A DNA stretch of 64,000 nucleotides from positions 62,001 through 126,000 of the forward strand of contig JARHVB010000008.1 of assembly GCA_029222685.1 (NCBI GenBank), given 5' to 3'. The position numbers were made by a program, and so were the translations under genes. A model generated the notes under the pieces. That model was not told the DNA's origin and ran no database searches. It saw only the letters and a list, made by a program, of their open reading frames with translations. This DNA is from Terripilifer ovatus. Its GTDB lineage: Bacteria > Pseudomonadota > Alphaproteobacteria > Rhizobiales > Beijerinckiaceae. This document shows positions 1-64,000 of this stretch, piece by piece. Each line of letters opens with the position of its first letter. The first letter of the stretch is position 1.

Positions 1-210
1 GCTGCCCTTCAGCACCTGCACCGTCTCGAGGCGAGTGAAATTACTCGCACCATCCCGCCGCGTGCCGAGCATGCGGCCGGTGAAAACGAGAGAGGCTTTC
101 GCCGCAAGCTGGTCGCGCGTCTGCCTGGGGCAAGAACAGGCGGCCATGGCCGCCGGCGCAAACCCGCCGAAAAATAAAGCTGCGGCAACTGTGGTGGCAG
201 CAAACCTCAT
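1..210 (-). CDS. Secreted cysteine-motif protein, C-terminus outside the window
   Basis: An ATG at 210 opens a frame that stays open to the window edge (70 codons). It begins with a clear signal peptide, a hydrophobic stretch ending in AMAA, followed directly by C-S-C in the mature N-terminus. A CxC at the mature N-terminus is reminiscent of TIMP/NTR-like secreted proteins, but the visible part is too short to assign a family. The start codon overlaps the stop of the upstream SDR gene as ATGA, so the two are probably translationally coupled. This places it as the last visible gene of the mccA-SDR operon. Function not assigned. Confidence 0.6.
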
Positions 211-962
211 CCGCGTCCCTCGAACGGCATTTTCGTCGCCTTGATCGTCATGAACAGCACATTCGTCTCCAGCGGCAGATTGGCCATGGCGACGATCGCC
301 TGCCCGACATGATCGAGCGGCATGGTCGCCTCCGGCCGGATCGAACCGTCCGGCTGCGGCACGCCCTTTTTCATCTTGTCGGCCATGCTGCTTTCCGCAT
401 TGCCGATATCGATCTGCCCAACCGCGATGTCATATCTGCGGCCGTCGAGCGCCGACGCCTTGGTGATGCCGGTCACCGCATGTTTCGTCGACGTATAGGC
501 GATGGAATTCGGCCGCGGCGTATGCGCCGAGATCGAGCCGTTGTTGACGATACGGCCACCGCGCGGCTCCTGCTCCTTCATCAGGCGGAACGCGCCCTGC
601 GTGCACAGGAACACGCCGTTCAGATTGACGCTGACGACCTCCTGCCACTTGTCGAACGGCAGATCTTCGAGCAGTGACGGCGGGCCGCCCATGCCCGCAT
701 TGTTGAACAGAAAATCAAGACGGCCATAGTCCTTCTTGATGCGCGCGAACAAAGCCTCGACCTGTTTGGGATCGCCGACATTGCAGGCAACCGCCAGCGC
801 CTTGCCGCCCTTGGCGCCGATGGCGGCCACGGTTTCGTCAAGCGGCTCCTGCCGGCGGCCGGCAACGACGATCGTATAGCCGATGCCCGCCAGCGCCAGC
901 GCCGCGGCGCGGCCGATGCCCGTGCCACCGCCCGTCACCAATGCGATTTTCGCCTGAGCCAT
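207..962 (-). CDS. Short-chain dehydrogenase/reductase (SDR), classical type
   Basis: A 251-residue NAD(P)-dependent oxidoreductase. The nucleotide-binding motif TGGGTGIG lies at residues 10-17, NNAG at 87-90, a catalytic Ser near 143 and the YxxxK pair at Y156/K160. Length and motif spacing fit classical SDRs. It begins immediately after the mccA stop codon (TAG then ATG), so it belongs to the mccA transcript. Its role in leucine catabolism is not established, since the canonical pathway has no SDR step. It may act on a side product or be co-transcribed by chance. Substrate unknown. Confidence 0.85.
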
Positions 963-2930
963 CTAACCTTCTCCTCCCAAGATCTCTATGCCGATCAGCG
1001 GCGCGTTCTGCGCCACCTGCTGACCCGCCTGAGCCGAAATCGACGCAACCCGCCCGGCCACTGGCGCGACGAGCAGATGCTCCATTTTCATCGCCTCGAC
1101 GACCGCCAGCCGCGACCCTTTCTGCACCAGATCGCCGATCGCCACAAACACGTCGATCAGCTTGCCATGCATCGGCGAGCGCACGGTACCGCCGCCCTCG
1201 GCCGCATCCTCGCCCGCGTGTTCGAGCGGATCGAACAGGCTCACCTGCGTCTGCCGGCCGTGATGCAGCACGAAGACGTCATCGCCGGCCGGGACAATGA
1301 CAAGCTCCGGATCGGCGGTATTCGCGGCGATAACGTCCTGCGCGCCGAATGTCACCGCTGGTCCAGCCGCGCTCCATGCCACATCGACAGACAGCGGCGC
1401 GCCATCGACGAGAATCCTTTCAGCCATGCGCCGCGCCGCGCCGAGCTGAAACGCGTCGGCAACACTCCACGGATCGTCACGCTGCGATGCGCGCGAGGCC
1501 TGTGCCTTGCTGAAAACCGCAGCGGCACCGAATGCAACAGCTTTATCATCAACAGGCTGCCTGACAGCCCCGAGCTCCGTGACATGTCGTTCGATAAAAC
1601 CCGTATCGAACCGGCCTTGCGCGAACGCCGGTTGCAACACGAGCGCCTTGAGAAAACCCGCATTCGAGCGCGGTCCGGCGACGACGACCTTGCCGAGCGC
1701 CTCGGCAAGCCGTGCGATGGCTTCCTTGCGCGTGGCGCCGTGCGCGATGATCTTGGCGATCATGGGATCGTAGAACGGTGTCACCGCGCCGCCCTGGTCG
1801 ACCCCCGCATCGACGCGAATGCCCTCACCCGACGGCAATTTCAGCACATGAATGACGCCGGTCGACGGCAGGAAGCCGGTCTCCGGATCTTCCGCATAAA
1901 GCCGCGCCTCGATGGCGTGGCCGTTGCAGGCGACTTCGCCACGCGAGACCTGCAAAGGCTCACCGGCTGCGACGCGAAACTGCATCTCGACGAGATCGAG
2001 CCCGGTGATCGCCTCGGTCACCGGGTGCTCCACCTGCAGCCGCGTATTCATTTCCATAAACCAGAATGTATCCGCCGCCAGCGGCCGCGACCCATCGACG
2101 ATGAACTCCACAGTGCCAGCGCCGCTGTAGTTAACAGCCCGCGCCGCCGCGACCGCCGCTTCGCCCATGATCTTGCGCACCGCATTGGTCATGCCAGGGG
2201 CCGGCGCTTCCTCGATCACCTTCTGGTGGCGGCGTTGCAGGGTGCAATCGCGCTCGAACAGATGCACGGCCTTGCCGTGATTGTCGGTGAACACCTGGAT
2301 CTCGATATGGCGCGGCGCGCTGACATATTTCTCGATCAGCATGCCCGCATTGCCGAACGAAGCCTGCGCCTCGCGCTGCGCCGAAGCCAGCGCAGCGGCA
2401 AAATCCTCTGCGCGCTCGACCTTGCGCATGCCCTTGCCGCCGCCGCCGGCCACTGCCTTGATCAGCACCGGATAGCCGACCCGCGCCGCCTGCTCCTGCA
2501 GAAAGCCCGCCTCCTGCCGCTCGCCGTCATATCCCGGCACAACCGGCACGCCGGCCTTGCGCATCAAGGCCTTCGCCCCGTCCTTCAGACCCATGGCGCG
2601 GATGGCGGACGGCGGCGGGCCGACGAAGACGACGCCCGCCGCGGCGCAGGCTTCGGCAAAGCCCGCGTTCTCCGACAGGAAGCCATAGCCCGGATGAATG
2701 CATTGCGCGCCGCAGGCGCGCGCCACATCGAGAATGACGTCGCCGCGCAGATAGGAAAGCGCCGCCGGCGAAGGGCCGATGCAATGCGCTTCGTCAGCCA
2801 TCTTCACGTGCAGCGCCTGCCGGTCCGCCTCCGAGAACACAGCAATCGTGCGCATGCCCAACCGCCGCGCGGTGCGGATGATCCGGCAGGCAATTTCGCC
2901 GCGATTGGCGATGAGGACCGAGGTGAACAT
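963..2930 (-). CDS. mccA: 3-methylcrotonyl-CoA carboxylase, biotin-containing alpha subunit
   Basis: Biotin carboxylase plus biotin carboxyl carrier protein in one chain. I chose the ATG at 2930 (655 aa, beginning MFTSVLIANRGEIACR) because family members start right at this IANRGEIA motif; an in-frame extension to 3077 would add 49 non-conserved residues and overlap the fic gene. The ATP-grasp region includes the GGGGKGM loop, and biotin would attach to the Lys of the AMKM motif, about residue 615. The enzyme carboxylates 3-methylcrotonyl-CoA with MccB in leucine breakdown. Acetyl- and propionyl-CoA carboxylase alpha subunits look similar. The MCC assignment rests on the nearby mccB and ivd on the same strand. 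Confidence 0.88.
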   Translation of the reverse strand: MFTSVLIANRGEIACRIIRTARRLGMRTIAVFSEADRQALHVKMADEAHCIGPSPAALSYLRGDVILDVARACGAQCIHPGYGFLSENAGFAEACAAAGVVFVGPPPSAIRAMGLKDGAKALMRKAGVPVVPGYDGERQEAGFLQEQAARVGYPVLIKAVAGGGGKGMRKVERAEDFAAALASAQREAQASFGNAGMLIEKYVSAPRHIEIQVFTDNHGKAVHLFERDCTLQRRHQKVIEEAPAPGMTNAVRKIMGEAAVAAARAVNYSGAGTVEFIVDGSRPLAADTFWFMEMNTRLQVEHPVTEAITGLDLVEMQFRVAAGEPLQVSRGEVACNGHAIEARLYAEDPETGFLPSTGVIHVLKLPSGEGIRVDAGVDQGGAVTPFYDPMIAKIIAHGATRKEAIARLAEALGKVVVAGPRSNAGFLKALVLQPAFAQGRFDTGFIERHVTELGAVRQPVDDKAVAFGAAAVFSKAQASRASQRDDPWSVADAFQLGAARRMAERILVDGAPLSVDVAWSAAGPAVTFGAQDVIAANTADPELVIVPAGDDVFVLHHGRQTQVSLFDPLEHAGEDAAEGGGTVRSPMHGKLIDVFVAIGDLVQKGSRLAVVEAMKMEHLLVAPVAGRVASISAQAGQQVAQNAPLIGIEILGGEG

Positions 2931-3007
2931 CAGCAGCTTTCGAAGAATCCGGGACGGGAACAATGGACTGAATTTACTTGAAGCACGAAGAAAGAAATGC
3001 GCATCAG

Positions 3008-3102
3008 CGGAGAATTGAGCCATAATATCCGCATAATCTGCAGAGATTATCCTTGACACGCGGAGAATAAATGCCATTTATTCCGCAGATAATGCGGAGA
3101 AT
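3008..3102. promoter_or_regulatory. Palindrome-rich operator region between mccA and fic
   Basis: The divergent intergenic region packs several symmetric elements. A 7-bp inverted repeat, ATAATCT-GCAG-AGATTAT, is at 3033-3050. TCCGCA-gataa-TGCGGA is at 3082-3098. GAATAAAT-gcc-ATTTATTC lies around 3065-3083. The octamer CGGAGAAT occurs three times (3008, 3061, 3095). A consensus -35, TTGACA, is at 3053-3058. Together these look like binding sites for a dimeric regulator controlling fic, mccA or both. The Fic protein itself has a C-terminal winged-helix region, so autoregulation is one possibility. This is inferred from sequence symmetry only. Confidence 0.55.
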
Positions 3103-4480
3103 GACAATTTATATCCATGATTTGCCGAATTGGCCGCGATTTCAGTGGGATTATCAAGCAATCTCCGCCCCGCTTGCAGACGCGCGACATAGACAGGGGC
3201 GGTTTGTTGGTCGCATGGAAGGACTCGGCTTCCAGAGCCGGACGGAAGCCGTTCTGCAATCTCTGACCGAAGAAGTTCTGACGTCCAGTGACATAGAGGG
3301 CGAACGGCTCGACCGCGAACAGGTCCGGTCCTCGATCGCGCGCCGGCTCGGAATGGACATCGGCGCTCTCGCGCCGATCGACCGTAATGTCGAGGGAGTT
3401 GTCGAAATGATGCTCGACGCCACCCAGCATTACGATACGCCGCTCACAGAGGAGCGGCTGTTTGGCTGGCATGCCGCCCTGTTCCCGACGGGCCGTAGCG
3501 GCATAACCCGGATCTCCGTCGGCACATGGCGGACCTCAACGTCAGGACCGATGCAGGTTGTCTCAGGGCCGATCGGCCGTGAGCGTGTTCACTTCGAGGC
3601 GCCCGGTGCAGAGCGACTTGCAGCTGAAATGCAAGCCTTCTTGGCCTGGTTCAACACGACCAACGAGATTGACCCTGTCCTTCGCGCCGCCATCGCCCAC
3701 CTGTGGTTCGTCACGATCCATCCCTTCGACGACGGCAACGGACGTATTGCGCGGGCGATTGCCGATATGGCGCTGGCGCGCTCGGAGGGGACGCCGCAGC
3801 GCTTCTATAGTATGTCGTCGCAGATCCGGATCGATCGAAAAGCCTACTACGAAACACTGGAACGAACCCAGAAGGGCAACCTGGATATCACCGAATGGCT
3901 TACATGGTTTCTGCTCTGTCTGAACCGTGCCTTTGCCGGAGCGGAGACGATTCTCGCCTCGGTCCTTCGCAGCGCACGCTTCTGGGACGCTCATGCCGGC
4001 GACGTTCTCAATGAACGACAGCGTTACATCGTAAACCGGCTGCTCAACGGCTTCGAAGGCAAGCTGACATCGTCGAAATATGCCACTCTAGCCAAATGTT
4101 CCCAGGACACCGCTGCGCGCGACATAGACGACCTCTCCCGCAAAGGCATTCTCGCACGCGATCCGGCTGGAGGCCGCAGCACCAGCTATAGTCTGATTGC
4201 CAGCACCACCGACGCTTTCAACGCCATAGCTCGCTGGGTGATGGCACACGCGGACAAACACGCTTCGGACGGTCCGGCAACGCCGAGCCCGAAAGCACGC
4301 CAAGCCAGGATCGAACGGATAAAGGCTATTGGCCAGGAGCTGGAGGAACTTGCTCGCGATGGCCATCCGCGATTGTCTTATGCAAACTTCGAGGCGAAGC
4401 TGCATGCGCTGCATGAACTAGGCCTCTTCCCCGACGAACGGCTTGTGTCTGCAGTGGCGAAGGTTAGTGATTTCGACTGA
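3071..4480 (+). CDS. Fic-domain AMPylase-type protein with N-terminal DUF4172 and C-terminal winged helix
   Basis: 469 residues. The N-terminus (about 13-90) resembles DUF4172. The Fic core motif HPFDDGNGR is at 217-225, matching the HPFxDGNGR needed for nucleotidyl transfer. An S-S-D-I-E-G segment at 72-77 fits the inhibitory motif (S/T)xxxE(G/N), placed N-terminally as in self-inhibited class II Fic proteins. Residues about 322-385 look like a winged-helix DNA-binding domain. Start 3071 has GGAG five bases upstream; ATG codons at 3092 and 3101 are alternatives. It is transcribed against its neighbours and splits mccB from mccA, which suggests insertion by transfer. No separate antitoxin gene is adjacent, consistent with built-in inhibition. 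Target unknown. Confidence 0.9.
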   Translation: MPFIPQIMRRMTIYIHDLPNWPRFQWDYQAISAPLADARHRQGRFVGRMEGLGFQSRTEAVLQSLTEEVLTSSDIEGERLDREQVRSSIARRLGMDIGALAPIDRNVEGVVEMMLDATQHYDTPLTEERLFGWHAALFPTGRSGITRISVGTWRTSTSGPMQVVSGPIGRERVHFEAPGAERLAAEMQAFLAWFNTTNEIDPVLRAAIAHLWFVTIHPFDDGNGRIARAIADMALARSEGTPQRFYSMSSQIRIDRKAYYETLERTQKGNLDITEWLTWFLLCLNRAFAGAETILASVLRSARFWDAHAGDVLNERQRYIVNRLLNGFEGKLTSSKYATLAKCSQDTAARDIDDLSRKGILARDPAGGRSTSYSLIASTTDAFNAIARWVMAHADKHASDGPATPSPKARQARIERIKAIGQELEELARDGHPRLSYANFEAKLHALHELGLFPDERLVSAVAKVSDFD

Positions 4481-4489
4481 CCGACATGC

Positions 4490-6097
4490 CTACATCCTGA
4501 ACACGCCGAACTTCGTCTCTTCCACCGGCGCATTCAGCGTTGCCGACAGCGCCAGCGCCAGCACGCGGCGCGTCTCCGACGGCAGGATGATGCCGTCATC
4601 CCACAGCCGCGCCGTGGCATAATAAGGCGAGCCTTCTTCCTCATATTTGCCGCGGATCGGCGCCTTGAAAGCCTCTTCGTCGTCCGCGCTCCACGACTTG
4701 CCTTCGCCTTCGATATTGTCGCGCCGTACCGTAGCGAGCACGCTGGCCGCCTGTTCGCCGCCCATGACGCTGATGCGCGAATTGGGCCAGGTGAACAGGA
4801 AGCGCGGGCCGTAGGCGCGGCCGCACATGCCGTAGTTTCCTGCGCCGAACGAGCCGCCGATGACCAGCGTGATCTTCGGCACGCGCGCGCAGGCGACCGC
4901 CGTCACCAGTTTCGCGCCATCCTTGGCGATGCCGCCGGTCTCGTATTCGCGACCGACCATGAAGCCGGAAATGTTCTGCAGGAAGAGCAAGGGAATGCCA
5001 CGCTGGCAGCACAGTTCGATGAAATGCGCGCCCTTCAACGCGCTCTCGGAAAACAGGATGCCGTTGTTGGCGACGATGCCTATCGGCATGCCTTGCAGGT
5101 GGGCAAAGCCGCACACCAGCGTCGTGCCATAGCGCGCCTTGAACTCATCGAACTCGGAGCCATCGACAAGCCGCGCGATCACCTCGCGGCAATCATACTG
5201 CTTGCGCAGGTCAGCCGGCACGATTGCCTCGAGATCAGCGATGTCGAGCACCGGCGCGCGCGGCGTCAGCCTTGCGAGTTGCACAGGCTTTGCACCGTTG
5301 AGATTACGCACGGCGCGGCGCGCCAGGGCCAGCGCATGGGCATCGTCCTGCGCCAGGTGATCGGCAACACCCGACAGGCGCGTATGCACATCGGCGCCGC
5401 CGAGATCTTCAGCCGAGACGATTTCGCCGGTCGCGGCCTTCACCAATGGGGGCCCACCGAGAAAAATCGTACCCTGCCCTTTGACGATGATCGCCTCGTC
5501 CGACATGGCGGGCACATAGGCGCCGCCCGCCGTGCACGAGCCCATCACCACGGCGATCTGCGCAATGCCGCGCGCCGACATATTGGCCTGGTTGAAGAAG
5601 ATGCGGCCGAAATGCTCGCGGTCGGGAAACACATCGGTCTGATAGGGCAGATTGGCGCCGCCGGAATCAACCAGATAGACGCAAGGCAGGTTATTCTCAG
5701 CCGCGATCTCCTGCGCGCGCAGATGTTTCTTCACCGTCAGCGGATAATACGTGCCGCCCTTGATAGTGGGATCGTTGCAGACGATCATTGCCTCGCGACC
5801 CTCGATACGCCCGATGCCGGCGATCATGCTGGCGGCATGGACGTCGCCCTCGTACATGCCGAAGGCGGCGAGCGCGCCAATCTCGAGAAACGGCGAGCCC
5901 GGATCGATCAGCCGCATGACCCGCTCGCGCGGCAGCAGCTTGCCGCGCTTCACGTGGCGCTCGCGGGCACGCTCGGGTCCGCCGGCAGCGGCAATTGAGC
6001 GGCGTCCGTGTAATTCTTCGCTCAGCCGCGCCCATGCGGCGCGGTTGGCCGCGACATCGGAGCCATTGGGATCGAAACTGCTCTTTAAAACCGCCAC
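4490..6097 (-). CDS. mccB: 3-methylcrotonyl-CoA carboxylase, carboxyltransferase beta subunit
   Basis: 535 residues, the usual length of MCC beta. It has two crotonase-like carboxyltransferase halves, including the GGTYYP and SGGANLP segments, [13 protein letters not shown] and, in the C-terminal half, [13 protein letters not shown]. It transfers carboxyl from biotinylated MccA to 3-methylcrotonyl-CoA, giving 3-methylglutaconyl-CoA. The best start is GTG at 6097; no strong Shine-Dalgarno is visible. Its 3' end faces the end of fic with 9 bases between, so fic has interrupted what is usually a contiguous ivd-mccB-mccA order. Confidence 0.92.
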
Positions 6098-6160
6098 ACG
6101 CCCGCCCTGTTGCCGCCCGTTATCCCTCGCCCGCGGACTATGCCGGGAAACCGGGATGAA

Positions 6161-7168
6161 TCAAGCGCTGCCCTCCGCCGCGCCGGACAGATCAGTCTGT
6201 CGGGGTTCGAGCAGCCGATCCGGCGGATCTTCCGGCGGATCGACGGGCAGCGCGTCCGCATCGATCTCCACAGGCTGCGTATCGTGAAAGTGCAGGTAGT
6301 CGATCACCGTCCGGTTCTCGTCGTCCGTCGTCAGGATATCGACATAGTGATGGTCCCAGCGCAGATCCGAGTGGTTGTAGAAATGCCGGGCGAATACATC
6401 CTGCGCCGATTGCTCGTCGAGCCCGCGCACCGTGACGATAAGCCCGGCTTCCACCTGCGCCAGGCTATCGGCCGTCGCGTGGTAAAGCAGACTGGTCTCG
6501 TCGATCACATGCATCAAGGTCCAGCTCAGGGCGAAGAGCGGATTCTGCGCACGCTCCAGCACCAGCGGATGGAAGCGTCGGAGGGTCTTGCCTTCCACCG
6601 TCGTTTCCAGCCGCGTCAGCCAAAGACTGGCACTGGCGTCGGAGATGAAATTGTGGCGCGCATTGGCGAAGCGCACCATCAGGGTCATTCGGCCATCGTA
6701 GACGGCGACGGCGGGTGCTCGGGCAAAGACGATCTGCGCTTTCGGCCGCGAGAAGCGCGCGAAGACCAAACCCGTCATCACAGCGACGATCGACATGCCG
6801 GTGAAAATTTCCACCGTGGCGATCGAATGGCCGAAGGTCGTCTGCGGATGCATGTCGCCATAGCCAACCGTGGCCAGCGTCTCGATGGAAAAGAAGAAGA
6901 GATCGGTGAACGACCCTTCGCGCACATTGGCGATCGGATTGACGCCAAGCGAATAGAGCAGCGAGAACAGGAAATTGAGGGAAAGAAACGCGACCGCAAA
7001 TCCGGCGAAGAACACCGGCCATGAGGCACGCATGGCATAGTGATAGAAATCGCGGATGATATTGGTCTGGAAGCCACGAATGACAATTTCGCGGTCGCCT
7101 AGAAAAATGCGGCGGCGATGACGGGCCAGGTGCCCCGTGTCTTCGTCAGATGGAATCATAGATCTCAT
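6161..7168 (-). CDS. Inward-rectifier-type potassium channel (KirBac family)
   Basis: About 335 residues. It contains two transmembrane helices (about residues 50-75 and 110-137) flanking a pore loop with the K+ selectivity filter TVGYGD at about 100-105, followed by a cytoplasmic beta-rich domain of about 190 residues. This is the KirBac architecture. The start is uncertain: ATGs at 7198, 7168 and 7159 are in frame. 7168 and 7159 give only a short overlap with the end of the upstream GST gene, so 7168 is chosen. It probably mediates K+ flux across the inner membrane. The gene is coupled to the GST upstream, a functional link I cannot explain. Confidence 0.88.
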   Translation of the reverse strand: MRSMIPSDEDTGHLARHRRRIFLGDREIVIRGFQTNIIRDFYHYAMRASWPVFFAGFAVAFLSLNFLFSLLYSLGVNPIANVREGSFTDLFFFSIETLATVGYGDMHPQTTFGHSIATVEIFTGMSIVAVMTGLVFARFSRPKAQIVFARAPAVAVYDGRMTLMVRFANARHNFISDASASLWLTRLETTVEGKTLRRFHPLVLERAQNPLFALSWTLMHVIDETSLLYHATADSLAQVEAGLIVTVRGLDEQSAQDVFARHFYNHSDLRWDHHYVDILTTDDENRTVIDYLHFHDTQPVEIDADALPVDPPEDPPDRLLEPRQTDLSGAAEGSA

Positions 7169-7808
7169 GGTGCCATTTTTCTTTCGCCGCATCGGCATGC
7201 CATGCCACCCAGGCCGGGAGCGCCATGATCGCAGTCATGTAATCGCGCGTCGTCTTCGAGACCGGCGCGTCGTAAATATAGAGCCGGTTCACCACCGGCG
7301 CGAACATGGCGTCGGCGGCCGAAAACTTGCCGAACAGAAATGGCCCGCCCTTGCCGAACAGCATGCGCGCCTTGCTCCAGGCAGCATCGATGCGCGCCAC
7401 ATCGGCAGCGACCTCCGCATCGGCTTCCGGCGTCAATTCGCGCTTGCGTACGTCGCGGCGGAAGTTCGTCGGATAGTTGCGGCGCAGCGCCATGTAACCG
7501 GCGTGCATTTCGGCGCACAGCGATCGCGCATGGGCGCGCGCCGCTTTGTTTTTGGGCCAGATGTTCTTCGCCGGATATTTCTCGGCGAGATATTCAAGGA
7601 TGGCGATCGACTCCCACACTTCGATGTCGCCGTCGACCAGCATCGGCACTTTCGCCGTCGGCGACTGCCGGCGCAGCTTCTTCTTGCCGGCATCGTCATA
7701 GAGATTGATCAGCTTTTCCTCGAACGGAATGTGCAGGGTCGCCAGCAGGATCCACGGCCGGAGCGACCAGGAGGAGTAGGCCTTGTTGCCGATGAAAAGC
7801 GTGAGCAT
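7146..7808 (-). CDS. Glutathione S-transferase family protein
   Basis: 220 residues from ATG 7808; the frame extends to a TTG at 7829, but ATG then MLTLFIGNKAYSSWS matches family N-termini. A thioredoxin-like N-terminal domain (Ser-rich active-site loop YSSWSLRPW, and VPMLVDG followed by WES..I) precedes an all-helical C-terminal domain. Likely a cytosolic glutathione-dependent detoxification enzyme. Substrate unknown. It overlaps the KirBac start. The aromatic cluster at 27-35 kb lacks a maleylpyruvate isomerase, but this GST does not obviously resemble that enzyme. Confidence 0.85.
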   Translation of the reverse strand: MLTLFIGNKAYSSWSLRPWILLATLHIPFEEKLINLYDDAGKKKLRRQSPTAKVPMLVDGDIEVWESIAILEYLAEKYPAKNIWPKNKAARAHARSLCAEMHAGYMALRRNYPTNFRRDVRKRELTPEADAEVAADVARIDAAWSKARMLFGKGGPFLFGKFSAADAMFAPVVNRLYIYDAPVSKTTRDYMTAIMALPAWVAWHADAAKEKWHHEIYDSI

Positions 7809-7838
7809 GGATGAGAATGCCTCGTTCAAAGTGCTTGG

Positions 7839-8285
7839 TCAGAATGCTTTGCGATAGACGATGAAGGATGTGCGCGGCGCTAGCGTATCGTAGAGTGAGC
7901 GCGCCGGCGCGTTATACTCCTGCGTATGCCAATAGATCCGCGACGCATCGGCAGCGCGCGCCGCCGCTTCCACCGCCAGGATGAGCGCCTTGCCGGCGCC
8001 GGACCCGCGCGCCTCAGGATCGACGAACAGGTCCTCGAGATAGCAGGTCGGCTTCAGGCTCCATGTCGAAGGATGAAACAGGTAATTGGCCAGGCCGACG
8101 AGGCGCCCGTCCCGTTCGGCGACGAGCCCGCGCACATCGGCGCCCGAGGTCACCAGCTTGTGCCATAGCCCTGCCGTAACGGCCTCGGGTACGTCGACCC
8201 GGTAGAACGCCGTATACCCCGCCCACAGCCTGCGCCAGGCGGCCTCGTCGGCAGGTTGCGGGGCGCGCACATCGGCAGGCTTCAT
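7839..8285 (-). CDS. GNAT-family N-acetyltransferase
   Basis: 148 residues. The central part has the acetyl-CoA-binding region: CYLEDLFVDPEARGSGAGKALI matches beta4 plus the R/Q-x-x-G-x-G/A loop. The C-terminal YDTLAPRTSFIVYRK matches the end of many small GNAT enzymes. Acetyl acceptor unknown. It lies upstream of the GST and KirBac genes on the same strand with a 30-base gap to the GST, so it could be in the same transcript. Confidence 0.85.
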   Translation of the reverse strand: MKPADVRAPQPADEAAWRRLWAGYTAFYRVDVPEAVTAGLWHKLVTSGADVRGLVAERDGRLVGLANYLFHPSTWSLKPTCYLEDLFVDPEARGSGAGKALILAVEAAARAADASRIYWHTQEYNAPARSLYDTLAPRTSFIVYRKAF

Positions 8286-8410
8286 CCGCGCGCCCGCTGA
8301 TAAGACAATGGATACGACATGATCGCTTGTTTCCGGCCGCGTCTCGATCCGCCATCCCTAGCAAAAGCGCAGGTTGGCGCAAGCCGGACGTTAGCAGGTG
8401 TCACACAGGC

Positions 8411-8995
8411 TTAGCCGCCACAGGCTTTCGGACGCTTGTCGTCCGACCAGTCCGCCAGCTTCACGGGCGCGAATATTCCTTTCAACCGCCTCGTCCGCTT
8501 ATCTTCGTGCAGGCCGTGCGTCGCGATGCCCCTGCCGGTGAAGAAATTGATATCGCAACTGCCGATCCCGCTGCGCGTATCCCAGTCATAGGTCACGCCG
8601 CCGACCAGAAACTGACCGCCGCGGTAGACGATAGTAAGGGTGGTGCCGAAATCATTGCTGCATCCGCCGCAACCGTATTTGACGATCAGCGCCGGTTTGC
8701 CTTTTCCCCGGCTTTCGACCGCAAGAACCCTGGCGGTCGCGAGGTCCTTCCTGAGGAAGGACGGCTTGCGCGAAAGATCGGGCTTTTCATCGCCGGCCGA
8801 TAGATAAATGTAGAGGTCAGCGCCCATCATGATGGCACGGTCCATCTTGCCGTCATGGTCGATATCGAGCGTGGTCTCCATCAGCGGCGGGTCTTGCAAG
8901 AATGCGGGCTTGCCATCCTGCGCAGCCGCCGAGAGAGAACCGGCCGCGAGGGCGACAATCCCGGACAGAACAAGGCGCCGAAACACTGTCGTCAT
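8411..8995 (-). CDS. Secreted protein of unknown function (194 aa)
   Basis: The start is ATG 8995 because it is followed by a good signal peptide (MTTVFRR, then a hydrophobic core, then AAAQ). The mature part begins with a Asp-rich D-x-D-x-D-G-type segment (DIDHDGKMD), which resembles the calcium-loop start of VCBS/FG-GAP-like repeats, followed by a GCGGC cysteine cluster near residues 109-112. The frame continues far upstream without a stop, but that extension is antisense to the DUF599 gene and is not credible. Periplasmic or secreted. No family recognised with confidence. Confidence 0.72.
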   Translation of the reverse strand: MTTVFRRLVLSGIVALAAGSLSAAAQDGKPAFLQDPPLMETTLDIDHDGKMDRAIMMGADLYIYLSAGDEKPDLSRKPSFLRKDLATARVLAVESRGKGKPALIVKYGCGGCSNDFGTTLTIVYRGGQFLVGGVTYDWDTRSGIGSCDINFFTGRGIATHGLHEDKRTRRLKGIFAPVKLADWSDDKRPKACGG

Positions 8996-9124
8996 GGGCA
9001 ATCGCTCCAATGCCCCGGCCAAGGTCGGGTCCGCCGAAAGACCCTGAATCTGACGGCTTGCAAATCTCAGCGCTGTGAAGCGGCGCACATTCCAACCACT
9101 CCCGGCCTGGGCTAGACTGGCGAC

Positions 9125-9832
9125 ATGATCGGATTCGTCCTTCCAGACTACATCGCCATCACCGTCTTCGTCGCGGCCTGGTTCATCTACCATGAGATGC
9201 TGAAGCGGCATGCCCGCACGGCGCTGAATGCCCAGATGGCGGCCTATCGCATGCGCTGGATGCAGGAAATGGCGGGCCGCGACGTACGCATCGTCGACGC
9301 CTCGATCATGTCGTCCCTGCAGAACGGCACGGCCTTTTTCGCCTCCACCTCCCTGCTGGCGCTCGGCGCCACCGCCACATTGCTGCGCACCAGCGACGAC
9401 ATGATCAAGATCGCCACCGAATTGCCGTTCGGCTTCGTGCCGACCCGGGCCAATTTCGAGATCAAGGTCATCGGCCTGCTGTTCGTCTTCGGCTATGCGT
9501 TCTTCAAATTCGCCTGGGCCTACCGGCTGTTCAATTACAGCGCCATTCTGGTCGGCGCGACGCCCTCGGCGCAGTTCGGCGATCCGGTGCGGCGCGCCGA
9601 AATCTCCGCCTATGCCGGGCGGATGAACATTGCCGCCGGCCGCCAGTTCACTCGCGGTCAGCGGGCGTTTTTCTTTGCGCTTGCCTACACGGGCTGGTTT
9701 CTCGGCCCGTATGTGTTCATGGCGACGACGGCCTGGGTGCTCTACGCCATGTGGTCGCGCCAATATCGCTCGGACGCCCATGACGCGATCGATCCCAGCA
9801 AGCGGTTTGTCGAAACCCTCAACATCAAATAG
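9125..9832 (+). CDS. DUF599 family inner-membrane protein
   Basis: 235 residues with four predicted membrane segments (about 6-22, 66-85, 112-135 and 185-215). The overall pattern (YHEMLKRH.R near the N-terminus, N-R-x-x-W-M-type segment, SSLQNGTAFFAS, and a final W-x-x-GP helix) matches the DUF599 family, of unknown function. It stands alone on the plus strand between two minus-strand genes. Confidence 0.82.
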   Translation: MIGFVLPDYIAITVFVAAWFIYHEMLKRHARTALNAQMAAYRMRWMQEMAGRDVRIVDASIMSSLQNGTAFFASTSLLALGATATLLRTSDDMIKIATELPFGFVPTRANFEIKVIGLLFVFGYAFFKFAWAYRLFNYSAILVGATPSAQFGDPVRRAEISAYAGRMNIAAGRQFTRGQRAFFFALAYTGWFLGPYVFMATTAWVLYAMWSRQYRSDAHDAIDPSKRFVETLNIK

Positions 9833-9890
9833 GCGGGTCTTCAAACCGGCTTGCGCTTGACGGCCGGCGCGAACCGCCCCAGATGGGGCC

Positions 9891-10199
9891 ATGAAAAAAC
9901 CTACCGAAAGCGACCCCGTCGTAAAGGAAGAGACCGGCCCGCGCCAGTCGATCGAAGACATCATCGTCGCTCTCTGCACCGCCAAGGGAGGCTCGATCAG
10001 TCCGACGGATGCCGCCCAGGCTGTCGCCGATGCCAAGGGGGATGACGAGGCCCGCTGGCAGAGCTGGCTGCCACGGGTGCGCGCCGCAGCCATCGGCATG
10101 GCCCGCAAGGGCGACCTGGTGATCCTGCGCAAGGGCAAGCCCGCCGATCCGGACGATTTTCGCGGCGTCTACCGCCTTGGCTTGCCGCGTAAGGACTAA
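9891..10199 (+). CDS. DUF3253 family protein
   Basis: 102 residues. The helical core (IEDIIVALCTAKGGSISPTDAAQAV) followed by RWQSWLPRVRAAAIGMARKGDLVILRKGKP..P..FRGVYRL is the DUF3253 signature and resembles a small winged-helix fold. Function unknown, possibly nucleic-acid binding. It follows the DUF599 gene by about 60 bases on the same strand and may share its transcript. Confidence 0.85.
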   Translation: MKKPTESDPVVKEETGPRQSIEDIIVALCTAKGGSISPTDAAQAVADAKGDDEARWQSWLPRVRAAAIGMARKGDLVILRKGKPADPDDFRGVYRLGLPRKD

Positions 10200-10218
10200 C
10201 TGCCACCAAAGGAATAGG

Positions 10219-11016
10219 TCACGGCGACGGAAATAGCGCCGTCGTCTTGCCCGAGAGATAATAGGCGATCAGGCCGATCCATTCGCGCACGCCGACATCA
10301 AGCCGCCGCAGGCCTTGGGCCGTGTCCAGGCTTGGCCGCACATAGTCCTGCCACCACCCGCGTGTCGTGTAATCGACGGGACAGGGCACGACTTCGAACC
10401 CGGCCTTGCGAAAAATGCCCATCGAACGCGGCATGTGAAAGGCCGAGGTCACGAGAAGCCAGACCTCGCCAGGCCTGGGCTTGACGAGATCGCGGGTCAT
10501 CACCGCATTTTCCCAGGTGTTGCGCGATTTCTGCTCGAGCGTCAGCCGGTCGGCCGGAATGCCCATGCCGACGTAGATGCGTCGCGCGACCTCCGCCTCG
10601 CTGACATCGCCACCCAACAGGCTCCCGGACCCTCCTGTAAAGACCAGCCGGGCGTGGGGATAACGCCGGGCAAGCGCCGCAGAGGCGGTCATCCTGGTGC
10701 CGGCTGGCGAAAGCTCGGCGGTGTTCCTTGCTGAACTGATCACCTCGTCGACCCCGCCGCCGAGCACCACGATACCGGTCGGCTCCGGGAAATCGGCCGC
10801 CAATTGCGGAAAGCGGTTTTCAAGTGAAATCAGCAGCCAGATCCCTCCTGGCCCCATGCCGAAGAACAGCAATATCAGGGTGGAAACCACCAGAAAGCGG
10901 CGCGCCAATCGCACGTGCCGGCCATACAGCGCACAGGCGGAAAGCGCCACGACGACCATCAGCAGATTGGAGGGCTGGGCGAAGAACCAGAGGATCTTCG
11001 AGAGATAGAAGAACAT
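10219..11016 (-). CDS. DUF218/YdcF-like (ElyC-type) membrane protein
   Basis: 265 residues. Two N-terminal transmembrane helices (about 12-30 and 38-57) are followed by a DUF218 domain with VVLGGG, FTGGSG, E-x-x-SRNTWENA and VTSAFHMPRSM motifs. Members such as ElyC act in envelope/peptidoglycan precursor biology, and YdcF binds SAM. The exact role here is unknown. It converges with the DUF3253 gene. Confidence 0.88.
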   Translation of the reverse strand: MFFYLSKILWFFAQPSNLLMVVVALSACALYGRHVRLARRFLVVSTLILLFFGMGPGGIWLLISLENRFPQLAADFPEPTGIVVLGGGVDEVISSARNTAELSPAGTRMTASAALARRYPHARLVFTGGSGSLLGGDVSEAEVARRIYVGMGIPADRLTLEQKSRNTWENAVMTRDLVKPRPGEVWLLVTSAFHMPRSMGIFRKAGFEVVPCPVDYTTRGWWQDYVRPSLDTAQGLRRLDVGVREWIGLIAYYLSGKTTALFPSP

Positions 11017-11058
11017 GGGATGCGATCCGGTGAGCGAGATTGGACGGGTCAGCCCCGC

Positions 11059-11676
11059 TCAGGTGATCGGCACGGTGAGAATTTTCTGGCCCGACGGGCG
11101 CGCTGCAATGGCGCCATACCAGCGCTCCAGATGCGGAAACGACTTGCGCGCGATCGGCAGGTTGAACCAGCGATGCACGGGCGTCACAACCACGCAATCG
11201 GCCATGCCGAAAACCTGCCCCGTCATCCACGGCTGCGCCGACAGGACGGCGTCGAGGATCGCCATGTTCGCGTCACAGCGCTTGCAGAACGCCTCGATCT
11301 GCTCCGGCGTCGCATCGCCCATCTTGCGGATCAGCGGCCGGAAGATGTCGTTGATGGGATCGAGCAGAACCGTCTGCTGCCAGTCCATCCAGCGGTCGGC
11401 GGCGGCGCGGACCTGCGGATCGACGGGCCACATCTTGCCTGCCGAATATTTGGCGCAGAGATAACGCACGATGGCGTTTGATTCCCACAGGATGAACCCA
11501 TCGTCATCGATCGTCGGCACCAGGCCATTGGGGTTCATCGCCCGGTATTCCGGCGAATTGTTCACCCCGAAATGCAGGCCCGCATCAGTGCGCTCATACG
11601 GAATCCCGATTTCTTCGATCGCCAGCAGGGCCTTCTGCACGTTCAGCGAATTCGTCCGTCCCCAGACTTTCAGCAT
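11059..11676 (-). CDS. Glutathione S-transferase
   Basis: 205 residues from ATG 11676, chosen because GGGAGA lies six bases upstream and the thioredoxin-like domain starts at once (LKVWGRTNSLNVQKALLA). NPNGLVPTIDDDG and WESNAIVRYL mark the glutathione-binding site; a helical C-terminal domain follows. Similar to bacterial beta/theta-like GSTs with Ser/Asn in the active-site loop. It is 42 bases upstream of the DUF218 gene on the same strand. Substrate unknown. Confidence 0.88.
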   Translation of the reverse strand: MLKVWGRTNSLNVQKALLAIEEIGIPYERTDAGLHFGVNNSPEYRAMNPNGLVPTIDDDGFILWESNAIVRYLCAKYSAGKMWPVDPQVRAAADRWMDWQQTVLLDPINDIFRPLIRKMGDATPEQIEAFCKRCDANMAILDAVLSAQPWMTGQVFGMADCVVVTPVHRWFNLPIARKSFPHLERWYGAIAARPSGQKILTVPIT

Positions 11677-11759
11677 GATGTCTCCCGCAATCGCGCACAA
11701 GTAAGCGCAGCGATATCAAGCGTCAAATTATGACAGGAACAAGCCGGACGATGGACGGC

Positions 11760-12497
11760 TCAACGGCCGCACAAAGCATCTTCCAGTTCTTGCACCGTCG
11801 CACCGACCGGCACCACCGTGCCGTCGGAAAGCACCTTTATGCCGAGGTGACGCGCGAACTGGGTGTTGCCGCACAGACCTGCGCTCGCCGTGCAATATTG
11901 CTGAAACGAAAAGCGCGTGCCGCCGGCGCCGGAGCGATGCACGCCGGACGCATCGATGATCAGCGTCTCGCCCTCACGGACCGTCGTGCATTGCCTGCCC
12001 GACGCGGTGCAGCCCGTCGCCTGCCCCTCGACCATGGTCATAACCGTGCGCCCGGCCGAAATGAACAGGTCCACGATCGTACCGCGAACGCCGATGGTCG
12101 CTGTCGGCGTATTGATTTTGTACGCCTTGACGTCGAGCGCGCCCGAGGAAAAGCGGAAGGCGCCGCGTGCCAGATTGACCGCCAGCGCCTGCGCCGAAGA
12201 ATTTTCGGAATAGACGAAATGGTTCAGCAGCACTCGCGACGTCGGCCCGATCGACAGATTGGTCTCGTCAAGGAAGGTCAGGCGCGCCGAGGAGGCTGCG
12301 CCTGTCGCCACGGTCTCGTTGCGAAACACCGATCCGCCGACGGACAGCGGATTCGTCGCGCCGCCGCTGATCCGGGAAACGCTGTTCTGGACGGAACTCG
12401 CCGCACCGATGCGCTGGGCCTGCGCCAAAGCAACGCCCGGCAACGCGGCCAGCACCGCTGCCGCCAGCACACCGAAAATGCCGCCCCGATTCGTCAT
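11760..12497 (-). CDS. FecR-domain secreted protein
   Basis: 245 residues from ATG 12497 (a TTG nine bases further out is less likely). A signal peptide ends near AALPGVALAQA. The body carries a FecR domain: NETVATGAASSARLTFLDETNLSIGP followed by GAFRFSSG and INTPTATIGVRGT. In stand-alone FecR proteins this domain is periplasmic and often linked to adhesin or envelope functions rather than iron signalling. No sigma factor or TonB receptor is adjacent, so a role in ferric-citrate-type regulation is unlikely. Four cysteines in the C-terminal half may form disulfides. Confidence 0.85.
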   Translation of the reverse strand: MTNRGGIFGVLAAAVLAALPGVALAQAQRIGAASSVQNSVSRISGGATNPLSVGGSVFRNETVATGAASSARLTFLDETNLSIGPTSRVLLNHFVYSENSSAQALAVNLARGAFRFSSGALDVKAYKINTPTATIGVRGTIVDLFISAGRTVMTMVEGQATGCTASGRQCTTVREGETLIIDASGVHRSGAGGTRFSFQQYCTASAGLCGNTQFARHLGIKVLSDGTVVPVGATVQELEDALCGR

Positions 12498-12694
12498 GGA
12501 AAACAACCCGCCCAGGAAGATCAGCCAAATTACGGGCGATCCGGCATGACCGCAAGTGCGAAGACCCCGACCGGCCGATCAACATGAGCAGGGAGCATTG
12601 CCCCGGCGACCGCCATGCCCTGCCCGGCCTTGATCCCGCCGCCCGATCGGTGTCTGACGACGGCGGAAACCCGAAATAGATGAGGAAAACGCAA

Positions 12695-13459
12695 ATGAGC
12701 TGGTCAGCCAGGCAATATGTCGCCTTCGAGGACGAACGCACCCGCCCGGTCCGCGACCTGCTGTCGGCCGTGCCGGACCGGGCGCCTGCAATTGCCGTCG
12801 ACATCGGCTGCGGCCCCGGCAATTCGACGGAGGTTCTGGCCGCCCAATTCCCGAACGCCGCGATATCAGGCTTCGACAGCTCGCCCGATATGATCGACGC
12901 CGCCCGCAAGCGCATGCCGCACGTCCAGTTCGACGTCGCCGACATCGCCACCTGGGAGCCCGCCAGGCCAGTCGACCTCATTCTGAGCAATGCGGTGCTG
13001 CAATGGGTGCCTGATCACGCGACCCTGCTGCCGCGCCTGGTCAGCAAGCTGGCGCCAGGCGGCAATCTCGCCGTCCAGGTGCCCGACAATCTCAACGAAC
13101 CGGCGCGCAGGCTAATGCGCGAGATCGCGGCGGACGGACCGTGGGCGACGAAGCTCGCCAATGTCGAACGCATGAGCCGCGAAAGCGCGAGCTGGCACTA
13201 CGATCTTCTGAAGCCGCTCTGTTCGCGCGTCGATATCTGGCGCACCACCTATCATCACCCGCTGGCAGGCGGCGCAGCCGCCATCGCCGAATGGTTCAAG
13301 GGCAGCAGCCTGCGGCCGTTCCTCGCCAGGCTCGACGAGAGCGAACAGAAGCGATTTTTGGATCGCTACATCGCCGAAGTAGCGAAGGCCTATCCGGCGC
13401 TCTCCGACGGCGGCGTCCTGCTGCCGTTCCCAAGATTGTTCTTCGTCGCGACGAAGTGA
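12695..13459 (+). CDS. tam: Trans-aconitate 2-methyltransferase
   Basis: 254 residues. The start is ATG 12695 (MSWSARQYVAFEDERTRP), preceded by GAGGAAA; an ATG at 12680 is also in frame. The SAM-binding motif VDIGCGPGNSTE lies near residues 37-48, with FDSSPDMI as motif post I and LILSNAVLQWVPDH as motif II, all matching Tam. The enzyme methylates trans-aconitate, a spontaneous by-product that inhibits aconitase. Stand-alone gene converging with the beta-lactamase. Confidence 0.9.
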   Translation: MSWSARQYVAFEDERTRPVRDLLSAVPDRAPAIAVDIGCGPGNSTEVLAAQFPNAAISGFDSSPDMIDAARKRMPHVQFDVADIATWEPARPVDLILSNAVLQWVPDHATLLPRLVSKLAPGGNLAVQVPDNLNEPARRLMREIAADGPWATKLANVERMSRESASWHYDLLKPLCSRVDIWRTTYHHPLAGGAAAIAEWFKGSSLRPFLARLDESEQKRFLDRYIAEVAKAYPALSDGGVLLPFPRLFFVATK

Positions 13460-13464
13460 GCGCC

Positions 13465-14340
13465 TTACGTCACGACAGCCGCCGCGAAGCGGCCGACATC
13501 CGCCAAAATCATATTGCGCTCGTCATCCGTGGCGGTCGCGCCCGTGTAATAGGCCGTGACGATGACCGGCGCGCGGCCCTGCGGCCATAGCACGGCAACA
13601 TCGTTCGCCGTGTTATTGTTGCCAGAGCCGGTCTTGTCGCCGACCTTCCAGCCTTCCGGCAGGCCGGCGCGCAAACGCTTGCCGCCCGTCTTGTTAGCGA
13701 CGAGCCAGGCCGTCAATTGCTCACGCGAGGCATCCGACAGCGTATTGCCCAGCACTATCTTGCGCAGGGTCTCCAGCATGGCGACCGGCGTCGTCGTATC
13801 ACGCGGATCACCGGGCGCAGCTTCGTTCAACTCGGTCTCGCGGCGGTCGAGGCGGGTGACGTTGTCGCCGAGCGAGCGCAGGTATTTCGTCAGGCCGGCC
13901 GGGCCGCCGAAACTATCGAGCATCAGATTGCCCGCCGTATTGTCGCTGAGCGTGATGGCCGCCTCGCAGATCTCGGTCATGGTCAAACCGTTGCCGACGT
14001 GCTTTTCGGTCGTTGGCGAATTGGCGACCAGATCCTCTTTCTTGTAGACGATCTTGCGCGAGAGGTTCTCCTCCTTGTTATCGACGCGCGCCAGCACGAA
14101 GGCGGCGGCAAGGCATTTGAACGTGCTGCACAAAGGAAAGCGTTCATCGCCGCGATAAGCGACGGTCTTGCCGCCGTTGGTGTTGAGAACCGCAACGCCA
14201 AGCCGGCCGCCATGCCGGCGCTCCAGCGCGGCGATTGCGTTTTGCAAAGCCGTGTCCCAGCCGGCGGCAAAACCCCGCGTCGTCGACAGCGCCGCTCCGG
14301 TCAGCAGTGATGCGGTCAGCAGCGTTCGGCGCGAAATCAT
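13465..14340 (-). CDS. Class A serine beta-lactamase with twin-arginine signal
   Basis: 291 residues from ATG 14340, with AGGAG six bases upstream. The N-terminus ISRRTLLTASLLTGAAL is a twin-arginine (Tat) type signal. All class A motifs are present: S-T-F-K (S72, K75), S-D-N (132-134), E-T-E-L-N (E158 to N162, equivalent to Ambler E166/N170) and K-T-G (226-228). A Cys precedes the nucleophile as in CTX-M and KPC, but no partner Cys follows the KTG motif, so the carbapenemase-type disulfide is absent. Periplasmic. No ampR-like regulator is adjacent, and it looks like a resident chromosomal gene. Confidence 0.93.
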   Translation of the reverse strand: MISRRTLLTASLLTGAALSTTRGFAAGWDTALQNAIAALERRHGGRLGVAVLNTNGGKTVAYRGDERFPLCSTFKCLAAAFVLARVDNKEENLSRKIVYKKEDLVANSPTTEKHVGNGLTMTEICEAAITLSDNTAGNLMLDSFGGPAGLTKYLRSLGDNVTRLDRRETELNEAAPGDPRDTTTPVAMLETLRKIVLGNTLSDASREQLTAWLVANKTGGKRLRAGLPEGWKVGDKTGSGNNNTANDVAVLWPQGRAPVIVTAYYTGATATDDERNMILADVGRFAAAVVT

Positions 14341-14485
14341 AGAATACTCCTGTTGGGTGAATCGTGTGGGCAAGACAGAGGGACTTTAGGGCGAGGCTAT
14401 GACAGGAATGGGTCCAAGTGTAGATAATGACAGCTCTATACTCGATCCCTCTGAAAGGCGCGAGCATAACGCCCTGTCGGCCACC

Positions 14486-15658
14486 TTATCCTGACTTTCC
14501 AAACAATTCGCGGCCGATCAGCATACGGCGGATTTCGCTGGTGCCGGCGCCGATTTCGTAAAGCTTGGCATCGCGCAGCAGGCGCCCCGTCGGATAATCG
14601 TTGATATATCCGTTGCCGCCCAAAAGCTGGATCGCATCGAGCGCCACTTTCGTCGCCTTCTCCGCCGCATAGAGAATGGCACCGGCCGCATCCTCGCGCG
14701 TGGTCTCGCCGCGGTCGCAGGCCTTCGCCACTGCATAGACATAGGCGCGGCAGGCGTTCATGCCCACATACATGTCGGCGACCTTGCCCTGCACGAGCTG
14801 GAATTCGCCGATCGCCTGGCCGAACTGCTTGCGCTCGTGCACATAGGGCATGACGATATCCATCGCCGCCTGCATGATGCCGAGCGGTCCCGCCGCCAGA
14901 ACGGCGCGCTCATAGTCGAGGCCCGACATCAGCACGTTGACGCCCTTGCCGACGCTGCCCAGCACATTTTCTTCCGGCACCTCGCAATCCTGGAACACCA
15001 GTTCGCAAGTGTCGGAACCGCGCATGCCGAGCTTGTCGAGCTTCTGCGCCGTCGAGAACCCCTTCATGCCCTTCTCGACGATGAAGGCAGTGATGCCGCG
15101 CGCATTGGCAGCAGGATCCGTCTTGGCATAAACGATCAGTGTCTCGGCGACAGGACCATTGGTGATCCACATCTTGTTGCCGTTGAGCACATAGCGATCG
15201 CCGCGCCTGTCGGCGCGCGTCTTCATCGACACGACGTCCGAGCCGGCGCCCGGCTCCGACATGGCGAGCGCGCCGACATGTTCACCCGAAATCAGCTTGC
15301 CGAGATAGCGCCGCTTCTGCTCCTCGCTGCCGTTGCGGCGCAATTGATTGACACAGAGATTGGAATGCGCGCCATAGCTCAGCCCCACGCTGGCCGAGGC
15401 GCGGCTGATCTCCTCCATCGCCACACAATGTTCGAGATAGCCCAGACCCGCGCCGCCATACTCTTCCTCGACGGTCACGCCATGCAGCCCGAGCGCTCCC
15501 ATCTTCGGCCACAGATCGCGCGGAAACGTATTGGACTTGTCGATCTCCTCGGCGCGCGGCGCGATCTCATCCTGCGCGAAATCCCGCGTCGTCGCACGGA
15601 TCATGTCGGCGGTTTCGCCAAGGTCGAAGTTGAACATCGGCCCGTGATTGACGATCAT
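14486..15658 (-). CDS. ivd: Isovaleryl-CoA dehydrogenase
   Basis: 390 residues from ATG 15658, preceded by GGAGG. An acyl-CoA dehydrogenase with FAD-binding [11 protein letters not shown] and WITNG motifs, the C-terminal [20 protein letters not shown], and the catalytic-base helix [14 protein letters not shown], where Glu sits at the position used by isovaleryl-CoA dehydrogenase rather than that of most ACADs. It oxidises isovaleryl-CoA to 3-methylcrotonyl-CoA, the substrate of MccAB encoded about 8 kb downstream on the same strand. A decayed copy of its first 66 codons lies at 17930-18132. Confidence 0.93.
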
Positions 15659-15750
15659 GCTGTTTCCTCCGCTGACCTCGCGCTGGCTCAGCTTATTCTG
15701 GCATGCCAAGCCCGCCGATTGAAAGGCCGACCCTTCTGAAGGATCGCCTG

Positions 15751-17688
15751 CTATCGTTGGCTGCCCGGGACCGGCGCGCCTGGATGGCTCTCCGACTGTC
15801 TTTGCGGCGGGCCGAGATCAGCCAAATTCTCTCGTGCCTGTTCATTGCCACCCATCGCCGCCTTCTCATACCAGCGCCGCGCTTCAGCCAGGTCTTGCGG
15901 ACCACCCGATCCATTCTGCAGCATCAAGCCCAATCGATACATCGCGAGGGCATCGCCCGCCTCCGCCGACTTCAGATACCAGCGACGCGCCTCGGCCGGA
16001 TCTTGCGAGACGCCGGTTCCGCTTTCGGACATCAAGCCCAAATTGTACATGGCCTGCGAACTGCCAGTCTCCGCGGCTTTCTGAAACCAGCGCTGCGCTC
16101 CCTCCGAATCTTTCGGCCCGCCAGCGCCAGTCAGCAACATCGCGCCGGCCGTATTCATCGCGAGTTCGCTGCCCGCCTCCGCGGCCTTCAGAAGCCAGCG
16201 GCGTGCTTCGACGAAATCCGTGGATCCGCCGAGCCCGTCCCGCAACATCGCGCCAAGATTATTCATGGCAGTCACATCGCCCGCCTCCGCGGCCTGCTGA
16301 AACCAGCGACGTGCCTCAACGGGGTCTTTCGCGCCTCCGGTTCCGTTCAGCCACATCACGCCTGTGTTGCTCATCCCTTTCACATCGCCGGCCTCTGCCG
16401 CCTTCTGATACCAGCGGCGTGCGTCGACGCGGTCCTCAGGTCCGCCGGACCCGTTCAGCAACATCAGACCAAGATTGTTCATCCCGTTCGTGTTGCCGGC
16501 CTCCGCAGCGCCCTGGAACCAGCGCCGCGCTTCAACAAGGTCCTTCGGGCCGCCGAGCCCGTTCTGCAGCATCATGCCTATATTGTTCATCGCAGACGCA
16601 TGGCCTGCCTCGGCTGCTTCCTTGTACCAGCGATGCGCTTCAGCCGGATCTTTGGGTCCGCCGGTTCCGTTCAGCAACATTGTGCCGAGATTATTCATCG
16701 CGTTGGCGTTACCGGCCCCCGCTGATTTTTGATACCAGCCACGCGCCGCCGCAAGATCACGCGGACCACCAATCCCATTCTGCAACGTCATGCCGAAATT
16801 GTTCATGGCGTTCGCATGATCCGCCTCGGCCGCCTGCTGGAACCAGTTGCGTGCCTCAACCGGATTTTTCGGCCCGCCTGCGCCGTTGAGCAGCATCAGA
16901 CCGACGTTATCCATCCCGATCGCGTTGCCTGCCTCGGCGGATTTCTGATACCAGCGGCGCGCTTCAACAAGATCCTGCGAACCGCCAAGGCCTTTCATCT
17001 GCATGGAGGCAATATTGTTCATGGCGATGGCATTGCCTGCTCCCGCAGCACTGCTGAACCAGCGCGCCGCCTCATCCAGATCTTTTGGACCGCCGGACCC
17101 CATATACGACATCAGCCCGAAATCATTCATCGCGGCGACGTCGCCAGCCTCGGCAGCCTTCCGGAACCAGAGTCGCGCCATGCTGAGGTCTTTAGAAACG
17201 ACGGATCCACTCACATACATCTGCGCCAGATTGTTCATGGCAATGGCCGAACCGCCATTCGCTGCCCGTGCCAGGAGCGCAAGGCCGCGCTGGGCATCGG
17301 CTGCCACACCCAACCCACCGAAATAAAGCGAGGCGAGGCTATAGGCGGCCAGCGCATGGCCTGCGGCATCCGCTTTTTCATATTGCGCGCGCGCCAGCTC
17401 ATAATCATCTTTCGCCGCATAGGCGCGTCCAAGCTGAAACGCGATGCGCCCATCGCCAGGGACGGCCTTCGCCGCTGCTTCGCATGCCGGAATGGCGGTC
17501 TTCGGATCTATCTTCTCGGCGGCCACACCGGCGACGATGTTCGGCCGCTCGTCGTCCAGCGGGCTGGCGACGGCCCGGTCGCAAGCCAGCATCAACGCCG
17601 CCACGCCGCCATCCTGCGCCGAAACCGGCAGGGCTCCGTGGCCCAAACCAACCGTCATCACGACCACGGCGAATGTCACGCGATGCAT
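15751..17688 (-). CDS. Secreted Sel1-repeat protein, copy 1
   Basis: 645 residues. ATG 17688 is chosen because GAGGG precedes it and a signal peptide follows ([11 protein letters not shown] to VSAQ); the open frame extends upstream but without conserved sequence. After an N-terminal region of about 100 residues come 14 to 15 Sel1 repeats of 36 residues, with consensus [29 protein letters not shown]. Sel1 solenoids are protein-binding scaffolds, often secreted or periplasmic. The whole pattern and N-terminus match the second Sel1 protein upstream, so the two are paralogues. Partner unknown. Confidence 0.88.
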
Positions 17689-17816
17689 CAGACCCTCACC
17701 CCAGTTCCCCAGCGGTGGCTGCCGCTTAACAGGCCTGCAACGCCGGCGGGAGGGGGGCGCCGTTCCTCTCCCCGAAAACAGGCACGGCTTAAGCCAACGC
17801 AATAACCTGTGTCGAT

Positions 17817-17921
17817 CTTGTCGGGGTCCCAGCTACGTCTTTTGGTCGCCAACATCATCGAACCCAAATCATCCATTGTGTCGTCAGCAGCACCCGAGCC
17901 TTTGCGAAACCATTTCCGCAC
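17817..17921 (-). pseudogene. Remnant of a Sel1 repeat
   Basis: About 35 codons read RKWFRKGSGAADDTMDDLGSMML and continue to WDP, which lines up with one degenerate Sel1 repeat of the neighbouring genes ([21 protein letters not shown]). It has no start signal or proper context and sits directly beside the ivd remnant. It is probably debris from the duplication and deletion that created this interval. Confidence 0.45.
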
Positions 17922-17929
17922 CGGTTCTC

Positions 17930-18132
17930 ATTCCTCCTCGACCGTCACCGTCACCCCATGCAGGCCTAGCGTCCCGAGCTTCGGCGGAGATCCCGCGGGA
18001 ACGTATCGCTCCTGCCGACCTCCTCGGCGCGCGGCGCGATCTCGTCCTGCGCGAAATTCCTCGTCGTCGCCCGATCATGTCGGCGGTATCGCCAAGGTCG
18101 AAGTTGAACATCGGCCCGTGATTGACGATGAT
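17930..18132 (-). pseudogene. Decayed 5' fragment of an ivd duplicate
   Basis: This stretch aligns with ivd positions 15461-15658 (codons 1 to about 66). Long shared blocks include the segment covering GCGATCTC-TCCTGCGCGAAAT and that covering CGCCAAGGTCGAAGTTGAAC. The start codon has changed from ATG to ATC, and several small indels break the frame. Weaker similarity continues upstream through the ivd leader to about 18225. It lies between the two Sel1 genes, just as the intact ivd lies after Sel1 copy 1. It is the scar of a tandem [sel1-ivd] duplication. Confidence 0.85.
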
Positions 18133-18281
18133 GCCCTTTCCTTCGCCGGAACGCCCTTCTGCCGCAGCTATTCTGCCACGGCGGCGTGAGCGATTGAAAC
18201 AAGCAAGATGGAGGATCGCGCCGAAGGCACGCCCCTCCCGTCATTCACATCGACAACTGGCTCGGTTCAAGAGTCCGCTGA

Positions 18282-20486
18282 TTATCGCCCTGCTCTATCG
18301 AGATCCTCGAGATGTCGGTGAGCGAATAAGATGCCCGCATCTATTGCTTTTTGAAACCAGATTCGTGCTTCCGCCAGCTCCTTCGGGCCACCAAATCCGT
18401 CCCGCAGTAATAAGCCTAGGTTGTCCATCGCGGTACCGTTGCCGGCCTCCGCGGCCCTCTGAAACAAGCGGCGCGCTCCCGCCATGTCTTTCGGCCCGCC
18501 GGATCCTGTCCTCATCATCCCGCCGAGATTATTCATCGCTCCCAGGTGGCCCGCATCAACCGCTTTGACATACCAACGTCGTGCTTCAACCGGATTCTTC
18601 GGGCCACCGTAGCCGTGGTCCAACATATAGCCGAAATAATTCATCGCGTTCACGTTGCCTGCCTCCGCCGATTTTTGAAGCCAGCGGCGCGCTTCGTCGT
18701 TGTCTTCCGGACCGCCAGATCCTTCCTGCAACATCGCCCCATAATCTTGCATCGCATCGACATCGCCGCCCTCGGCCGCCTTCTTAAACCAGCGCCGCGC
18801 CTCGATAAGGTCTTGCGAAACGCCTGAGCCCTTGGACAGCATTTCGGCGAGACTGCCCATCGCCTTGATGTTGCCTGCCTCTGCAGCCTTGCGATACCAT
18901 CGCCGGGCCTCATCTGAATCCATCGGTCCGCCGATCCCGCGCTGCAGACTGAGGGCAAAATTATACATTGCTTCCGCATTGCCGGCCTCCGCCGATTTTT
19001 GAAGCAATCGACGAACTTCCGCTGGATTTTTCTGGCCGCCGGATCCCGCATCCAACATGCCGGCGAGGTTTTTCATCGCATCAGCATCGCCTCTTTCTGC
19101 TGCCTTCTGCGTCCAGCGGCGCGCTTCGACCCGATCCTGCCGGCCACCCTGCCCGGCGAACAGCATGGCTCCAAAGTTTCTCATAGAGCCGACGTCGCCT
19201 GCCTCGGCGCCCTTCTGAAACCAGCGACGCGCTTCTGCCAGGTCCTGCGGTCCACCTGCGCCGGCGTGCAACATCGGGCCAAGCTGCCCCATCCCACCGG
19301 CATTGCCCGCTTCCGCGGCCTTGCGAAACCATCGTCGTGCTTCGACCGGGTCTTGCGCGCCGCCAGATCCCTCTTTCAACAGCAGACCGAAAACATTCAT
19401 TGCGCCCGCATTTCCCGCCGCAGCTGCCATCTGGAACCAGCGACGCGCCTCGCTCAGATCTGTTTGCCCGGGTCCGACCTGATACATCGCACCCAGATTC
19501 ACCATCGCAACGACATTGCCTTTCTCTGCCGCTCTCTGAAGCCAGCGCCGCGCTTCCCCGATGTCCTGTGGGCCGCCGGAGCCGGCGAGAAGCATTTGGC
19601 CGAGGAAAGCCATTCCATCGGTATCGCCGGCCTCAGCCGATTTTGTAAACCAGCGACGGGCGGTAGCGAGGTCGATCGGGCCGCCCTGTCCCGCCTGCGC
19701 GACGGCAGCGAGGTTGACCATCGCTTCGACATTGCCGCCTTCCGCCGCCGTCTGAAGCAAGCGTCGTGCTTCGGCAAAATCTTGCGGCCCGCCCGATCCG
19801 CGCCGCAACATATTCGCGAAGTTATTCATCGCTCCAAAGTCGCCTGCCGCCGTCCCTTTCTGATACGCGCGGCGTGCGCGGCTCAGGTCTTGCGGACCGC
19901 CCAATCCATTCTCAAGCATGTTGCCAAATCTGTTCATCGCGCCGGGGAAGCCTCCGTCCGCGGCTTTCTCAATCCAGCGCCGTGCCGCGGCGAGATCTTT
20001 CGGCACGCTTTTTCCGTCGTAATAGATCTGCGCGAGATTGCTCATTGCGATAGCCGCGCCACCATTCGCTGCTTTTTCCAAAAGTGCGATGGCGCGCCGG
20101 GGATCGGCCGGCATGCCGTCCCCATTTAGATAAAGTGCTGCAAGATTGCTGGTCGCCAGCAGGTGCCCCGCAGCATAGCCCTTCTCGTATTGGCTGCGCG
20201 CCGATTCATAAGCCTTCGTCACCGCATACGCGCGGCCGAGCTGGAATGCGATGCGCGGATCATTGGGCGCGGCCTTGGCGGCTGCCTCGCAGGCCGGGAT
20301 AGCGATCTTAGGATCGATCTTGTCGGCGGCCACACCAGCCACGCCGCTACGCCGCTGGGTGTCGAAGGGGCTAGCTGCAGCCTGATCGCAGATCGCCATC
20401 AACGCGGCGGTGGCGCCGTTTTGCGCCAGTGCGGCCTGGCTCTGGCAAGCAATCATCACGGCTGCAAAAAATACCACACGCTGCAT
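18282..20486 (-). CDS. Secreted Sel1-repeat protein, copy 2
   Basis: 734 residues from ATG 20486, followed by a signal peptide (MQRVVFFAAVMIAC to ALAQ). It carries about 17 to 18 Sel1 repeats of 36 residues. The N-terminal 100 residues closely match copy 1: [30 protein letters not shown]. The repeat number differs (about 15 versus 18), showing expansion or contraction after duplication. Likely a secreted or periplasmic scaffold. No partner gene is obvious. Confidence 0.88.
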   Translation of the reverse strand: MQRVVFFAAVMIACQSQAALAQNGATAALMAICDQAAASPFDTQRRSGVAGVAADKIDPKIAIPACEAAAKAAPNDPRIAFQLGRAYAVTKAYESARSQYEKGYAAGHLLATSNLAALYLNGDGMPADPRRAIALLEKAANGGAAIAMSNLAQIYYDGKSVPKDLAAARRWIEKAADGGFPGAMNRFGNMLENGLGGPQDLSRARRAYQKGTAAGDFGAMNNFANMLRRGSGGPQDFAEARRLLQTAAEGGNVEAMVNLAAVAQAGQGGPIDLATARRWFTKSAEAGDTDGMAFLGQMLLAGSGGPQDIGEARRWLQRAAEKGNVVAMVNLGAMYQVGPGQTDLSEARRWFQMAAAAGNAGAMNVFGLLLKEGSGGAQDPVEARRWFRKAAEAGNAGGMGQLGPMLHAGAGGPQDLAEARRWFQKGAEAGDVGSMRNFGAMLFAGQGGRQDRVEARRWTQKAAERGDADAMKNLAGMLDAGSGGQKNPAEVRRLLQKSAEAGNAEAMYNFALSLQRGIGGPMDSDEARRWYRKAAEAGNIKAMGSLAEMLSKGSGVSQDLIEARRWFKKAAEGGDVDAMQDYGAMLQEGSGGPEDNDEARRWLQKSAEAGNVNAMNYFGYMLDHGYGGPKNPVEARRWYVKAVDAGHLGAMNNLGGMMRTGSGGPKDMAGARRLFQRAAEAGNGTAMDNLGLLLRDGFGGPKELAEARIWFQKAIDAGILFAHRHLEDLDRAGR

Positions 20487-20739
20487 TGGTGCCCCCGGCC
20501 AACGTTCCCGTTGTGTTCTCAATCTAGCAGGTCCGCTTTAGATATTGAAAGAGTGATTGTCGCTTTCCGCCGCAAATATTTTGATGCGCTCCCCCTTCCG
20601 CGGGCCAGCAAAGATCAGGCTGCCCGCAAGCTGGATCCGGGGAAAATCAGGGATTGGCACCCCGGCCCGGCTTCTATAGTCACCGTCCTGTCACCTGCGA
20701 CGCGGATAGCTCGCTTCCGCAACCAAAAATCGGACCTTC

Positions 20740-23097
20740 ATGGACTATTTCAGGCGCTTCACCTTCCTGTTCTCGACGCCGTCGTTCGATGCGGACGATC
20801 TCGAGGGCATCCGCTTCAACCAGATCGTCGAGGAGATCGAGCGTTCCGGCTTCGAGGTCGTCAAGGCGCGCCGGCTCGAGGATGCCGAGATCTCCGTGCA
20901 GACCGACGCCGCCATCGGCTGCATGATGGTCGATTGGGGCAAGAAGGGCATGGAGGGCAAGACCGCCGCCCTCATCAATCTGATGCGCCGCCGCGGCCTC
21001 GACTTCCCGATCATCCTGCTGATCCGCCGCAAGCGCTTCGAGGACCTGCCCGTCGAGGTGCTGGACTTCATCGACGGCTATGTCTTCCTCTCGGAGGAAA
21101 CGCCGGCCTTCATCGCCAAGAACCTCATCAGCCGGTTGAAGCAATATGCCGAGACCTTGAAGACGCCGTTCTTCGGCGCGCTCGTCGACTATGCTGAAGA
21201 GGGCAACCAGCTCTGGACCTGCCCCGGCCACAACGGCGGCGTCTTCTACAGCCGCAGCCCCATCGGCCGCGTGTTCATGGAACACCTCGGCGAAGCTGTG
21301 TTCCGTGACGATCTCGACAATTCCGTGCTCGACCTCGGCGATCTGCTGACTCATGAAGGCCCCGCCCTGCAGGCGCAGAAGGAAGCCGCCAAGATCTTCG
21401 GGGCCGAGAAAACCTATTTCGTCCTCAACGGCACCTCCACCTCCAACAAAGTGGCGCTGTCGGCGCTCGTCACCGACGGCGACCTCGTGCTGTTCGACCG
21501 CAACAACCACAAGGCCGCGCACCATGGCGCGCTGCTGATCTGCGGCGGCGTTCCGGTCTACATCCCGACCGAGCGCAATGCCTGGGGCCTCATCGGTCCG
21601 ATGAACTGGGAGGCTTTCGACGAGGAAGCGCTGCGCGAGCGCATCCGCACGCATCCGCTGGTCAAGGACCCGGAAGCCTGGAAGAAGCCGCGCCCGTTCC
21701 GCGTCGCCGTGGTCGAGCAATGCACCTATGACGGCACCATCCACAATGCCGAGATGATCCTGCAGCGCATCGGCCATCTGTGCGATTACATTCTCTTCGA
21801 CGAAGCCTGGGCCGGCTTCATGAAGTTTCATCCGCTCTATGCCGGCCGCTTCGCCATGGGGCTCGCCAATCTCGGCCCCGACGCGCCGGGCATCATCGCC
21901 ACGCAATCCACCCACAAGCAGTTGGCGAGCTTCTCGCAGGCCTCGCAGATCCACATGAAGGACCGGCACATCACCGGCCAGAAGCGCCGGGTCGAACACC
22001 GGCGTTTCAACGAAAGCTTCATGCAACACGCGTCCACGTCGCCCTTCTATCCGCTGTTCGCTTCGCTCGACGTCGGCGCGCAGATGATGAAGGGCCGTTC
22101 CGGCGAAGTGCTGTGGGATGACACGATCCGCCTCGGCATCGAGCTGCGCAAGAAGATCCGCGCCCTGCGCCACGATTTCGAGGACAAGGAAACGCGGCCC
22201 GAGCGGCGCTGGTTCTTCGAACCGTTCGTGCCGGATCGGGTCGAGATACCCGATGTGGCGCGCCCCGGCTCGGTCCATAACGTCGCCTGGGAAAGCATCG
22301 GCACCGATCAGCTCGTCGCCAATCCTGCTTACTGGCATCTGGCGCCCGGCGCCGCCTGGCATGGCTTCCCGAACATGACACCGGGCTTCGCCATGACCGA
22401 CCCGAACAAGCTGACCCTGTTGACGCCGGGATTCGACCGCGCCACCGGCGGCTACGCCGACCACGGCATTCCCGCGCCGGTCGTCGCGCAATATCTGCGC
22501 GAGAACCGCATTGTCGCCGAGAAGAACGACCTCAACTCCCTGCTCTTTCTGCTGACGCCCGGCGTCGAGGCGAGCAAGGCCGGCACCCTGATCAGCGGGC
22601 TCGTCGCCTTCAAGAAACTGCACGACGACAATGCCCTGCTCGAAGAGGCGATTCCGGAGTTCTTCCGGCGCCGGCCGCTGCGCTATCGCGGCGTGCGCCT
22701 GCGTGACCTGTGCGGCGACATGCACCGCTTCTTCCGCTCCTACGATGTCAGCGCCCTGCAGGCCAGGCAGTTTTCCGCCGATCACCTGCCCGAGATCGCC
22801 ATATCGCCCCATGACGCGGCGCGCGCGCTGGTGCGCAACGATGTCGATTTTCTGCCCATCGACGCCATCGCCGGGCGCATCGCCACCACACCTTTCGTAG
22901 TCTATCCGCCCGGCATCGCCACCATCGTGCCGGGCGAGCGGCTGACCGAACGGGCGCAGCCGATGATCGATTATCTGAAAATGTTCGAGGCCTGTTTCAA
23001 CACCTTCCCCGGCTTCGACGTCGAGATCCAGGGCGTCTATCGCGAGGTCGATGCGGCCGGCCAGGTGCGGCTGCATACGTACGTGGTGACCGAGTAG
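20740..23097 (+). CDS. PLP-dependent Orn/Lys/Arg decarboxylase, fold type I
   Basis: 785 residues, the usual length of inducible-type basic amino-acid decarboxylases. The N-terminal 130 residues resemble the receiver-like wing domain. The core contains LWTCPGHNGG, LNGTSTSNK and FDEAWAGF, with the PLP lysine in ATQSTHKQLASFSQ at K393. The C-terminal domain contains TPFVVYPPGI-IVPGE. It converts arginine, lysine or ornithine to the polyamine precursor plus CO2. The substrate cannot be fixed by eye. No antiporter gene is adjacent, which argues against a dedicated acid-resistance operon. Confidence 0.92.
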   Translation: MDYFRRFTFLFSTPSFDADDLEGIRFNQIVEEIERSGFEVVKARRLEDAEISVQTDAAIGCMMVDWGKKGMEGKTAALINLMRRRGLDFPIILLIRRKRFEDLPVEVLDFIDGYVFLSEETPAFIAKNLISRLKQYAETLKTPFFGALVDYAEEGNQLWTCPGHNGGVFYSRSPIGRVFMEHLGEAVFRDDLDNSVLDLGDLLTHEGPALQAQKEAAKIFGAEKTYFVLNGTSTSNKVALSALVTDGDLVLFDRNNHKAAHHGALLICGGVPVYIPTERNAWGLIGPMNWEAFDEEALRERIRTHPLVKDPEAWKKPRPFRVAVVEQCTYDGTIHNAEMILQRIGHLCDYILFDEAWAGFMKFHPLYAGRFAMGLANLGPDAPGIIATQSTHKQLASFSQASQIHMKDRHITGQKRRVEHRRFNESFMQHASTSPFYPLFASLDVGAQMMKGRSGEVLWDDTIRLGIELRKKIRALRHDFEDKETRPERRWFFEPFVPDRVEIPDVARPGSVHNVAWESIGTDQLVANPAYWHLAPGAAWHGFPNMTPGFAMTDPNKLTLLTPGFDRATGGYADHGIPAPVVAQYLRENRIVAEKNDLNSLLFLLTPGVEASKAGTLISGLVAFKKLHDDNALLEEAIPEFFRRRPLRYRGVRLRDLCGDMHRFFRSYDVSALQARQFSADHLPEIAISPHDAARALVRNDVDFLPIDAIAGRIATTPFVVYPPGIATIVPGERLTERAQPMIDYLKMFEACFNTFPGFDVEIQGVYREVDAAGQVRLHTYVVTE

Positions 23098-23116
23098 CCC
23101 CGCCGGCGAAAGCCCT

Positions 23117-23137
23117 GGTTCCGATTGCATCGGAACC
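23117..23137. repeat. Short perfect hairpin, rhizobial palindromic repeat type
   Basis: GGTTCCGAT-TGC-ATCGGAACC forms a 9-bp perfect stem with a 3-base loop, 20 bases after the decarboxylase stop. No T-run follows, so it is not a standard intrinsic terminator. Such hairpins are widespread intergenic palindromes in this group and may stabilise the mRNA end. Confidence 0.6.
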
Positions 23138-23160
23138 GGCGACGCATATAAAAGCCGGCC

Positions 23161-23721
23161 ATGGAGAACGAACCGACACTCGTCATACGGCCCTCCGGCG
23201 ACGCCGACGTCGAGCCCATGCTGGCGATCTACCGCCGCCACATCCGCCAGGGCGTCGAGGAAGGGGTCGAGGACAACGGCACGCCGCAGCCCGACGATCT
23301 GCGCGACCGGCGCAAGAACCTGCGCAGCCGCCGCCTTCCACATCTGGTGGCGATCGATCGCGGCGAGGTCATCGGCTATGCCTATGTGGTGCTGTTCCGC
23401 AAGCGTCCTGCCTACCGCTATTCGGTGAAGCATTCGATCTACGTGCATCACCTGCATATCGGCAAAGGCATCGGCGGCCAGCTCATGCAGGGGCTTATCG
23501 ATGCCTGCGCCGCGGCGGGCTTCCGCCAGATGATCGGCTATATCGACGGCGACAACGCCCCTTCGCTCGGCCTGCATGAAAAATTCGGCTTCGTGCGCGT
23601 CGGCTTCCTGCCCGGCGTCGCCTATCGCCACGGCCGCTGGGCTGACAGCGTCATGGTGCAGCGCTCGCTCGGCGCCGGCACAACCGCGCCGCCGCCGCCT
23701 TTGCCATTATCAAACCGCTGA
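23161..23721 (+). CDS. GNAT acetyltransferase, phosphinothricin-acetyltransferase-like
   Basis: 186 residues. VHHLHIGKGIGGQLMQGLIDACAAAGFRQMIGYIDGDN-PSLGLHEKFGFVRVGFLPGVAYRHGRW follows the pattern of PAT/MnaT-type N-acyltransferases (acetyl-CoA loop, then N-x-x-S-x-x-LHEKxGF). Usual GNATs of this class have a canonical Q/R-x-x-G-x-G loop; here it reads IGKGIGG. It likely acetylates an amino acid analogue such as methionine sulfoximine; true substrate unknown. It follows the decarboxylase on the same strand. Confidence 0.85.
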   Translation: MENEPTLVIRPSGDADVEPMLAIYRRHIRQGVEEGVEDNGTPQPDDLRDRRKNLRSRRLPHLVAIDRGEVIGYAYVVLFRKRPAYRYSVKHSIYVHHLHIGKGIGGQLMQGLIDACAAAGFRQMIGYIDGDNAPSLGLHEKFGFVRVGFLPGVAYRHGRWADSVMVQRSLGAGTTAPPPPLPLSNR

Positions 23722-23863
23722 CGTCGTCGCGTCCTATTTCCAGTCGCCGGCTTTGGCCGGATCGACAACCCTATGGACGAATGCCGCCGGCTGAATGAAG
23801 ATGCCGGTCCGCGGCGGCGGGACCACCTTATTTCAAGATCGTTCATTCGGCCGGGGACTTGTT

Positions 23864-24718
23864 ATGAAACGCCAGATTGCCTTGCTGTCCGCCGTGATTC
23901 TCGCCGCGCTGGCTGTGTCCGCCCAGGCGCAGACGTCACCGCCCGCCCCCGCCGCGGAAGCACCGGCGCCGGCGCAGAATGCCGCCGAGATCGCCTTCTG
24001 GAACTCCGTCAAGGATTCGAAGAACCCGGCCGAACTGCGCGCCTATCTGCAATCCTTTCCCGCCGGCATTTTCGCGCAACTGGCGCGCGTCCGCATCGAG
24101 GAAATGGAAAAGCAGCGCGCCGCGCCGGCGCCCGCTCCGACACCGCAGCCGGGGCCGCAAACGGCCGCTTTCGACATGTCGGACCCGGCGATGATCCGCG
24201 AATTGCAGAACAAACTCTACAACCTGAATTATAAAGTGCCCCGCCGCGACGGTGTCTTCGACAACGGCACTCGCGAGGCCATCAACGACTGGCAGAAGAC
24301 GACGAACCAGCCGGTCACAGGCACGCTCTCTGCGGACCAATGGCGCCGCCTGCGCGAAGCGAGGCTGTCGACCACCTGGGGCGCCATCGCCTATACGGCG
24401 CGCGGCGCCTTCGGCCAGACATTCAACCGCGCCAGCCGCGAGGATGCCGAGCAGGAGGCGCTGCGTGAATGCCGCCGCCGCGCCGGCCGCAACGCCGATT
24501 GTCGCCTGCTGGCGGGCATGGACGCCTCATGCGTCGCCATGGCGAGCTACCGCACGGAAAACCGCCGGCGCATCTATTTCGGCTCGTCGGTGGTGCTGCG
24601 CCCGCAACTCGCCGACGCCATCAGCGAGGCGCTGCGCCAGTGCAACGACCAGCCGGAAAGCGACCGCGGCTGCTCGGCCCGCACGACGTTCTGCGCCAAC
24701 GGCAGCCACAGGCGGTAG
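23864..24718 (+). CDS. Secreted protein with peptidoglycan-binding-like and DUF4189 domains
   Basis: 284 residues from ATG 23864, which starts a signal peptide (MKRQIALLSAVIL to AQAQ). An Ala/Pro-rich linker follows. Residues 35-75 contain a caspase-substrate-like short repeat (FWNSVKDSKNPAELRAYLQSFPAGIFAQLA) seen in many rhizobial secreted proteins. Residues 105-165 form a PG-binding-1-like helical domain (RELQNKLYNLNYKVPRRDGVFDNGTREAINDWQ). The C-terminus is DUF4189 (WGAIAYTARGAFGQTFNRAS..DAEQEALR.C) with paired cysteines. Probably a periplasmic cell-wall-associated protein. Function not known. Confidence 0.85.
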   Translation: MKRQIALLSAVILAALAVSAQAQTSPPAPAAEAPAPAQNAAEIAFWNSVKDSKNPAELRAYLQSFPAGIFAQLARVRIEEMEKQRAAPAPAPTPQPGPQTAAFDMSDPAMIRELQNKLYNLNYKVPRRDGVFDNGTREAINDWQKTTNQPVTGTLSADQWRRLREARLSTTWGAIAYTARGAFGQTFNRASREDAEQEALRECRRRAGRNADCRLLAGMDASCVAMASYRTENRRRIYFGSSVVLRPQLADAISEALRQCNDQPESDRGCSARTTFCANGSHRR

Positions 24719-24724
24719 GCTAGC

Positions 24725-24895
24725 CTACTTCTTATTGACTTCCTCAAACTTGCGCTTCATCTCGCGCACCAGCGCGTCGAGCCTGGCCTGTTTGTCGCTC
24801 GTCTGAGCCGGCCCGCCATTGGCTTTCTTCACGCCGTCCTTGTGGCGGGATTTGACGCCCGCCTTGAGGGTCTTGATCGATGGGTTGGCTCGCAT
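24725..24895 (-). CDS. Small basic protein (56 aa), unknown
   Basis: ATG 24895 opens 56 codons rich in Lys/Arg/Ala, ending with a helix (DALVREMKRKFEEVNKK). It converges with the DUF4189 gene with a 6-base gap. No family recognised. Length and clean reading frame make it plausible, but coding is not proven. Confidence 0.45.
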   Translation of the reverse strand: MRANPSIKTLKAGVKSRHKDGVKKANGGPAQTSDKQARLDALVREMKRKFEEVNKK

Positions 24896-24983
24896 GGTCC
24901 GGCTCGCGCTGGCAGGTGGCAAGCGCGAAGGCCGCGCTCGTGCGAACTTCTAAAACGGAAATGCCGGCAAAGCCACCCTCGCC

Positions 24984-26102
24984 TCACGCCGCCTTACCGG
25001 GCTTCAGCACGCCGCGGCGGATCTGGTCTTCCTCGATGGATTCGAAAAGCGCGCGGAAATTGCCCTCGCCGAATCCTTCATCGCCCTTGCGCTCGATGAA
25101 TTCGAAGAACACCGGCCCGACCATATTGGCCGAGAATATCTGGAGCAGGATGCGCGCCTCGCGATTCTCCACCACGCCCTCGCCATCGATCAGGATGCCT
25201 GAGCGCGTGAGGCGGGCGATATCCTGGCCATGGCCCGGAAGCCTGCCCGCGACGCGCTCGTAATAGGTCTGCGGCGGCGCCGGCATGAACGGCAGGCCGC
25301 CAGCGCGCAGGCCCTCGACAGTTTCGAAGATGTCACGGCAGCCCATGGCGATGTGCTGGATGCCCTCGCCTTTATATTGGTGCAGATATTCCTCGATCTG
25401 GCTCTTCGCATCGGCGGATTCATTGATTGGAATGCGGATGCGGCCGTCGGGACTGGTGAGGGCGCGCGAGAACAGTCCCGTCATCTTGCCCTCGATGTCG
25501 AAATAGCGGATCTGGCGGAAATTGAAGATGCGCTTGTAGAAATCCGTCCATACATCCATGCGGCCGCGGTGCACGTTGTGGGTCAGATGATCGATGTAGA
25601 AAAGCCCCCGGCCTTCGGGATGCGGATCGCGCTCACCGAGCCAGGTGAACTCCGCATCGAAGGCCGAGCCCTTGTCGCCATAGGTATCGACGAAATAAAG
25701 CAGGCTGCCGCCGATGCCGCGCACGGCCGGCACGTCGAGCGTCTTGCTGCCATCGGCCGGCTCATAGGGCTCGGCGCCGTTGGCCACCGCCCGCTCATAG
25801 GCATGCCGGGCGTCGACCACGCGAAACCCCATGGACGGAACGCTTGGCCCATGCTGTGCCGCGAAGCGTGCCGCCTGGCCGGCCGGATCGACACTGACAA
25901 GATAGTCGATATCGCCCTGGCGATAGAGCGTGCTGCCGTTGCTGCCATGGCGCGCCACCACCGAAAAACCCATGAGCCTGAACAGGGCGTGCAGTTTTTC
26001 AGGGTCTGGATGGGCGAATTCGACGAAGGCAAATCCATCGGTGCTGGCCGGATTGTCGGCCGAAATAGCGGCGGGGGGCGCACCGTGCGGAAAAGGTCCC
26101 AT
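24984..26102 (-). CDS. hppD: 4-hydroxyphenylpyruvate dioxygenase
   Basis: 372 residues from ATG 26102, with GGAGG seven bases upstream. Fe(II) ligands of the family are at H172 (DHLTHNV), H250 (IQHIAMG) and E334 (FFEFIERKG), and the GFGEGNF segment near the C-terminus that lines the active site is present. It converts 4-hydroxyphenylpyruvate to homogentisate in tyrosine catabolism. Homogentisate dioxygenase and maleylacetoacetate isomerase are not in the window. Divergent from an Lrp/AsnC gene that probably regulates it. Confidence 0.95.
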   Translation of the reverse strand: MGPFPHGAPPAAISADNPASTDGFAFVEFAHPDPEKLHALFRLMGFSVVARHGSNGSTLYRQGDIDYLVSVDPAGQAARFAAQHGPSVPSMGFRVVDARHAYERAVANGAEPYEPADGSKTLDVPAVRGIGGSLLYFVDTYGDKGSAFDAEFTWLGERDPHPEGRGLFYIDHLTHNVHRGRMDVWTDFYKRIFNFRQIRYFDIEGKMTGLFSRALTSPDGRIRIPINESADAKSQIEEYLHQYKGEGIQHIAMGCRDIFETVEGLRAGGLPFMPAPPQTYYERVAGRLPGHGQDIARLTRSGILIDGEGVVENREARILLQIFSANMVGPVFFEFIERKGDEGFGEGNFRALFESIEEDQIRRGVLKPGKAA

Positions 26103-26238
26103 CTCATCCTCCGAAAGCTATGTTGGAACCTCAGTTAAGCAAAAGCATCCCGCAAAGTGCTTGCAAAGCCGGAATGGAAATGGCTCTAAATGCGTGGTTC
26201 GTGCATAAAAATGCTCTTTTCAAGAGAGATCATGCAAG
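26103..26238. promoter_or_regulatory. hppD / Lrp divergent control region
   Basis: 136 bases, clearly AT-richer than the flanking genes, separate the two divergent genes. An inverted repeat CTCTT-TTC-AAGAG is at 26214-26226, just before the Lrp start, and could be an operator or part of an autoregulatory site. Lrp/AsnC proteins next to a divergent catabolic gene commonly control it and themselves. No binding site is proven. Confidence 0.45.
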
Positions 26239-26709
26239 ATGGACGCATTCGATATCCGAATCCTCGCGGCCCTGCAGCGCGACGGGCGGGCCAGCAACCA
26301 GCAGCTCGCAGAAGCCGTCTTCCTGTCGCCCTCGCAATGCTCTCGACGCCGGACCGTGCTGGAAAACAACGGAACCATCCGCGGCTATTACGCGGGCCTG
26401 GACCCTTCGGCCCTGGGCCTGACGGTGACGGCGCTGATCCAGGTCACGCTCGCCAGCCACAACCCCAACACATCACGCGACTTCAAGGCGCTGGTCGAAC
26501 GCGTGCCCGCCATCCAGGAGGCCTATGCGGTGACGGGCGACGCCGACTATGTACTCAAGGTCAATGTGGCCAACCTGAAAGCCCTGTCGGCCCTCCTGGG
26601 CGAAGTGCTGCTGCCCCACCCCAGCGTCGCCCACGTGCGCTCCAGCGTCGTGCTCGACACGCTGAAGAGCGGCGTCGAACTGCCGCTCGATGCTTTGGAG
26701 CAGTCCTGA
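26239..26709 (+). CDS. Lrp/AsnC-family transcriptional regulator
   Basis: 156 residues. An N-terminal helix-turn-helix (DAFDIRILAALQRDGRASNQQLAEAVFLSPSQCSRRRTVLENNGTIRGYYAGLD) is followed by the RAM ligand-binding domain (VPAIQEAYAVTGDADYVLKVNV, then VRSSVVLDTLKSG). Both parts match the AsnC family. The position divergent from hppD suggests control of tyrosine catabolism with an aromatic amino acid or derivative as effector. Confidence 0.92.
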   Translation: MDAFDIRILAALQRDGRASNQQLAEAVFLSPSQCSRRRTVLENNGTIRGYYAGLDPSALGLTVTALIQVTLASHNPNTSRDFKALVERVPAIQEAYAVTGDADYVLKVNVANLKALSALLGEVLLPHPSVAHVRSSVVLDTLKSGVELPLDALEQS

Positions 26710-26715
26710 TCGCAC

Positions 26716-27735
26716 TCAATCGCAGCCGCGAACACCGCTGCCCGGGTTCTCCAGAACAAAAGGACCGAGCTGCGAGGCGGCCCTGTCGACGAAACGGCTG
26801 TCGAAGAGCTTCGAGTCTGGTAGATCGGCAGAAAGCAGCTTTTCATTCCGGTACCAAGCAACGACATCCCGCAACGCCTGCACGTTGACGGTGCCGTTGA
26901 CGCGTCTTGATCCCCAGAAATGCTTGAGCAGGTCAGCGTTATCGACGACTCGCGTACGCAACATGATGTCGGCAATCTCCTGGCGATTGCTGCCATTGTG
27001 GTATGCCTGACAAAATTCACGAACCGCCTTGAACATCGCGTAGAAAAACCCTTCGGCGGCTTTCGGCTTCTCCTTCGCCCAGTCCGTGTTGATCAGCGTG
27101 ACCGCCATGGTCATGTTCGGCAGGACATCGTCGATCGACAAAAGCGGCAGCGCCACGCCCTGTTCCTCAAGCTGATAGCTGATCGGGGTGATGGCTATCG
27201 CCGCATCGATGGCCTTGTTTGAAAATGCCGCCGACAATTGCGTGAACGACACCACTTTGGTTTCGACGTCATTGAGATTCAATCCGGCGGTCTGAAGCAG
27301 CTTGTCGAGTTCGTACGATAGCGTGGATCCGGTTGCATTGGTGGCGACGACCTTGCCCTTCAGGTCGGCCAGCGTTTTGACGGTCGAAGACAGGTCCTTT
27401 CTCACCATGAGCGTGTGGCCCAATGGCGTCGAGGCCCGGTCCGCAACAATGGCTACGGGAAAGCCCCTCGCCAGAGCATTGAAAAGCCCGCCCTGCAGAC
27501 CGCCTTCCAATATCTGGATTCGATTGGTCGACAGCATCGGCAATCCAACGCTCACCGATTGGATAGGACTGAGCTCGACCTTCAGCCCCTGTTGTTTGAA
27601 GTATCCTTTTTCCTCGGCGATAACCAGGGGACTGGACACCATGGCCGGCACCCAGCCGATGTTGATAACCTCCTGAGCACTCGCAGCTGATACAAAACAG
27701 GCTGCAAACGAACCGATCAAACCGAACTTGAACAT
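26716..27735 (-). CDS. NMT1/SsuA-type periplasmic substrate-binding protein
   Basis: 339 residues. A signal peptide (MFKFGLIGSFAACFVSAASAQ) is followed by a periplasmic binding fold: INIGWVP, PLVIAEEKGYFKQQGLKVEL, ADLKGKVVATNATGST, DAAIAITPISYQLEEQG. The family serves ABC transporters for nitrate, sulfonates, taurine, thiamine precursors or aromatic acids. No ATPase or permease gene is next to it. It is the last gene of the minus-strand aromatic cluster, so a ring-containing ligand is a reasonable guess. Confidence 0.88.
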   Translation of the reverse strand: MFKFGLIGSFAACFVSAASAQEVINIGWVPAMVSSPLVIAEEKGYFKQQGLKVELSPIQSVSVGLPMLSTNRIQILEGGLQGGLFNALARGFPVAIVADRASTPLGHTLMVRKDLSSTVKTLADLKGKVVATNATGSTLSYELDKLLQTAGLNLNDVETKVVSFTQLSAAFSNKAIDAAIAITPISYQLEEQGVALPLLSIDDVLPNMTMAVTLINTDWAKEKPKAAEGFFYAMFKAVREFCQAYHNGSNRQEIADIMLRTRVVDNADLLKHFWGSRRVNGTVNVQALRDVVAWYRNEKLLSADLPDSKLFDSRFVDRAASQLGPFVLENPGSGVRGCD

Positions 27736-27851
27736 GAAGCGCCGCTGTTCTGCCGGTCATATTGACCGGAGCCTGCGATCGATAGTCCGACGGCAGATGC
27801 GGAATATTGCTCATTCTCTGGATGAGCTTCTCACCTGTGCCGATTGCACTG

Positions 27852-28616
27852 CTAGCCAATATCGATCAGGAGATCATATCCCTCGATACAGACATTGTAA
27901 GTCTTCAACGGGATAAGGCAGGGCCTGGCCATGGGCCTGCCGGTCGGCACATGAAACTGGCCGAAATGAGCCGGGCATTCGACGATATCGCCCTGTAATT
28001 CGCCTTCTGCGGCCAGATCGACCTCATCGTGCGTGCACATTGCGTCGGTCGCGTAATAGTTGCCGTCTATGTTGTAAACGGCCAGAATTTTCCCTTCGAT
28101 CTCGACCCTTGTGATGGTCCCCGTCTTCAGATCATCGATCGAACACGCCTTGATGAACTGGATCATAGCCGGCCGATCCTCGTCGGCCGGCGCCTGCTCG
28201 TGGTCGAAAATATCATCGTATCGCGTCCCGGCCCTGCTGTAGATTTCCCACCAATTGCCATCCATGTCGTTGAGCAGGAACGACCGGAACTCTTCCGGAC
28301 CTTCGACAGCCTCAACGGCCGCAAGTTGCCATTCCTCGGCCGCTGCGACAGCCGCTGCATAGGCAGCTTCAACTGCCTGGCTCGACTCGAGTCTGAGAGC
28401 AAAGCGGTTTTGCTTCTCCTGTGGCTGTTTGAACGCGCCCGCACCGATGCAGGCAATCAGCCATTCGCCGCCGAGCCACACCCAGCAAACTCGTTTCGAC
28501 ATCCGGACACAGTGCAGGCCCAGGAATTCGCGGTAGAAGCGCTTTGTCACCTCGAGATCACGGCATTCCAGCGTCCCATGGGAGAACGATTCAATTTCGA
28601 AATGCACGCCCGTCAT
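27852..28616 (-). CDS. VOC-domain protein fused to a Rieske [2Fe-2S] ferredoxin
   Basis: 254 residues from ATG 28616, which overlaps the stop of the upstream VOC gene as ATGA. Residues 1-140 are a vicinal-oxygen-chelate (glyoxalase/extradiol dioxygenase) domain (GTLECRDLEVTKRFYREFLGL, then MDGNWWEIYSR). Residues 150-254 are a Rieske ferredoxin with C194-x-H196 and C214-x-x-H217 binding the cluster, ending KTYNVCIEGYDLLIDIG. Rieske ferredoxins usually pass electrons to a separate oxygenase; here one is joined directly to a VOC domain in an uninterrupted frame. No terminal Rieske oxygenase or reductase is adjacent. Likely a ring-modifying enzyme or its electron carrier. Confidence 0.85.
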   Translation of the reverse strand: MTGVHFEIESFSHGTLECRDLEVTKRFYREFLGLHCVRMSKRVCWVWLGGEWLIACIGAGAFKQPQEKQNRFALRLESSQAVEAAYAAAVAAAEEWQLAAVEAVEGPEEFRSFLLNDMDGNWWEIYSRAGTRYDDIFDHEQAPADEDRPAMIQFIKACSIDDLKTGTITRVEIEGKILAVYNIDGNYYATDAMCTHDEVDLAAEGELQGDIVECPAHFGQFHVPTGRPMARPCLIPLKTYNVCIEGYDLLIDIG

Positions 28617-29131
28617 CGAACAATCTCCTCCGACACGTATTCTTTTGTGCCGTTCAGCCCGTTGGCGTAAGAGTTCGCTTCCGGGCGGGATTCGACCTCC
28701 CACCAGTTGGTGGAGATGTCCTCCAGATAAAAACTGTACGAACCGTGATTGATTGCCGGCTTCTGGATGCGTCGGATTCCGTACTCATCCTTATGTTGGA
28801 CGGCAGCGTGGTAGGCCTTGTCGACCTCTTCATTACCCGGAATGCCGAACCCCCAATGATTGTACATGTTCTGGGGCTTATCGATCTGCACCACCTCCCT
28901 GATGGAAAGGATCCAATAGGCATTGCCGTTCGACCGATCTGACGCGTGCCTGGCAAGCAGGAGACTGTCGTTGACTTTGACAGTCCTGAACCCGAAGAAC
29001 TTCTCGAGAAAGAGTTTCGTTTTGTTCAAGTTGAGCGTCACCAGCATGCCGCGATCAACGGCAATCGGCTTGAATATGGGTGACTTGCTTGCGCCCAATC
29101 CTGTCCTGGTCATGTCTGCCAAAGTCAACAT
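28613..29131 (-). CDS. VOC-family protein (glyoxalase/dioxygenase superfamily)
   Basis: 172 residues from ATG 29131 (an in-frame GTG at 29158 is less likely). FKPIAVDRGMLVTLNLNKTKLFLEKFFGFRTVKV and LEDISTNWWEVESR are VOC-domain hallmarks, and the NWWE segment matches the same place in the fused protein downstream. The two VOC domains are therefore probably paralogues that pair as a heterodimer. Translationally coupled to the VOC-Rieske gene. Confidence 0.82.
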   Translation of the reverse strand: MLTLADMTRTGLGASKSPIFKPIAVDRGMLVTLNLNKTKLFLEKFFGFRTVKVNDSLLLARHASDRSNGNAYWILSIREVVQIDKPQNMYNHWGFGIPGNEEVDKAYHAAVQHKDEYGIRRIQKPAINHGSYSFYLEDISTNWWEVESRPEANSYANGLNGTKEYVSEEIVR

Positions 29132-29159
29132 CGTCGCGTCCCTGCAGTTTGCGATCACA

Positions 29160-30019
29160 CTAAATTCGGTGTGCCTTGACCTCTACGTGAAGCTCCCCCA
29201 GCTGCGGGCATGACGCGCTTATCCAGTCGCCCGGCACAACCGGACCGACGCCTGCCGGCGTTCCTGTAAAAAAGATATCGCCGGGGTGCAGCGTGTAATA
29301 GGACGAGGCGAACTCGATGAGCTTGGCGCAATTGTAGATGAGATTTTTGGTACTCGACTTTTGCCTCGTGACGCCATTCACCGTCAGCTCGATCGCCAGA
29401 TCGTCGGGATCGGCTATCTCATCGGCCGTCACCATCCACGGACCGATGGGCGAATACCCATCCAGCGATTTGCGAAAGCTTCGATCTTCCGGGCCACGCA
29501 CCGTCATATCCAGGCCCATGCAATAGCCTGCGACATGTTCAAGAGCTTTCTCCAGCGGGATATCCGTTCCCGGCTTGCCGATGATCATCACCATCTCCAG
29601 CTCGTGCTCATTCAGCTTCTCCCTGAAAGCAGCGGGATGGCTTCAGAGGCGCCGATGATCGACGAATTGGCCTTGAGAAATATGCCGGCGGCCTGAATGC
29701 CGCGATGGGCTTCGATCGCGTTGCCCGGACGTGAAGCCATTTCGGCGATATGGTCGTGATAGTTCGTCGGTGCAGCCATCACCTTGGAAAAACGCGCCAC
29801 GGGAGGAAGCAGTTTGACCTGCGATAGATTTATGCCCGGTGTGGCCTGCGCCGCTTTCTGAAGGGCCTCGGCAGTGTGAGGCAATGCGGCGATCAGCGCA
29901 TCGCCCATCAGGTCGTATCGCGCCGACCTGCGAATGGCGTCCTGCACCGGAGTTACGTCATAGACCACGTCGCCGACGACGACGCCAAGCCGATCTTCGT
30001 TAAACCTGCAAAGCTTCAT
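29160..30019 (-). pseudogene. Fumarylacetoacetate-hydrolase family gene split by a frameshift
   Basis: Starts at ATG 30019 (MKLCRFNEDRLGVVVGDVVYDVTP). The N-terminal half runs to a stop at 29612, reading KVMAAPTNYHDHIAEM and FLKANSSIIG. The rest continues in another frame with NEHELEMVMIIGK, GYCMGLDMTVR, YSPIGPWMVTADEI and FFTGTPAGVGPV, which are classic FAH-fold motifs. Joining both gives a normal 285-residue FAH-family hydrolase. A single missing base around 29621-29640 explains the break. The family includes fumarylpyruvate hydrolase, the last step after gentisate ring cleavage, which fits this cluster. It may be a real lesion or a sequencing error. Confidence 0.85.
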
Positions 30020-30068
30020 CTTCTCCACCAAGTCTCTTGAAACGCTCGGCCTCGTCCCCGGAACCGGT

Positions 30069-31046
30069 TCATTCCGGCTTCAGATCGGCGATCTCCGCCA
30101 TCTTCGCGAACTGCTCGTTCTGCCGTTGCAGAAACGCCACGGCTGCCTGCGGCGACGCATCGTCGGCGGCGATGATGCCGAGATTGTCGAAGAGCTTGCG
30201 CGTTTCCGGAAGCCTGGCGATCTGCCCGATCTCCTTCGACATGCGCTGGATGATCGGTTCGGGCGTGCCGCGCGGCGCCAGCAGCATGACCCAGGCTTCG
30301 AATGAACCAAATTGCGGATAGGTTTCGATCACTGCAGGCACATTCGAAATGGCCGGAAACCGCTCGCTGCCCGTCACCGCCAGCGCCGGCAATCTGCCGT
30401 CTTTCACGAAGGGCAGCGCCAGCGCCGTGCCCTGCAGATGCAATTGGGTGTTGCCGGCCAGGAGATCCTGAACCGCCTGGTTGGGGTTCACATAGGGTAC
30501 CATCGTCAGATCGATGCCGAGCGCCCGCATCAGATAGATCGAAGCCGCTTTCGCTGAAGCGCCCTCGTAGGCAAGGAAAACCTTACCGGGATTCTTCGCG
30601 TTGTAAGCGATCAGGTCCGGCAGAGTGCGGAATGGCATGTCGGGATTGGTCAGCACGATATAGGGCGCGCGGTTGAGAAGCGCGACCGGCTGAAAATCCT
30701 TGTCCGGATCGTAAGACAGGTTTTTGATCGTGTATTTATTGACGATGAGCTGCGACAGGCTCGCCAGCAGAAATGTGTAACCATCGGGATCCGATCGCGC
30801 CGCCGCCGATGCGGCAATGGTGCCCGAGCCGCCGGCCCGGTTGGTGATCACCACGCCCTGGCCGAGATTCCTGGAAAGATGTTCCGAATAGCTGCGGATG
30901 GTTGCGTCGGGCCCGGAGCCCGCAGCGGAGGGAATGATGATTTCGATGACTTTGCGACGTGGCCATTCCTGCGCCGTGGCGGTGGTTGCGGCAGCGACTG
31001 CCGCGACGACCACGACCTGGAACAGGCCTGCAATTGCCTTTTTCAT
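30069..31046 (-). CDS. Bug/TctC-family periplasmic tricarboxylate-type binding protein
   Basis: 325 residues from ATG 31046, preceded by GGGAGG. A signal peptide (to TTATAQ) is followed by the Bug fold: WPRRKVIEIIIPSAAGSGPDATIR, VVITNRAGGSGTIAA, DPDGYTFLLAS, APRGTPEPIIQRM. These proteins scavenge carboxylates and aromatic acids and may work as orphans without a cognate TctAB, as here. Its place inside the gentisate-type cluster suggests an aromatic carboxylate ligand. Confidence 0.92.
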   Translation of the reverse strand: MKKAIAGLFQVVVVAAVAAATTATAQEWPRRKVIEIIIPSAAGSGPDATIRSYSEHLSRNLGQGVVITNRAGGSGTIAASAAARSDPDGYTFLLASLSQLIVNKYTIKNLSYDPDKDFQPVALLNRAPYIVLTNPDMPFRTLPDLIAYNAKNPGKVFLAYEGASAKAASIYLMRALGIDLTMVPYVNPNQAVQDLLAGNTQLHLQGTALALPFVKDGRLPALAVTGSERFPAISNVPAVIETYPQFGSFEAWVMLLAPRGTPEPIIQRMSKEIGQIARLPETRKLFDNLGIIAADDASPQAAVAFLQRQNEQFAKMAEIADLKPE

Positions 31047-31089
31047 ATTGCTATCCCTCCCAGGATGTCCCGTCTATTGAATGCGATTT

Positions 31090-32124
31090 CTATTGCTGCT
31101 CTTCACGCAGCAGATCGAGCCGTGCATAGAGTTCCCTGTCGGTCATCTGAAAGATCGAAGCCGAGGGCGATGCCGCCATATGCGTCGCCCAACGCCAGTG
31201 CGGAATGGTGAAGACGTCGTTCTTCTTCCAGGCGATCTTACGGTCGCCGACGGTCGAATGCCCCTCCCCTTCGGCGACCACACAGACACTGCTGTAGGTG
31301 CCCCGCCTCGGCCTCGTTTCCACGCCCTTGGCGAGATGCAACAGACGGCAATCCATCGTCGGCATCACCGCGCCGCCCGTCTGCGGATTGACGTACCGCA
31401 TCAGCGTCGATCCGTCGGGGGAGGCCGACATGCTCTCGATGGCGCGCATGGCTGCTTGCCAGGAATATCTGAACTTCGGCGAATAGGCGGGGCTGGCGGC
31501 AGTCTGGCAATCCATCATCCCCGCCTCGTTCCACCCGTTACCGCCACCGGAGGCGGCAAGCGCATTGGGCGGCGCCCTGTCCTTACCCGGCTCGTAGAAG
31601 AACGCATCCACATCGAACCTGACGAGCGGCACATCGAGACCGTCGAACCAGACGGCGCGATGGCCCGTGTTGTTGACATGCCCATGCCAGGTCCATGCCG
31701 GCGTCAGGATGAGATCGCCCGGCCGCATTTCGCAGCCCTGGCCGTTCACCGACGTGACCGCCCCCTCCGATTCCAGAATGAACCTGATCGCCGCCGCCGT
31801 ATGCCGGTGCGGATCGGCGCTCTCGCCGGGCTCTATGATCTGCAATGCGCCGGTCATCGACCCGGTCGTGATCAGCCTGCCCCCCAGTTCAGGATTGGCC
31901 ATCACTAGAGCCCGCCGTTCGGCATGTTCCATGGGAACTTCCTGGACGGCGCGATCGACCAGCGGCCGCATGGTCTGCCATGGCCAGTGCATGGCATTAT
32001 CCATCGGTTGCGGTTCGCGTGAGGCGATCGAATGGAAGCGCAGCCAGAGCGGCTGGACGTTATGCTCTTCGAGCAGCCCGACCAGTCCGCTGTTGTCGTG
32101 AGCCGAAGGTGTGGCGACAGTCAT
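31090..32124 (-). CDS. Gentisate 1,2-dioxygenase-like double-cupin enzyme
   Basis: 344 residues. The N-terminal cupin has the Fe ligands DPHRHTAAAIRF (H106, H108) and W-x-HGHVNNT (H147), as in gentisate, salicylate and 1-hydroxy-2-naphthoate dioxygenases. The C-terminal cupin (RRGTYSSVCVVAEGEGHSTVG) lacks a full metal set, as in the family. It likely cleaves the ring of gentisate or a related hydroxylated aromatic acid between the carboxyl- and hydroxyl-bearing carbons. The gene sits in an operon with an FAH-family hydrolase that would split the product. No maleylpyruvate isomerase is present. Substrate inferred. Confidence 0.88.
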   Translation of the reverse strand: MTVATPSAHDNSGLVGLLEEHNVQPLWLRFHSIASREPQPMDNAMHWPWQTMRPLVDRAVQEVPMEHAERRALVMANPELGGRLITTGSMTGALQIIEPGESADPHRHTAAAIRFILESEGAVTSVNGQGCEMRPGDLILTPAWTWHGHVNNTGHRAVWFDGLDVPLVRFDVDAFFYEPGKDRAPPNALAASGGGNGWNEAGMMDCQTAASPAYSPKFRYSWQAAMRAIESMSASPDGSTLMRYVNPQTGGAVMPTMDCRLLHLAKGVETRPRRGTYSSVCVVAEGEGHSTVGDRKIAWKKNDVFTIPHWRWATHMAASPSASIFQMTDRELYARLDLLREEQQ

Positions 32125-32166
32125 GCGTCGGACCTCAAGTATCTGGTGGCTGAAAGCGGCAGAAAG

Positions 32167-32463
32167 CTAGCGCGGCTCCGCATCGACGAGGATGAAACTG
32201 GCGCGCGAGCCGGTATTGCGAATACGGATAGCCTGCTGATACTCCTGCGAATAATACCAGCGCCTGGCCTGTTCGGCGGTTTCAAATTCGAGGATGGACA
32301 CCACCTCCGGCAGTCCGCGCCCCTCAAGCAGAATATTGTTACGGCTGACGGTCAGATATTTGCCGCCATATTTTTTCATGCTGGCCATGGCCAATGTCCG
32401 GTACTCGTCACGGAAAGACGAATCCCACAGTTCCAGCCGTTGAAAGATCAGATAGACCGCCAT
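32167..32463 (-). CDS. DUF1330-like small protein, copy 1
   Basis: 98 residues from ATG 32463, with GGGAGGG upstream. AVYLIFQRLELWDSSFRDEYRTLA, GGKYLTVSRNNILLEG and the EFETAEQARRWYYSQEYQQAIRIR pattern match DUF1330 (dimeric alpha-beta barrel). Very similar to the DUF1330 gene at 33644 on the other side of the LysR gene. First gene of the seven-gene minus-strand cluster. Dimeric alpha-beta barrel proteins of this type often serve as small monooxygenases or isomerases. Function unknown. Confidence 0.85.
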   Translation of the reverse strand: MAVYLIFQRLELWDSSFRDEYRTLAMASMKKYGGKYLTVSRNNILLEGRGLPEVVSILEFETAEQARRWYYSQEYQQAIRIRNTGSRASFILVDAEPR

Positions 32464-32576
32464 CGCGCCCTCCCAGACGCCCGGTCTTACCACTTTGGAA
32501 GAACGCCAATAGTCCGCCCCGATGCAACGGATCGTTTCATTTTTGTGCATCGTGTCGCCGGCGGCCGCAGCCGAAT

Positions 32577-33491
32577 TCACGCCAGCATGGGGACCACACG
32601 CTTTTCAAGGAACGACAGAAACGCTCGTGATCGCGGCGTGACGCTGCGGCGATTGGGATAGAGCACGCTGACCGGCGCGCTGACGATCGGCTTCCATGAC
32701 GGCAGAAGGCGGCGGACGCTGGCATCCGCCTGCCGCGTTTTCACCAGCCAGACGGGCAGAAGCGCGATCCCCAATCCGGCTATGGCCGCATCCAGCCGCA
32801 CGAAGGGATCGTTGACATCGAGCCGTGTCCTGCCGACATCGACGCGCACTCTCTTCTTGCCTTCGCCCTTAGCATCCTCGGAGAAAATCCAGGTGTTGCG
32901 CTCGGCACCCGCGAATGATCCGAGCAGGGAATGGTGCACCAGATCGTTTGGATGTTTCAAGACGGCGGCGGATTTAAGATAGCTCGCGCTGGCGAACAGC
33001 CCATAGGCCACGTCGCCGAGGCTTTTGGCGATCATGCTGGTCTCTTCGAGTACACCGACCCGGACGACAAAATCGAACGCCTCCTCAACCGGGTCCACCC
33101 TTCTGTTCGTCAATTCCAGATCGATCTGGATATCGGGATGGGCGGCAAGGAATTCGCCAAGAATGGGCGACAGAATGAAATGCCCGAAGGTGAACGGCGT
33201 CGCCACTTTCAACCGGCCTCGTTCCACACCCTGCAACGTTGCGACGGCGGCTTCGGCAGTTTCTATCTCGCCGGCAATGCGCTGGCAGTGCTCGAACAGG
33301 ATGGCGCCTGCCTCCGTGACCCGGAAGCGCCGCGAAGACCGTTCCAGTAGCCGCGATGAAAAGCTGCTCTCGGTTTTGACGATGGCGCGACTGACAGTCG
33401 CCTTCGGCAAGCCCAGCACGCGGGCGGCGGCGGTGATGCCGCCGCATTCCACGACCTTCGCAAAGATCAACAACAGCTTCGGGTCTATCAT
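32577..33491 (-). CDS. LysR-family transcriptional regulator
   Basis: 304 residues from ATG 33491 (MIDPKLLLIFAKVVECGGITAAARVLGLPKATVSRAIVKTE), the usual LysR N-terminal winged HTH. The effector domain follows, with LKVATPFTFGHFILSPILGEFLAAHPDIQIDLELTNR and GLGIALLPVWLV. It lies between the two divergent DUF1330 genes and probably controls both transcripts of the aromatic cluster. Effector is likely a pathway substrate. The 152-base gap to the plus-strand DUF1330 gene holds the probable operator; I cannot pick a clear T-N11-A site. Confidence 0.92.
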   Translation of the reverse strand: MIDPKLLLIFAKVVECGGITAAARVLGLPKATVSRAIVKTESSFSSRLLERSSRRFRVTEAGAILFEHCQRIAGEIETAEAAVATLQGVERGRLKVATPFTFGHFILSPILGEFLAAHPDIQIDLELTNRRVDPVEEAFDFVVRVGVLEETSMIAKSLGDVAYGLFASASYLKSAAVLKHPNDLVHHSLLGSFAGAERNTWIFSEDAKGEGKKRVRVDVGRTRLDVNDPFVRLDAAIAGLGIALLPVWLVKTRQADASVRRLLPSWKPIVSAPVSVLYPNRRSVTPRSRAFLSFLEKRVVPMLA

Positions 33492-33643
33492 GCACCGCCT
33501 CCCCCGCCGCCAGTTTATGGGCCGGCAGCCGGTCTGGCTATGGCTTCGCGCCAATCGTTTCCCGCCTGAAACGTTGCGTTGCATTGCGGCAGACTATTGA
33601 CGTTGCACCGACGTGATAAGACCGGCCCAATCGGGAGGTTGTC

Positions 33644-33967
33644 ATGGTCGCTTATCTCTTCATGGAACGGCTTGAACTATGGGACGCCAGTTTCCGCGAC
33701 GAATATCGCGCGCTGGCAGCTCGAACCACCGCCCTTCATGGCGGCAAATATATCAGCGTCAGCCGCAATCACATTCTTCTGGAAGGCGCCGGCGTTCCCG
33801 ACGTGTTGTCCCTGGTCGAATTCCCGACGCTCGGAGCCGCGCAGGAATGGTATCGCAGCGCCGAGTATCAGAAGGCGGTCAAGATCCGCAACACAGGCTC
33901 GCGCGACCGTCTGCTGCTGTTCGAGGCTTCGGCGCCTGCCTATGCCATAGCAGCCGGCGCCACCTGA
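33644..33967 (+). CDS. DUF1330-like small protein, copy 2
   Basis: 107 residues from ATG 33644, with GGGAGG upstream. It is near-identical in layout to copy 1 (YLFMERLELWDASFRDEYRALA, GGKYISVSRNHILLEG, EFPTLGAAQEWYRSAEYQKAVKIRNTGSRDRLLLFE). It has a longer Ala-rich C-terminus. Divergent from the LysR gene and 43 bases before the flavin monooxygenase. The two copies look like a duplication placed on either side of the regulator. Confidence 0.87.
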   Translation: MVAYLFMERLELWDASFRDEYRALAARTTALHGGKYISVSRNHILLEGAGVPDVLSLVEFPTLGAAQEWYRSAEYQKAVKIRNTGSRDRLLLFEASAPAYAIAAGAT

Positions 33968-34010
33968 GACTTAAATTCTCCCTCCCCTTTTTTAATTAGA
34001 TCGGCATCCA

Positions 34011-35240
34011 ATGTCTGTGATCATCGTTGGCGGCGGCATCGGCGGGTTGAGCCTGGCTCTTGCGCTCTTCAAGGTCGGCGTGCCCTGCCGCATCTATGAG
34101 GCGGCGGCGGAGATCAAACCGCTTGGCGTCGGCCTCAACCTTCTGCCCCATGCGGTGACGGAACTGGGCAAGCTAGGCTTGCTCGATCAATTGCTGGCCT
34201 TGGGCGTCGAAACCAGGGACGTCAGCTTTTTCACGGCGCACGGACAGCTCGTTCATCGCGAGGAACGTGGCCGCCACGCGGGCTATACGGCGCCGCAGAT
34301 TTCCATGCACCGCGGCGATCTGCATATGACCCTGCTGCAGGCAGTTATTGATCGGCTCGGCGAAGATGCGGTTCACCTCGGTCATCGCTGCGTTTCCGCC
34401 GATCAGGACGCGTCGTCGGCAACAGCACACTTCCTGACGCCGGGCAACCGCGCGGTGAGCGCCAAGGGCAGCGTCGTCATCGGCTGCGACGGCGTTCACT
34501 CGGTCATCAGAAAGCAGATGTACCCGGACGAAGCCGGCTATCGCTTTCACGGCACCGTGCAATACCGCGGCGTAACGGTCTCGCAGCCGTTCCTGACCGG
34601 CAAAAGCATGGCCTACGTCGGCACGCCGGAGACAGGCAAGCTCGTCGTCTACCCGATCAGGGAGAATGTCGACACCGAAGGGCGGCAATTGATCAACTGG
34701 GTCGTCGAAGTTGCCAAGGAGGATTGCGGCGTCCGCGACTGGAACCGGCGCGCGGGTTATGACGATTTCATCGATCTCATGTCGGACTGGTCGTTCGACT
34801 GGCTTGACGTCCCGGCGATGATCCGCAACGCCAGCTCGATTTACGAATATCCGGTCGTCGATCAGGATCCCCTGCCCGCATGGACCGACGGACGCATCAC
34901 CCTGCTCGGCGACGCCGCCCATCCGATGCTGCCGCGCGGATCGAACGGTGCGGCGCAGGCGATTATCGACGGCAATACGCTGGCTCAGATGCTGGCGACA
35001 GACAGCGATCCTTTGCGGACGTTGAAAGCCTACGAGGAGAAAAGACTGCCTGCCACGGCACGCATCGTCCTGACCAACCGCGAGCAGGCGCCCGATGCGA
35101 TTCTCGGCGTCGTCGAACAGCGAACGGGCGGCCGGCCGTTCGCGAAACTGGAAGATGTGATTTCGCAAGAGGAGGTCGCGCAATGGCAGGACTCCTACAA
35201 GTCCATCGCCGGCTTCAGCATTGCCCAATTACAGAAATAG
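34011..35240 (+). CDS. FAD-dependent aromatic monooxygenase (salicylate/3-hydroxybenzoate hydroxylase type)
   Basis: 409 residues. The dinucleotide fold starts at residue 3 (IIVGGGIGGLSLALAL), with the GCDGVHS-type DG motif (VVIGCDGVHSVIR) and LLGDAAHPMLPRGSNGAAQAIIDG as the GD motif. This is the group A flavoprotein monooxygenase pattern, close to PhzS and 3-hydroxybenzoate 6-hydroxylase. A ring hydroxylation would make a dihydroxybenzoate such as gentisate for the cupin dioxygenase of the same cluster. Transcribed with the plus-strand DUF1330 gene. Confidence 0.9.
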   Translation: MSVIIVGGGIGGLSLALALFKVGVPCRIYEAAAEIKPLGVGLNLLPHAVTELGKLGLLDQLLALGVETRDVSFFTAHGQLVHREERGRHAGYTAPQISMHRGDLHMTLLQAVIDRLGEDAVHLGHRCVSADQDASSATAHFLTPGNRAVSAKGSVVIGCDGVHSVIRKQMYPDEAGYRFHGTVQYRGVTVSQPFLTGKSMAYVGTPETGKLVVYPIRENVDTEGRQLINWVVEVAKEDCGVRDWNRRAGYDDFIDLMSDWSFDWLDVPAMIRNASSIYEYPVVDQDPLPAWTDGRITLLGDAAHPMLPRGSNGAAQAIIDGNTLAQMLATDSDPLRTLKAYEEKRLPATARIVLTNREQAPDAILGVVEQRTGGRPFAKLEDVISQEEVAQWQDSYKSIAGFSIAQLQK

Positions 35241-35247
35241 CAGAGCC

Positions 35248-36054
35248 CTATTTCCCCGCCAGCCAGGCGCGCCATTGGCTTTCGTCGCCGGAGAAGGCGT
35301 TGCGGTCGACCTTGGCGTTGATGCCGGGCACGCGGCCGTCGGACTGGTATTGCCAGAACGTCCAGCGCCGGCTGCCGTAGGGCACATTCGGCGGATGTTT
35401 GGTCGAGCGCACCCACATGGGATAGTCGGAGAATTCGCCTTCCGACAGGATCGCCTGATAGAAATCCACGGTCACGTAAATGACCGGCCGCTTACCGTAA
35501 TGGCGCTCCATGTCGTTGAGCATGGCGCGCATGTCGGCCAGCACTTCCGGCTTGTAGAGCGTGCGCTTGCAGGTGCGCGAGGTCGGCGTCGCCTCGACGT
35601 CGAGCACCGGCGGCAGAGCCTGCGGATCGACCGGCACATTGCGCTTGAACCAGCCCATTTCCTCGTGGTTGGGCCGGCACCAATAAACGAAATGATAGGC
35701 CCCGCGCGGCACCCCGGCGGCCTTGGCCGCGTTCCAGTTTTCCAGGAACTTTTCGTCCATATGGTCGGCGCCCTCGGTCGCCTTGATCCAGGCGAATTTG
35801 ACCCCGGAAGCCCGCACCGCGGCCCAGTCGATATTGCCCTGGTATTTCGAGACGTCGATGCCGTGAATGGTAAAATTGTTGGGGTGCATGCCGACGAAAT
35901 GCTCGTTGCCGGCGCCGGCGCGCGCGCCCTCCCCGGCATCCATCATCGGGATGGCCGAACCGCCGCCGCCGCAGGCAGCCAGGGTCAAAGCGGCGGCCAC
36001 CGCAAGACCGAACTTGAGTCTTCCGGCAACCGGACCGTCCATCGTCGTTCGCAT
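35248..36054 (-). CDS. GH25-family lysozyme-like lipoprotein
   Basis: About 268 residues (ATG 36054; ATG 36042 is also possible). The N-terminus has a signal with lipobox LAAC, so it is probably outer-membrane or periplasmic-anchored. The GH25 domain shows GIDVSKYQGNIDW, FAWIKATEG, AYHFVYW and PPVLDVEAT with the catalytic acidic residues. It would cleave peptidoglycan between MurNAc and GlcNAc. Converges with the flavin monooxygenase and is not part of that cluster. Confidence 0.9.
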   Translation of the reverse strand: MRTTMDGPVAGRLKFGLAVAAALTLAACGGGGSAIPMMDAGEGARAGAGNEHFVGMHPNNFTIHGIDVSKYQGNIDWAAVRASGVKFAWIKATEGADHMDEKFLENWNAAKAAGVPRGAYHFVYWCRPNHEEMGWFKRNVPVDPQALPPVLDVEATPTSRTCKRTLYKPEVLADMRAMLNDMERHYGKRPVIYVTVDFYQAILSEGEFSDYPMWVRSTKHPPNVPYGSRRWTFWQYQSDGRVPGINAKVDRNAFSGDESQWRAWLAGK

Positions 36055-36290
36055 AAATGGCAAATTATCGCGTTGGTGGTAACGCGACGTTAACAGGCCG
36101 AGAACGCGCCGACGAGCGGAACGAGCAAAAAGGATGAGGGATAGGGGATTTACGGGGGGATAACGACGGTACCGCCCCCGCCTGGATAATAAGAACGGCG
36201 GACGGCCATGTCATGGCTTCTGTCTGAACTAGGACAAGGCGAGGCAGGGGCGCGGAAATGCGCCCTCGCCCAATACCGGCGGCGGCACAG

Positions 36291-36560
36291 CTAGGCTATC
36301 CTGTTGATCAGATATCCGCTGCTGCGATCCGCCACGTAAATATGCGCGTCAGGATATTCCTGCCTGGCAATCGCAGCGGACAATAATGCATCGTCCATCT
36401 CTTCAAATCGCCCACGCGGCGATCCGTCGATCTGGACTTCGTAAGACTGGGCGGGATATGCCGCGCCGGGATACGGCGTGGCAGACTTCCGTTTCCGGCG
36501 TCCCAATACGTGCGTGAGGGGGACGGGGTGTTGAGGACCAATCGAATCGATGCTGCTCAT
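36291..36560 (-). CDS. Small hypothetical protein (89 aa)
   Basis: An ATG at 36560 opens 89 codons without obvious Shine-Dalgarno. The second half (YEVQIDGSPRGRFEEMDDALLSAAIARQEYPDAHIYVADRSSGYLINRI) reads like a compact alpha-beta protein, similar in style to short rhizobial proteins of about this length. No family identified. Confidence 0.5.
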   Translation of the reverse strand: MSSIDSIGPQHPVPLTHVLGRRKRKSATPYPGAAYPAQSYEVQIDGSPRGRFEEMDDALLSAAIARQEYPDAHIYVADRSSGYLINRIA

Positions 36561-37083
36561 GTGCTGCCAATAGAGTTCTGCTGTTTCGTCGATGTGACAA
36601 TCTCAAGGGCATGAGATCGGCCCGCGCAAAACGCTATTGTGGAATCTTGGTTCCGAAAAAATTTCCAAAAAATTTGATTTCACCGCCCTGCGGCATCTTG
36701 AATCGGCTTCGAGAGGAAATGTCGCCTTATCGCCCTTGCCTCGACAATTTTTCGCCTTGGTCGATGAGCCGAAGTCTGTCCACCAAACCTTGCCCGAAAG
36801 AGTTCGGAATCGAACCAAATAACCCCGCAATTTTGATGAGTTGAAACATCAAAGGCGGTAGGGAGGGCTAAACTGCAAGAGAAGGCCGAACGAATAGAAG
36901 ATGATATACGCTAACTCGCGCAGCTTGGAATAAAGCAAAACCGGCAACTATTTGAATCCACAGAATGGCGCTGTGTTCAAATTTCAGCACCGTACATGCT
37001 CTTCAATTGACATTTCCGCAGCGAATGTCTCGAATATGCGCCTCGGCTTCACGAGCATAGCAATACGCGTGTAGGAGGCCACC
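36561..37083. other. Intergenic region without a convincing gene
   Basis: About 520 bases, noticeably AT-richer than the surroundings. One 78-codon frame at 36611-36844 has no family features or good ribosome site and is not credible. At the right end GTAGGAGG precedes the start of the next small gene. I see nothing else definite. Confidence 0.6.
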
Positions 37084-37413
37084 ATGGACAACCGCATTCA
37101 ACAGCTACAGCAATTCGCAAAGTTGATGTCGAGCCAGAGTCCGGAAGAAAGGAAATATGCTCCCCTTGTTTTTGAGGCAGCCGAACTCATTGCCGATGAG
37201 AGGGTGGATCATTCCCTCGCCATAGAGATGGATATTTTCTCGGCGTGGTTGCTGGCCCGTTCCCGGACCAAAGAAAGCCATCTCCTCGCCGAGGCGGCGA
37301 CGCTGCTGAAAGGCTCGCAGATCGTCCCACAAGTCGACAGCACGGTGCCGGACGGTGCGATGCTCGACAACGAGATGCGCGAAAATACAGCCCCCCATAG
37401 GGGCCGTGCTTAA
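37084..37413 (+). CDS. Small hypothetical protein, tandem paralogue A
   Basis: 109 residues with an excellent AGGAGG seven bases upstream of the ATG. Sequence pattern: M-x-NR-x5-L-QFA, then ERKYAPLVFEAAELIADERVDHSLAIEMDIFSAWLLAR and LLAEAATLLKG. It is clearly related to the next gene. All-helical by eye and presumably cytosolic. No known family recognised. Confidence 0.7.
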   Translation: MDNRIQQLQQFAKLMSSQSPEERKYAPLVFEAAELIADERVDHSLAIEMDIFSAWLLARSRTKESHLLAEAATLLKGSQIVPQVDSTVPDGAMLDNEMRENTAPHRGRA

Positions 37414-37535
37414 AAAACGGACAGCTTTTCTTTCTCCCTGCCTCCTGTCATGCAACTGACGTGTGCAAGGGCTAGCGTGGAAGAGACGTCAGACGCCATC
37501 AAGAGCGTCACCGAGTAATCGAGTTGGAGGTCATC

Positions 37536-37802
37536 ATGCCGAACCGAGTCGAGCGGCTGAGACAGTTTGCCGATCAGTTATCGAAAGCCAGTAGTCACGA
37601 ACGGAAATATGCGGGCGTCGTCCGCGCCGCGGCTGGAACGCTTTCGGAAAACCGTTTGAACGAAGATCTTGCTAACGAGGTCGATAGTTTTTTCATGTGG
37701 CTGCGGGCGCAGGGCCTGCTCGATGAAGGCCAGCTCGTCGCCGAAGCATCCGCTCTCCTGCGCAACGATGCAGACAGGTTCACGTCCAACAAGGCGGCGT
37801 GA
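37536..37802 (+). CDS. Small hypothetical protein, tandem paralogue B
   Basis: 88 residues from ATG 37536, which has GGAGG upstream. It aligns throughout with paralogue A: NRVERLRQFADQLSKASSHERKYAGVVRAAAGTLSENRLNEDLANEVDSFFMWLRAQ, then LVAEASALLRN. It lacks A's C-terminal tail. A and B form a tandem duplication with separate ribosome sites and a 120-base gap. Unknown function. Confidence 0.7.
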   Translation: MPNRVERLRQFADQLSKASSHERKYAGVVRAAAGTLSENRLNEDLANEVDSFFMWLRAQGLLDEGQLVAEASALLRNDADRFTSNKAA

Positions 37803-37840
37803 ACGTTGAGAAGACATGACCGCGATCGCGCCATGTTGCA

Positions 37841-38083
37841 TCAGTGTGCGACGGGACGCCCGGCTGCCTTTACCTCTTCGACATGCGATTCTTTGATACG
37901 CTCGTCGCTCGCCGTATGGCAGAGCCGATTTAGATCGGCCTCAAGACTTGGACCGGAAATGAAAAGATCGACGTGGCTGAAGCCTTCCATTCGCAGGCGC
38001 AGGCGCACATCCGTGGGATGGCGGCATGTGCCGGACCGGGCCAGCTCGAAGGCGCGTTCGATGACGTCGTTGAGCCCCTGCAT
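37841..38083 (-). CDS. Small hypothetical protein (80 aa)
   Basis: ATG 38083 begins MQGLNDVIERAFELARSGTCRHPTDVRLRLRMEGFSHVDLFISGPSLEADLNRLC. This pattern (helix, 'ELARSG', 'RLR-EG', 'H/QVDxH/Fxx GPSL') recurs in short proteins of alphaproteobacteria. Function unknown. Stands alone between tandem paralogues and a palindromic repeat. Confidence 0.6.
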   Translation of the reverse strand: MQGLNDVIERAFELARSGTCRHPTDVRLRLRMEGFSHVDLFISGPSLEADLNRLCHTASDERIKESHVEEVKAAGRPVAH

Positions 38084-38212
38084 TTTCAACCCCGCACTGA
38101 GGGCCAAAACGCTTTAATGCACCAGCGCGAAGCTGGTTCCGTGGTGAAGAAAATTTAACCAGAGCGTCGAGCGTTCCGTCGCACTCATCCGCCGCTCTGG
38201 ATTCCTTGAATC

Positions 38213-38256
38213 GCATCGCTTTGCGAAAAACCGGCATCCACTTTTTCGCACGATGC
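38213..38256. repeat. Rhizobial-type palindromic intergenic element
   Basis: The arms at 38213-38230 (GCATCGCTTTGCGAAAAA) and 38242-38256 (TTTTTCGCACGATGC) are inverted copies around CCGGCATCCAC. This GCGATGC/TTTTTCGC palindrome is a common intergenic repeat of Hyphomicrobiales. It may fold as an mRNA hairpin. Confidence 0.65.
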
Positions 38257-38269
38257 TATGGGCCGACGC

Positions 38270-38545
38270 TTAGCCGCGCGTTAGCGCATGCCCGTCCGCG
38301 GTAATCCGGAAAATGATCTTGCCGTCGGTCTCGTCCTGCTCGACGTAATTGTGGCGCACGAGATCGTCCAACATCTCGCGCGGCATGTCCGTCTCTGTCG
38401 TGCCCTGGCCATTGGTGACGGCGAGGCGATGGCCGTCCTCCGTCCAAAATGACAGAACAGGTTTTTGGAGATCGGTTTCAAGCCAGATGTAGCTGCCTGT
38501 GTTGCTTGCCAGCAGCTTGAGATAATCCATCGCATGCTCGTCCAT
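38270..38545 (-). CDS. Small hypothetical protein (91 aa)
   Basis: ATG 38545 has AGGAG six bases upstream. The protein reads MDEHAMDYLKLLASNTGSYIWLETDLQKPVLSFWTEDG and ends with DGKIIFRITADGHALTRG, a small alpha-beta or winged-helix-like fold. The pattern of helix, strand, 'EMLDDLVRHNYVEQDE' and hairpin is compatible with a winged helix, but no family is recognised. Confidence 0.6.
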   Translation of the reverse strand: MDEHAMDYLKLLASNTGSYIWLETDLQKPVLSFWTEDGHRLAVTNGQGTTETDMPREMLDDLVRHNYVEQDETDGKIIFRITADGHALTRG

Positions 38546-38824
38546 TGGCGGCTCCTTGATCTGATTTGGAAACTGGCACGGCCACCTGCGGCCGACAAGC
38601 CGAGAGACAAGTCCGGCTGCCTCAGTTGTCGTGCGAGCGCATTTTCAAGCGAAGGGAGCACCGGTTCGCGTGAAGAGAATGGGCTTTCAATAACTAGACG
38701 CGTCTTTCCGATCCAGGAGACCGCAAAACGCGATTGTGAAGTTGAAGCAGACACGCTGAAAGATTGAAACCATTTGCATGATCCGCAGTTGGAAGGTGCG
38801 GATGTTTCTAAAATGAGGGCCAGG

Positions 38825-39031
38825 ATGAGCTATCCAGCCATCATCGGCGCTGCCGGATTGGTGCTCGTCAGCATCTTCGCCATGACCGAGCCCAAACCCC
38901 GAATAAAAACGAAGGGCGAATTCAGTCTCGCACAAGGCACGCAGCGCGGAGCCGTCGCCGACCAGACTATTGCGGACGACGAAAAGTCCGCCGTCTTCAT
39001 TGGTCTTCCGACAGCGCCGGAAGGCGAGTAG
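38825..39031 (+). CDS. Small single-pass membrane protein (68 aa)
   Basis: From ATG 38825 (AGGGCCAGG upstream) a 20-residue hydrophobic segment (YPAIIGAAGLVLVSIFAM) is followed by a charged tail with SLAQGTQRGAVADQTIADDEKSAVFIGLP. Probably an inner-membrane or secreted small protein. No family recognised. Confidence 0.45.
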   Translation: MSYPAIIGAAGLVLVSIFAMTEPKPRIKTKGEFSLAQGTQRGAVADQTIADDEKSAVFIGLPTAPEGE

Positions 39032-39222
39032 CCAACCCGCCCTCGCCTGCTCTTGTTATTCTGCAATCCCATTGATTTGGCTGGGGATTAATCTACCCGC
39101 CGCCTCACTGTCCAAGCCGAATCGCGTACCTTGCCCGCATGGGATTGAAAAACGGGGGACAGCGGGTGACGAGCGTTGCAACGGCTTCGACAAGATCGCC
39201 CGGCGAAATTTTATTCGTGGCT

Positions 39223-39429
39223 ATGCCAATCCTGAAATTGAAGGACGGTGCGTTCTGTCCCGGGCAACCGATCCGCGTCCGCACGCAGGAGGCCGCTTTG
39301 ATTGCTGCAGAGCGGCTTTCGAAACTGCATGGCGGCGCCCTTGCCTTGTCGAAGTCGAAAGCGCCTGCAGAGTCCGGCTATGGTCCTGCCATCGTTTTGG
39401 CGCGTTATGGCGAGACCGCTGGTGGATAA
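39223..39429 (+). CDS. Small hypothetical protein (68 aa)
   Basis: From an ATG at 39223 the frame reads MPILKLKDGAF, then RVRTQEAALIAAERLSKLHGGALALSKSKAP and ends IVLARYGETAGG. The final 'aIVLARxGxxP/A' resembles a common C-terminus of short rhizobial proteins. The frame extends upstream to 39139. No function. Confidence 0.4.
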   Translation: MPILKLKDGAFCPGQPIRVRTQEAALIAAERLSKLHGGALALSKSKAPAESGYGPAIVLARYGETAGG

Positions 39430-39751
39430 CGCCGGTCGGATGGGTCTCAGACCTGCTTCCCAAAGACATCGTCATGCAGCAGAACAGTACGGGTATGACG
39501 GGCCGCAGCGGCTTCAACCGACACTCGCCAATAATATCGGGTGCGAGCAAAAATTGTAGGCGTCCGCTGATTAATTAGGTCAGATGACGCATATCTGTTC
39601 AGATTAGACTTGGGATAAAGCATCGCAAACAGACTAAAGCCATCGTACCAAGTAAAAGTTCATCTCAACCCAGTAAAAATTCACATCGTCATTGTCGGGC
39701 CGCAAAGCACAATTATTGTCATCCGATCGATGTTGTCTGTGCGGTGTGGTC
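39430..39751. other. Intergenic region, no gene seen
   Basis: About 320 bases, AT-rich in its second half (GTAAAAATTCACATC type sequence). No credible frame, repeat or hairpin was found. It probably carries the promoter of the DUF2493 gene. Confidence 0.5.
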
Positions 39752-40165
39752 ATGCGTGTGCTGGTCTGCGGGGGACGTGCCTACGGCGCAATTCCCACTC
39801 AAACCCGTCCTGGTGGAGAGACAAACGAAGCCATCGTCCGAGCCACGGCGGAGCGAAAGCGACTCTCGGACGTGTTGAATGAACTTCACGTCAACGACCG
39901 TTTTTCCGCGATCATCTGCGGCAATGAAGGCAGCGCCGAGCGCCTCGCCACCCAATGGGCAAACCGCAACCAGATCGAAATTGTCGTCATCCACGCCGGC
40001 CGGCAACGTAAAGGCTTGGGCGCCACGGCGGAGCGCAATGAACGCCTGCTGCAAGAAGGGAAACCCGATCTCGTGGTCGCTTTCCCGGGCGGAGAGATGA
40101 CCCGGCACATGATAGATCTCGCCAAATCGGCCAACATTCCCGTGCGGCTCATCGACGGCGCCTGA
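39752..40165 (+). CDS. DUF2493 (SLOG-fold) protein
   Basis: 137 residues from ATG 39752. MRVLVCGGRAYG is the signature start of DUF2493 proteins. FSAIICGNEGSAERLATQWANRNQIEIVVIHA and PDLVVAFPGGEMTRHMIDLAKSANIPVRLI complete the Rossmann-like SLOG fold that binds nucleotide-derived ligands. Often carried by plasmids and phages. The specific ligand is unknown. Confidence 0.85.
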   Translation: MRVLVCGGRAYGAIPTQTRPGGETNEAIVRATAERKRLSDVLNELHVNDRFSAIICGNEGSAERLATQWANRNQIEIVVIHAGRQRKGLGATAERNERLLQEGKPDLVVAFPGGEMTRHMIDLAKSANIPVRLIDGA

Positions 40166-40270
40166 ACGGAACCGCCGCGGGCGGTCGTAAAGGCAGCAGC
40201 GAATTAGTCCGTGCGTGGGGCTCCTCTGCTATATTCAATATAACCAGATATCAGCCGCGCTGGAGTCGCC

Positions 40271-41458
40271 ATGTGGTCTCGCATGCTCGCCCTTGCTTTG
40301 CTCTTGCTGACCGCTCCGGCGCAGACCACTCCGGTCCTGGCCGGCATCAAGGAAAATGTTGCGGCCCTCGCGCCGTCGGGGCTGGTGCTGGTGATGGACG
40401 CCAACGGCAACGAGCTGGTGGCCCAGAACGCTGACCAGCCGTTCGTCCCAGCTTCCGTCACCAAGATCGTAACGGCCTGGCTGGCAATGGAAACGCTTGG
40501 CGGCGACTACCGTTTCGAGACGCGTTTTTACCTCGACGGCAACCGGATGCTTTATGTGCGGGGCGGCGGCGACCCCTTCCTGATCTCGGAAGAGCTGGCG
40601 CCGCTCGCCGCCGGGCTGGTCGGTGCGACCGGACGGCAGCCGATCGCAGGTATCGTGCTTGACGGAAGCTATTACCCTTCGAACATCCGCATCCCCGGCG
40701 TCGTCAACACCGACGAGGCCTACAATGCGTTGAACTCGGCGCTGGCGGTGAACTTCAATACGATCGCTGCCGTGCGCAACGGCAAGCAGGTGCTCCCGGG
40801 CGAGGCGCAGACCCCGATTACGCCACTCGCCACCACCCTGTTCCAGCAGCGCCGCAGCGGCCGCATCAGCCTGAGCCAGGACCCGGCGATGAGCCTGCAA
40901 TATGCCGGCGAGTTGATCGCGGCCTTCATCGGAAAGGCCGGCGGCAGCGTGAGAGGCAGTATCACGATTGGATCGGTCCCGGCGGGGCTACAGCCAATCT
41001 ACATCCACCGCCAATCACGCACGTTGTCTGAAATTCTCATAGAACTGATGCGCGGCTCTAACAATTACATCGCCAACCAGGTTTTTCTTGAGATCGGCGG
41101 ACAACGCCTTGGCGGTCCGGTCAGCCTCGCGAAGTCGCTCCAGGTTGCCAACGAAAAGCTCGCGGCAACCGGCCTCGCCTCCGCCATCCGTATCGAGGAG
41201 GGCTCAGGCATCAGCCGCAACAACCGCTTCACCGCCCGCGGGCTCGCCAAAGTGCTGGAATTCTTCGCGCCCCATTCCGACTTGTTTCGCGGCCACGACG
41301 GCGGCATGAACAAGACCGGCACCTTGGACGGCGTGCGTACGCTTGCCGGCTATACCGACACCTCGAGCCACGGGCGGGTGCGTTTCGTGATCTCGCTTGC
41401 GGGCAATGATGGCGCGATACGCTTCCGCCTGCTCCGGGCCATCGCGTCCGGCCTGTAG
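40271..41458 (+). CDS. PBP4-type D-alanyl-D-alanine carboxypeptidase/endopeptidase (S13)
   Basis: 395 residues with a signal peptide (MWSRMLALALLLLTAPAQ). The serine active site S62-V-T-K65, the S263-N-N motif and K338-T-G are all present in the right order. The protein is shorter than the usual 450-480 residues of DacB because the insertions between SxxK and SxN are reduced. It would trim or cut peptide cross-links of peptidoglycan in the periplasm. Stand-alone gene. Confidence 0.9.
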   Translation: MWSRMLALALLLLTAPAQTTPVLAGIKENVAALAPSGLVLVMDANGNELVAQNADQPFVPASVTKIVTAWLAMETLGGDYRFETRFYLDGNRMLYVRGGGDPFLISEELAPLAAGLVGATGRQPIAGIVLDGSYYPSNIRIPGVVNTDEAYNALNSALAVNFNTIAAVRNGKQVLPGEAQTPITPLATTLFQQRRSGRISLSQDPAMSLQYAGELIAAFIGKAGGSVRGSITIGSVPAGLQPIYIHRQSRTLSEILIELMRGSNNYIANQVFLEIGGQRLGGPVSLAKSLQVANEKLAATGLASAIRIEEGSGISRNNRFTARGLAKVLEFFAPHSDLFRGHDGGMNKTGTLDGVRTLAGYTDTSSHGRVRFVISLAGNDGAIRFRLLRAIASGL

Positions 41459-41539
41459 ATGGAGCTTCGCCCATAGCAGCGATGCAGGACATTAGCGCGA
41501 CGAGAACACGATGCTTCTCGTCGCGGTCGATCTTGAAGG

Positions 41540-41749
41540 TCAGACTGCCTTGAGGTTGCCCGCCGAGGTTTTGCCTTTGCGCTTGTCCTCGATGAGCTCG
41601 TATGAAATTTTTTGACCTTCGTTCAAACCGCGCAAGCCCGCCTGTTCGACAGCGCTGATATGCACGAAGACATCCTGTCCACCATCGTCGGGCTGGATAA
41701 ATCCGAAGCCCTTTGTCGCATTGAACCACTTGACCGTTCCGGTAGCCAT
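41540..41749 (-). CDS. Cold-shock protein (CspA family)
   Basis: 69 residues from ATG 41749, preceded by [44 protein letters not shown] carries the RNP1 (KGFGFI) and RNP2 (VFVHIS) motifs. A single-stranded nucleic-acid chaperone. As in other cold-shock genes the frame runs far upstream, and the long leader at 41750-41960 may fold as a thermosensing 5' UTR. Confidence 0.93.
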
Positions 41750-42246
41750 AAAATCCTCCGTTGCATTCAGCCCGGGCAGGTTATTGTGCTTTTCAGAAAA
41801 AACCAGCTTATTCTGAAAAACGTGGGGCAGCGCAGCAAAAACGTCATTAAAATGAAACTGGAATCGCCTGACTTCTGGATGAAAGACAACCGTCTGAAGT
41901 AGCCGCCCTATTGAATCGCCGTTGAATACGCGACAAACCTGACGCCGCTCGACACGTTCCTCGATCAACCGGCGTGCCTTTGAACTTGCGCCTGCCCCGG
42001 CTCCTCGCCTCGGGGATCAGGACTTCAATATCCTTGACACCGAAAATACGCGCGGCCGCGATTGATGGCACTGGGGGCGGCCCGCCGCCTTTCGGCATGA
42101 TAACGCGAACGCGCGTCGCCGGAGGTGTGCTTGGCGGATGGGACGTTTCGATCTGAAGGTTGGAACGTGTCACGGTCGAAGTGCAAGCGCTGCAGCCTCA
42201 ACGCGAGAGGTGGACAAAGCCAAAGCATCCCAACGGCTTTACAACG
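41750..42246. other. Leader of the cold-shock gene and uncertain coding stretch
   Basis: The right part carries a possible minus-strand frame at 41847-42173, reading RVRVIMPKGGGPP and [31 protein letters not shown]. It is interesting but has no ribosome site, and the overlap with the presumed csp leader makes it doubtful. The rest is probably the csp 5' UTR and promoter. No other gene is supported. Confidence 0.4.
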
Positions 42247-42282
42247 CAAAAAAAACTCCGCCCCGGACGAACCGGGGCGGAG
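42247..42282 (-). terminator. Intrinsic terminator of omp copy 1
   Basis: A perfect 11-bp stem CTCCGCCCCGG-ACGAA-CCGGGGCGGAG (42256-42282) is followed on the minus strand by a run of eight T. It sits 30 bases after the stop of the outer-membrane protein gene at 42312. Confidence 0.92.
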
Positions 42283-42311
42283 CTCAATTCTAACAGACGC
42301 GAAAGTTCGGC

Positions 42312-43145
42312 TTAGTACTTCGCGAAGATCGGGCCGGCCGCGCCGCCGAAGCGATAGTTCAAGCCGACGCGCACGATGTGACCATCGGTCTTGGTGCGAT
42401 AGGTCGCGAACTCGGGACCGACCGGATTCGTCTGCAGGCCGACTGCGCTGCGCGAGCCGAGATCGTAGTAGAGATATTCGATCTTGGCGGACCAGTTCTG
42501 GGAGAAGGCGTATTCAGCGCCGGCGCCGACGGTGTAACCGGCGCGGGTCGACGAAGACGACGACGCATTGAACTGACGGCCGGCGAGTGCGAATTCATTG
42601 ATGTTCGCGCTCAGCTTGCTGCTGCCGACGGCGAGACCGCCGGTGACGTAAAGCAGCGTGCGATCGAAGGCGGCGAAGCCGATACGGCCGCGCAAAGTGC
42701 CGAACCAATCAAGCTTGGTGGTAGCGGTGGTCATGACGTTGGCGCAACCTCCAACGGGATCGCAATGGCTGGCCGAGCTCTTGATGTCGGCGCCCTGGAA
42801 GTCAGCTTCCACGCCGTAGACGACCGCACCGGACTGTATGTTGTAACCGATCTGGCCGCCGCCGATAAAGCCGTCGCGCTCTTTCGAGAGGGCGAAGGGA
42901 ACCGTGCCGGCGAGCTGGCTGGCTGTGATCAGCGGCGAGCCGCCGACAGTGATCGACTTGTTGCCGCCGAAGCCGTAGCCGGCGTTCAAGCCGACATAGA
43001 AGCCCGACCACGTGAAGATGGGCGCGGCATAAACCGGCGCCGGTGCGACACCGCGCGACGGCAGGTCGGCGGCAAGAGCTCCAAGAGAACCCGCTCCGAT
43101 CGACAACGCCGCAACCGCAGCACCGGCCAGCAAATATTTCCGCAT
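42312..43145 (-). CDS. Outer-membrane beta-barrel protein (Omp25/RopB-like), copy 1
   Basis: 277 residues from ATG 43145 with AAGGAG upstream; the longer open frame to 43334 is not used. Signal peptide MRKYLLAGAAVAALSIGAG to ALAADLPSR. The mature part is an eight-stranded barrel (FTWSGFYVGLNAGYGFGG, LRGRIGFAAFDRTLLYVTGGLAVG, YAFSQNWSAKIEYLYYDLGS) ending in F-x-K-Y with an aromatic last residue needed for BAM insertion. Paralogue of copy 2 at 43396. Confidence 0.93.
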   Translation of the reverse strand: MRKYLLAGAAVAALSIGAGSLGALAADLPSRGVAPAPVYAAPIFTWSGFYVGLNAGYGFGGNKSITVGGSPLITASQLAGTVPFALSKERDGFIGGGQIGYNIQSGAVVYGVEADFQGADIKSSASHCDPVGGCANVMTTATTKLDWFGTLRGRIGFAAFDRTLLYVTGGLAVGSSKLSANINEFALAGRQFNASSSSSTRAGYTVGAGAEYAFSQNWSAKIEYLYYDLGSRSAVGLQTNPVGPEFATYRTKTDGHIVRVGLNYRFGGAAGPIFAKY

Positions 43146-43331
43146 CTGAATTATCTCCTTAGAAAGCGAATGCGCGATTTCTAAAACCGCATCCGTTAAA
43201 AAATTAAACACAATTTTTATCGTTGGCCGCTTTCGGTGCCGGTAGGCAGCGTTGAATCGCAGCATGCTGAAAGATGCGTTAACGGTCTTCAGGGCAGAGC
43301 CGCGCCCGATATGCTGGCGCGCTTCAGAACG

Positions 43332-43366
43332 CAAAAAAACTCCGCCCCGGACGAGCCGGGGCGGAG
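43332..43366 (-). terminator. Intrinsic terminator of omp copy 2
   Basis: An 11-bp stem CTCCGCCCCGG-ACGAG-CCGGGGCGGAG (43340-43366) followed on the minus strand by seven T. It is nearly identical to the terminator of copy 1, with only loop changes, so the whole gene-terminator unit was duplicated. Confidence 0.92.
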
Positions 43367-43395
43367 CTGAATTCCAGCAGACGTGAAAGGTAGGC

Positions 43396-44214
43396 TTAGT
43401 ACTTCGCGAAGATCGGGCCGGCCGGGCCGCCGAAGCGGTAGTTCAGGCCGACGCGCACGATGTGACCATCGGTCTTGGCATGATAGGTCGCGAACTCGGC
43501 AGGACCAACCGGATTCGTCTGGATGCCGACCGCGGTACGCGAGCCGAGATCGTAGTAGAGATATTCAAGTTTGGCGGACCAGTTCTGCGAGAAGGCGTAT
43601 TCAGCACCGGCACCGATGGCGTAACCAGCGCGGGCATTCGACGACTCGGAAGCAATGAACTGACGGCCAGCGCCGGCGAATTCATTGATGTTGCCGCTCA
43701 GCTTGCTGTTGCCGACGGCAAGACCACCGGTGACATAGAGCAGCGTGCGATCGAAAGCGGCAAAGCCGAGGCGAGCGCGAAGCGTGCCGAGCCACTCAAG
43801 CTTCTGCGTGGCAGTGGTCTGGACGTTGGCGCAACCCAGCGGAGAGCAGAAGCTGGATGTGCCCTTGATGTCGGCGCCCTGGAAGTCGGCTTCGATACCA
43901 TACACGAAGGAGCCAGCCTGCCAGTTGTAACCGATCTGGGCGCCGCCGATGAAGCCGTCACGCTTTTTCGACAAGGAGAACGGAACGGTGCCGGCGATCT
44001 GTGAGGCCGTGATCAGCGGTGAGCCGCCAATGGTGACCGACTTGCTACCTTCGAAGCCGTAGCCGGCATTCAGACCGACGTAGAACCCGGCCCAGGTGAA
44101 GATCGGCGCGACATAAACCGGCGCCGGCGCGACACCACGCGACGGCAGGTCGGCTGCCTGGGCGCCGAACGAGAAGGCGGCGACTGCGGCGCCAGCAAGC
44201 AAATATTTCCGCAT
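43396..44214 (-). CDS. Outer-membrane beta-barrel protein (Omp25/RopB-like), copy 2
   Basis: 272 residues from ATG 44214, with GAGGAAA upstream. It aligns with copy 1 along its entire length. The signal peptide is shorter (FSFGAQAADLPSR). Differences cluster in predicted surface loops (for example TSSFCSPLGCANVQTT versus SSASHCDPVGGCANVMTT and GRQFIASESSNARAGY versus GRQFNASSSSSTRAGY), each loop keeping two Cys. It is separately terminated, so copies can be regulated independently. Confidence 0.93.
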   Translation of the reverse strand: MRKYLLAGAAVAAFSFGAQAADLPSRGVAPAPVYVAPIFTWAGFYVGLNAGYGFEGSKSVTIGGSPLITASQIAGTVPFSLSKKRDGFIGGAQIGYNWQAGSFVYGIEADFQGADIKGTSSFCSPLGCANVQTTATQKLEWLGTLRARLGFAAFDRTLLYVTGGLAVGNSKLSGNINEFAGAGRQFIASESSNARAGYAIGAGAEYAFSQNWSAKLEYLYYDLGSRTAVGIQTNPVGPAEFATYHAKTDGHIVRVGLNYRFGGPAGPIFAKY

Positions 44215-44545
44215 TTGAAATTTCCTCTGTCAGTGAATCTGTCCAAAACTTAACCTGCAAAAAATCAGAAAACAAACACTCGTTTGCCCCGATTCATCCA
44301 TTTGTGGCGTGCGTTGCGAAAAAGCCACACCCAATTATGTCGAGAATCCCTCTGAAATATGGAAATTCAAAGGCATAGCTAAATTGGCGGACAACGATAC
44401 AACGACCGTTTGCGAGGGCACGTCCTGGTACAAAACAGGCGGATTGAGAGAGGGAATCACCGCATTATTCAGTCGATTCCTGATGCAGTTTGAGGGACAT
44501 GACCGGAGCAATTCGAACCGGCAACCCGCTGCGCCAGACCCAAAG

Positions 44546-44628
44546 AAAAACCCCGCGGCGGCGAGCAGCAGGGCTTGAGTCATCGCCAGACAGCACTTCC
44601 CGGCTGCGGGACGGTCGTTGACGACAGC
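44546..44628 (-). ncRNA. Candidate small RNA, copy A
   Basis: On the minus strand a TTGACG -35 (44655-44660) and a TCTACT -10 at 17-base spacing predict a start near 44625. The transcript would form GTCG-TCAA-CGAC, then TCCCG-CAGC-CGGGA, then end in a stem of AAGCCCUGC with GCGGGGUUU plus a T-run (44546-44550). The arms differ from copy B but still pair through G-U wobbles. No open frame fits. I do not recognise a named RNA family. Confidence 0.62.
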
Positions 44629-44695
44629 TTGAGTAGATATGGGAGTCGTGCGCCCGTCAAATGCAAAAAAGGCCTGTCCCCGCCGTCCTGCCCAA

Positions 44696-44778
44696 AGAAA
44701 AACCCCGCAGCGGCGGCAGCGGGGTTGAGTATACGCCAGACAGCGCTTCCCGGCTGCGGGACGGTCGTTGACGACAGC
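44696..44778 (-). ncRNA. Candidate small RNA, copy B
   Basis: As copy A: minus-strand TTGACG -35 (44805-44810), TTTACT -10 (44782-44787), predicted start near 44775, about 75 nt. It has the same 5' and central hairpins. The terminator is a perfect AACCCCGC / GCGGGGTT stem followed by a T-run at 44697-44702. Promoter, structure and terminator are conserved in both copies, which supports an RNA gene rather than a protein. Confidence 0.66.
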
Positions 44779-45002
44779 GTGAGTAAATATGACAGTTCGT
44801 TGCGCGTCAAATAGTCATGCAGGACTATACAGCGCTCGACGACAAACGTGGGGAAATATGCCGATAATCGCCCTGCCCCGCGCTGATTGAAGAAGTCCCT
44901 TGCAGCCCCTGAAAAGGGAACCAAGGCCGTCCGCCCGACTTGTACATCGACCTTTGAAACCTCTTTGGAGAGAGGCTTCGAGACGGACAAGGGAATTCTG
45001 CC

Positions 45003-45386
45003 ATGTCATTCAACCGCAGACGTCTTTCGCTTGCTCTGGCAGCCGGCATATTCGGATCTGCCCCGGTCGCTGGAACGACATTGGCGCAGACGACGCAGCC
45101 TCCGGCAACCCAACCTCAGGTGATACCGCCACCGGTGGCGCCCGGCTCGCCGCGCCTCAATGAAACCATCCCCGAAAAGCAAAAGCCGCCGCCATCTTCG
45201 GATTCGACCGGCAGCTCCGGTTCCAGCCTGAGCGACAAACTGGAAAGATCCGACGGCATCGTCAAACCACCGGCCAATACCGACAGCGGCATGGTGAGGC
45301 CGGCGCCTAATTCCGGAACCGCAACCACGCCCGTCATTCCGCCACCTGGTTCTCCCGGCGGCCGCCAGGATGTGACACCGAAATAG
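45003..45386 (+). CDS. Secreted Pro/Ser-rich protein (127 aa)
   Basis: The start ATG 45003 follows a long AT-richer leader. Signal peptide (MSFNRRRLSLALAAGIFGS to TLAQ), then a low-complexity Pro/Ser/Gly region with no fold motif and ending PGGRQDVTPK. Likely periplasmic. No function recognised. Confidence 0.65.
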   Translation: MSFNRRRLSLALAAGIFGSAPVAGTTLAQTTQPPATQPQVIPPPVAPGSPRLNETIPEKQKPPPSSDSTGSSGSSLSDKLERSDGIVKPPANTDSGMVRPAPNSGTATTPVIPPPGSPGGRQDVTPK

Positions 45387-45424
45387 ACGCTAAACGGCCG
45401 ATGGAACAAAGAGGTCGCAAACGC

Positions 45425-45462
45425 AAAAAAGCTCCTCTCCGCCGCGGCGGAGAGGAGCTTTT
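45425..45462. terminator. Bidirectional intrinsic terminator
   Basis: A perfect 26-base self-complementary stretch around CTCCTCTCCGCCG/CGGCGGAGAGGAG (about 45432-45457) is flanked by A-run on the left and T-run on the right, so it can end transcription from both sides. It lies 38 bases after the Pro-rich gene. Confidence 0.88.
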
Positions 45463-45607
45463 GGGGTGAGCGCAGGCCATTCCACCGCGGCAGGAAGAAT
45501 TTCCAATGAATTAATGGAAATTAACGGATGCTACCGCTTTCGCGTTAGATTTTTTAGAAGGTGCATGGGCGATATACGGCGCAAGTGTCTCACGCGCGTG
45601 TCTGGAA

Positions 45608-47002
45608 ATGCATCCTCGCCATCGCCTGCCCCATATCGGCCCGCTGCAAGAATTCGCCGGCGACCGCCGCGCGAATGTCGCCATCATCTTCTCGCTTTGC
45701 ATGTTGACGATCATGCTCCTCATCGGCGCCACCGTCGATTACAGCAGGGCCCTTACGCTGCGAACGAAGATGAATGTCGCCGCTGATTCCGCGGCGCTCG
45801 CTGCCGTATCCGAAAGCATCAATGGCAACCTTGCGAAGCCGAATAAATCCCAGGTGAGAGGATTCTTCAACGCATTCAGCGCCGATTTTCCCGGCGTGAC
45901 CTTCCCCACCATCGACGTGAAGTCGACAACCACGGCGACCAGTATTTCCACCACCGTATCCTATACGGCCAACGTCCCCACCACGTTCATGCAGATCGCC
46001 GGCCTCAAGAGCATCTCCATTCACGGCAGCGCCACGGCTGCGGCGAACAAGCCCAAATATGTCGACTTCTACCTGCTGCTCGACAATTCGCCCTCCATGG
46101 GCCTAGGCGCAACGGCAACCGATATTACAAAGCTGCAAGCGCTGACGCCCGACAATTGCGCTTTCGCCTGCCATATGCACACATTCGACAGTCAGGGCCG
46201 CATCACCGGCAACAGTACAACCGATTATTACACCATCGCCAAGAAGGGCGGCGTGCAGACCCGCATCGACGTTCTGCGCACCGCGACCAAGAATCTGACG
46301 GATTCGGCGGTCGCCGCAACGCAGATGCCCAATCAGTTCAGAATGGGCATCTACACGTTCAGCGATATTCTCCAGGTCATTTCAAGCCCGCTGACCAATC
46401 TCACCACCGGGTCCCCCAACGTGAAGTCTCTGGCCGACAATATCGATCTTGCCTACGCCTATTACGATCAGCGCGACACCCAAACCTCATTTGAGACAGC
46501 CCTGACGACGATGAACGACATCATGCCGTCGCCCGGAGACGGTACGAAGCAGATCGCGCCTTCTGCCTTCCTCTTCATCGTCACCGACGGCGTACAGGAT
46601 CAACCGGTCATGTCAGCCTCCGGCAAAGGCGATGTCGCCGACGCGATCGCGCCGGGTTCCACCTATGTCGATCCCGGCGTCGAAGTCAGGCCGAACCTTT
46701 ATTCGAACGCCGTTGGCAATGTCAGCTCCAAACGCCTGATCTCTGTGCTCACGACGTCCTATTGCGATATCATCAAGCAGAAGAACATTCGCATCGCCGT
46801 GCTCTACACGCCCTATCTTCCGGTCACCAGCAACGCGTTCTACAACCAATGGGTGGCGCCCATCTCCACGCAGATTCCAGTCAGGCTGCAGGCCTGCGCA
46901 TCGCCGGGGTTCTACTTTCAGATCACACCGACCCAGGGCATCAACGAAGCCATGCAGGCGATGTTCCAGGCCGCCCTGTCGCAGACCCGTCTGACGAATT
47001 GA
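45608..47002 (+). CDS. TadG-like pilus-assembly protein with von Willebrand factor A domain
   Basis: 464 residues. One N-terminal transmembrane helix (about 22-45) within the TadE/G-type segment RRANVAIIFSLCMLTIMLLIGATVDYSRALTLRTKMNVAADSAALAAV is followed by a large extracytoplasmic region with a vWA domain; the MIDAS-like motif is LDNSPSM and the domain continues to FIVTDGVQD. In Tad systems such proteins belong to Flp-pilus assembly. No other tad genes are in the window, so it may be a stand-alone paralogue. It is the last chromosomal gene before the prophage. Confidence 0.9.
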   Translation: MHPRHRLPHIGPLQEFAGDRRANVAIIFSLCMLTIMLLIGATVDYSRALTLRTKMNVAADSAALAAVSESINGNLAKPNKSQVRGFFNAFSADFPGVTFPTIDVKSTTTATSISTTVSYTANVPTTFMQIAGLKSISIHGSATAAANKPKYVDFYLLLDNSPSMGLGATATDITKLQALTPDNCAFACHMHTFDSQGRITGNSTTDYYTIAKKGGVQTRIDVLRTATKNLTDSAVAATQMPNQFRMGIYTFSDILQVISSPLTNLTTGSPNVKSLADNIDLAYAYYDQRDTQTSFETALTTMNDIMPSPGDGTKQIAPSAFLFIVTDGVQDQPVMSASGKGDVADAIAPGSTYVDPGVEVRPNLYSNAVGNVSSKRLISVLTTSYCDIIKQKNIRIAVLYTPYLPVTSNAFYNQWVAPISTQIPVRLQACASPGFYFQITPTQGINEAMQAMFQAALSQTRLTN

Positions 47003-47012
47003 TCGCGGCGGG

Positions 47013-47228
47013 CTACCGAACCCCGAAAAGAGAAATCAGGCCGCCCACCTTGCCGGCCAGAAATCCGCCAATGCCGACAAGGGTCAGCATCGCCCAGCGT
47101 GCTCCCTTGGCCTGCATCAGCAGCGCGTGCATTTCCGAAACTTTCTGATTCATGTCGTCCATCTGCGCGCTGAGATGTTTGACGTCGCGCTCCAGCGCGA
47201 CCACGCGTTCGCGCGTGTCCTCATGCAT
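47013..47228 (-). CDS. Small coiled-coil membrane protein (XhlA-like)
   Basis: 71 residues from ATG 47228, preceded by GGGAGG. An N-terminal helical heptad region (RERVVALERDVKHLSAQMDDMNQKVSEMHALLMQ) is followed by one transmembrane helix (WAMLTLVGIGGFLAGKVGGLISLF). This matches the layout of XhlA-type phage lysis accessory proteins. It lies at the distal end of the prophage module. Confidence 0.65.
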   Translation of the reverse strand: MHEDTRERVVALERDVKHLSAQMDDMNQKVSEMHALLMQAKGARWAMLTLVGIGGFLAGKVGGLISLFGVR

Positions 47229-47332
47229 GACGGCCTCCCGAAATATCACTGCCCCACCGGCGTGAAAGGCACAATCATCCTCACCGTGACGTGAACAACC
47301 TGCGCCATTCCGCCGCGCGCTCCCCGTTTCCC

Positions 47333-48508
47333 CTAGCGGGCGGGAACGGCGACGGCTTTCCGATAGGCGAGATATCGGTCTTCCAATCTTCGCAGCAATG
47401 GCCGAAGGTTCAGGGCCGGCTTCTCGACGACCCGCCACGAGAACATTGCGAAGACGATTCCGACGACGAGTGTCGCCAAAATATTGATGTACCAGACCTG
47501 CGCCCAGGGTCCGGTCGCGGCAAGCGCCTGCTGGATCGGATAGCCGTAAAGAAAAAGCCCATAGGAATAGTCCGCCCCATCGACCACGACTGTTCGCTTC
47601 GGGTTCAAAAGCCCGATGCCGACAGTCGCATAAACAATCGGCCAAGGCGCGAAATATTCTCCGTAGGGAACCACGCTCAAAAGCGCCATGGAAGCCAGGA
47701 GGCAGATTGCCGTGCCGACGCGGCTGAATGGCAAAACATCCCTGTAAAGATAGGTCGCGACGCCGAGCAGAAAACACACCAAAAGGAGCACCCCCGGGAT
47801 AGGCCCTCGCACTTCTACCGGAACAAACCCTATGGTCTTCACCTTGTAGACGGCATACATCACGCTGATCAGCACAGCAGCAACCGGGACCGCCCACTTC
47901 CTGCGAACGCAGGCCAGCGCCGCAAGGGTCAGATAGCAATAGAGTTCATAGGGCACCGTCCACATCTGCCCGTTCACAACCCCAGGAAAAGGGTTACTGG
48001 CGAAGACACCAGGAAGATGGAATTGCACATCGCCAACGATGTTCAAGAAATATTTATGAAACATCGGGTGCGACACATACTCGGATAGCGAAAGCGCCGT
48101 GAATATCGGCCCGATGATGAGCGCCGACAGCAAGACCTCAACCGAGAGCGCCGGAAATATCCGGATGACCCGAAGCGCGAGAAACATCAGAATGGTTTTT
48201 GACCGCTCCAGGCTGCCCGCGACGAGGAAACCGCTGAGCGCGAAAAATGCCGGCAATATCTCGCGAATGAAGGGTCTCGCGGCCGACTTCCAGAAATCCA
48301 TCTCGGCGTCGAGGCCATAGCAAACGATGACGCTGTGCATTGCGATCACGCCGATTGCCAGCGTCAACCGCATATAATCGAACCCGCTCGGCCGATTCTC
48401 AACAAGGAGAAGACGGCCACCAATCGTCGTCACGATACCGCTCCAAATTGCTGCAAGGCACAAAACCCCATAGCGGTAATGGAGGCCTATCGCAAGGCTC
48501 TGAAACAC
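47333..48508 (-). CDS. Acyltransferase-3 membrane protein (OafA/exopolysaccharide O-acetylase type)
   Basis: 391 residues with about ten transmembrane helices. FDYMRLTLAIGVIAMHS is the usual catalytic first helix (R-x(n)-H), and RVIRIFPALSVEVLLSALIIGP, NGQMWTVPYELYCYLTLAAL and YSYGLFLYGYPIQQAL are characteristic AT3 motifs. It would O-acylate a surface polysaccharide. Phage-borne copies commonly change the receptor to block superinfection. The gene sits directly downstream of the lysis genes. Confidence 0.85.
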   Translation of the reverse strand: MFQSLAIGLHYRYGVLCLAAIWSGIVTTIGGRLLLVENRPSGFDYMRLTLAIGVIAMHSVIVCYGLDAEMDFWKSAARPFIREILPAFFALSGFLVAGSLERSKTILMFLALRVIRIFPALSVEVLLSALIIGPIFTALSLSEYVSHPMFHKYFLNIVGDVQFHLPGVFASNPFPGVVNGQMWTVPYELYCYLTLAALACVRRKWAVPVAAVLISVMYAVYKVKTIGFVPVEVRGPIPGVLLLVCFLLGVATYLYRDVLPFSRVGTAICLLASMALLSVVPYGEYFAPWPIVYATVGIGLLNPKRTVVVDGADYSYGLFLYGYPIQQALAATGPWAQVWYINILATLVVGIVFAMFSWRVVEKPALNLRPLLRRLEDRYLAYRKAVAVPAR

Positions 48509-48578
48509 GAATGGGTCACCTGGAGCCGCCCAGTTGAAGCCGAACCCGGTGCGAGACGATACCTGGCGTCATCACGCG

Positions 48579-48881
48579 TCAAGGCCGCCCAAAATCGCGC
48601 TGGACGTCACCGTAGAATTGCGCATCATTCTTCAGCCGGCCATTGGCAGTGTCGATCGCACCACGCGCACGCGCCGCCCAGGCGCGGGCGTCTTGCGTGC
48701 GGGCTGGGATCGCCACCGGCTTGCCGAAGTCGGCAGGAGCCGCCGGCAAGGCCACGCGCTGCTCCTTCGGCGCATTCAGATCCAGCTTCCCCGGATCAGG
48801 GGCGCAGGCGCTTCCACAGATCATCATCGAGAGCGCAATTGCCGTTCTGGCCGGCTTTGTTGAGTTGGTCCTCATAGTCAT
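48579..48881 (-). CDS. Rz1-like outer-membrane spanin lipoprotein
   Basis: About 100 residues from ATG 48881 (ATG 48875 also possible). It starts inside the Rz-like gene in another frame and extends beyond it. A short signal with a Cys (CGSACAPD) resembles a lipoprotein site, although the -3 position is not the usual Leu. The mature part is Pro/Ala-rich. The overlap with the Rz-type gene is the classic spanin arrangement. It connects to the outer membrane and, with Rz, disrupts it at lysis. Confidence 0.75.
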   Translation of the reverse strand: MTMRTNSTKPARTAIALSMMICGSACAPDPGKLDLNAPKEQRVALPAAPADFGKPVAIPARTQDARAWAARARGAIDTANGRLKNDAQFYGDVQRDFGRP

Positions 48882-49236
48882 CGGCCCTTTTGTTGGCAGC
48901 CTCGGTTGCGGATTCGAGTTGTGCCGTCCGCTCGGCAGCGTCGGTGAGCGTCCGCTTGCCGGCATCGATCTGGCGCTCGAGCTCGGTGACGCGCGCCTGG
49001 CTCGTCGTCAGTTGCGCGCGGAAGATCGCCTCCTTGCAATTGCCGGCGGCGGCACCGTACTGGACCGCCCCCCAGATCAGCGCCGCGCCGGCGGCGACGC
49101 CGGCCAGGCCGAGATAGTGGCCGAAAACAGGCACGCGGAACCAGGCGGCCGCGCCGCCGGCGATCAGCAGCGCGCCGATCGTCCAGCGGGTGAAGATGTG
49201 GGTGAAGCCCTGAAACCATTGGGGCCAGTCGAGCAT
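48796..49236 (-). CDS. Rz-like inner-membrane spanin
   Basis: 146 residues from ATG 49236. Two hydrophobic segments (about 17-35 and 40-60) are followed by a coiled-coil (RAQLTTSQARVTELERQIDAGKRTLTDAAERTAQLESATEAANKRADD). This is the inner-membrane spanin type. The downstream part overlaps an out-of-frame lipoprotein gene, which supports the assignment. Confidence 0.8.
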   Translation of the reverse strand: MLDWPQWFQGFTHIFTRWTIGALLIAGGAAAWFRVPVFGHYLGLAGVAAGAALIWGAVQYGAAAGNCKEAIFRAQLTTSQARVTELERQIDAGKRTLTDAAERTAQLESATEAANKRADDYEDQLNKAGQNGNCALDDDLWKRLRP

Positions 49237-49241
49237 GTTTG

Positions 49242-49598
49242 CTACCTTCTGTCGGTCGGGAGGGAGGTCGGAGGATCCGGGCGCTCGGACACCTCGTCGT
49301 CATCGTCGGGCACTTCGGCAGCAGCGACAGCCGCGTCCCGCTTGCTTTTGTCGTCCCACACGGCTGCGAAGCAATACGAGCCGACGACGCTGACCGCGAA
49401 CGCGATCAAGGCGAGGGCGATCTGCTGATGCAGCGCCGTATCCGCTCCCCACACGATCAGGTACTGGACGTTGCCGGCGCAAAACAGCAGCGACAGGTAG
49501 ATGACCGGGCGCCGCTTGTCCCAGTTCGAGTTGCCGAACAGCCGCTCTTCGTGGCCCGCCAGAACGCCGGCGCTATGCCGATGGCGGCGAGAGTGCAT
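49242..49598 (-). CDS. Holin-like small membrane protein
   Basis: 118 residues from ATG 49598, overlapping the end of the endolysin gene by 26 bases. Two transmembrane helices (PVIYLSLLFCAGNVQYLIVWG and IALALIAFAVSVVGSYCFAAV) are followed by an acidic cytosolic tail (EVPDDDDEVSERPDPPT). Position between endolysin and spanins, plus size, indicates a holin. The sequence family is not certain. Confidence 0.7.
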   Translation of the reverse strand: MHSRRHRHSAGVLAGHEERLFGNSNWDKRRPVIYLSLLFCAGNVQYLIVWGADTALHQQIALALIAFAVSVVGSYCFAAVWDDKSKRDAAVAAAEVPDDDDEVSERPDPPTSLPTDRR

Positions 49599-50172
49599 TC
49601 TGGAACACTCCGTAATAGCCGGCGATCGTCGCAGCCTTGTCCGCGCCGTTGATAATCGTCCGCGCCGGCACCGGCCGTGCGCTCGCCGGCGTGAAGAAGT
49701 CGCCGAGCTTCTTGCCGGTGAACCAGCCCTCGCTCATGCCGAGGATCATGATATCAGCGGCATGCTGCGGCTCCCTGGCGAGTTCCGGATGATTGACGAA
49801 ATCGACGCCGAGCTCCTTCGTCGCCCGGCTGTAATTGATGAACCATGTGCACTGGACGAAGCCACGGCCGTGATACTTGGCGCCGTCGCCGACATGGATG
49901 TTGCCCATCTCCTTCGCCCGCTTCGGATTCCGGCCGGTCGGGCCGTAGTTCTTCTCGAAATAGGCATAGCCTCCGAGTTCGTCGATCGGCTGCATCGTGA
50001 AGGCGGTTTCGTGACAGGCTGTCGCCAGCGGATAGGCTTGGAAATGCCTCGGCACGTTCCGCGCCTCGTAGGCGTCGAGGATGATGTTCATCCCGTCGAC
50101 CTGCGGTTGCGACAGCTCGCCATGAAACAGGCCGACGCGAACCGTTGTGAAGAAATGTTCACGGTCGATCAT
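49573..50172 (-). CDS. Phage endolysin, glycoside hydrolase 19-like
   Basis: 199 residues from ATG 50172. ACHETAFTMQPI near residues 52-63 carries the catalytic Glu, and KYHGRGFVQCTWFINYSRA near 98-116 carries the family's substrate-groove motif, both GH19/chitinase-like endolysin features. It degrades peptidoglycan for host lysis. No signal peptide, so it depends on the holin. First gene of the lysis block after the long fibre. Confidence 0.88.
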   Translation of the reverse strand: MIDREHFFTTVRVGLFHGELSQPQVDGMNIILDAYEARNVPRHFQAYPLATACHETAFTMQPIDELGGYAYFEKNYGPTGRNPKRAKEMGNIHVGDGAKYHGRGFVQCTWFINYSRATKELGVDFVNHPELAREPQHAADIMILGMSEGWFTGKKLGDFFTPASARPVPARTIINGADKAATIAGYYGVFQNALSPPSA

Positions 50173-50300
50173 GGAAATCTCCAGACTTCGGGCAATAAAA
50201 AAGCCGCCACAGGAGCGGTAGGAATATTGTGAAGCCGCCCTGCGGCGCTATCGCGCTGGCCATTACAGGGAGTACAGCGTTCTCCTTCAGTTGGCGACTG

Positions 50301-53300
50301 TTACGCCACCACGGCATCGATCAGAAACGGCGCATCTATCGCCACCTGATCCGCCGCCAGCCCGGCTCCGATAAACGAGTAGTGGATGGCGTCCCAGGTA
50401 TTGATAGCCAACCAATCGCCGTCATCATTAGCGGCCGATACGCACCGCGCGAAGTCCACGAGCGGGTCTCCCTGTCCGACAGCCCAGGTCCGCAGCCATC
50501 CGTTCTTTGACGCGCCCAAGGATAGCTTGTCCGACCGAGGCGGTGCGGTCCCCCATACCGGGATAGCACCACGAGCCACGATGGCCGCCCGGATGAGCGG
50601 ATTGTTCGTCTGGAACGTGGCGAGGTTAGCCGCGTCGGACCCTGCCAGGTTGTCGAGATTGGTCCCAAGACACACCAGCACATAGGCCGGGTTGAATAGG
50701 TTGAGGTCAATGTCGAGACGTGTGAGGAAGTCCGTGGTCTGGCTGCCTCCTCGCGCAGAAATGATAACATCGCCCCTGCCGCGCATGGCTTCCACAAGAT
50801 GCGCGAAGCCCCGGTTCATGTTGTCGCCAAAGTCTGTGATGCTCTCCGCGTTGCTGTCGCCTACGATCAGCAAATGCAGGTTCTGCTGCACAGTGGCAGT
50901 GTAGTGAACACGGTTGGTAATGATGTCGCCGGCAGCGCCTGAACCAGATACATAGCAGATGCCCATGCGACCCCAGCCTCGGCCGGAGAAATTGGATTGG
51001 TACTCGCCATCGGTCAGCACACAGGAGACGCGGGTAATCGTATCCGTGATGGTAAAGATATTTACGTTCTTCACCTTCTCCAGGCTGACCATGTAATCGC
51101 GATTCGCAACCAGCGTGAAAGGGATTGCCTTGGAGATCGTAGAACCCGGAGTTGTACCCACCGTGCTTGGTGCACTCGCTCCGCCGTTCCAGCCATAGAA
51201 CCGCATGACCGCTGCGCTCGCCCCGGCCGACCCGTCGATGATCGCTAGCGTGCCGTTGTTGTAGACCCCCGTGTCGATGCCGTCGAAGCCGATGCCCCAT
51301 ACGGCCGTAGGCACATGCAGGTTGACGCGCCAGGACACCTTACGCCGATCGAGCGCTGATGGGTAGGCGTAGCGCGCGAACGTCGTATAGCCGCCGGCCG
51401 CCGGCGAGCGCAGGCCGTCAGACACAGTCCAACCATTCAGCGTCCAGTTGGCTGGCGTCGTAATACCCGGAAAGGTCGTGCGTGTGATGACCGTTGCCTT
51501 GCGCATCTGGTCTGCGCCGACTTGCTTGGCGGTCTTCGGCACCTTGAGGATCGGCCGGAACATGTAGTTGAAGCCGACCGTCGTCCATGTGCCCGCCAGG
51601 AAGTTCGGTGCGCCGATGGATATCCCAGGCTGTCGGCTGTTGGCCGCAAGCTGCACGCGCCCCGTGCCGCAACGAAGCCAGACGATCCAGTCCGGGTCCG
51701 CAGACACGGCCTCATCGAAGTAAACCTCTTGCCGGCCCGTCTGCTCAACCGTCACTGCGATGCTGGCCACGGTCTGGCTTGCCGAGACCTGATAATCGCC
51801 GATGCCGCCCGGCGTGCCGGTGAGTTGCTTGACGATATAGCTGTTCGCCGTGACGCCGGCACCGCTGATGCGTTGGCCGATTGCGAGAACACCGGCCGTC
51901 GCAGTGACCGTCATCGTCGTGGCGGCGATGCTCGCGGTCGTCGCAAACGTCGAGCCAACCGTAATGAACCTGCTGGCTTTCCAGACGCCGCCCGTTGCGG
52001 CGGGGGCGCCGGGGCTGTTGGGTTTCCAGAACTGCACTTCAAAGGTGCCGACCGTGTTGATGGTCATTTCAAGGCCAGCGACCAAGCAGGAGCGGCCTAC
52101 GGGCACATTGTTGGAGACGTAGACCTTGCCTGCGATTGGGTTGCCGGGAACCGTCGAGAGAGGCAGGCCCCACTTGATCGTGTCGAAGGGCGTGTTGGCG
52201 AATAGCGCCGCCTGCTGGGCCTGCAACTTGTTAGCACTCGTCTCCGTCTTGACGACGAAGGGGTTGGCGACACCGAAGCAGCCACGAAGGCGCTGGGTCG
52301 TCGCACCGAAAGCGACGTTCTGGCCAACCTGGGTGAAGGAAATATAATTGCCCGTCGTGGAACCCTCGACCGTCAGCAATGCGCCAGTGGCGTTACAACC
52401 AACTTCGACTGATGCGCCGGCCGGAACCCATATACCGGCCGAGAAATGCACGGAGCCCGCGCCGCCAACAGGCGTCCATGTCTGTGCACCGGTGGCTGTG
52501 ATGCTACCTGCTGGGAGGGCTTCGCTATAGATGACATCGTGCGAGCCATCGGGATTGGGAACGCTGACCTTGAGGGCAGCGGAGCCGTCGCCCAGGCTGA
52601 GAACATACACCTTGATCCATTGCAGGAAACCGGCCTTGCCGCTGGTCTGGTAGATCGCATGACAACGGCCTGCGGTTGCAGCAACGCCCGTGATGTTGGA
52701 TTGGCCGTACTCCACTACCGGGTCAACATAGCCGGCGAGAGCCCCATATGCGTTCGACGGGTCGGCTATGGCGGCAGATGCCGCCGCAGCCGTAGCAGAG
52801 TTTCCAGCGTTCGTTTCAGACGTAGCTGCATTCGTGGCTGAAGTAGCAGCGAAAGTCGCTGATGTAGAGGCGGCGGTCGCAGAACCAGCCGCCGCCGTAG
52901 CCGAGTTGTCGGCATTGGTAGCGGAAGTTCCGGCAGACGTCGCAGAGCCAGCCGCGGCGATGGCGGAATTGCCAGCGTTGGTCGCGGATGTCGCTGCTGC
53001 CGTCGCCGACCCCGTCGCAGCGCCGGCGCTCGCCGCCGCATCGCCCGCTTGGGTTGTCGCGATGCCCGCCTGGGTAAGTGCCGTCGAAGCTGAACCTGCC
53101 GCGGCATCGGCCGCGCCGTCAGCCGCAGTCGCCGCCCCAGCGGCCGCACCGGCTGCCGTAGCAGCATCGCCTGCTGAGGAACCGGCCGATGAAGCGGAAT
53201 CCGCCGCCGCGCTCGCCGAACCAGCAGCAGCCAAGGCAGACGCTGCCGCCGCGCCGGCGCTGTCCTCGACACCCTGAAGATTGATCTCTTTGAACCAGTC

Positions 53301-53486
53301 GTCAGGCGCGGCGTCGGACGGCTCCGCGGAAGTCTTCCGCAGAGCCAGCCAAAGCGCGTTATTGTGCTTCAGCCAGCTATCCTTGCGATACGGAACTTTA
53401 TCGGCGTCCCAGGTCGCCGAAACATACAGGCCCTTGTCGCCCTTGAGCGCAGGGATCAGGGAAGGCAGCGTCGGGGTGCTTGGCAT
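50301..53486 (-). CDS. Long tail-fibre protein with C-terminal SGNH esterase domain
   Basis: 1061 residues. The N-terminal 75 residues have a W-rich binding segment (YVSATWDADKVPYRKDSWLKHNNALWLALRKT). Residues about 75-245 are an Ala/Ser/Thr heptad-like region (SATNAGNSA type) as in lambda-type side fibres. A long beta-rich shaft follows, and residues from about 870 form an SGNH hydrolase: GDSN with Ser at about 878, GTN near 941 and D-x-x-H at D1032/H1035. Receptor binding plus de-esterification of a surface polysaccharide is likely. Confidence 0.88.
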   Translation of the reverse strand: MPSTPTLPSLIPALKGDKGLYVSATWDADKVPYRKDSWLKHNNALWLALRKTSAEPSDAAPDDWFKEINLQGVEDSAGAAAASALAAAGSASAAADSASSAGSSAGDAATAAGAAAGAATAADGAADAAAGSASTALTQAGIATTQAGDAAASAGAATGSATAAATSATNAGNSAIAAAGSATSAGTSATNADNSATAAAGSATAASTSATFAATSATNAATSETNAGNSATAAAASAAIADPSNAYGALAGYVDPVVEYGQSNITGVAATAGRCHAIYQTSGKAGFLQWIKVYVLSLGDGSAALKVSVPNPDGSHDVIYSEALPAGSITATGAQTWTPVGGAGSVHFSAGIWVPAGASVEVGCNATGALLTVEGSTTGNYISFTQVGQNVAFGATTQRLRGCFGVANPFVVKTETSANKLQAQQAALFANTPFDTIKWGLPLSTVPGNPIAGKVYVSNNVPVGRSCLVAGLEMTINTVGTFEVQFWKPNSPGAPAATGGVWKASRFITVGSTFATTASIAATTMTVTATAGVLAIGQRISGAGVTANSYIVKQLTGTPGGIGDYQVSASQTVASIAVTVEQTGRQEVYFDEAVSADPDWIVWLRCGTGRVQLAANSRQPGISIGAPNFLAGTWTTVGFNYMFRPILKVPKTAKQVGADQMRKATVITRTTFPGITTPANWTLNGWTVSDGLRSPAAGGYTTFARYAYPSALDRRKVSWRVNLHVPTAVWGIGFDGIDTGVYNNGTLAIIDGSAGASAAVMRFYGWNGGASAPSTVGTTPGSTISKAIPFTLVANRDYMVSLEKVKNVNIFTITDTITRVSCVLTDGEYQSNFSGRGWGRMGICYVSGSGAAGDIITNRVHYTATVQQNLHLLIVGDSNAESITDFGDNMNRGFAHLVEAMRGRGDVIISARGGSQTTDFLTRLDIDLNLFNPAYVLVCLGTNLDNLAGSDAANLATFQTNNPLIRAAIVARGAIPVWGTAPPRSDKLSLGASKNGWLRTWAVGQGDPLVDFARCVSAANDDGDWLAINTWDAIHYSFIGAGLAADQVAIDAPFLIDAVVA

Positions 53487-53830
53487 CAGGCTCTCGTGGG
53501 GTCAAATTCGACGAGCACGCGCACGGTTTCGCTCGACACGGTGGTGTCGCCGTCGGCGTCGTAAATCTCGTAGTCGAAGTAGAAGATGAGGACTTCGCCG
53601 GGGTTTGCCGGGCGCGGCCAGTTTACGGTCTGCGATGCGGGCTTGGAGACGATGACCCACAACTCTTCTTCGCCGGAAATCTCGACATCCAGGACACCGA
53701 GATCATCGTTGAGGGGCGAGCCGTCTTCCCTGCGGATTTGGCCCCGGCCCATCCATGTCGAGCCGGCCGGAAGATCCACCTGCCCCGCGAACGAGAAGGT
53801 GTCGCCGGCCTTGGTGCGGACACTCTGCAT
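53486..53830 (-). CDS. Small phage structural protein of unknown function
   Basis: 114 residues from ATG 53830. The stop codon overlaps the start of the long fibre as TGATG, so the two are translationally coupled. All-beta (QSVRTKAGDTFSFAGQVDLPAGSTWMGRGQIRR, ELWVIVSKPASQTVNWPRPANPGEVLIFYFDYEIYDADGD). The pattern resembles short beta-sandwich adaptor proteins. A larger open frame is antisense/shifted to the collar gene and is not used. Confidence 0.75.
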   Translation of the reverse strand: MQSVRTKAGDTFSFAGQVDLPAGSTWMGRGQIRREDGSPLNDDLGVLDVEISGEEELWVIVSKPASQTVNWPRPANPGEVLIFYFDYEIYDADGDTTVSSETVRVLVEFDPTRA

Positions 53831-53838
53831 CCGAGAGC

Positions 53839-54624
53839 TCAGATGCGGATGATGTAATTGCCGATGATGGTCGGCTGGACGTTGTTGTGCGGCGTGTCGC
53901 CGCCGGTGGCGGCCAGCGTGATGCCGGTCGTGGCACTTCCTGTCGCTGCCGCTGCGGTGGTTGGCGTCTGCGACACGGCGAGCGCCTGCCCCGAGCCGGC
54001 GCCCGTGGTTTGCGGCAGCGGATGCGTATGGCCGGGATCGGTCAGCGCATGATTGTGGTTTGCCAGTTCGGAGATCGTGAGCTGGTGCCGCTCCTCGCCG
54101 CCCGTCTTGCCGAGGACCAGGGCGCCGCCGCTGATGGTCGCGCTTGTCAACCGGGTTGCGGCAACGCCGCCCATGTCGTCCCTGCCGGCGATCACCCGGC
54201 CTCGGAGATCGGGCACGTTGAACGTCGTCGAGCCGTCGCCGACGCCATAGGCCGTGCTGATCACACCGAACAGGCTGGCATAGGTCGTGCGGGAGATCGC
54301 CTGCCCATAGCAGAGCAGCCAGCCTGTCGGCGCCGTAGCCCCGGCGAACGGCGCGATGATGCCCGTCGGCGCGACGCGCGCGCCCACGAGGCCGTCGAGC
54401 GAGTTCGCCATCTGGTTCAGAAGGCTGTCGTTCGGCGTCAGGCCCCCGGCCGTGATGACGTTCTCGATCTCCTTCATCGCCTGCGACAGGCGGTAGAACA
54501 ATTCGTTGAACAGCTCCCGGTCCGGCGGGCCGCAAGGAAAGCCGTGGGCGATTTCATCGCTCGTCGGCTCGCGACGCTGGTCAGTGGGCGTGAGCGCCCA
54601 TGGGCTGGAAAATGCCGCCTTCAT
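53839..54624 (-). CDS. Phage tail collar domain protein (tail fibre)
   Basis: 261 residues from ATG 54624, with AGGACA upstream. The tail-collar domain is clear at residues 85-165 (GIIAPFAGATAPTGWLLCYGQAISRTTYASLFGVISTAYGVGDGSTTFNVPDLRGRVIAGRDD). HNHALTDPGHTHP shows the metal-binding HxH repeats usual in such fibres. It probably forms a short fibre at the baseplate tip. Confidence 0.92.
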   Translation of the reverse strand: MKAAFSSPWALTPTDQRREPTSDEIAHGFPCGPPDRELFNELFYRLSQAMKEIENVITAGGLTPNDSLLNQMANSLDGLVGARVAPTGIIAPFAGATAPTGWLLCYGQAISRTTYASLFGVISTAYGVGDGSTTFNVPDLRGRVIAGRDDMGGVAATRLTSATISGGALVLGKTGGEERHQLTISELANHNHALTDPGHTHPLPQTTGAGSGQALAVSQTPTTAAAATGSATTGITLAATGGDTPHNNVQPTIIGNYIIRI

Positions 54625-54646
54625 TTCGGTGTCCTTTTGTGAAAAA

Positions 54647-55465
54647 TCAGCAGATGGATTTCATCTCGTCCGGGCAGAGCCAGACGCCGAAGCCTGCGCC
54701 GCGCGGCACGCAATCGGCCCATTTGACCGTGTCGTCGCAGAAGCCGGCCATCTCATAGCTCTGGTCGCCGCAGTCGAAGCCGAACACTTTCGTCGACGAG
54801 ACCTCGCAGAACCCGGCATAGCCCTCACCGAAGCCGAAGGTGGGGCGATCGTCGAGCCAGCTCTTGAGCGTGATGCCCGGCGCCACCGGCAGCACGCGCG
54901 CGATGATCTGCAGCAGCGGCAGTTCCTCGGCGCCGAGCGGCCGGCCGGGCGCGATGACAACGCTGCATCGCTCGGATTGAACGATCCTGGCCTTGGCGCC
55001 CCAGAAGGTGCGGATCGCCGCCAGCAGGCTGTCGCGATCGAACAGAGCAAGCATCTGGTACCGGCGCACCAGGAGAAACTTGCGATAGAGATCGTCGTCG
55101 CTCAGGCAGATTTCGCCCGCGGAGCCGCCATCGCAGCCAAACCACGAGCCGCCGTCGCAGAAACCCGTGAGCGTCGCCGGATAATCGGCGGGATCCGGAA
55201 ACGGAAAGCCGAAGACCGGCGTCGAGACGCAGACGCAATGGCAGCGCGGGAAGCCCATCCATTGGCCGATAAGGCTGAGCTGGTCACCCACCGCCGTGGT
55301 GATGTCGAAGTGGTTGGGGATGTCGCAGGCGGCAACCGCCGCCGCCTCGACTTCGCTGAGTACCGCGCGCAGATAGGCCTGCAGCTTCGTGGCCTCCCGA
55401 TATTGCGTCGGAAGCCTGGCGACCTCGCGTTCGACAAGGTCGCCGACGGTTGGACAATCTGGCAT
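54647..55465 (-). CDS. DUF2612 phage tail/baseplate protein
   Basis: 272 residues. The N-terminus (VEREVARLPTQYREATKLQAYLRAVLSEVE) and central helical part (YRKFLLVRRYQMLALFDRDSLLAAIRTFWG) match DUF2612. The C-terminal half has a striking Cys/Gly/Phe-rich repeat (GFCDGGSWFGCDGG, YAGFCEVSS, VFGFDCGDQSYEMAGFCDDTVKWADC). It follows baseplate J as in related phages and probably connects baseplate to fibres. Confidence 0.86.
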   Translation of the reverse strand: MPDCPTVGDLVEREVARLPTQYREATKLQAYLRAVLSEVEAAAVAACDIPNHFDITTAVGDQLSLIGQWMGFPRCHCVCVSTPVFGFPFPDPADYPATLTGFCDGGSWFGCDGGSAGEICLSDDDLYRKFLLVRRYQMLALFDRDSLLAAIRTFWGAKARIVQSERCSVVIAPGRPLGAEELPLLQIIARVLPVAPGITLKSWLDDRPTFGFGEGYAGFCEVSSTKVFGFDCGDQSYEMAGFCDDTVKWADCVPRGAGFGVWLCPDEMKSIC

Positions 55466-55468
55466 GGC

Positions 55469-56377
55469 TCACACGCGCGAGAGGATGATGTCGGCCACGC
55501 CGACGCCGGCGATCTGGTCGAAGGCGATCACGTATGGCAGCGCATAACTCTCGCCCAGGTCCGGCCGCGAGACGGCTGCCGACACGATCTCCACATTCGA
55601 GAACAGGCAGGAGACGATGCGGTTGAGCAGCGCGATCGTCATGTCGACGCCATTCGCCGGGCGATCGGCACCGGCAAAATACCCGGCGATGACACTGGCG
55701 ATCTGGGCGTTGGACGGCGGCGAGCAGCCGAACTTGTCGGGCACCGCCTTGACCTGGATGGTGAACCCGATCGGCACTTCCTCAGGCCGCATCAGATAGA
55801 CCGTGCGGCAATAGCCTTCGATGACCATCTGCACCGGCGTATTGCCGTGCGTCCCGATTCCAGGCACGACATAGGCCATCAGCACTTCGGCCAGGTCGCT
55901 ATCGCTGCCGCCGATCGCGGCGACGCACAGCGTATGGGCATCCTGCCCGTTGTCGTCCATCGTGCCGTGGTCGTTGATCCAGACCTGCGACCAGGTCACG
56001 CCGGCAACGAGGCGCACGGCGCGCGCGAGATCGGTGATCTCGACATTGGCGCGGCCGGCATTGGTGATGTCGGCGCGAAACGAGGCATCGGTTTCCTCTT
56101 CAGCCCGCGCCAGCAGCCGCAGCCGCCCCAGCATGTCGAGCCGCGCGCCTTCCGCCTGGTTGATGTCGAGGCTTTGATACACGGCCTCGGCGATTTCCCA
56201 GCCGGTCGTGGCGAGCGAGGCCATCAACCCGTTCAACTGGCCGAGCGGGCTTTCCGGGGTCTGGATGACGCCGGGTCCGAACACGTCGGGCGCGGCCGCC
56301 CGCGCCTCGATGTCGGCAAGAATCTGGTCGAGCGGCTTTCTGACGAAGCCGGTCGGGGTCACGCCATAGGTTGTCAT
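55469..56377 (-). CDS. Baseplate assembly protein J (gpJ-like)
   Basis: 302 residues. DQILADIEARAAAPDVFGPGVIQTPESPLGQLNGLMASLATTGWEIAEAVYQSLDINQAEGARLDMLGRLRLLARA is the typical N-terminus of baseplate-J proteins, and the beta-rich rest ends in an EEVPIGFTIQVKAVP-type segment. It forms the wedge of the contractile-tail baseplate. Located 3 bases upstream of DUF2612. Confidence 0.92.
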   Translation of the reverse strand: MTTYGVTPTGFVRKPLDQILADIEARAAAPDVFGPGVIQTPESPLGQLNGLMASLATTGWEIAEAVYQSLDINQAEGARLDMLGRLRLLARAEEETDASFRADITNAGRANVEITDLARAVRLVAGVTWSQVWINDHGTMDDNGQDAHTLCVAAIGGSDSDLAEVLMAYVVPGIGTHGNTPVQMVIEGYCRTVYLMRPEEVPIGFTIQVKAVPDKFGCSPPSNAQIASVIAGYFAGADRPANGVDMTIALLNRIVSCLFSNVEIVSAAVSRPDLGESYALPYVIAFDQIAGVGVADIILSRV

Positions 56378-56395
56378 GATGCCTCGAAAATTGTG

Positions 56396-56758
56396 TCAGT
56401 AGATGATCGCGGGATCGTCGTATTCGGTCTCGACGACGCATTTGCGCACCGCGACGCCGCGCGTCATGCGGTCGAAGTCGCTCCGGATTTCGACAATGCC
56501 GGTCACGCCCGGCGTCTGCAGGATGACCTTCTTGATGACGGCCTCGGCGATATCGAGACGCGCCGGCCTCTGCCCCAGCGCCAGGCCGAACCAGTCGACG
56601 CCGACGTCGGCATCGAGGAACCACTCGCCCTTGTAGAAGGAAAGCCGCTGCCGCACATGCTGGCCGATGGCCTGGGTGTTGCGCGCCATGGCGAGATTGC
56701 CGGTCTCATCGAGGCCGATGTCGTTATAGGGGATGATGGCGATGCCGATACGGTCCAT
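56396..56758 (-). CDS. Baseplate wedge protein gp25-like (DUF2634 type)
   Basis: 120 residues from ATG 56758. LAMARNTQAIGQHVRQRLSFYKGEWFLDADVGVDWFGLALG followed by AEAVIKKVILQTPGVTGIVEIRSDFDRMTRGVAVRKCVVET matches gp25-like/DUF2634 baseplate wedge proteins. Upstream the frame runs into the palindromic repeat, so earlier starts are not used. Confidence 0.88.
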   Translation of the reverse strand: MDRIGIAIIPYNDIGLDETGNLAMARNTQAIGQHVRQRLSFYKGEWFLDADVGVDWFGLALGQRPARLDIAEAVIKKVILQTPGVTGIVEIRSDFDRMTRGVAVRKCVVETEYDDPAIIY

Positions 56759-56802
56759 GTCTGAGCCTGAGTGGGAGTGCGGCCGGATCATTGCGGCCTG
56801 AC

Positions 56803-56930
56803 GCCCTCGCCCTTCGAGACGCGCCTGACGGCGCTCCTCAGGATGAGGGCTTCTGGGGGCGTTGTACAACTTGCAAAGAAGCCCTCATCCTGAGGAGCCT
56901 GCGCAGCAGGCGTCTCGAAGGACGAGGGCG
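56803..56930. repeat. Long imperfect palindromic repeat
   Basis: Two inverted arms (about 56803-56854 and 56878-56930, about 50 bases each) share blocks such as GCCCTCATCCTGAGGAGC and CGTCTCGAAGGACGAGGGC, with a 23-base centre. Repeats with this sequence are common in genomes of Hyphomicrobiales. Here the element interrupts the phage baseplate operon between gp25 and the spike gene, so it has inserted into the prophage. Confidence 0.85.
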
Positions 56931-56946
56931 ATACGCCGCAGCGCCC

Positions 56947-57579
56947 TCACCCAGCCTTCATCGCGTCGGCGCGATCGATCAGCTCCTGCGCCTTCGCCAT
57001 ATCCGGGGCGCTCATGCCCGTATGCGCCTTGTACGCCTTGAGAAAGTCGACAAACAGCGTCATCAGCGTATCGCCGCCCTTCAAAATATCGAACGAGCCG
57101 TCATCCTTCATCTGAAAGCCGGACTGGCCGTCTTCCGTACCGATGTGCATGCGGTCCGCCGGCAGGTTCGGCAGTTCCTTCGTCTTCGAACTGGCGCTGG
57201 GCGTCGCCATAGCGTCGGAGAGGGAGCCGAGGCGGCCCGGGGCGCGGTCGGTGTCGGAGCCATCGTCCCAGGTCGCGTCCATGGAACGGCCGGCGAAGTC
57301 CAGCCGCACCTCGTCACCCGCTTTAAGCGGCTTGTGGATGATCAGCCCGCCGGCGCGTACATGCTGCACCGGCACCTCCTGCAGCTCAGGCGCCTGCAAT
57401 GTCTGGCCCTCGAAGGTCTGTGTCAGCAGCGGCTGGATCGTCGCCTTCTGGCGTTTGGCGTCATAGGAGACAATCCTGCCGGTCAGCGAGGTGTAATGCT
57501 CGCGCCGCTCCGCCTCGATCATCGCCGAAAGCGCCTCCAGATAGTCGTTGCGCGTTCCTGTGCCCTGATAGCCCGCCAT
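56947..57579 (-). CDS. Baseplate spike protein gpV-like (Gp138 N-terminal domain)
   Basis: 210 residues from ATG 57579, coupled to the upstream hub gene by a TGATG overlap. LTGRIVSYDAKRQKATIQPLLTQTFEGQ-LQAPELQEVPVQHVRAGG and KAGDEVRLDFAGRSMDATWDDG form the Gp138-N/OB-fold of central spike proteins. The C-terminal part contains KELPNLPADRMHIGTEDGQSGFQMKDDGSF, a short needle. Tail tip membrane-piercing role. Confidence 0.86.
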   Translation of the reverse strand: MAGYQGTGTRNDYLEALSAMIEAERREHYTSLTGRIVSYDAKRQKATIQPLLTQTFEGQTLQAPELQEVPVQHVRAGGLIIHKPLKAGDEVRLDFAGRSMDATWDDGSDTDRAPGRLGSLSDAMATPSASSKTKELPNLPADRMHIGTEDGQSGFQMKDDGSFDILKGGDTLMTLFVDFLKAYKAHTGMSAPDMAKAQELIDRADAMKAG

Positions 57580-58463
57580 CACTTCACCACCTTGCCGCCC
57601 TGCACCCGGTTCGCCTCGATTTCCATGAAGAAGGCCTCCTCCCGCGTCGAGCCGGAAAAGGTCACCGCATTGACACGGAACTCGCCGCCGCCGGCGTCAG
57701 AGGTCTTCTTGTCGCGGCCGGAACCAAGGTCGAGAAAATTGCTTTCCACCTTGATCATGTAGCCAGGCACCACATTGGCCTCGATCAGCGCCTTCACTTT
57801 GATGCCCTTGTCGGTCTCTTCCGGCACGCCGATCATGCCCGTCTCCTTGGAGATGACGGCACATTGCCCCAGGTGCTGGTCGTTCCTGACCGCGTTGATC
57901 CTATTCTTGTCGATATTCCAGTAGAACCTGTTCTCGCGGCCCAGGGTGTCGAGCTCGCGGCTCGCCCAGCCATAGACGGTCACCGGGCGCTTGTAGGCCG
58001 GAAGGTCGTCGAGCCCCTGCACCTTGCCCATCTCCAGCCCCGGCATCTCGCCGACGAGATGGTCGAACACCTGCTTCGGCTTGGTCCCGGCAGGAAACGT
58101 CTTCGACACTGCGCCCTTGTTGACCCCCCTGTCGCCGTCGCCGAAGGAAATCTCGGAAGATATATCCGGCGATGATTTGTCGTGGCTCACATCGCGAATG
58201 TCGGCCTCTACCAGCACGGACATGCCGCCATCCTCGTAGCCGACCTCGAGTTTGAGCTGCGTGAATTCCTCGCCCATTTTGGAGCGGTTGGATTTGCTGG
58301 CGTTCCAGATCGTCACCGTGCCGGAGTTCTGTTTCGAGCCCAGCGTCTTGGTGACTTTGAAATCGATCTTGAAGCCGTCGTCGGGCGCCTGCGAGCCTTC
58401 GAACATGGCTCCGCCGCCCACACCCGAGAGGGTGAGGCGCACCTTGCGTTTCCATTTCAGCAT
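57579..58463 (-). CDS. Baseplate hub / tail protein (gp41/gp44-like)
   Basis: 294 residues. Begins MLKWKRKVRLTLSG, all-beta N-terminus then VSKTFPAGTKPKQVFDHLVGEMP and YGWASRELDTLGRENRFYWNID, the pattern of phage late-control/hub proteins that hold the spike. Order hub-spike-gp25-gpJ matches simple myovirus baseplates. Family name cannot be fixed precisely. Confidence 0.78.
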   Translation of the reverse strand: MLKWKRKVRLTLSGVGGGAMFEGSQAPDDGFKIDFKVTKTLGSKQNSGTVTIWNASKSNRSKMGEEFTQLKLEVGYEDGGMSVLVEADIRDVSHDKSSPDISSEISFGDGDRGVNKGAVSKTFPAGTKPKQVFDHLVGEMPGLEMGKVQGLDDLPAYKRPVTVYGWASRELDTLGRENRFYWNIDKNRINAVRNDQHLGQCAVISKETGMIGVPEETDKGIKVKALIEANVVPGYMIKVESNFLDLGSGRDKKTSDAGGGEFRVNAVTFSGSTREEAFFMEIEANRVQGGKVVK

Positions 58464-58479
58464 GGGTCAGACCAGCAAA

Positions 58480-58782
58480 TTATACCAGATTGACGAGGCG
58501 GAATTCGCCGGACGGCAGCTCCGCATAGCCCGGGTCGCCACCCCTGCCCGCCCAATCGACGAGCATGAGCTGGCCGATGCCGAGCCCGAAGCCGCGCACC
58601 AGATCCGTGCCCGGCACCATGCGCAAGCCGCTCACCACTTCCACGTCGTCGATCTCGATCGACAGCGCCCAGCGGCCGAGCCAGGTGTTCCACGCCAGCA
58701 CAAGGCCAACGCTCCTCTGGTTGAGCACCGTCTGCAGCCGCTGGAACGGCGCATTGATGATGGGAATTTCATATGCGGCCAT
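58480..58782 (-). CDS. Baseplate plug-type small protein (DUF6983-like)
   Basis: 100 residues. EIPIINAPFQRLQTVLNQRSVGLVLAWNTWLGRWALSIEID is the signature of the small plug protein found between the Dit-like and hub genes in simple contractile phages. Overlaps the stop of the Dit-like gene as TGATG. Confidence 0.82.
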   Translation of the reverse strand: MAAYEIPIINAPFQRLQTVLNQRSVGLVLAWNTWLGRWALSIEIDDVEVVSGLRMVPGTDLVRGFGLGIGQLMLVDWAGRGGDPGYAELPSGEFRLVNLV

Positions 58783-59282
58783 CAGACGAACCCCGTCTGT
58801 TGCGCGGCCACCTGGCTGGCGCCGGTGACATCGAGCGCCTGCACCTGGCCGCGCTGCGTCACGCCCTGCCCGCGAGGATCGCCGCCGCGGCCGCCGGCGC
58901 GCCCCTGAGTGGTCGTGGTCTGCGAGCTCACGCGGATCACTTCCGTCAGCTCGCAGGTGAATTTCAGCACATTGCCCGTGGTGGAATCCCGCTCCGGCGA
59001 AAGCTTGCTGATCAGCATATTGTCGAACAGGGTGAAGCCGGTAACGATGGAGAATGGCTCCGCCTGTTTCATCACGGCGAACAGCGCTTCATACGTATCG
59101 GTAACGCCATTGCTGGCGCAGTCCAGAGACAAGGTGGTCGGCGTGCGCCAGGCATGATCGGAAATCCTCGCCCCGGTCTCGACCGGATGGCTGGGAATCT
59201 CCATCGCCGCCTCGGCGCTCTCTTTGATGACGACATCGATCGGCACGCCGCCGATATCGCGGAACAGTATGACACAGGACAT
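58782..59282 (-). CDS. Dit-like baseplate protein
   Basis: 166 residues from ATG 59282. VILFRDIGGVPIDVVIKESAEAAMEIPSHPVETGARISDHAWRTPTTLSLDC matches the N-terminal domain of Dit-like proteins in Mu/P2-like tails. The C-terminal 45 residues are Gly/Gln/Thr-rich and low complexity (TTTTQGRAGGRGGDPRGQGVTQRGQ). Links the tail tube to the baseplate. Confidence 0.8.
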   Translation of the reverse strand: MSCVILFRDIGGVPIDVVIKESAEAAMEIPSHPVETGARISDHAWRTPTTLSLDCASNGVTDTYEALFAVMKQAEPFSIVTGFTLFDNMLISKLSPERDSTTGNVLKFTCELTEVIRVSSQTTTTQGRAGGRGGDPRGQGVTQRGQVQALDVTGASQVAAQQTGFV

Positions 59283-59713
59283 GGCAGCCTCTTAAACAGA
59301 GATAGCCTTCTCCCGCACGTCGGGAGAAGGTGGCGCTTGCACAGCAAGGGTCGGATGAGGGCTCGGAGGCTAACGCGCATGGCGCCTGATCCATCGAGAC
59401 GGACCTAAATACGCTTCTCAGAGTGAAGGCTTTCGGAACACAAAGCTAGATTGTTATTCTTCAGAAGCCTACGCAGCAGACATCTCAAGGCATAAGAGCA
59501 GATCGCCAAAAACTAGGCAGCGCGATGTCTCTCAGCATATCGCCGGGATCTGGTTGCCCACGTCGACACCACGCGCTCATTCGCAGATTCACGACGCCTC
59601 TGGCAGGCCGAAGCCAGCAATGCCGGCATGTTTAGGTGACGATAGCGATTAATCAGCCGACGCCGTACAAATACACACAAAGGTGCCAAAGGGAAGATTG
59701 ACGACAGGCGGCA
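59283..59713. other. Gap within the tail operon holding palindromic repeats
   Basis: A second rhizobial palindrome lies at about 59308-59334 (CTTCTCCCGCACGTCGGGAGAAG) followed by the associated GCAAGGGTCGGATGAGGGC at 59345-59363. A degenerate fragment of the other repeat type (CAGAAGCCTACGCAGCAGAC, near 59464) is also present. No gene longer than about 50 codons is credible. Composition turns AT-richer to the right. Confidence 0.65.
59308..59363. repeat. Rhizobial palindromic repeat in the prophage
   Basis: CTTCTCCCG-CACGT-CGGGAGAAG is a 9-bp-stem hairpin followed by a GGCGCTTGCACAGCAAGGG segment. This is a well-known intergenic repeat type of this bacterial order and, like the element at 56.8 kb, lies inside the phage operon. 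Confidence 0.75.
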
Positions 59714-60004
59714 TCATTCCGAGATCGCAGCTATAAGGTTCTCTGCCTTAACCTTAACTTCCGGAATCAGTTTTTTCAGATCCTGCTCAAGTTCTCCAAT
59801 GCATGAGCGCCTCTCTTTTTGCCCGGCAAGCTCGTTGCAATCTTTGAGACGTTCTCGTGTCTTATCAAGCATGCGGCTATACTGCTCAACGATCAATTGC
59901 GCCGTAAATTTTGCCAGACTCGACCCTTGCGCGCTGGCAAGGCCTGCACCGCAAATAATCGATATCAAAACCAAGGATGTTCCCAGCCGCAGCCCTACCC
60001 GCAT
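59714..60004 (-). CDS. Small secreted protein (96 aa)
   Basis: ATG 60004 begins a signal peptide (MRVGLRLGTSLVLISIICGAGLASAQ); the mature part is helical and charged, with two Cys (DCNELAGQKERRSCIGELEQDLKKLIPEV). It lies between the tape measure and Dit genes, AT-rich compared with the flanking tail genes, and is not a known tail protein. It may be an independently acquired cargo (moron) gene. Confidence 0.65.
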   Translation of the reverse strand: MRVGLRLGTSLVLISIICGAGLASAQGSSLAKFTAQLIVEQYSRMLDKTRERLKDCNELAGQKERRSCIGELEQDLKKLIPEVKVKAENLIAAISE

Positions 60005-60103
60005 AACTCATCTCCTTATGAAGCCAGAAAGAATAGACAATCCTGCATAACTCCGAAAGAAGAAATGTAAGAAGATAAGGAAAACGCGGCGCCTCGCACG
60101 ACG

Positions 60104-61483
60104 TTACCCGATTGCCGCCCCTTGCGTCCAACCATTGGTTCCTTTGAGCATTGCGACGGCGGTTTGGACGCTGCCTCTTACCGCACTTGCTATTTCCGAA
60201 GCGCTCGCTCCAGCCGTGATATCGATATTAAACGCATATGTTTGACTGCGGTTGCTCGCATCGGAATTGTCGCTTCTCTGCTCAGGTCTTCCTTTAACGT
60301 CGGTGCGCTGCATTTTCAGGAATGAGTATTCGGCATCGAAAAGCTTTCTTAGTTCATCATAGTATTTTACTGTCAGTCTGGTTTGAATTTCGGGGCTCGC
60401 CACGCCAATTGCCTTTGCGGCTTGAGAGCGAGCCTTATCGACCAAACCTGCCTGTGCGATAAAATCCTGGGCAGCCTTATAAGCATTGCTCCAAAATGGG
60501 GTATCCCGCGCTTCGGGGATTCGCCGGCGGGTCCTCTCTTCAATAGGGCTTTGCTCTCGAATTCCCCGCTTAGCTTCTTTGATATTCCATTGTTCCAATC
60601 TTTTCTTATTTAGAGCCTCACCGGTCCGGATAGCATCTTCTATCTTTACCCCAACCTCTTCACTGCCCCTCTTTGCCGCTGCGACGATATCGGGCAGGAA
60701 ATTCTTATTCTCTATGTCGTTCAGTCTTCGACGGCTCTGATCGTTTTCCGTCTCTTTTTTTTCAGCGCGTTCGTACGCCGAATAATCTTGGGGCGATAAG
60801 GAGGGGTGGCGCGCCAGACCATCATCCGTCAGTTGCTTGAGATTCGCACTGCCGCCGATTAATTTGAGCGCGCCGAAGAGCTTAGTATTGTCTTTAAAAA
60901 ATTCACTGGAAGCCGCATTGAAGACCTTCTGATCTGCAATCAGTTTAGCCTGATCCTCCGGCTTGACAGTTCCTCCCGCCTGCCTGACGGCGGTGAATTC
61001 TTCCTGCCGATCTTGAATGCTTTTGCCCTTATCGGCGAGTGCCTTCAGCACGTTCTGGTAGACTTCGCCCGTATCAAGTCGGTTGCCGTTTTTATCCTCC
61101 GATTCGACGCCCAGCGCCTCTACCCATGGAAGAGCTTTATCCGTTTTGCTGAAGGCTGAATCCAACTCGGCTGCGAACCGCATAATATCCCTTGTCGCGT
61201 CCTCCGAAGACTGGCCTAGACCTTCATACGTCCGTGAGAGCGCATCAACATTCTGCGTAGTCGTTCCCAAGCCGGCAGCGGTACGTCGCTGGCCAGTTAC
61301 TTGACGTGCGTAGTCAATTCCCGTCTTGGATCCAGCCGCGCCAGCCCGCGCCAATCCAAGCGCGGATTTGACTGCAGGACTGTCAGCTAATTTGATGATG
61401 AGCTCCACGATATCATTGATCGCGCCCACGGCAGACAGAAGTGCAGCAACTCCCTCAACGGCTATTACAACAGGCCCAGGCAT
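60104..61483 (-). CDS. Tail tape-measure protein (short type)
   Basis: 459 residues from ATG 61483. The position downstream of the chaperone genes, helical composition, the TMP-type segment LGTTTQNVDALSRTYEGLGQSSEDATRDIMRFAAELDSAF-KALPWVEALGVE and a C-terminal FNIDITAGASASEIASAVRGSVQTAV motif support the role. It is short for a tape measure, which would predict a short tail. The coding sequence is AT-richer than the neighbouring tail genes, so this module may be recently acquired. Confidence 0.78.
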   Translation of the reverse strand: MPGPVVIAVEGVAALLSAVGAINDIVELIIKLADSPAVKSALGLARAGAAGSKTGIDYARQVTGQRRTAAGLGTTTQNVDALSRTYEGLGQSSEDATRDIMRFAAELDSAFSKTDKALPWVEALGVESEDKNGNRLDTGEVYQNVLKALADKGKSIQDRQEEFTAVRQAGGTVKPEDQAKLIADQKVFNAASSEFFKDNTKLFGALKLIGGSANLKQLTDDGLARHPSLSPQDYSAYERAEKKETENDQSRRRLNDIENKNFLPDIVAAAKRGSEEVGVKIEDAIRTGEALNKKRLEQWNIKEAKRGIREQSPIEERTRRRIPEARDTPFWSNAYKAAQDFIAQAGLVDKARSQAAKAIGVASPEIQTRLTVKYYDELRKLFDAEYSFLKMQRTDVKGRPEQRSDNSDASNRSQTYAFNIDITAGASASEIASAVRGSVQTAVAMLKGTNGWTQGAAIG

Positions 61484-61567
61484 GCTCAAATCCTATTCTT
61501 CGGCCAGTGCAGAAGTGTCAGCATGCCCGCACGATTGATTGCGATTAAACGAAGAGCGCCACATACC

Positions 61568-61759
61568 TCACCGCCCGCTCTGCCCAGAAACCTTCCTCAA
61601 GGCCAACCGCGCCCGTACCCGCGCATCCTCGGCCTTCTCTACCAACGCATCCACCACTTTCGGCATCTGCGCCGCGGCAGCCCGCAAATTCCCACCGGCC
61701 ACCTCGCGCACCGCGCGCGCCATGGCCGCTCGCGCCTGCACGCAGGGAACACAGCTCAC
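61568..61759 (-). CDS. Small tail-region protein (63 aa)
   Basis: GTG 61759 overlaps the end of the frameshifted chaperone frame (GTGA). Sequence starts SCVPCVQARAAMARAVREVAGGNLRAAAAQMPKVVDALVEKAEDARVRARL, helical with a CxxC. Small genes with CxxC between chaperone and tape measure are common in such phages. Function unknown. Confidence 0.6.
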   Translation of the reverse strand: MSCVPCVQARAAMARAVREVAGGNLRAAAAQMPKVVDALVEKAEDARVRARLALRKVSGQSGR

Positions 61760-62384
61760 GTCCGCCTCCCCTTCGCCTCACTCATCGCCCGCTCCCGCGC
61801 CAGGCGGATCAGCTCCGCCCGCAGGTCCAGCGCCTCGTTGGCATCCATCATTTCAGTCAACGACAGCCGGCACACATCAGCGACGCTGTAGATTGGCGGG
61901 TCGGCGATGATCGGCCGCCAGGCCATCATGCGCAGCGACACGTTCGGCGCGATCCGCCGCAATTCCTTGGGCGCGATCAGCGGCTGCTCGTCCTGGCCTG
62001 CGCCATCAAGCTGCTGAGCACGCCGGCGTCGAAAAAACGCCCGAACTGCACCTCCGCGGCCCAGACGGAAACGGCGATCATCTCGTCGAGCCGTCCGGGC
62101 TTCATGCCCGGCACGCACGGCTCACCGTTGACCCGCACCTGAGACAGCAGGCCTTCCATCAGCCGGCGCGTGGCGCTGGAATTGCGGTCGCGCATCGCCT
62201 GGGCGAAGGCCGCGACAAACGCCTTTTCGCCGGCGATCTTGCTGCCCTCCGCGCCCACCATGGCCTCGATGATCTGGGCGAACGGCCCCACCACATCGAG
62301 CATGAGATCGGCGAGGTCGAACGCCTCCCACCCCAGAATCTCATCGAATTTATAGACGTCCTTGCCGATCTTCTTCTCAGCCAT
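61756..62384 (-). CDS. Tail-assembly chaperone GT (minus-one frameshift product)
   Basis: A minus-one slip at the slippery site (62031-62037) joins the first 118 codons of the G frame to an open frame that runs to 61756, giving about 209 residues. The extension contains IAPKELRRIAPNVSLRMMAWRPIIADPPIYSVADVCRLSLTEMMDANEALDLRAELIRLARERAM, a helical domain not found in G alone. This mirrors the G/GT pair of lambda and many tailed phages. The overlapping frames fit well; frameshifting itself is inferred. Confidence 0.7.
61977..62384 (-). CDS. Tail-assembly chaperone G
   Basis: 135 residues from ATG 62384 (MAEKKIGKDVYKFDEILGWEAFDLADLMLDVVGPFAQIIEAMVG), a helical protein with SATRRLMEGLLSQVRVNGEPCV. 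Located immediately after the tube gene and before the tape measure, the invariable place of tail chaperones. It stops at 61977 in the zero frame. Confidence 0.78.
   Translation of the reverse strand: MAEKKIGKDVYKFDEILGWEAFDLADLMLDVVGPFAQIIEAMVGAEGSKIAGEKAFVAAFAQAMRDRNSSATRRLMEGLLSQVRVNGEPCVPGMKPGRLDEMIAVSVWAAEVQFGRFFDAGVLSSLMAQARTSSR
62031..62037 (-). promoter_or_regulatory. Slippery heptamer T TTT TTC for programmed frameshifting
   Basis: On the minus strand codons CGT TTT TTC place a T TTT TTC heptamer in the X XXY YYZ register of the G frame. A slip back by one nucleotide keeps both Phe anticodons paired and enters the frame that reads RRRRAQQLDG onward. This is a canonical minus-one site, in the expected gene. 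No strong downstream stem was drawn by hand. Confidence 0.7.
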
Positions 62385-62386
62385 GC

Positions 62387-62831
62387 TCAGCCCCTCGCCA
62401 CGTCAATGGTGCCGGGTTCCCAGCACGGACAGAAGATTTCCCATTCGCGCTCGGAGGCGTTCTTGCCCTTCTGCGGCATAGCCTCCTTGGTGACGATGGC
62501 CGTGGTGCAGCCGCCGGATTCGCCGCAGCTCAGATCGACGAAGCCGATGTTGAACGTGAGGCCGGTCAGCGCGCCGGCGCGCTGGCGCGAGACCTTGTTG
62601 ATTGGCCGGGCTGGTCTGCAGCAGTTTCAGGGTCAGTTTCGCCGAACGGTCGGCGCTGATGGAGACGATGGAGGCGCCGTCGGCGCCGATCAGCGGTGTG
62701 CCCAGTTCGGTACTTCGTTCAAGCTTGATCACGTCGTCGCCGTCGGCAAATCCCTGAATGCGGACGCCGTCAATCTGCAGGACGACATTGTCCATGCCGT
62801 AGACGCCAAAGGGCGCGGTATCTTGTGCCAT
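62387..62831 (-). pseudogene. Tail tube protein gene with a frameshift
   Basis: Starts at ATG 62831 (MAQDTAPFGVYGMDNVVLQIDGVRIQGFADGDDVIKLERSTE) with LTLKLLQTSPAN. From there the correct continuation lies in another frame: INKVSRQRAGALTGLTFNIGFVDLSCGESGGCTTAIVTKEAMPQKGKNASEREWEIFCPCW, ending at 62387. One extra base near 62602-62604 breaks the gene. The repaired product (about 147 aa) looks like a DUF3277-type tube protein. Without repair the tail cannot form, so either the prophage is defective or the base call is wrong. Confidence 0.78.
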
Positions 62832-62855
62832 GGTTCAAACCTCAAAATGCGCAGT

Positions 62856-64000
62856 TCAGAACTGCATGGTCATGGAAACGGTGACGTAGTGAATGGCTCC
62901 AGCGTAGCGGAACTTCACCTTGATGTCGGGTGCGATGCGGTTGCGCCGCTGCGTCACCGGCACATTGGCCACATCGTCAACCTGGATCTCGAAGGCGGGC
63001 AGGCGCAGGCCCGTCTCGGCGTCCTCGATGTCGGCGATGATGCCCGCGGCAAAGGCGCGCCGCAGCGGCGGCTCGACGCCGCCGGAAATCACCAGGCTGA
63101 CGCCGCCGGTCGTGTAGGGAATGCGCTGGGTGTTGGCGAGCAGCGACAGGACGGATTCCTGCGTGCGCGCCTTCAGCCAGTCGGCCGCATGGATCTCGTC
63201 GATGAAGGCCCCGCTCGGCACCGTGCCCTCCAGCAGCATGTTGACGCCGCCGATGTTGACATAGGTGTTGGCCGAATGGCCGGCCGCGCTCTGCACGCCG
63301 AGACCGGGAATGAAGCCGGTGATGGCCTGCACGATGCCGGACGTGCGGTCGATCGGATCGACGCCCGGCAGGTTCTTGAACTTCATCGTATAGGCCTGGC
63401 CGCTGTCGATCACGCCCTGGCGCGCCAGGTTGAAATTGGCCTGGTCGAGATCGCGCCCGGCGGCGTATCCCCAGGCGGCGGCGGCCAGATAGGAATTCGG
63501 GTCCGTGTGATAGAAGCACGGCGAGCGGTCGTAGGCCTTGTCCTCGCAATATTCGGCGATCGAGCCGCCGAATTTCGGCGCCGTCGCCGTATGCACGCCC
63601 GACTGCGTGCCCGTGGTGGCGATGGCGCCGCCGCCGGCGCTGGCTGAGACGGAGAACGTGTTCGTCGCCGGTGACACCACATAATAGGTCGTGCCCGCCA
63701 CGAGACCGGTCGGCAGCGCGCCGGTGGTAGAGAAGCGCACCGGATCGCCGGCAAGCAGACCATGCGCCGTCCAGCTGATCACGCCGGGCGTGGCGATGGT
63801 CATCGTCACCGTGGAGGTGGCGTCGGCGACGGCGCCGACGGTCTCCGTATCGACATCGTTGGTGTCGAGGCCGAAGATGACGGCATGCGTCTCCGCCCAG
63901 TCGGCGAGCGTGCGCTGGTTGGCGGTGTCGTTCAGCCCCTTCAGGTGCAGGCCCCAATACCAGTCGTTGTCGGCGGCATAAATGCTGTCCAGTTCGTCGG
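62856..64000 (-). CDS. Phage tail sheath protein, DUF3383-like, 5' part outside the window
   Basis: The frame is open to the right edge (382 codons seen, start beyond 64000). SIYAADNDWYWGLHLKG, AEYCEDKAYDRSPCFYHTDPNSYLAAAAWGYAAGRDLDQANFNLARQGV and GVDPIDRTSGIVQAITGFIPGLGVQ match DUF3383 tail-sheath proteins of myoviruses. An inserted beta-rich domain with Thr/Ala repeats (SVSASAGGGAIATTGTQSGVHTATA) sits in the middle. Followed by the tube gene 24 bases downstream. Confidence 0.88.
   Translation of the reverse strand, partial: DELDSIYAADNDWYWGLHLKGLNDTANQRTLADWAETHAVIFGLDTNDVDTETVGAVADATSTVTMTIATPGVISWTAHGLLAGDPVRFSTTGALPTGLVAGTTYYVVSPATNTFSVSASAGGGAIATTGTQSGVHTATAPKFGGSIAEYCEDKAYDRSPCFYHTDPNSYLAAAAWGYAAGRDLDQANFNLARQGVIDSGQAYTMKFKNLPGVDPIDRTSGIVQAITGFIPGLGVQSAAGHSANTYVNIGGVNMLLEGTVPSGAFIDEIHAADWLKARTQESVLSLLANTQRIPYTTGGVSLVISGGVEPPLRRAFAAGIIADIEDAETGLRLPAFEIQVDDVANVPVTQRRNRIAPDIKVKFRYAGAIHYVTVSMTMQF

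Follow-up and report, generated by a model that had tools for sequence, protein, structure and literature searches.

What two VOC proteins, one of them fused to a Rieske ferredoxin, contribute to a gene cluster otherwise equipped for gentisate-type ring cleavage is the question raised by the window, i.e. the whole 64-kb stretch of DNA analysed here, in which the cluster spans positions 26716-35240 (all coordinates are positions within this window). We know of no role in the gentisate pathway for a VOC pair, a Rieske domain, or DUF1330 genes, and the view taken in the initial annotation, that this route leaves both VOC proteins and the attached Rieske domain unaccounted for, was borne out by the analysis below.

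Gene content and the gentisate-type core

The cluster comprises the following features:

26716-27735, minus strand: NMT1/SsuA-like solute-binding protein (family profile match)
27852-28616, minus strand: VOC2-Rieske fusion, 254 aa (single continuous frame)
27855-28181, minus strand: Rieske [2Fe-2S] ferredoxin domain of the fusion (intact CTH-x17-CPAH motif; PF00355)
28182-28616, minus strand: VOC2 domain of the fusion (H13, the first metal His, and E124 retained; R71 in place of the second His)
28613-29131, minus strand: VOC1 (VOC assignment from homologues)
29160-30019, minus strand: FAH-family hydrolase, frameshifted (two-part frame)
30069-31046, minus strand: TctC/Bug-type solute-binding protein (family profile match)
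31090-32124, minus strand: gentisate-1,2-dioxygenase-like bicupin (profile and structure-sequence alignment)
32167-32463, minus strand: DUF1330 protein a (family profile match)
32577-33491, minus strand: LysR-family regulator (same strand as the operon, directly upstream)
33644-33967, plus strand: DUF1330 protein b (family profile match)
34011-35240, plus strand: FAD monooxygenase, PRK07538 subfamily (546.7 bits, cut-off 400)

The order and families of the seven minus-strand genes agree with the operon initially described, except that the FAH gene is not a single open frame, and the LysR gene does not separate this operon from divergent genes as had been stated: it shares the operon strand, and the DUF1330-monooxygenase pair alone is divergent. 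The two DUF1330 proteins are 58% identical to each other, and the NMT1-type protein is 34% identical to its counterpart in a related cluster (L082). The presence of the solute-binding proteins suggests import of an acid. The N-terminal part of FAH (29612-30031) runs into a stop, and the coding sequence for the C-terminal part (29160-29594) resumes in a different frame; an intact relative aligns as two overlapping pieces (29827-29609 and 29630-29244). Judged from these alignments, the gene carries a single frameshift near 29609-29630, either genuine or an assembly error. It may reflect operon decay; no further split genes were apparent by eye in the gene map of the window.

Solved gentisate/salicylate dioxygenases align with the cupin along its full length (3nst, E 7e-55, residues 15-340) and the cupin carries HRH and HGH motifs, presumably metal-binding, but scores 262.1 bits against the gentisate 1,2-dioxygenase profile TIGR02272, below the NCBIfam cut-off of 442.1; seven gentisate-type cupins, including this one, are encoded in the genome. 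The solved structures nearest to the FAD monooxygenase are 2rgj and 3c96, which we take to be PhzS. By sequence, the cupin and the monooxygenase resemble the usual core of a gentisate-type pathway, in which the monooxygenase would hydroxylate an aromatic acid, the cupin would open the ring, and FAH-type hydrolysis would follow. This succession, already put forward in the initial annotation, remains sensible, although its last step falls on a gene interrupted in the assembly. The gentisate isomerase had also been reported missing, which holds for the cluster, where no protein scanned matched the maleylpyruvate isomerase family, but not for the genome, which encodes two maiA-type (maleylacetoacetate/maleylpyruvate isomerase) genes elsewhere, both over the NCBIfam cut-off. 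A direct maleylpyruvate hydrolase route also exists.

In the loci examined, VOC, Rieske, and cupin genes do not travel together. Among 20 loci of cupin relatives (all six paralogues from the same genome plus 14 of those detected in other genomes, several on contigs shorter than 8 kb), none had a VOC or FAH match within 8 kb of the cupin and one had a weak Rieske match; conversely, no cupin match was found at VOC-pair loci within the sequence stretches examined. The initial annotation had staked its interpretation on the VOC, Rieske, and cupin genes being kept together, an expectation that failed at these loci. VOC2-like proteins were detected in a single genome (locus L101) out of 384 others sampled from the class (E <= 1e-18), and broad conservation of the full cluster was therefore rejected. 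Wider stretches were taken for most VOC2-range matches of 150 relatives, G045:C143 and G009:C56 being among those left out. In eight mycobacterial or related loci (within L047-L066), a lone VOC gene lies close to a gentisate-type cupin; these were not taken as the same pathway, because the cupin and the dihydrodipicolinate-synthase-like gene that by eye adjoins it in L058 resemble the phenanthrene-type 1-hydroxy-2-naphthoate pair.

Complementary metal-ligand loss in the VOC pair

No Pfam family matches VOC1 up to E 0.01, and its assignment as a VOC protein depends on its homologues. In alignments it has R27 in place of the first metal His and retains the second (H92), E145, and a conserved His (H129). 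In BphC-type extradiol dioxygenases, the His-His-Glu site lies inside one domain, and neither window protein has such a complete site (as in BphC/XylE) within one VOC domain. Since VOC1 lacks the first His and VOC2 the second, neither window chain is complete alone, and an interface between them could complete the site. The two genes overlap by 4 bases, with the VOC2 start over the VOC1 stop, which is consistent with coupled translation.

VOC1 and VOC2 form a conserved adjacent pair across relatives, and the pattern of loss recurs: the first metal His is absent from VOC1 in 25 of 25 scorable pairs, with the second His and the Glu retained. The first His is present in all 27 VOC2 proteins scored (27 of 27), 21 of which are without the second. 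The remaining six VOC2 proteins still have their own second His, so that a single-chain site is possible there. For this scoring, pairs at contig ends (L012, L019, L045) were counted wherever they covered the column concerned; L019 shares its MAG with L015, the alignment includes 49 unpaired rows with L158-L163 outside it, and L080 and L096 were dropped as lying on the same contigs as L011 and L018. The VOC tree leaves out 25 of 114 rows (the four L080/L096 rows and near-duplicates).

None of the VOC proteins studied has a good sequence match to a characterised enzyme. Two families of natural VOC fusions show the same complementary ligand loss as VOC1 and VOC2, within one chain. Models of two such fusions (P0070 and P0073), which represent relatives and not the window proteins, display a PcpA-like two-domain arrangement, with maize glyoxalase I as top structural match for both and PcpA tied in the second; sequence searches of the PDB with profiles A3, A4, and A5 did not retrieve PcpA at E <= 1.

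The Rieske domain and recurrent electron-transfer neighbours

The Rieske domain matches PF00355 with 60.3 bits (cut-off 20.3), has the CxH-x17-CxxH spacing of BphF/CarAc-type ferredoxins, and is nearest, among solved structures, to a biphenyl dioxygenase ferredoxin (2e4p, E 7e-24). Rather than a separate small ferredoxin serving a nearby Rieske oxygenase, it is a domain fused to VOC2, and three oxygenase queries retrieved no Rieske oxygenase in the 64-kb window. The fusion noted in the initial annotation is confirmed by its uninterrupted frame and by a second one (P0003, on a metagenomic contig of 1,410 bp), which is 53% identical, shares both domains, and likewise has an intact CxH..CxxH motif, so that the window fusion is no artefact of its assembly. 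Among the matches listed from the 150 relatives, the VOC2 and Rieske parts are covered together by the window's protein and by no other. No clear BphA4-type ferredoxin reductase was found in the same genome, the best candidate reaching about 30% over partial length.

Electron-transfer proteins of several unrelated types recur next to VOC genes in other genomes. A [2Fe-2S] flavin reductase lies directly 5' of VOC1-VOC2 in 18 of 23 pairs (15 of these 18 from one genus), a count which excludes the window and the three pairs cut at contig ends (L012, L019, L045), and whose background is rough, with anchors from the same locus set, some chosen for Rieske genes, and many loci related. The recurrent unit joins a VOC protein to one for electron transfer; a solute-binding protein is often present as well, and FAH sometimes accompanies the single-VOC form. 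Unlike in the window, no FAH gene was found near any of the 23 pairs. In the tree, the window's nearest pairs are L011, L013, L014, and L035, and none of these is flanked by a reductase or ferredoxin match. This weakens the redox inference, and the case for an electron requirement in the window's branch rests on the two Rieske fusions.

A candidate heterodimeric oxygenase and its alternatives

We propose that VOC1 and VOC2-Rieske are the two subunits of a single heterodimeric VOC oxygenase that depends on a metal, probably Fe(II), has an electron supply of its own, and operates beside the gentisate-type core, and we give this reading about an even chance of being correct. In such an enzyme, one full 2-His-1-Glu site would be assembled across the interface from the first His of VOC2 and the second His and Glu of VOC1, the second interface site being degenerate, and the Rieske [2Fe-2S] cluster on VOC2 would deliver electrons to the interface metal. 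These electrons could restore Fe(II) once the site has been inactivated by oxidation, by analogy with the separate ferredoxins of catechol 2,3-dioxygenases, or supply turnover. The reaction itself, most likely one that oxygenates a hydroquinone- or gentisate-like substrate or opens its ring, is the least certain part. A more far-reaching version, unlikely in our view, would make these proteins multi-component VOC-fold oxygenases, in which an interface-Fe heterodimer receives NADH electrons via a dedicated [2Fe-2S] partner (the upstream reductase in most pairs, the fused Rieske domain in the window) for reductant-dependent oxygenation like that of Rieske oxygenases.

The same composite site could instead serve a glyoxalase-like isomerisation or hydrolysis, e.g. 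replacing maleylpyruvate isomerase, with the Rieske domain being structural or serving another enzyme. The top rank of maize glyoxalase I for both fusion models (with PcpA tied in the second), the occurrence of isomerases among VOC enzymes, and the lack of an isomerase family match in the cluster all fit this scenario; we nonetheless consider it unlikely given the recurrence of unrelated types of electron-transfer neighbours, the intact Rieske motif fused in-frame, and the two isomerase-type genes elsewhere in the genome. VanB-, BenC-, and BphF-like proteins normally supply electrons to Rieske oxygenases, and the Rieske domain and reductases might thus serve unlinked enzymes of this kind, their adjacency to an ordinary extradiol-type or accessory VOC pair being mere operon traffic. 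One single-VOC locus (L020) is indeed adjoined by a VanA-like oxygenase, and the pairs nearest the window have no redox neighbour. However, three oxygenase queries gave no Rieske-oxygenase match within 5 kb at any of the 18 reductase-VOC1-VOC2 loci or at 10 of the 11 single-VOC loci that have a redox neighbour, nor any in the window, and the covalent VOC2-Rieske fusion was found twice, which makes this explanation improbable too.

Finally, the VOC genes may be dispensable passengers in a standard gentisate (or salicylate-type) operon undergoing decay, as the full-length cupin alignment with its HRH and HGH motifs, the seven such cupins in the genome, and the interrupted FAH gene could indicate. 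We regard this as very unlikely, since VOC1, VOC2, and the Rieske domain all have unbroken frames in which conserved residues persist, and the overlap of the VOC1 and VOC2 genes suggests coupled expression.

To our knowledge, VOC dioxygenases turn over without external electrons, and the VOC metal sites described so far occur in single chains, homodimers, or two-domain chains. If the proposed heterodimeric oxygenase is real, an obligate heterodimer whose subunits share one site and include an electron carrier would represent a further mode of assembly, and possibly of reaction, and would provide a function for protein pairs so far labelled merely as VOC family. No description of a heterodimeric VOC protein with a shared site and an electron carrier was found in open-licence full texts. 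Among known systems, PcpA (2,6-dichlorohydroquinone 1,2-dioxygenase; PDB 4huz), which with LinE represents the type I hydroquinone dioxygenases, is a single chain, whereas the window has two genes and a fused Rieske domain. Maize glyoxalase I (PDB 5d7z) acts on a glutathione substrate with no redox partner; it resembles the fusion models in fold but differs as a Ni-dependent single chain, whose two similar domains form one functional and one cryptic metal site (PMC5412262). The type II hydroquinone dioxygenases HqdAB/PnpCD, for which we know of no VOC assignment, are two-subunit enzymes, as proposed for the VOC pair. They are described in PMC3222310 as heterotetramers of 38 and 19 kDa subunits acting on a para-diol substrate. 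The same source, citing Tropel et al. 2002, mentions that a ferredoxin restores Fe(II) in the chlorocatechol 2,3-dioxygenase of P. putida GJ31, and XylT is referred to in PMC6362003 as a chloroplast-type ferredoxin. Whereas XylE/XylT systems pair an extradiol dioxygenase, whose BphC-type metal site lies in one domain, with a separate chloroplast-type [2Fe-2S] ferredoxin, the ferredoxin of the window is of the Rieske type and is fused to a half-site VOC protein.

The ring-cleavage cluster and its gentisate-type cupin

The genes that the initial annotation had listed for an aromatic ring-cleavage cluster were found, using the gene map and family scans, in the window, which is part of contig 78 in a genome of 7.2 Mb and 86 contigs, and are arranged with neighboring features as follows:

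Minus strand, in transcription order: LysR; DUF1330; gentisate-dioxygenase-like bicupin; TctC/Bug-type solute-binding protein; FAH-family hydrolase (FAH); VOC1 (28613-29131); VOC2-Rieske (27852-28616); NMT1-type solute-binding protein
Plus strand: second DUF1330 gene, then a PRK07538-type FAD monooxygenase
24984-26709, beside the operon end: 4-hydroxyphenylpyruvate dioxygenase (388 bits, cut-off 277) and a divergent Lrp-type regulator
49573-63809, minus strand: contractile-tail phage family genes (tail sheath, virion structural proteins, baseplate hub, tail fibers, endolysin)

The LysR gene, previously described as separating the operon from the divergent pair, is reassigned here, as it shares its strand with the minus-strand operon. 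VOC1 and VOC2-Rieske overlap by 4 bases, the genes from DUF1330 through NMT1 are otherwise 28-116 bases apart, and the two DUF1330 proteins are 58% identical to each other. The closest solved structures to the FAD monooxygenase are 2rgj and 3c96 (281 bits; runner-up 106). By eye, a 48-50% identical flavin monooxygenase is accompanied at three loci (L081, L083, L088) by ring-hydroxylating dioxygenase subunits and a Rieske ferredoxin, to which L083 and L088 add a UbiD-like protein; this set is a recurrent aromatic-acid cluster of the window's genus. A standard hmgA is sited elsewhere in the genome, away from the 4-hydroxyphenylpyruvate dioxygenase gene. Of ten proteins scanned within 49573-63809, nine have PHROGs matches; this region, truncated by the end of the window, represents either a prophage or a tail-derived element.

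The FAH reading frame is broken: the N-terminal part and the C-terminal part lie in different frames, and the alignment with an intact FAH relative falls into two overlapping segments (29827-29609 and 29630-29244). This may reflect either a real pseudogene or an assembly error. The isomerase noted as missing is indeed absent from the cluster, but two maiA-type proteins are encoded elsewhere in the genome (249.7 and 234.3 bits, cut-off 171.05).

The window cupin aligns end to end with salicylate/gentisate dioxygenases and scores below the gentisate equivalog cut-off. It is one of seven gentisate-dioxygenase-like cupins in its genome (E <= 1e-50), located on seven contigs. We sampled the neighborhoods of 20 relatives, namely the six paralogues and 14 matches in other genomes, the latter drawn from a much longer list without keeping exactly to its top 14 (G027 and G016 were skipped). 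The initial annotation had made its reading depend on VOC, Rieske and cupin genes staying together; no VOC match was found at any of these 20 cupin loci, and no FAH match within 8 kb, several contigs extending less than 8 kb per side. Only L149 had a Rieske match, a weak one (25% identity) lying between 3 and 8 kb from the cupin. Given the lack of nearby VOC or FAH genes at these loci, the cupin seems to have joined the window cluster separately. Both it and its surroundings look ordinary.

Complementary metal ligands in the VOC pair

VOC1 followed by VOC2, always in this order, was identified at 23 loci besides the window with both genes complete. Most VOC2 relatives in the protein database stand alone (about 147 residues), and based on length and precomputed Pfam domains, only two of 95 VOC2 matches carry a Rieske domain: the window's own entry and a metagenomic fusion (P0003) 53% identical to it. 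For VOC1, a search whose sensitivity was limited gave four database matches, one of them VOC1 itself.

In 105 VOC sequences from the loci, plus references, we located the VOC-fold columns for the three metal ligands (His1, His2, Glu). A recount left out two duplicated contigs and took in the window pair together with three pairs truncated at contig ends. All 49 unpaired VOCs retain the three ligands. Among VOC1s adjoining a VOC2, His1 is absent from all 25 that cover the column, while His2 (26/26) and Glu (27/27) are kept. VOC2 partners keep His1 and Glu in 27 of 27 cases, with Arg (21) or His (6) at the His2 position, i.e., VOC2 alone holds three ligands in six pairs. The only complete ligand set common to all pairs is thus VOC2-His1, VOC1-His2 and VOC1-Glu. 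Natural single-chain versions repeat this complementary logic. In eight VOC1-VOC2 fusions, the first half lacks His1 and the second half lacks His2 (always Arg), the second Glu being lost as well in two. A reverse-order fusion family carries His1 in its first half and His2 plus Glu in its second; this holds for 21 of 22 rows, and the odd one out (P0070) is itself a VOC1-VOC2 fusion.

By the drawn topology of a tree alone, VOC1s cluster with the VOC1-VOC2 fusions' first halves, VOC2s cluster with their second halves, the two sets of branches mirror each other, and the reverse-order family is set apart. One pair (L014) comes from a 5.3-kb contig that carries a Klebsiella pneumoniae MAG label but may be environmental and mis-binned, given that L035, its near twin in the tree, has a Betaproteobacteria label.

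Electron-transfer genes around VOC loci

A reductase lies directly upstream of 18 of the 23 pairs. The three scanned (L009, L015, L089) combine a C-terminal [2Fe-2S] domain with an NAD-binding domain; the remaining ones share 56-73% identity with the L009 reductase. Fifteen of these 18 pairs come from the window's genus, including the contig 2 paralogue in the window's own genome (L009), and the remaining three carry the labels Eremiobacterota, Devosia and Xanthobacteraceae. No Rieske-oxygenase match was found within 5 kb at any of the 18, although several contigs end sooner. By eye, the L009 reductase-VOC1-VOC2 set (9003-11010) sits beside fatty-acid synthesis genes, as does the L089 pair in another genome of the genus.

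Among 53 loci with an unpaired VOC, electron-transfer genes occur within 1.5 kb at 11 (BenC-like reductases at six, BphA4-like reductases at four, a Rieske ferredoxin at one), and FAH lies no more than 3 kb away at 14, against a random-anchor background of 6% and 2%, respectively, in the fetched loci. At six loci (L020, L158-L161, L163) a single VOC directly adjoins a BenC-like reductase, and four of them also have FAH no further than 3 kb away; this may be a simpler version of the electron-fed VOC system proposed below.

The window has no reductase beside its pair, and its Rieske domain, with the cluster motif intact, is fused to VOC2. Three observations count against this picture of electron-transfer partners: no redox gene adjoins the pairs nearest the window in the tree (L011, L013, L014, L035); FAH is missing within 3 kb of all 23 pairs; and the window's genome yielded no clear ferredoxin reductase that could serve the Rieske domain. 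There, the best matches to a BphA4-type query reach ~30% over part of larger frames, and a BenC-like query matched a frame of 342 residues on contig 6 at 28%.

A proposed shared iron site and related systems

We favor a model in which VOC1 and VOC2-Rieske would form a heterodimer with one iron site at the interface, to which the tethered Rieske domain would supply electrons, perhaps for repair only, perhaps for every turnover. The gentisate-type neighbors and PcpA-like fold suggest, with low confidence, a para-dihydroxy aromatic substrate. Our search of open-licence full texts found no description of a VOC-Rieske fusion, nor of a VOC oxygenase that is heterodimeric and has its own electron carrier.

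A clear cousin of the window arrangement is L082, from the same genus, with the order NMT1, His-His-Glu VOC, FAH and Rieske ferredoxin; this ferredoxin is 52% identical to the window Rieske domain, but is encoded separately rather than fused to VOC2. According to PMC3222310, extradiol-type enzymes lose activity, possibly through Fe(II) oxidation, a loss that ferredoxins reverse in vivo; in the VOC heterodimer, iron repair would be efficient with the ferredoxin tethered.
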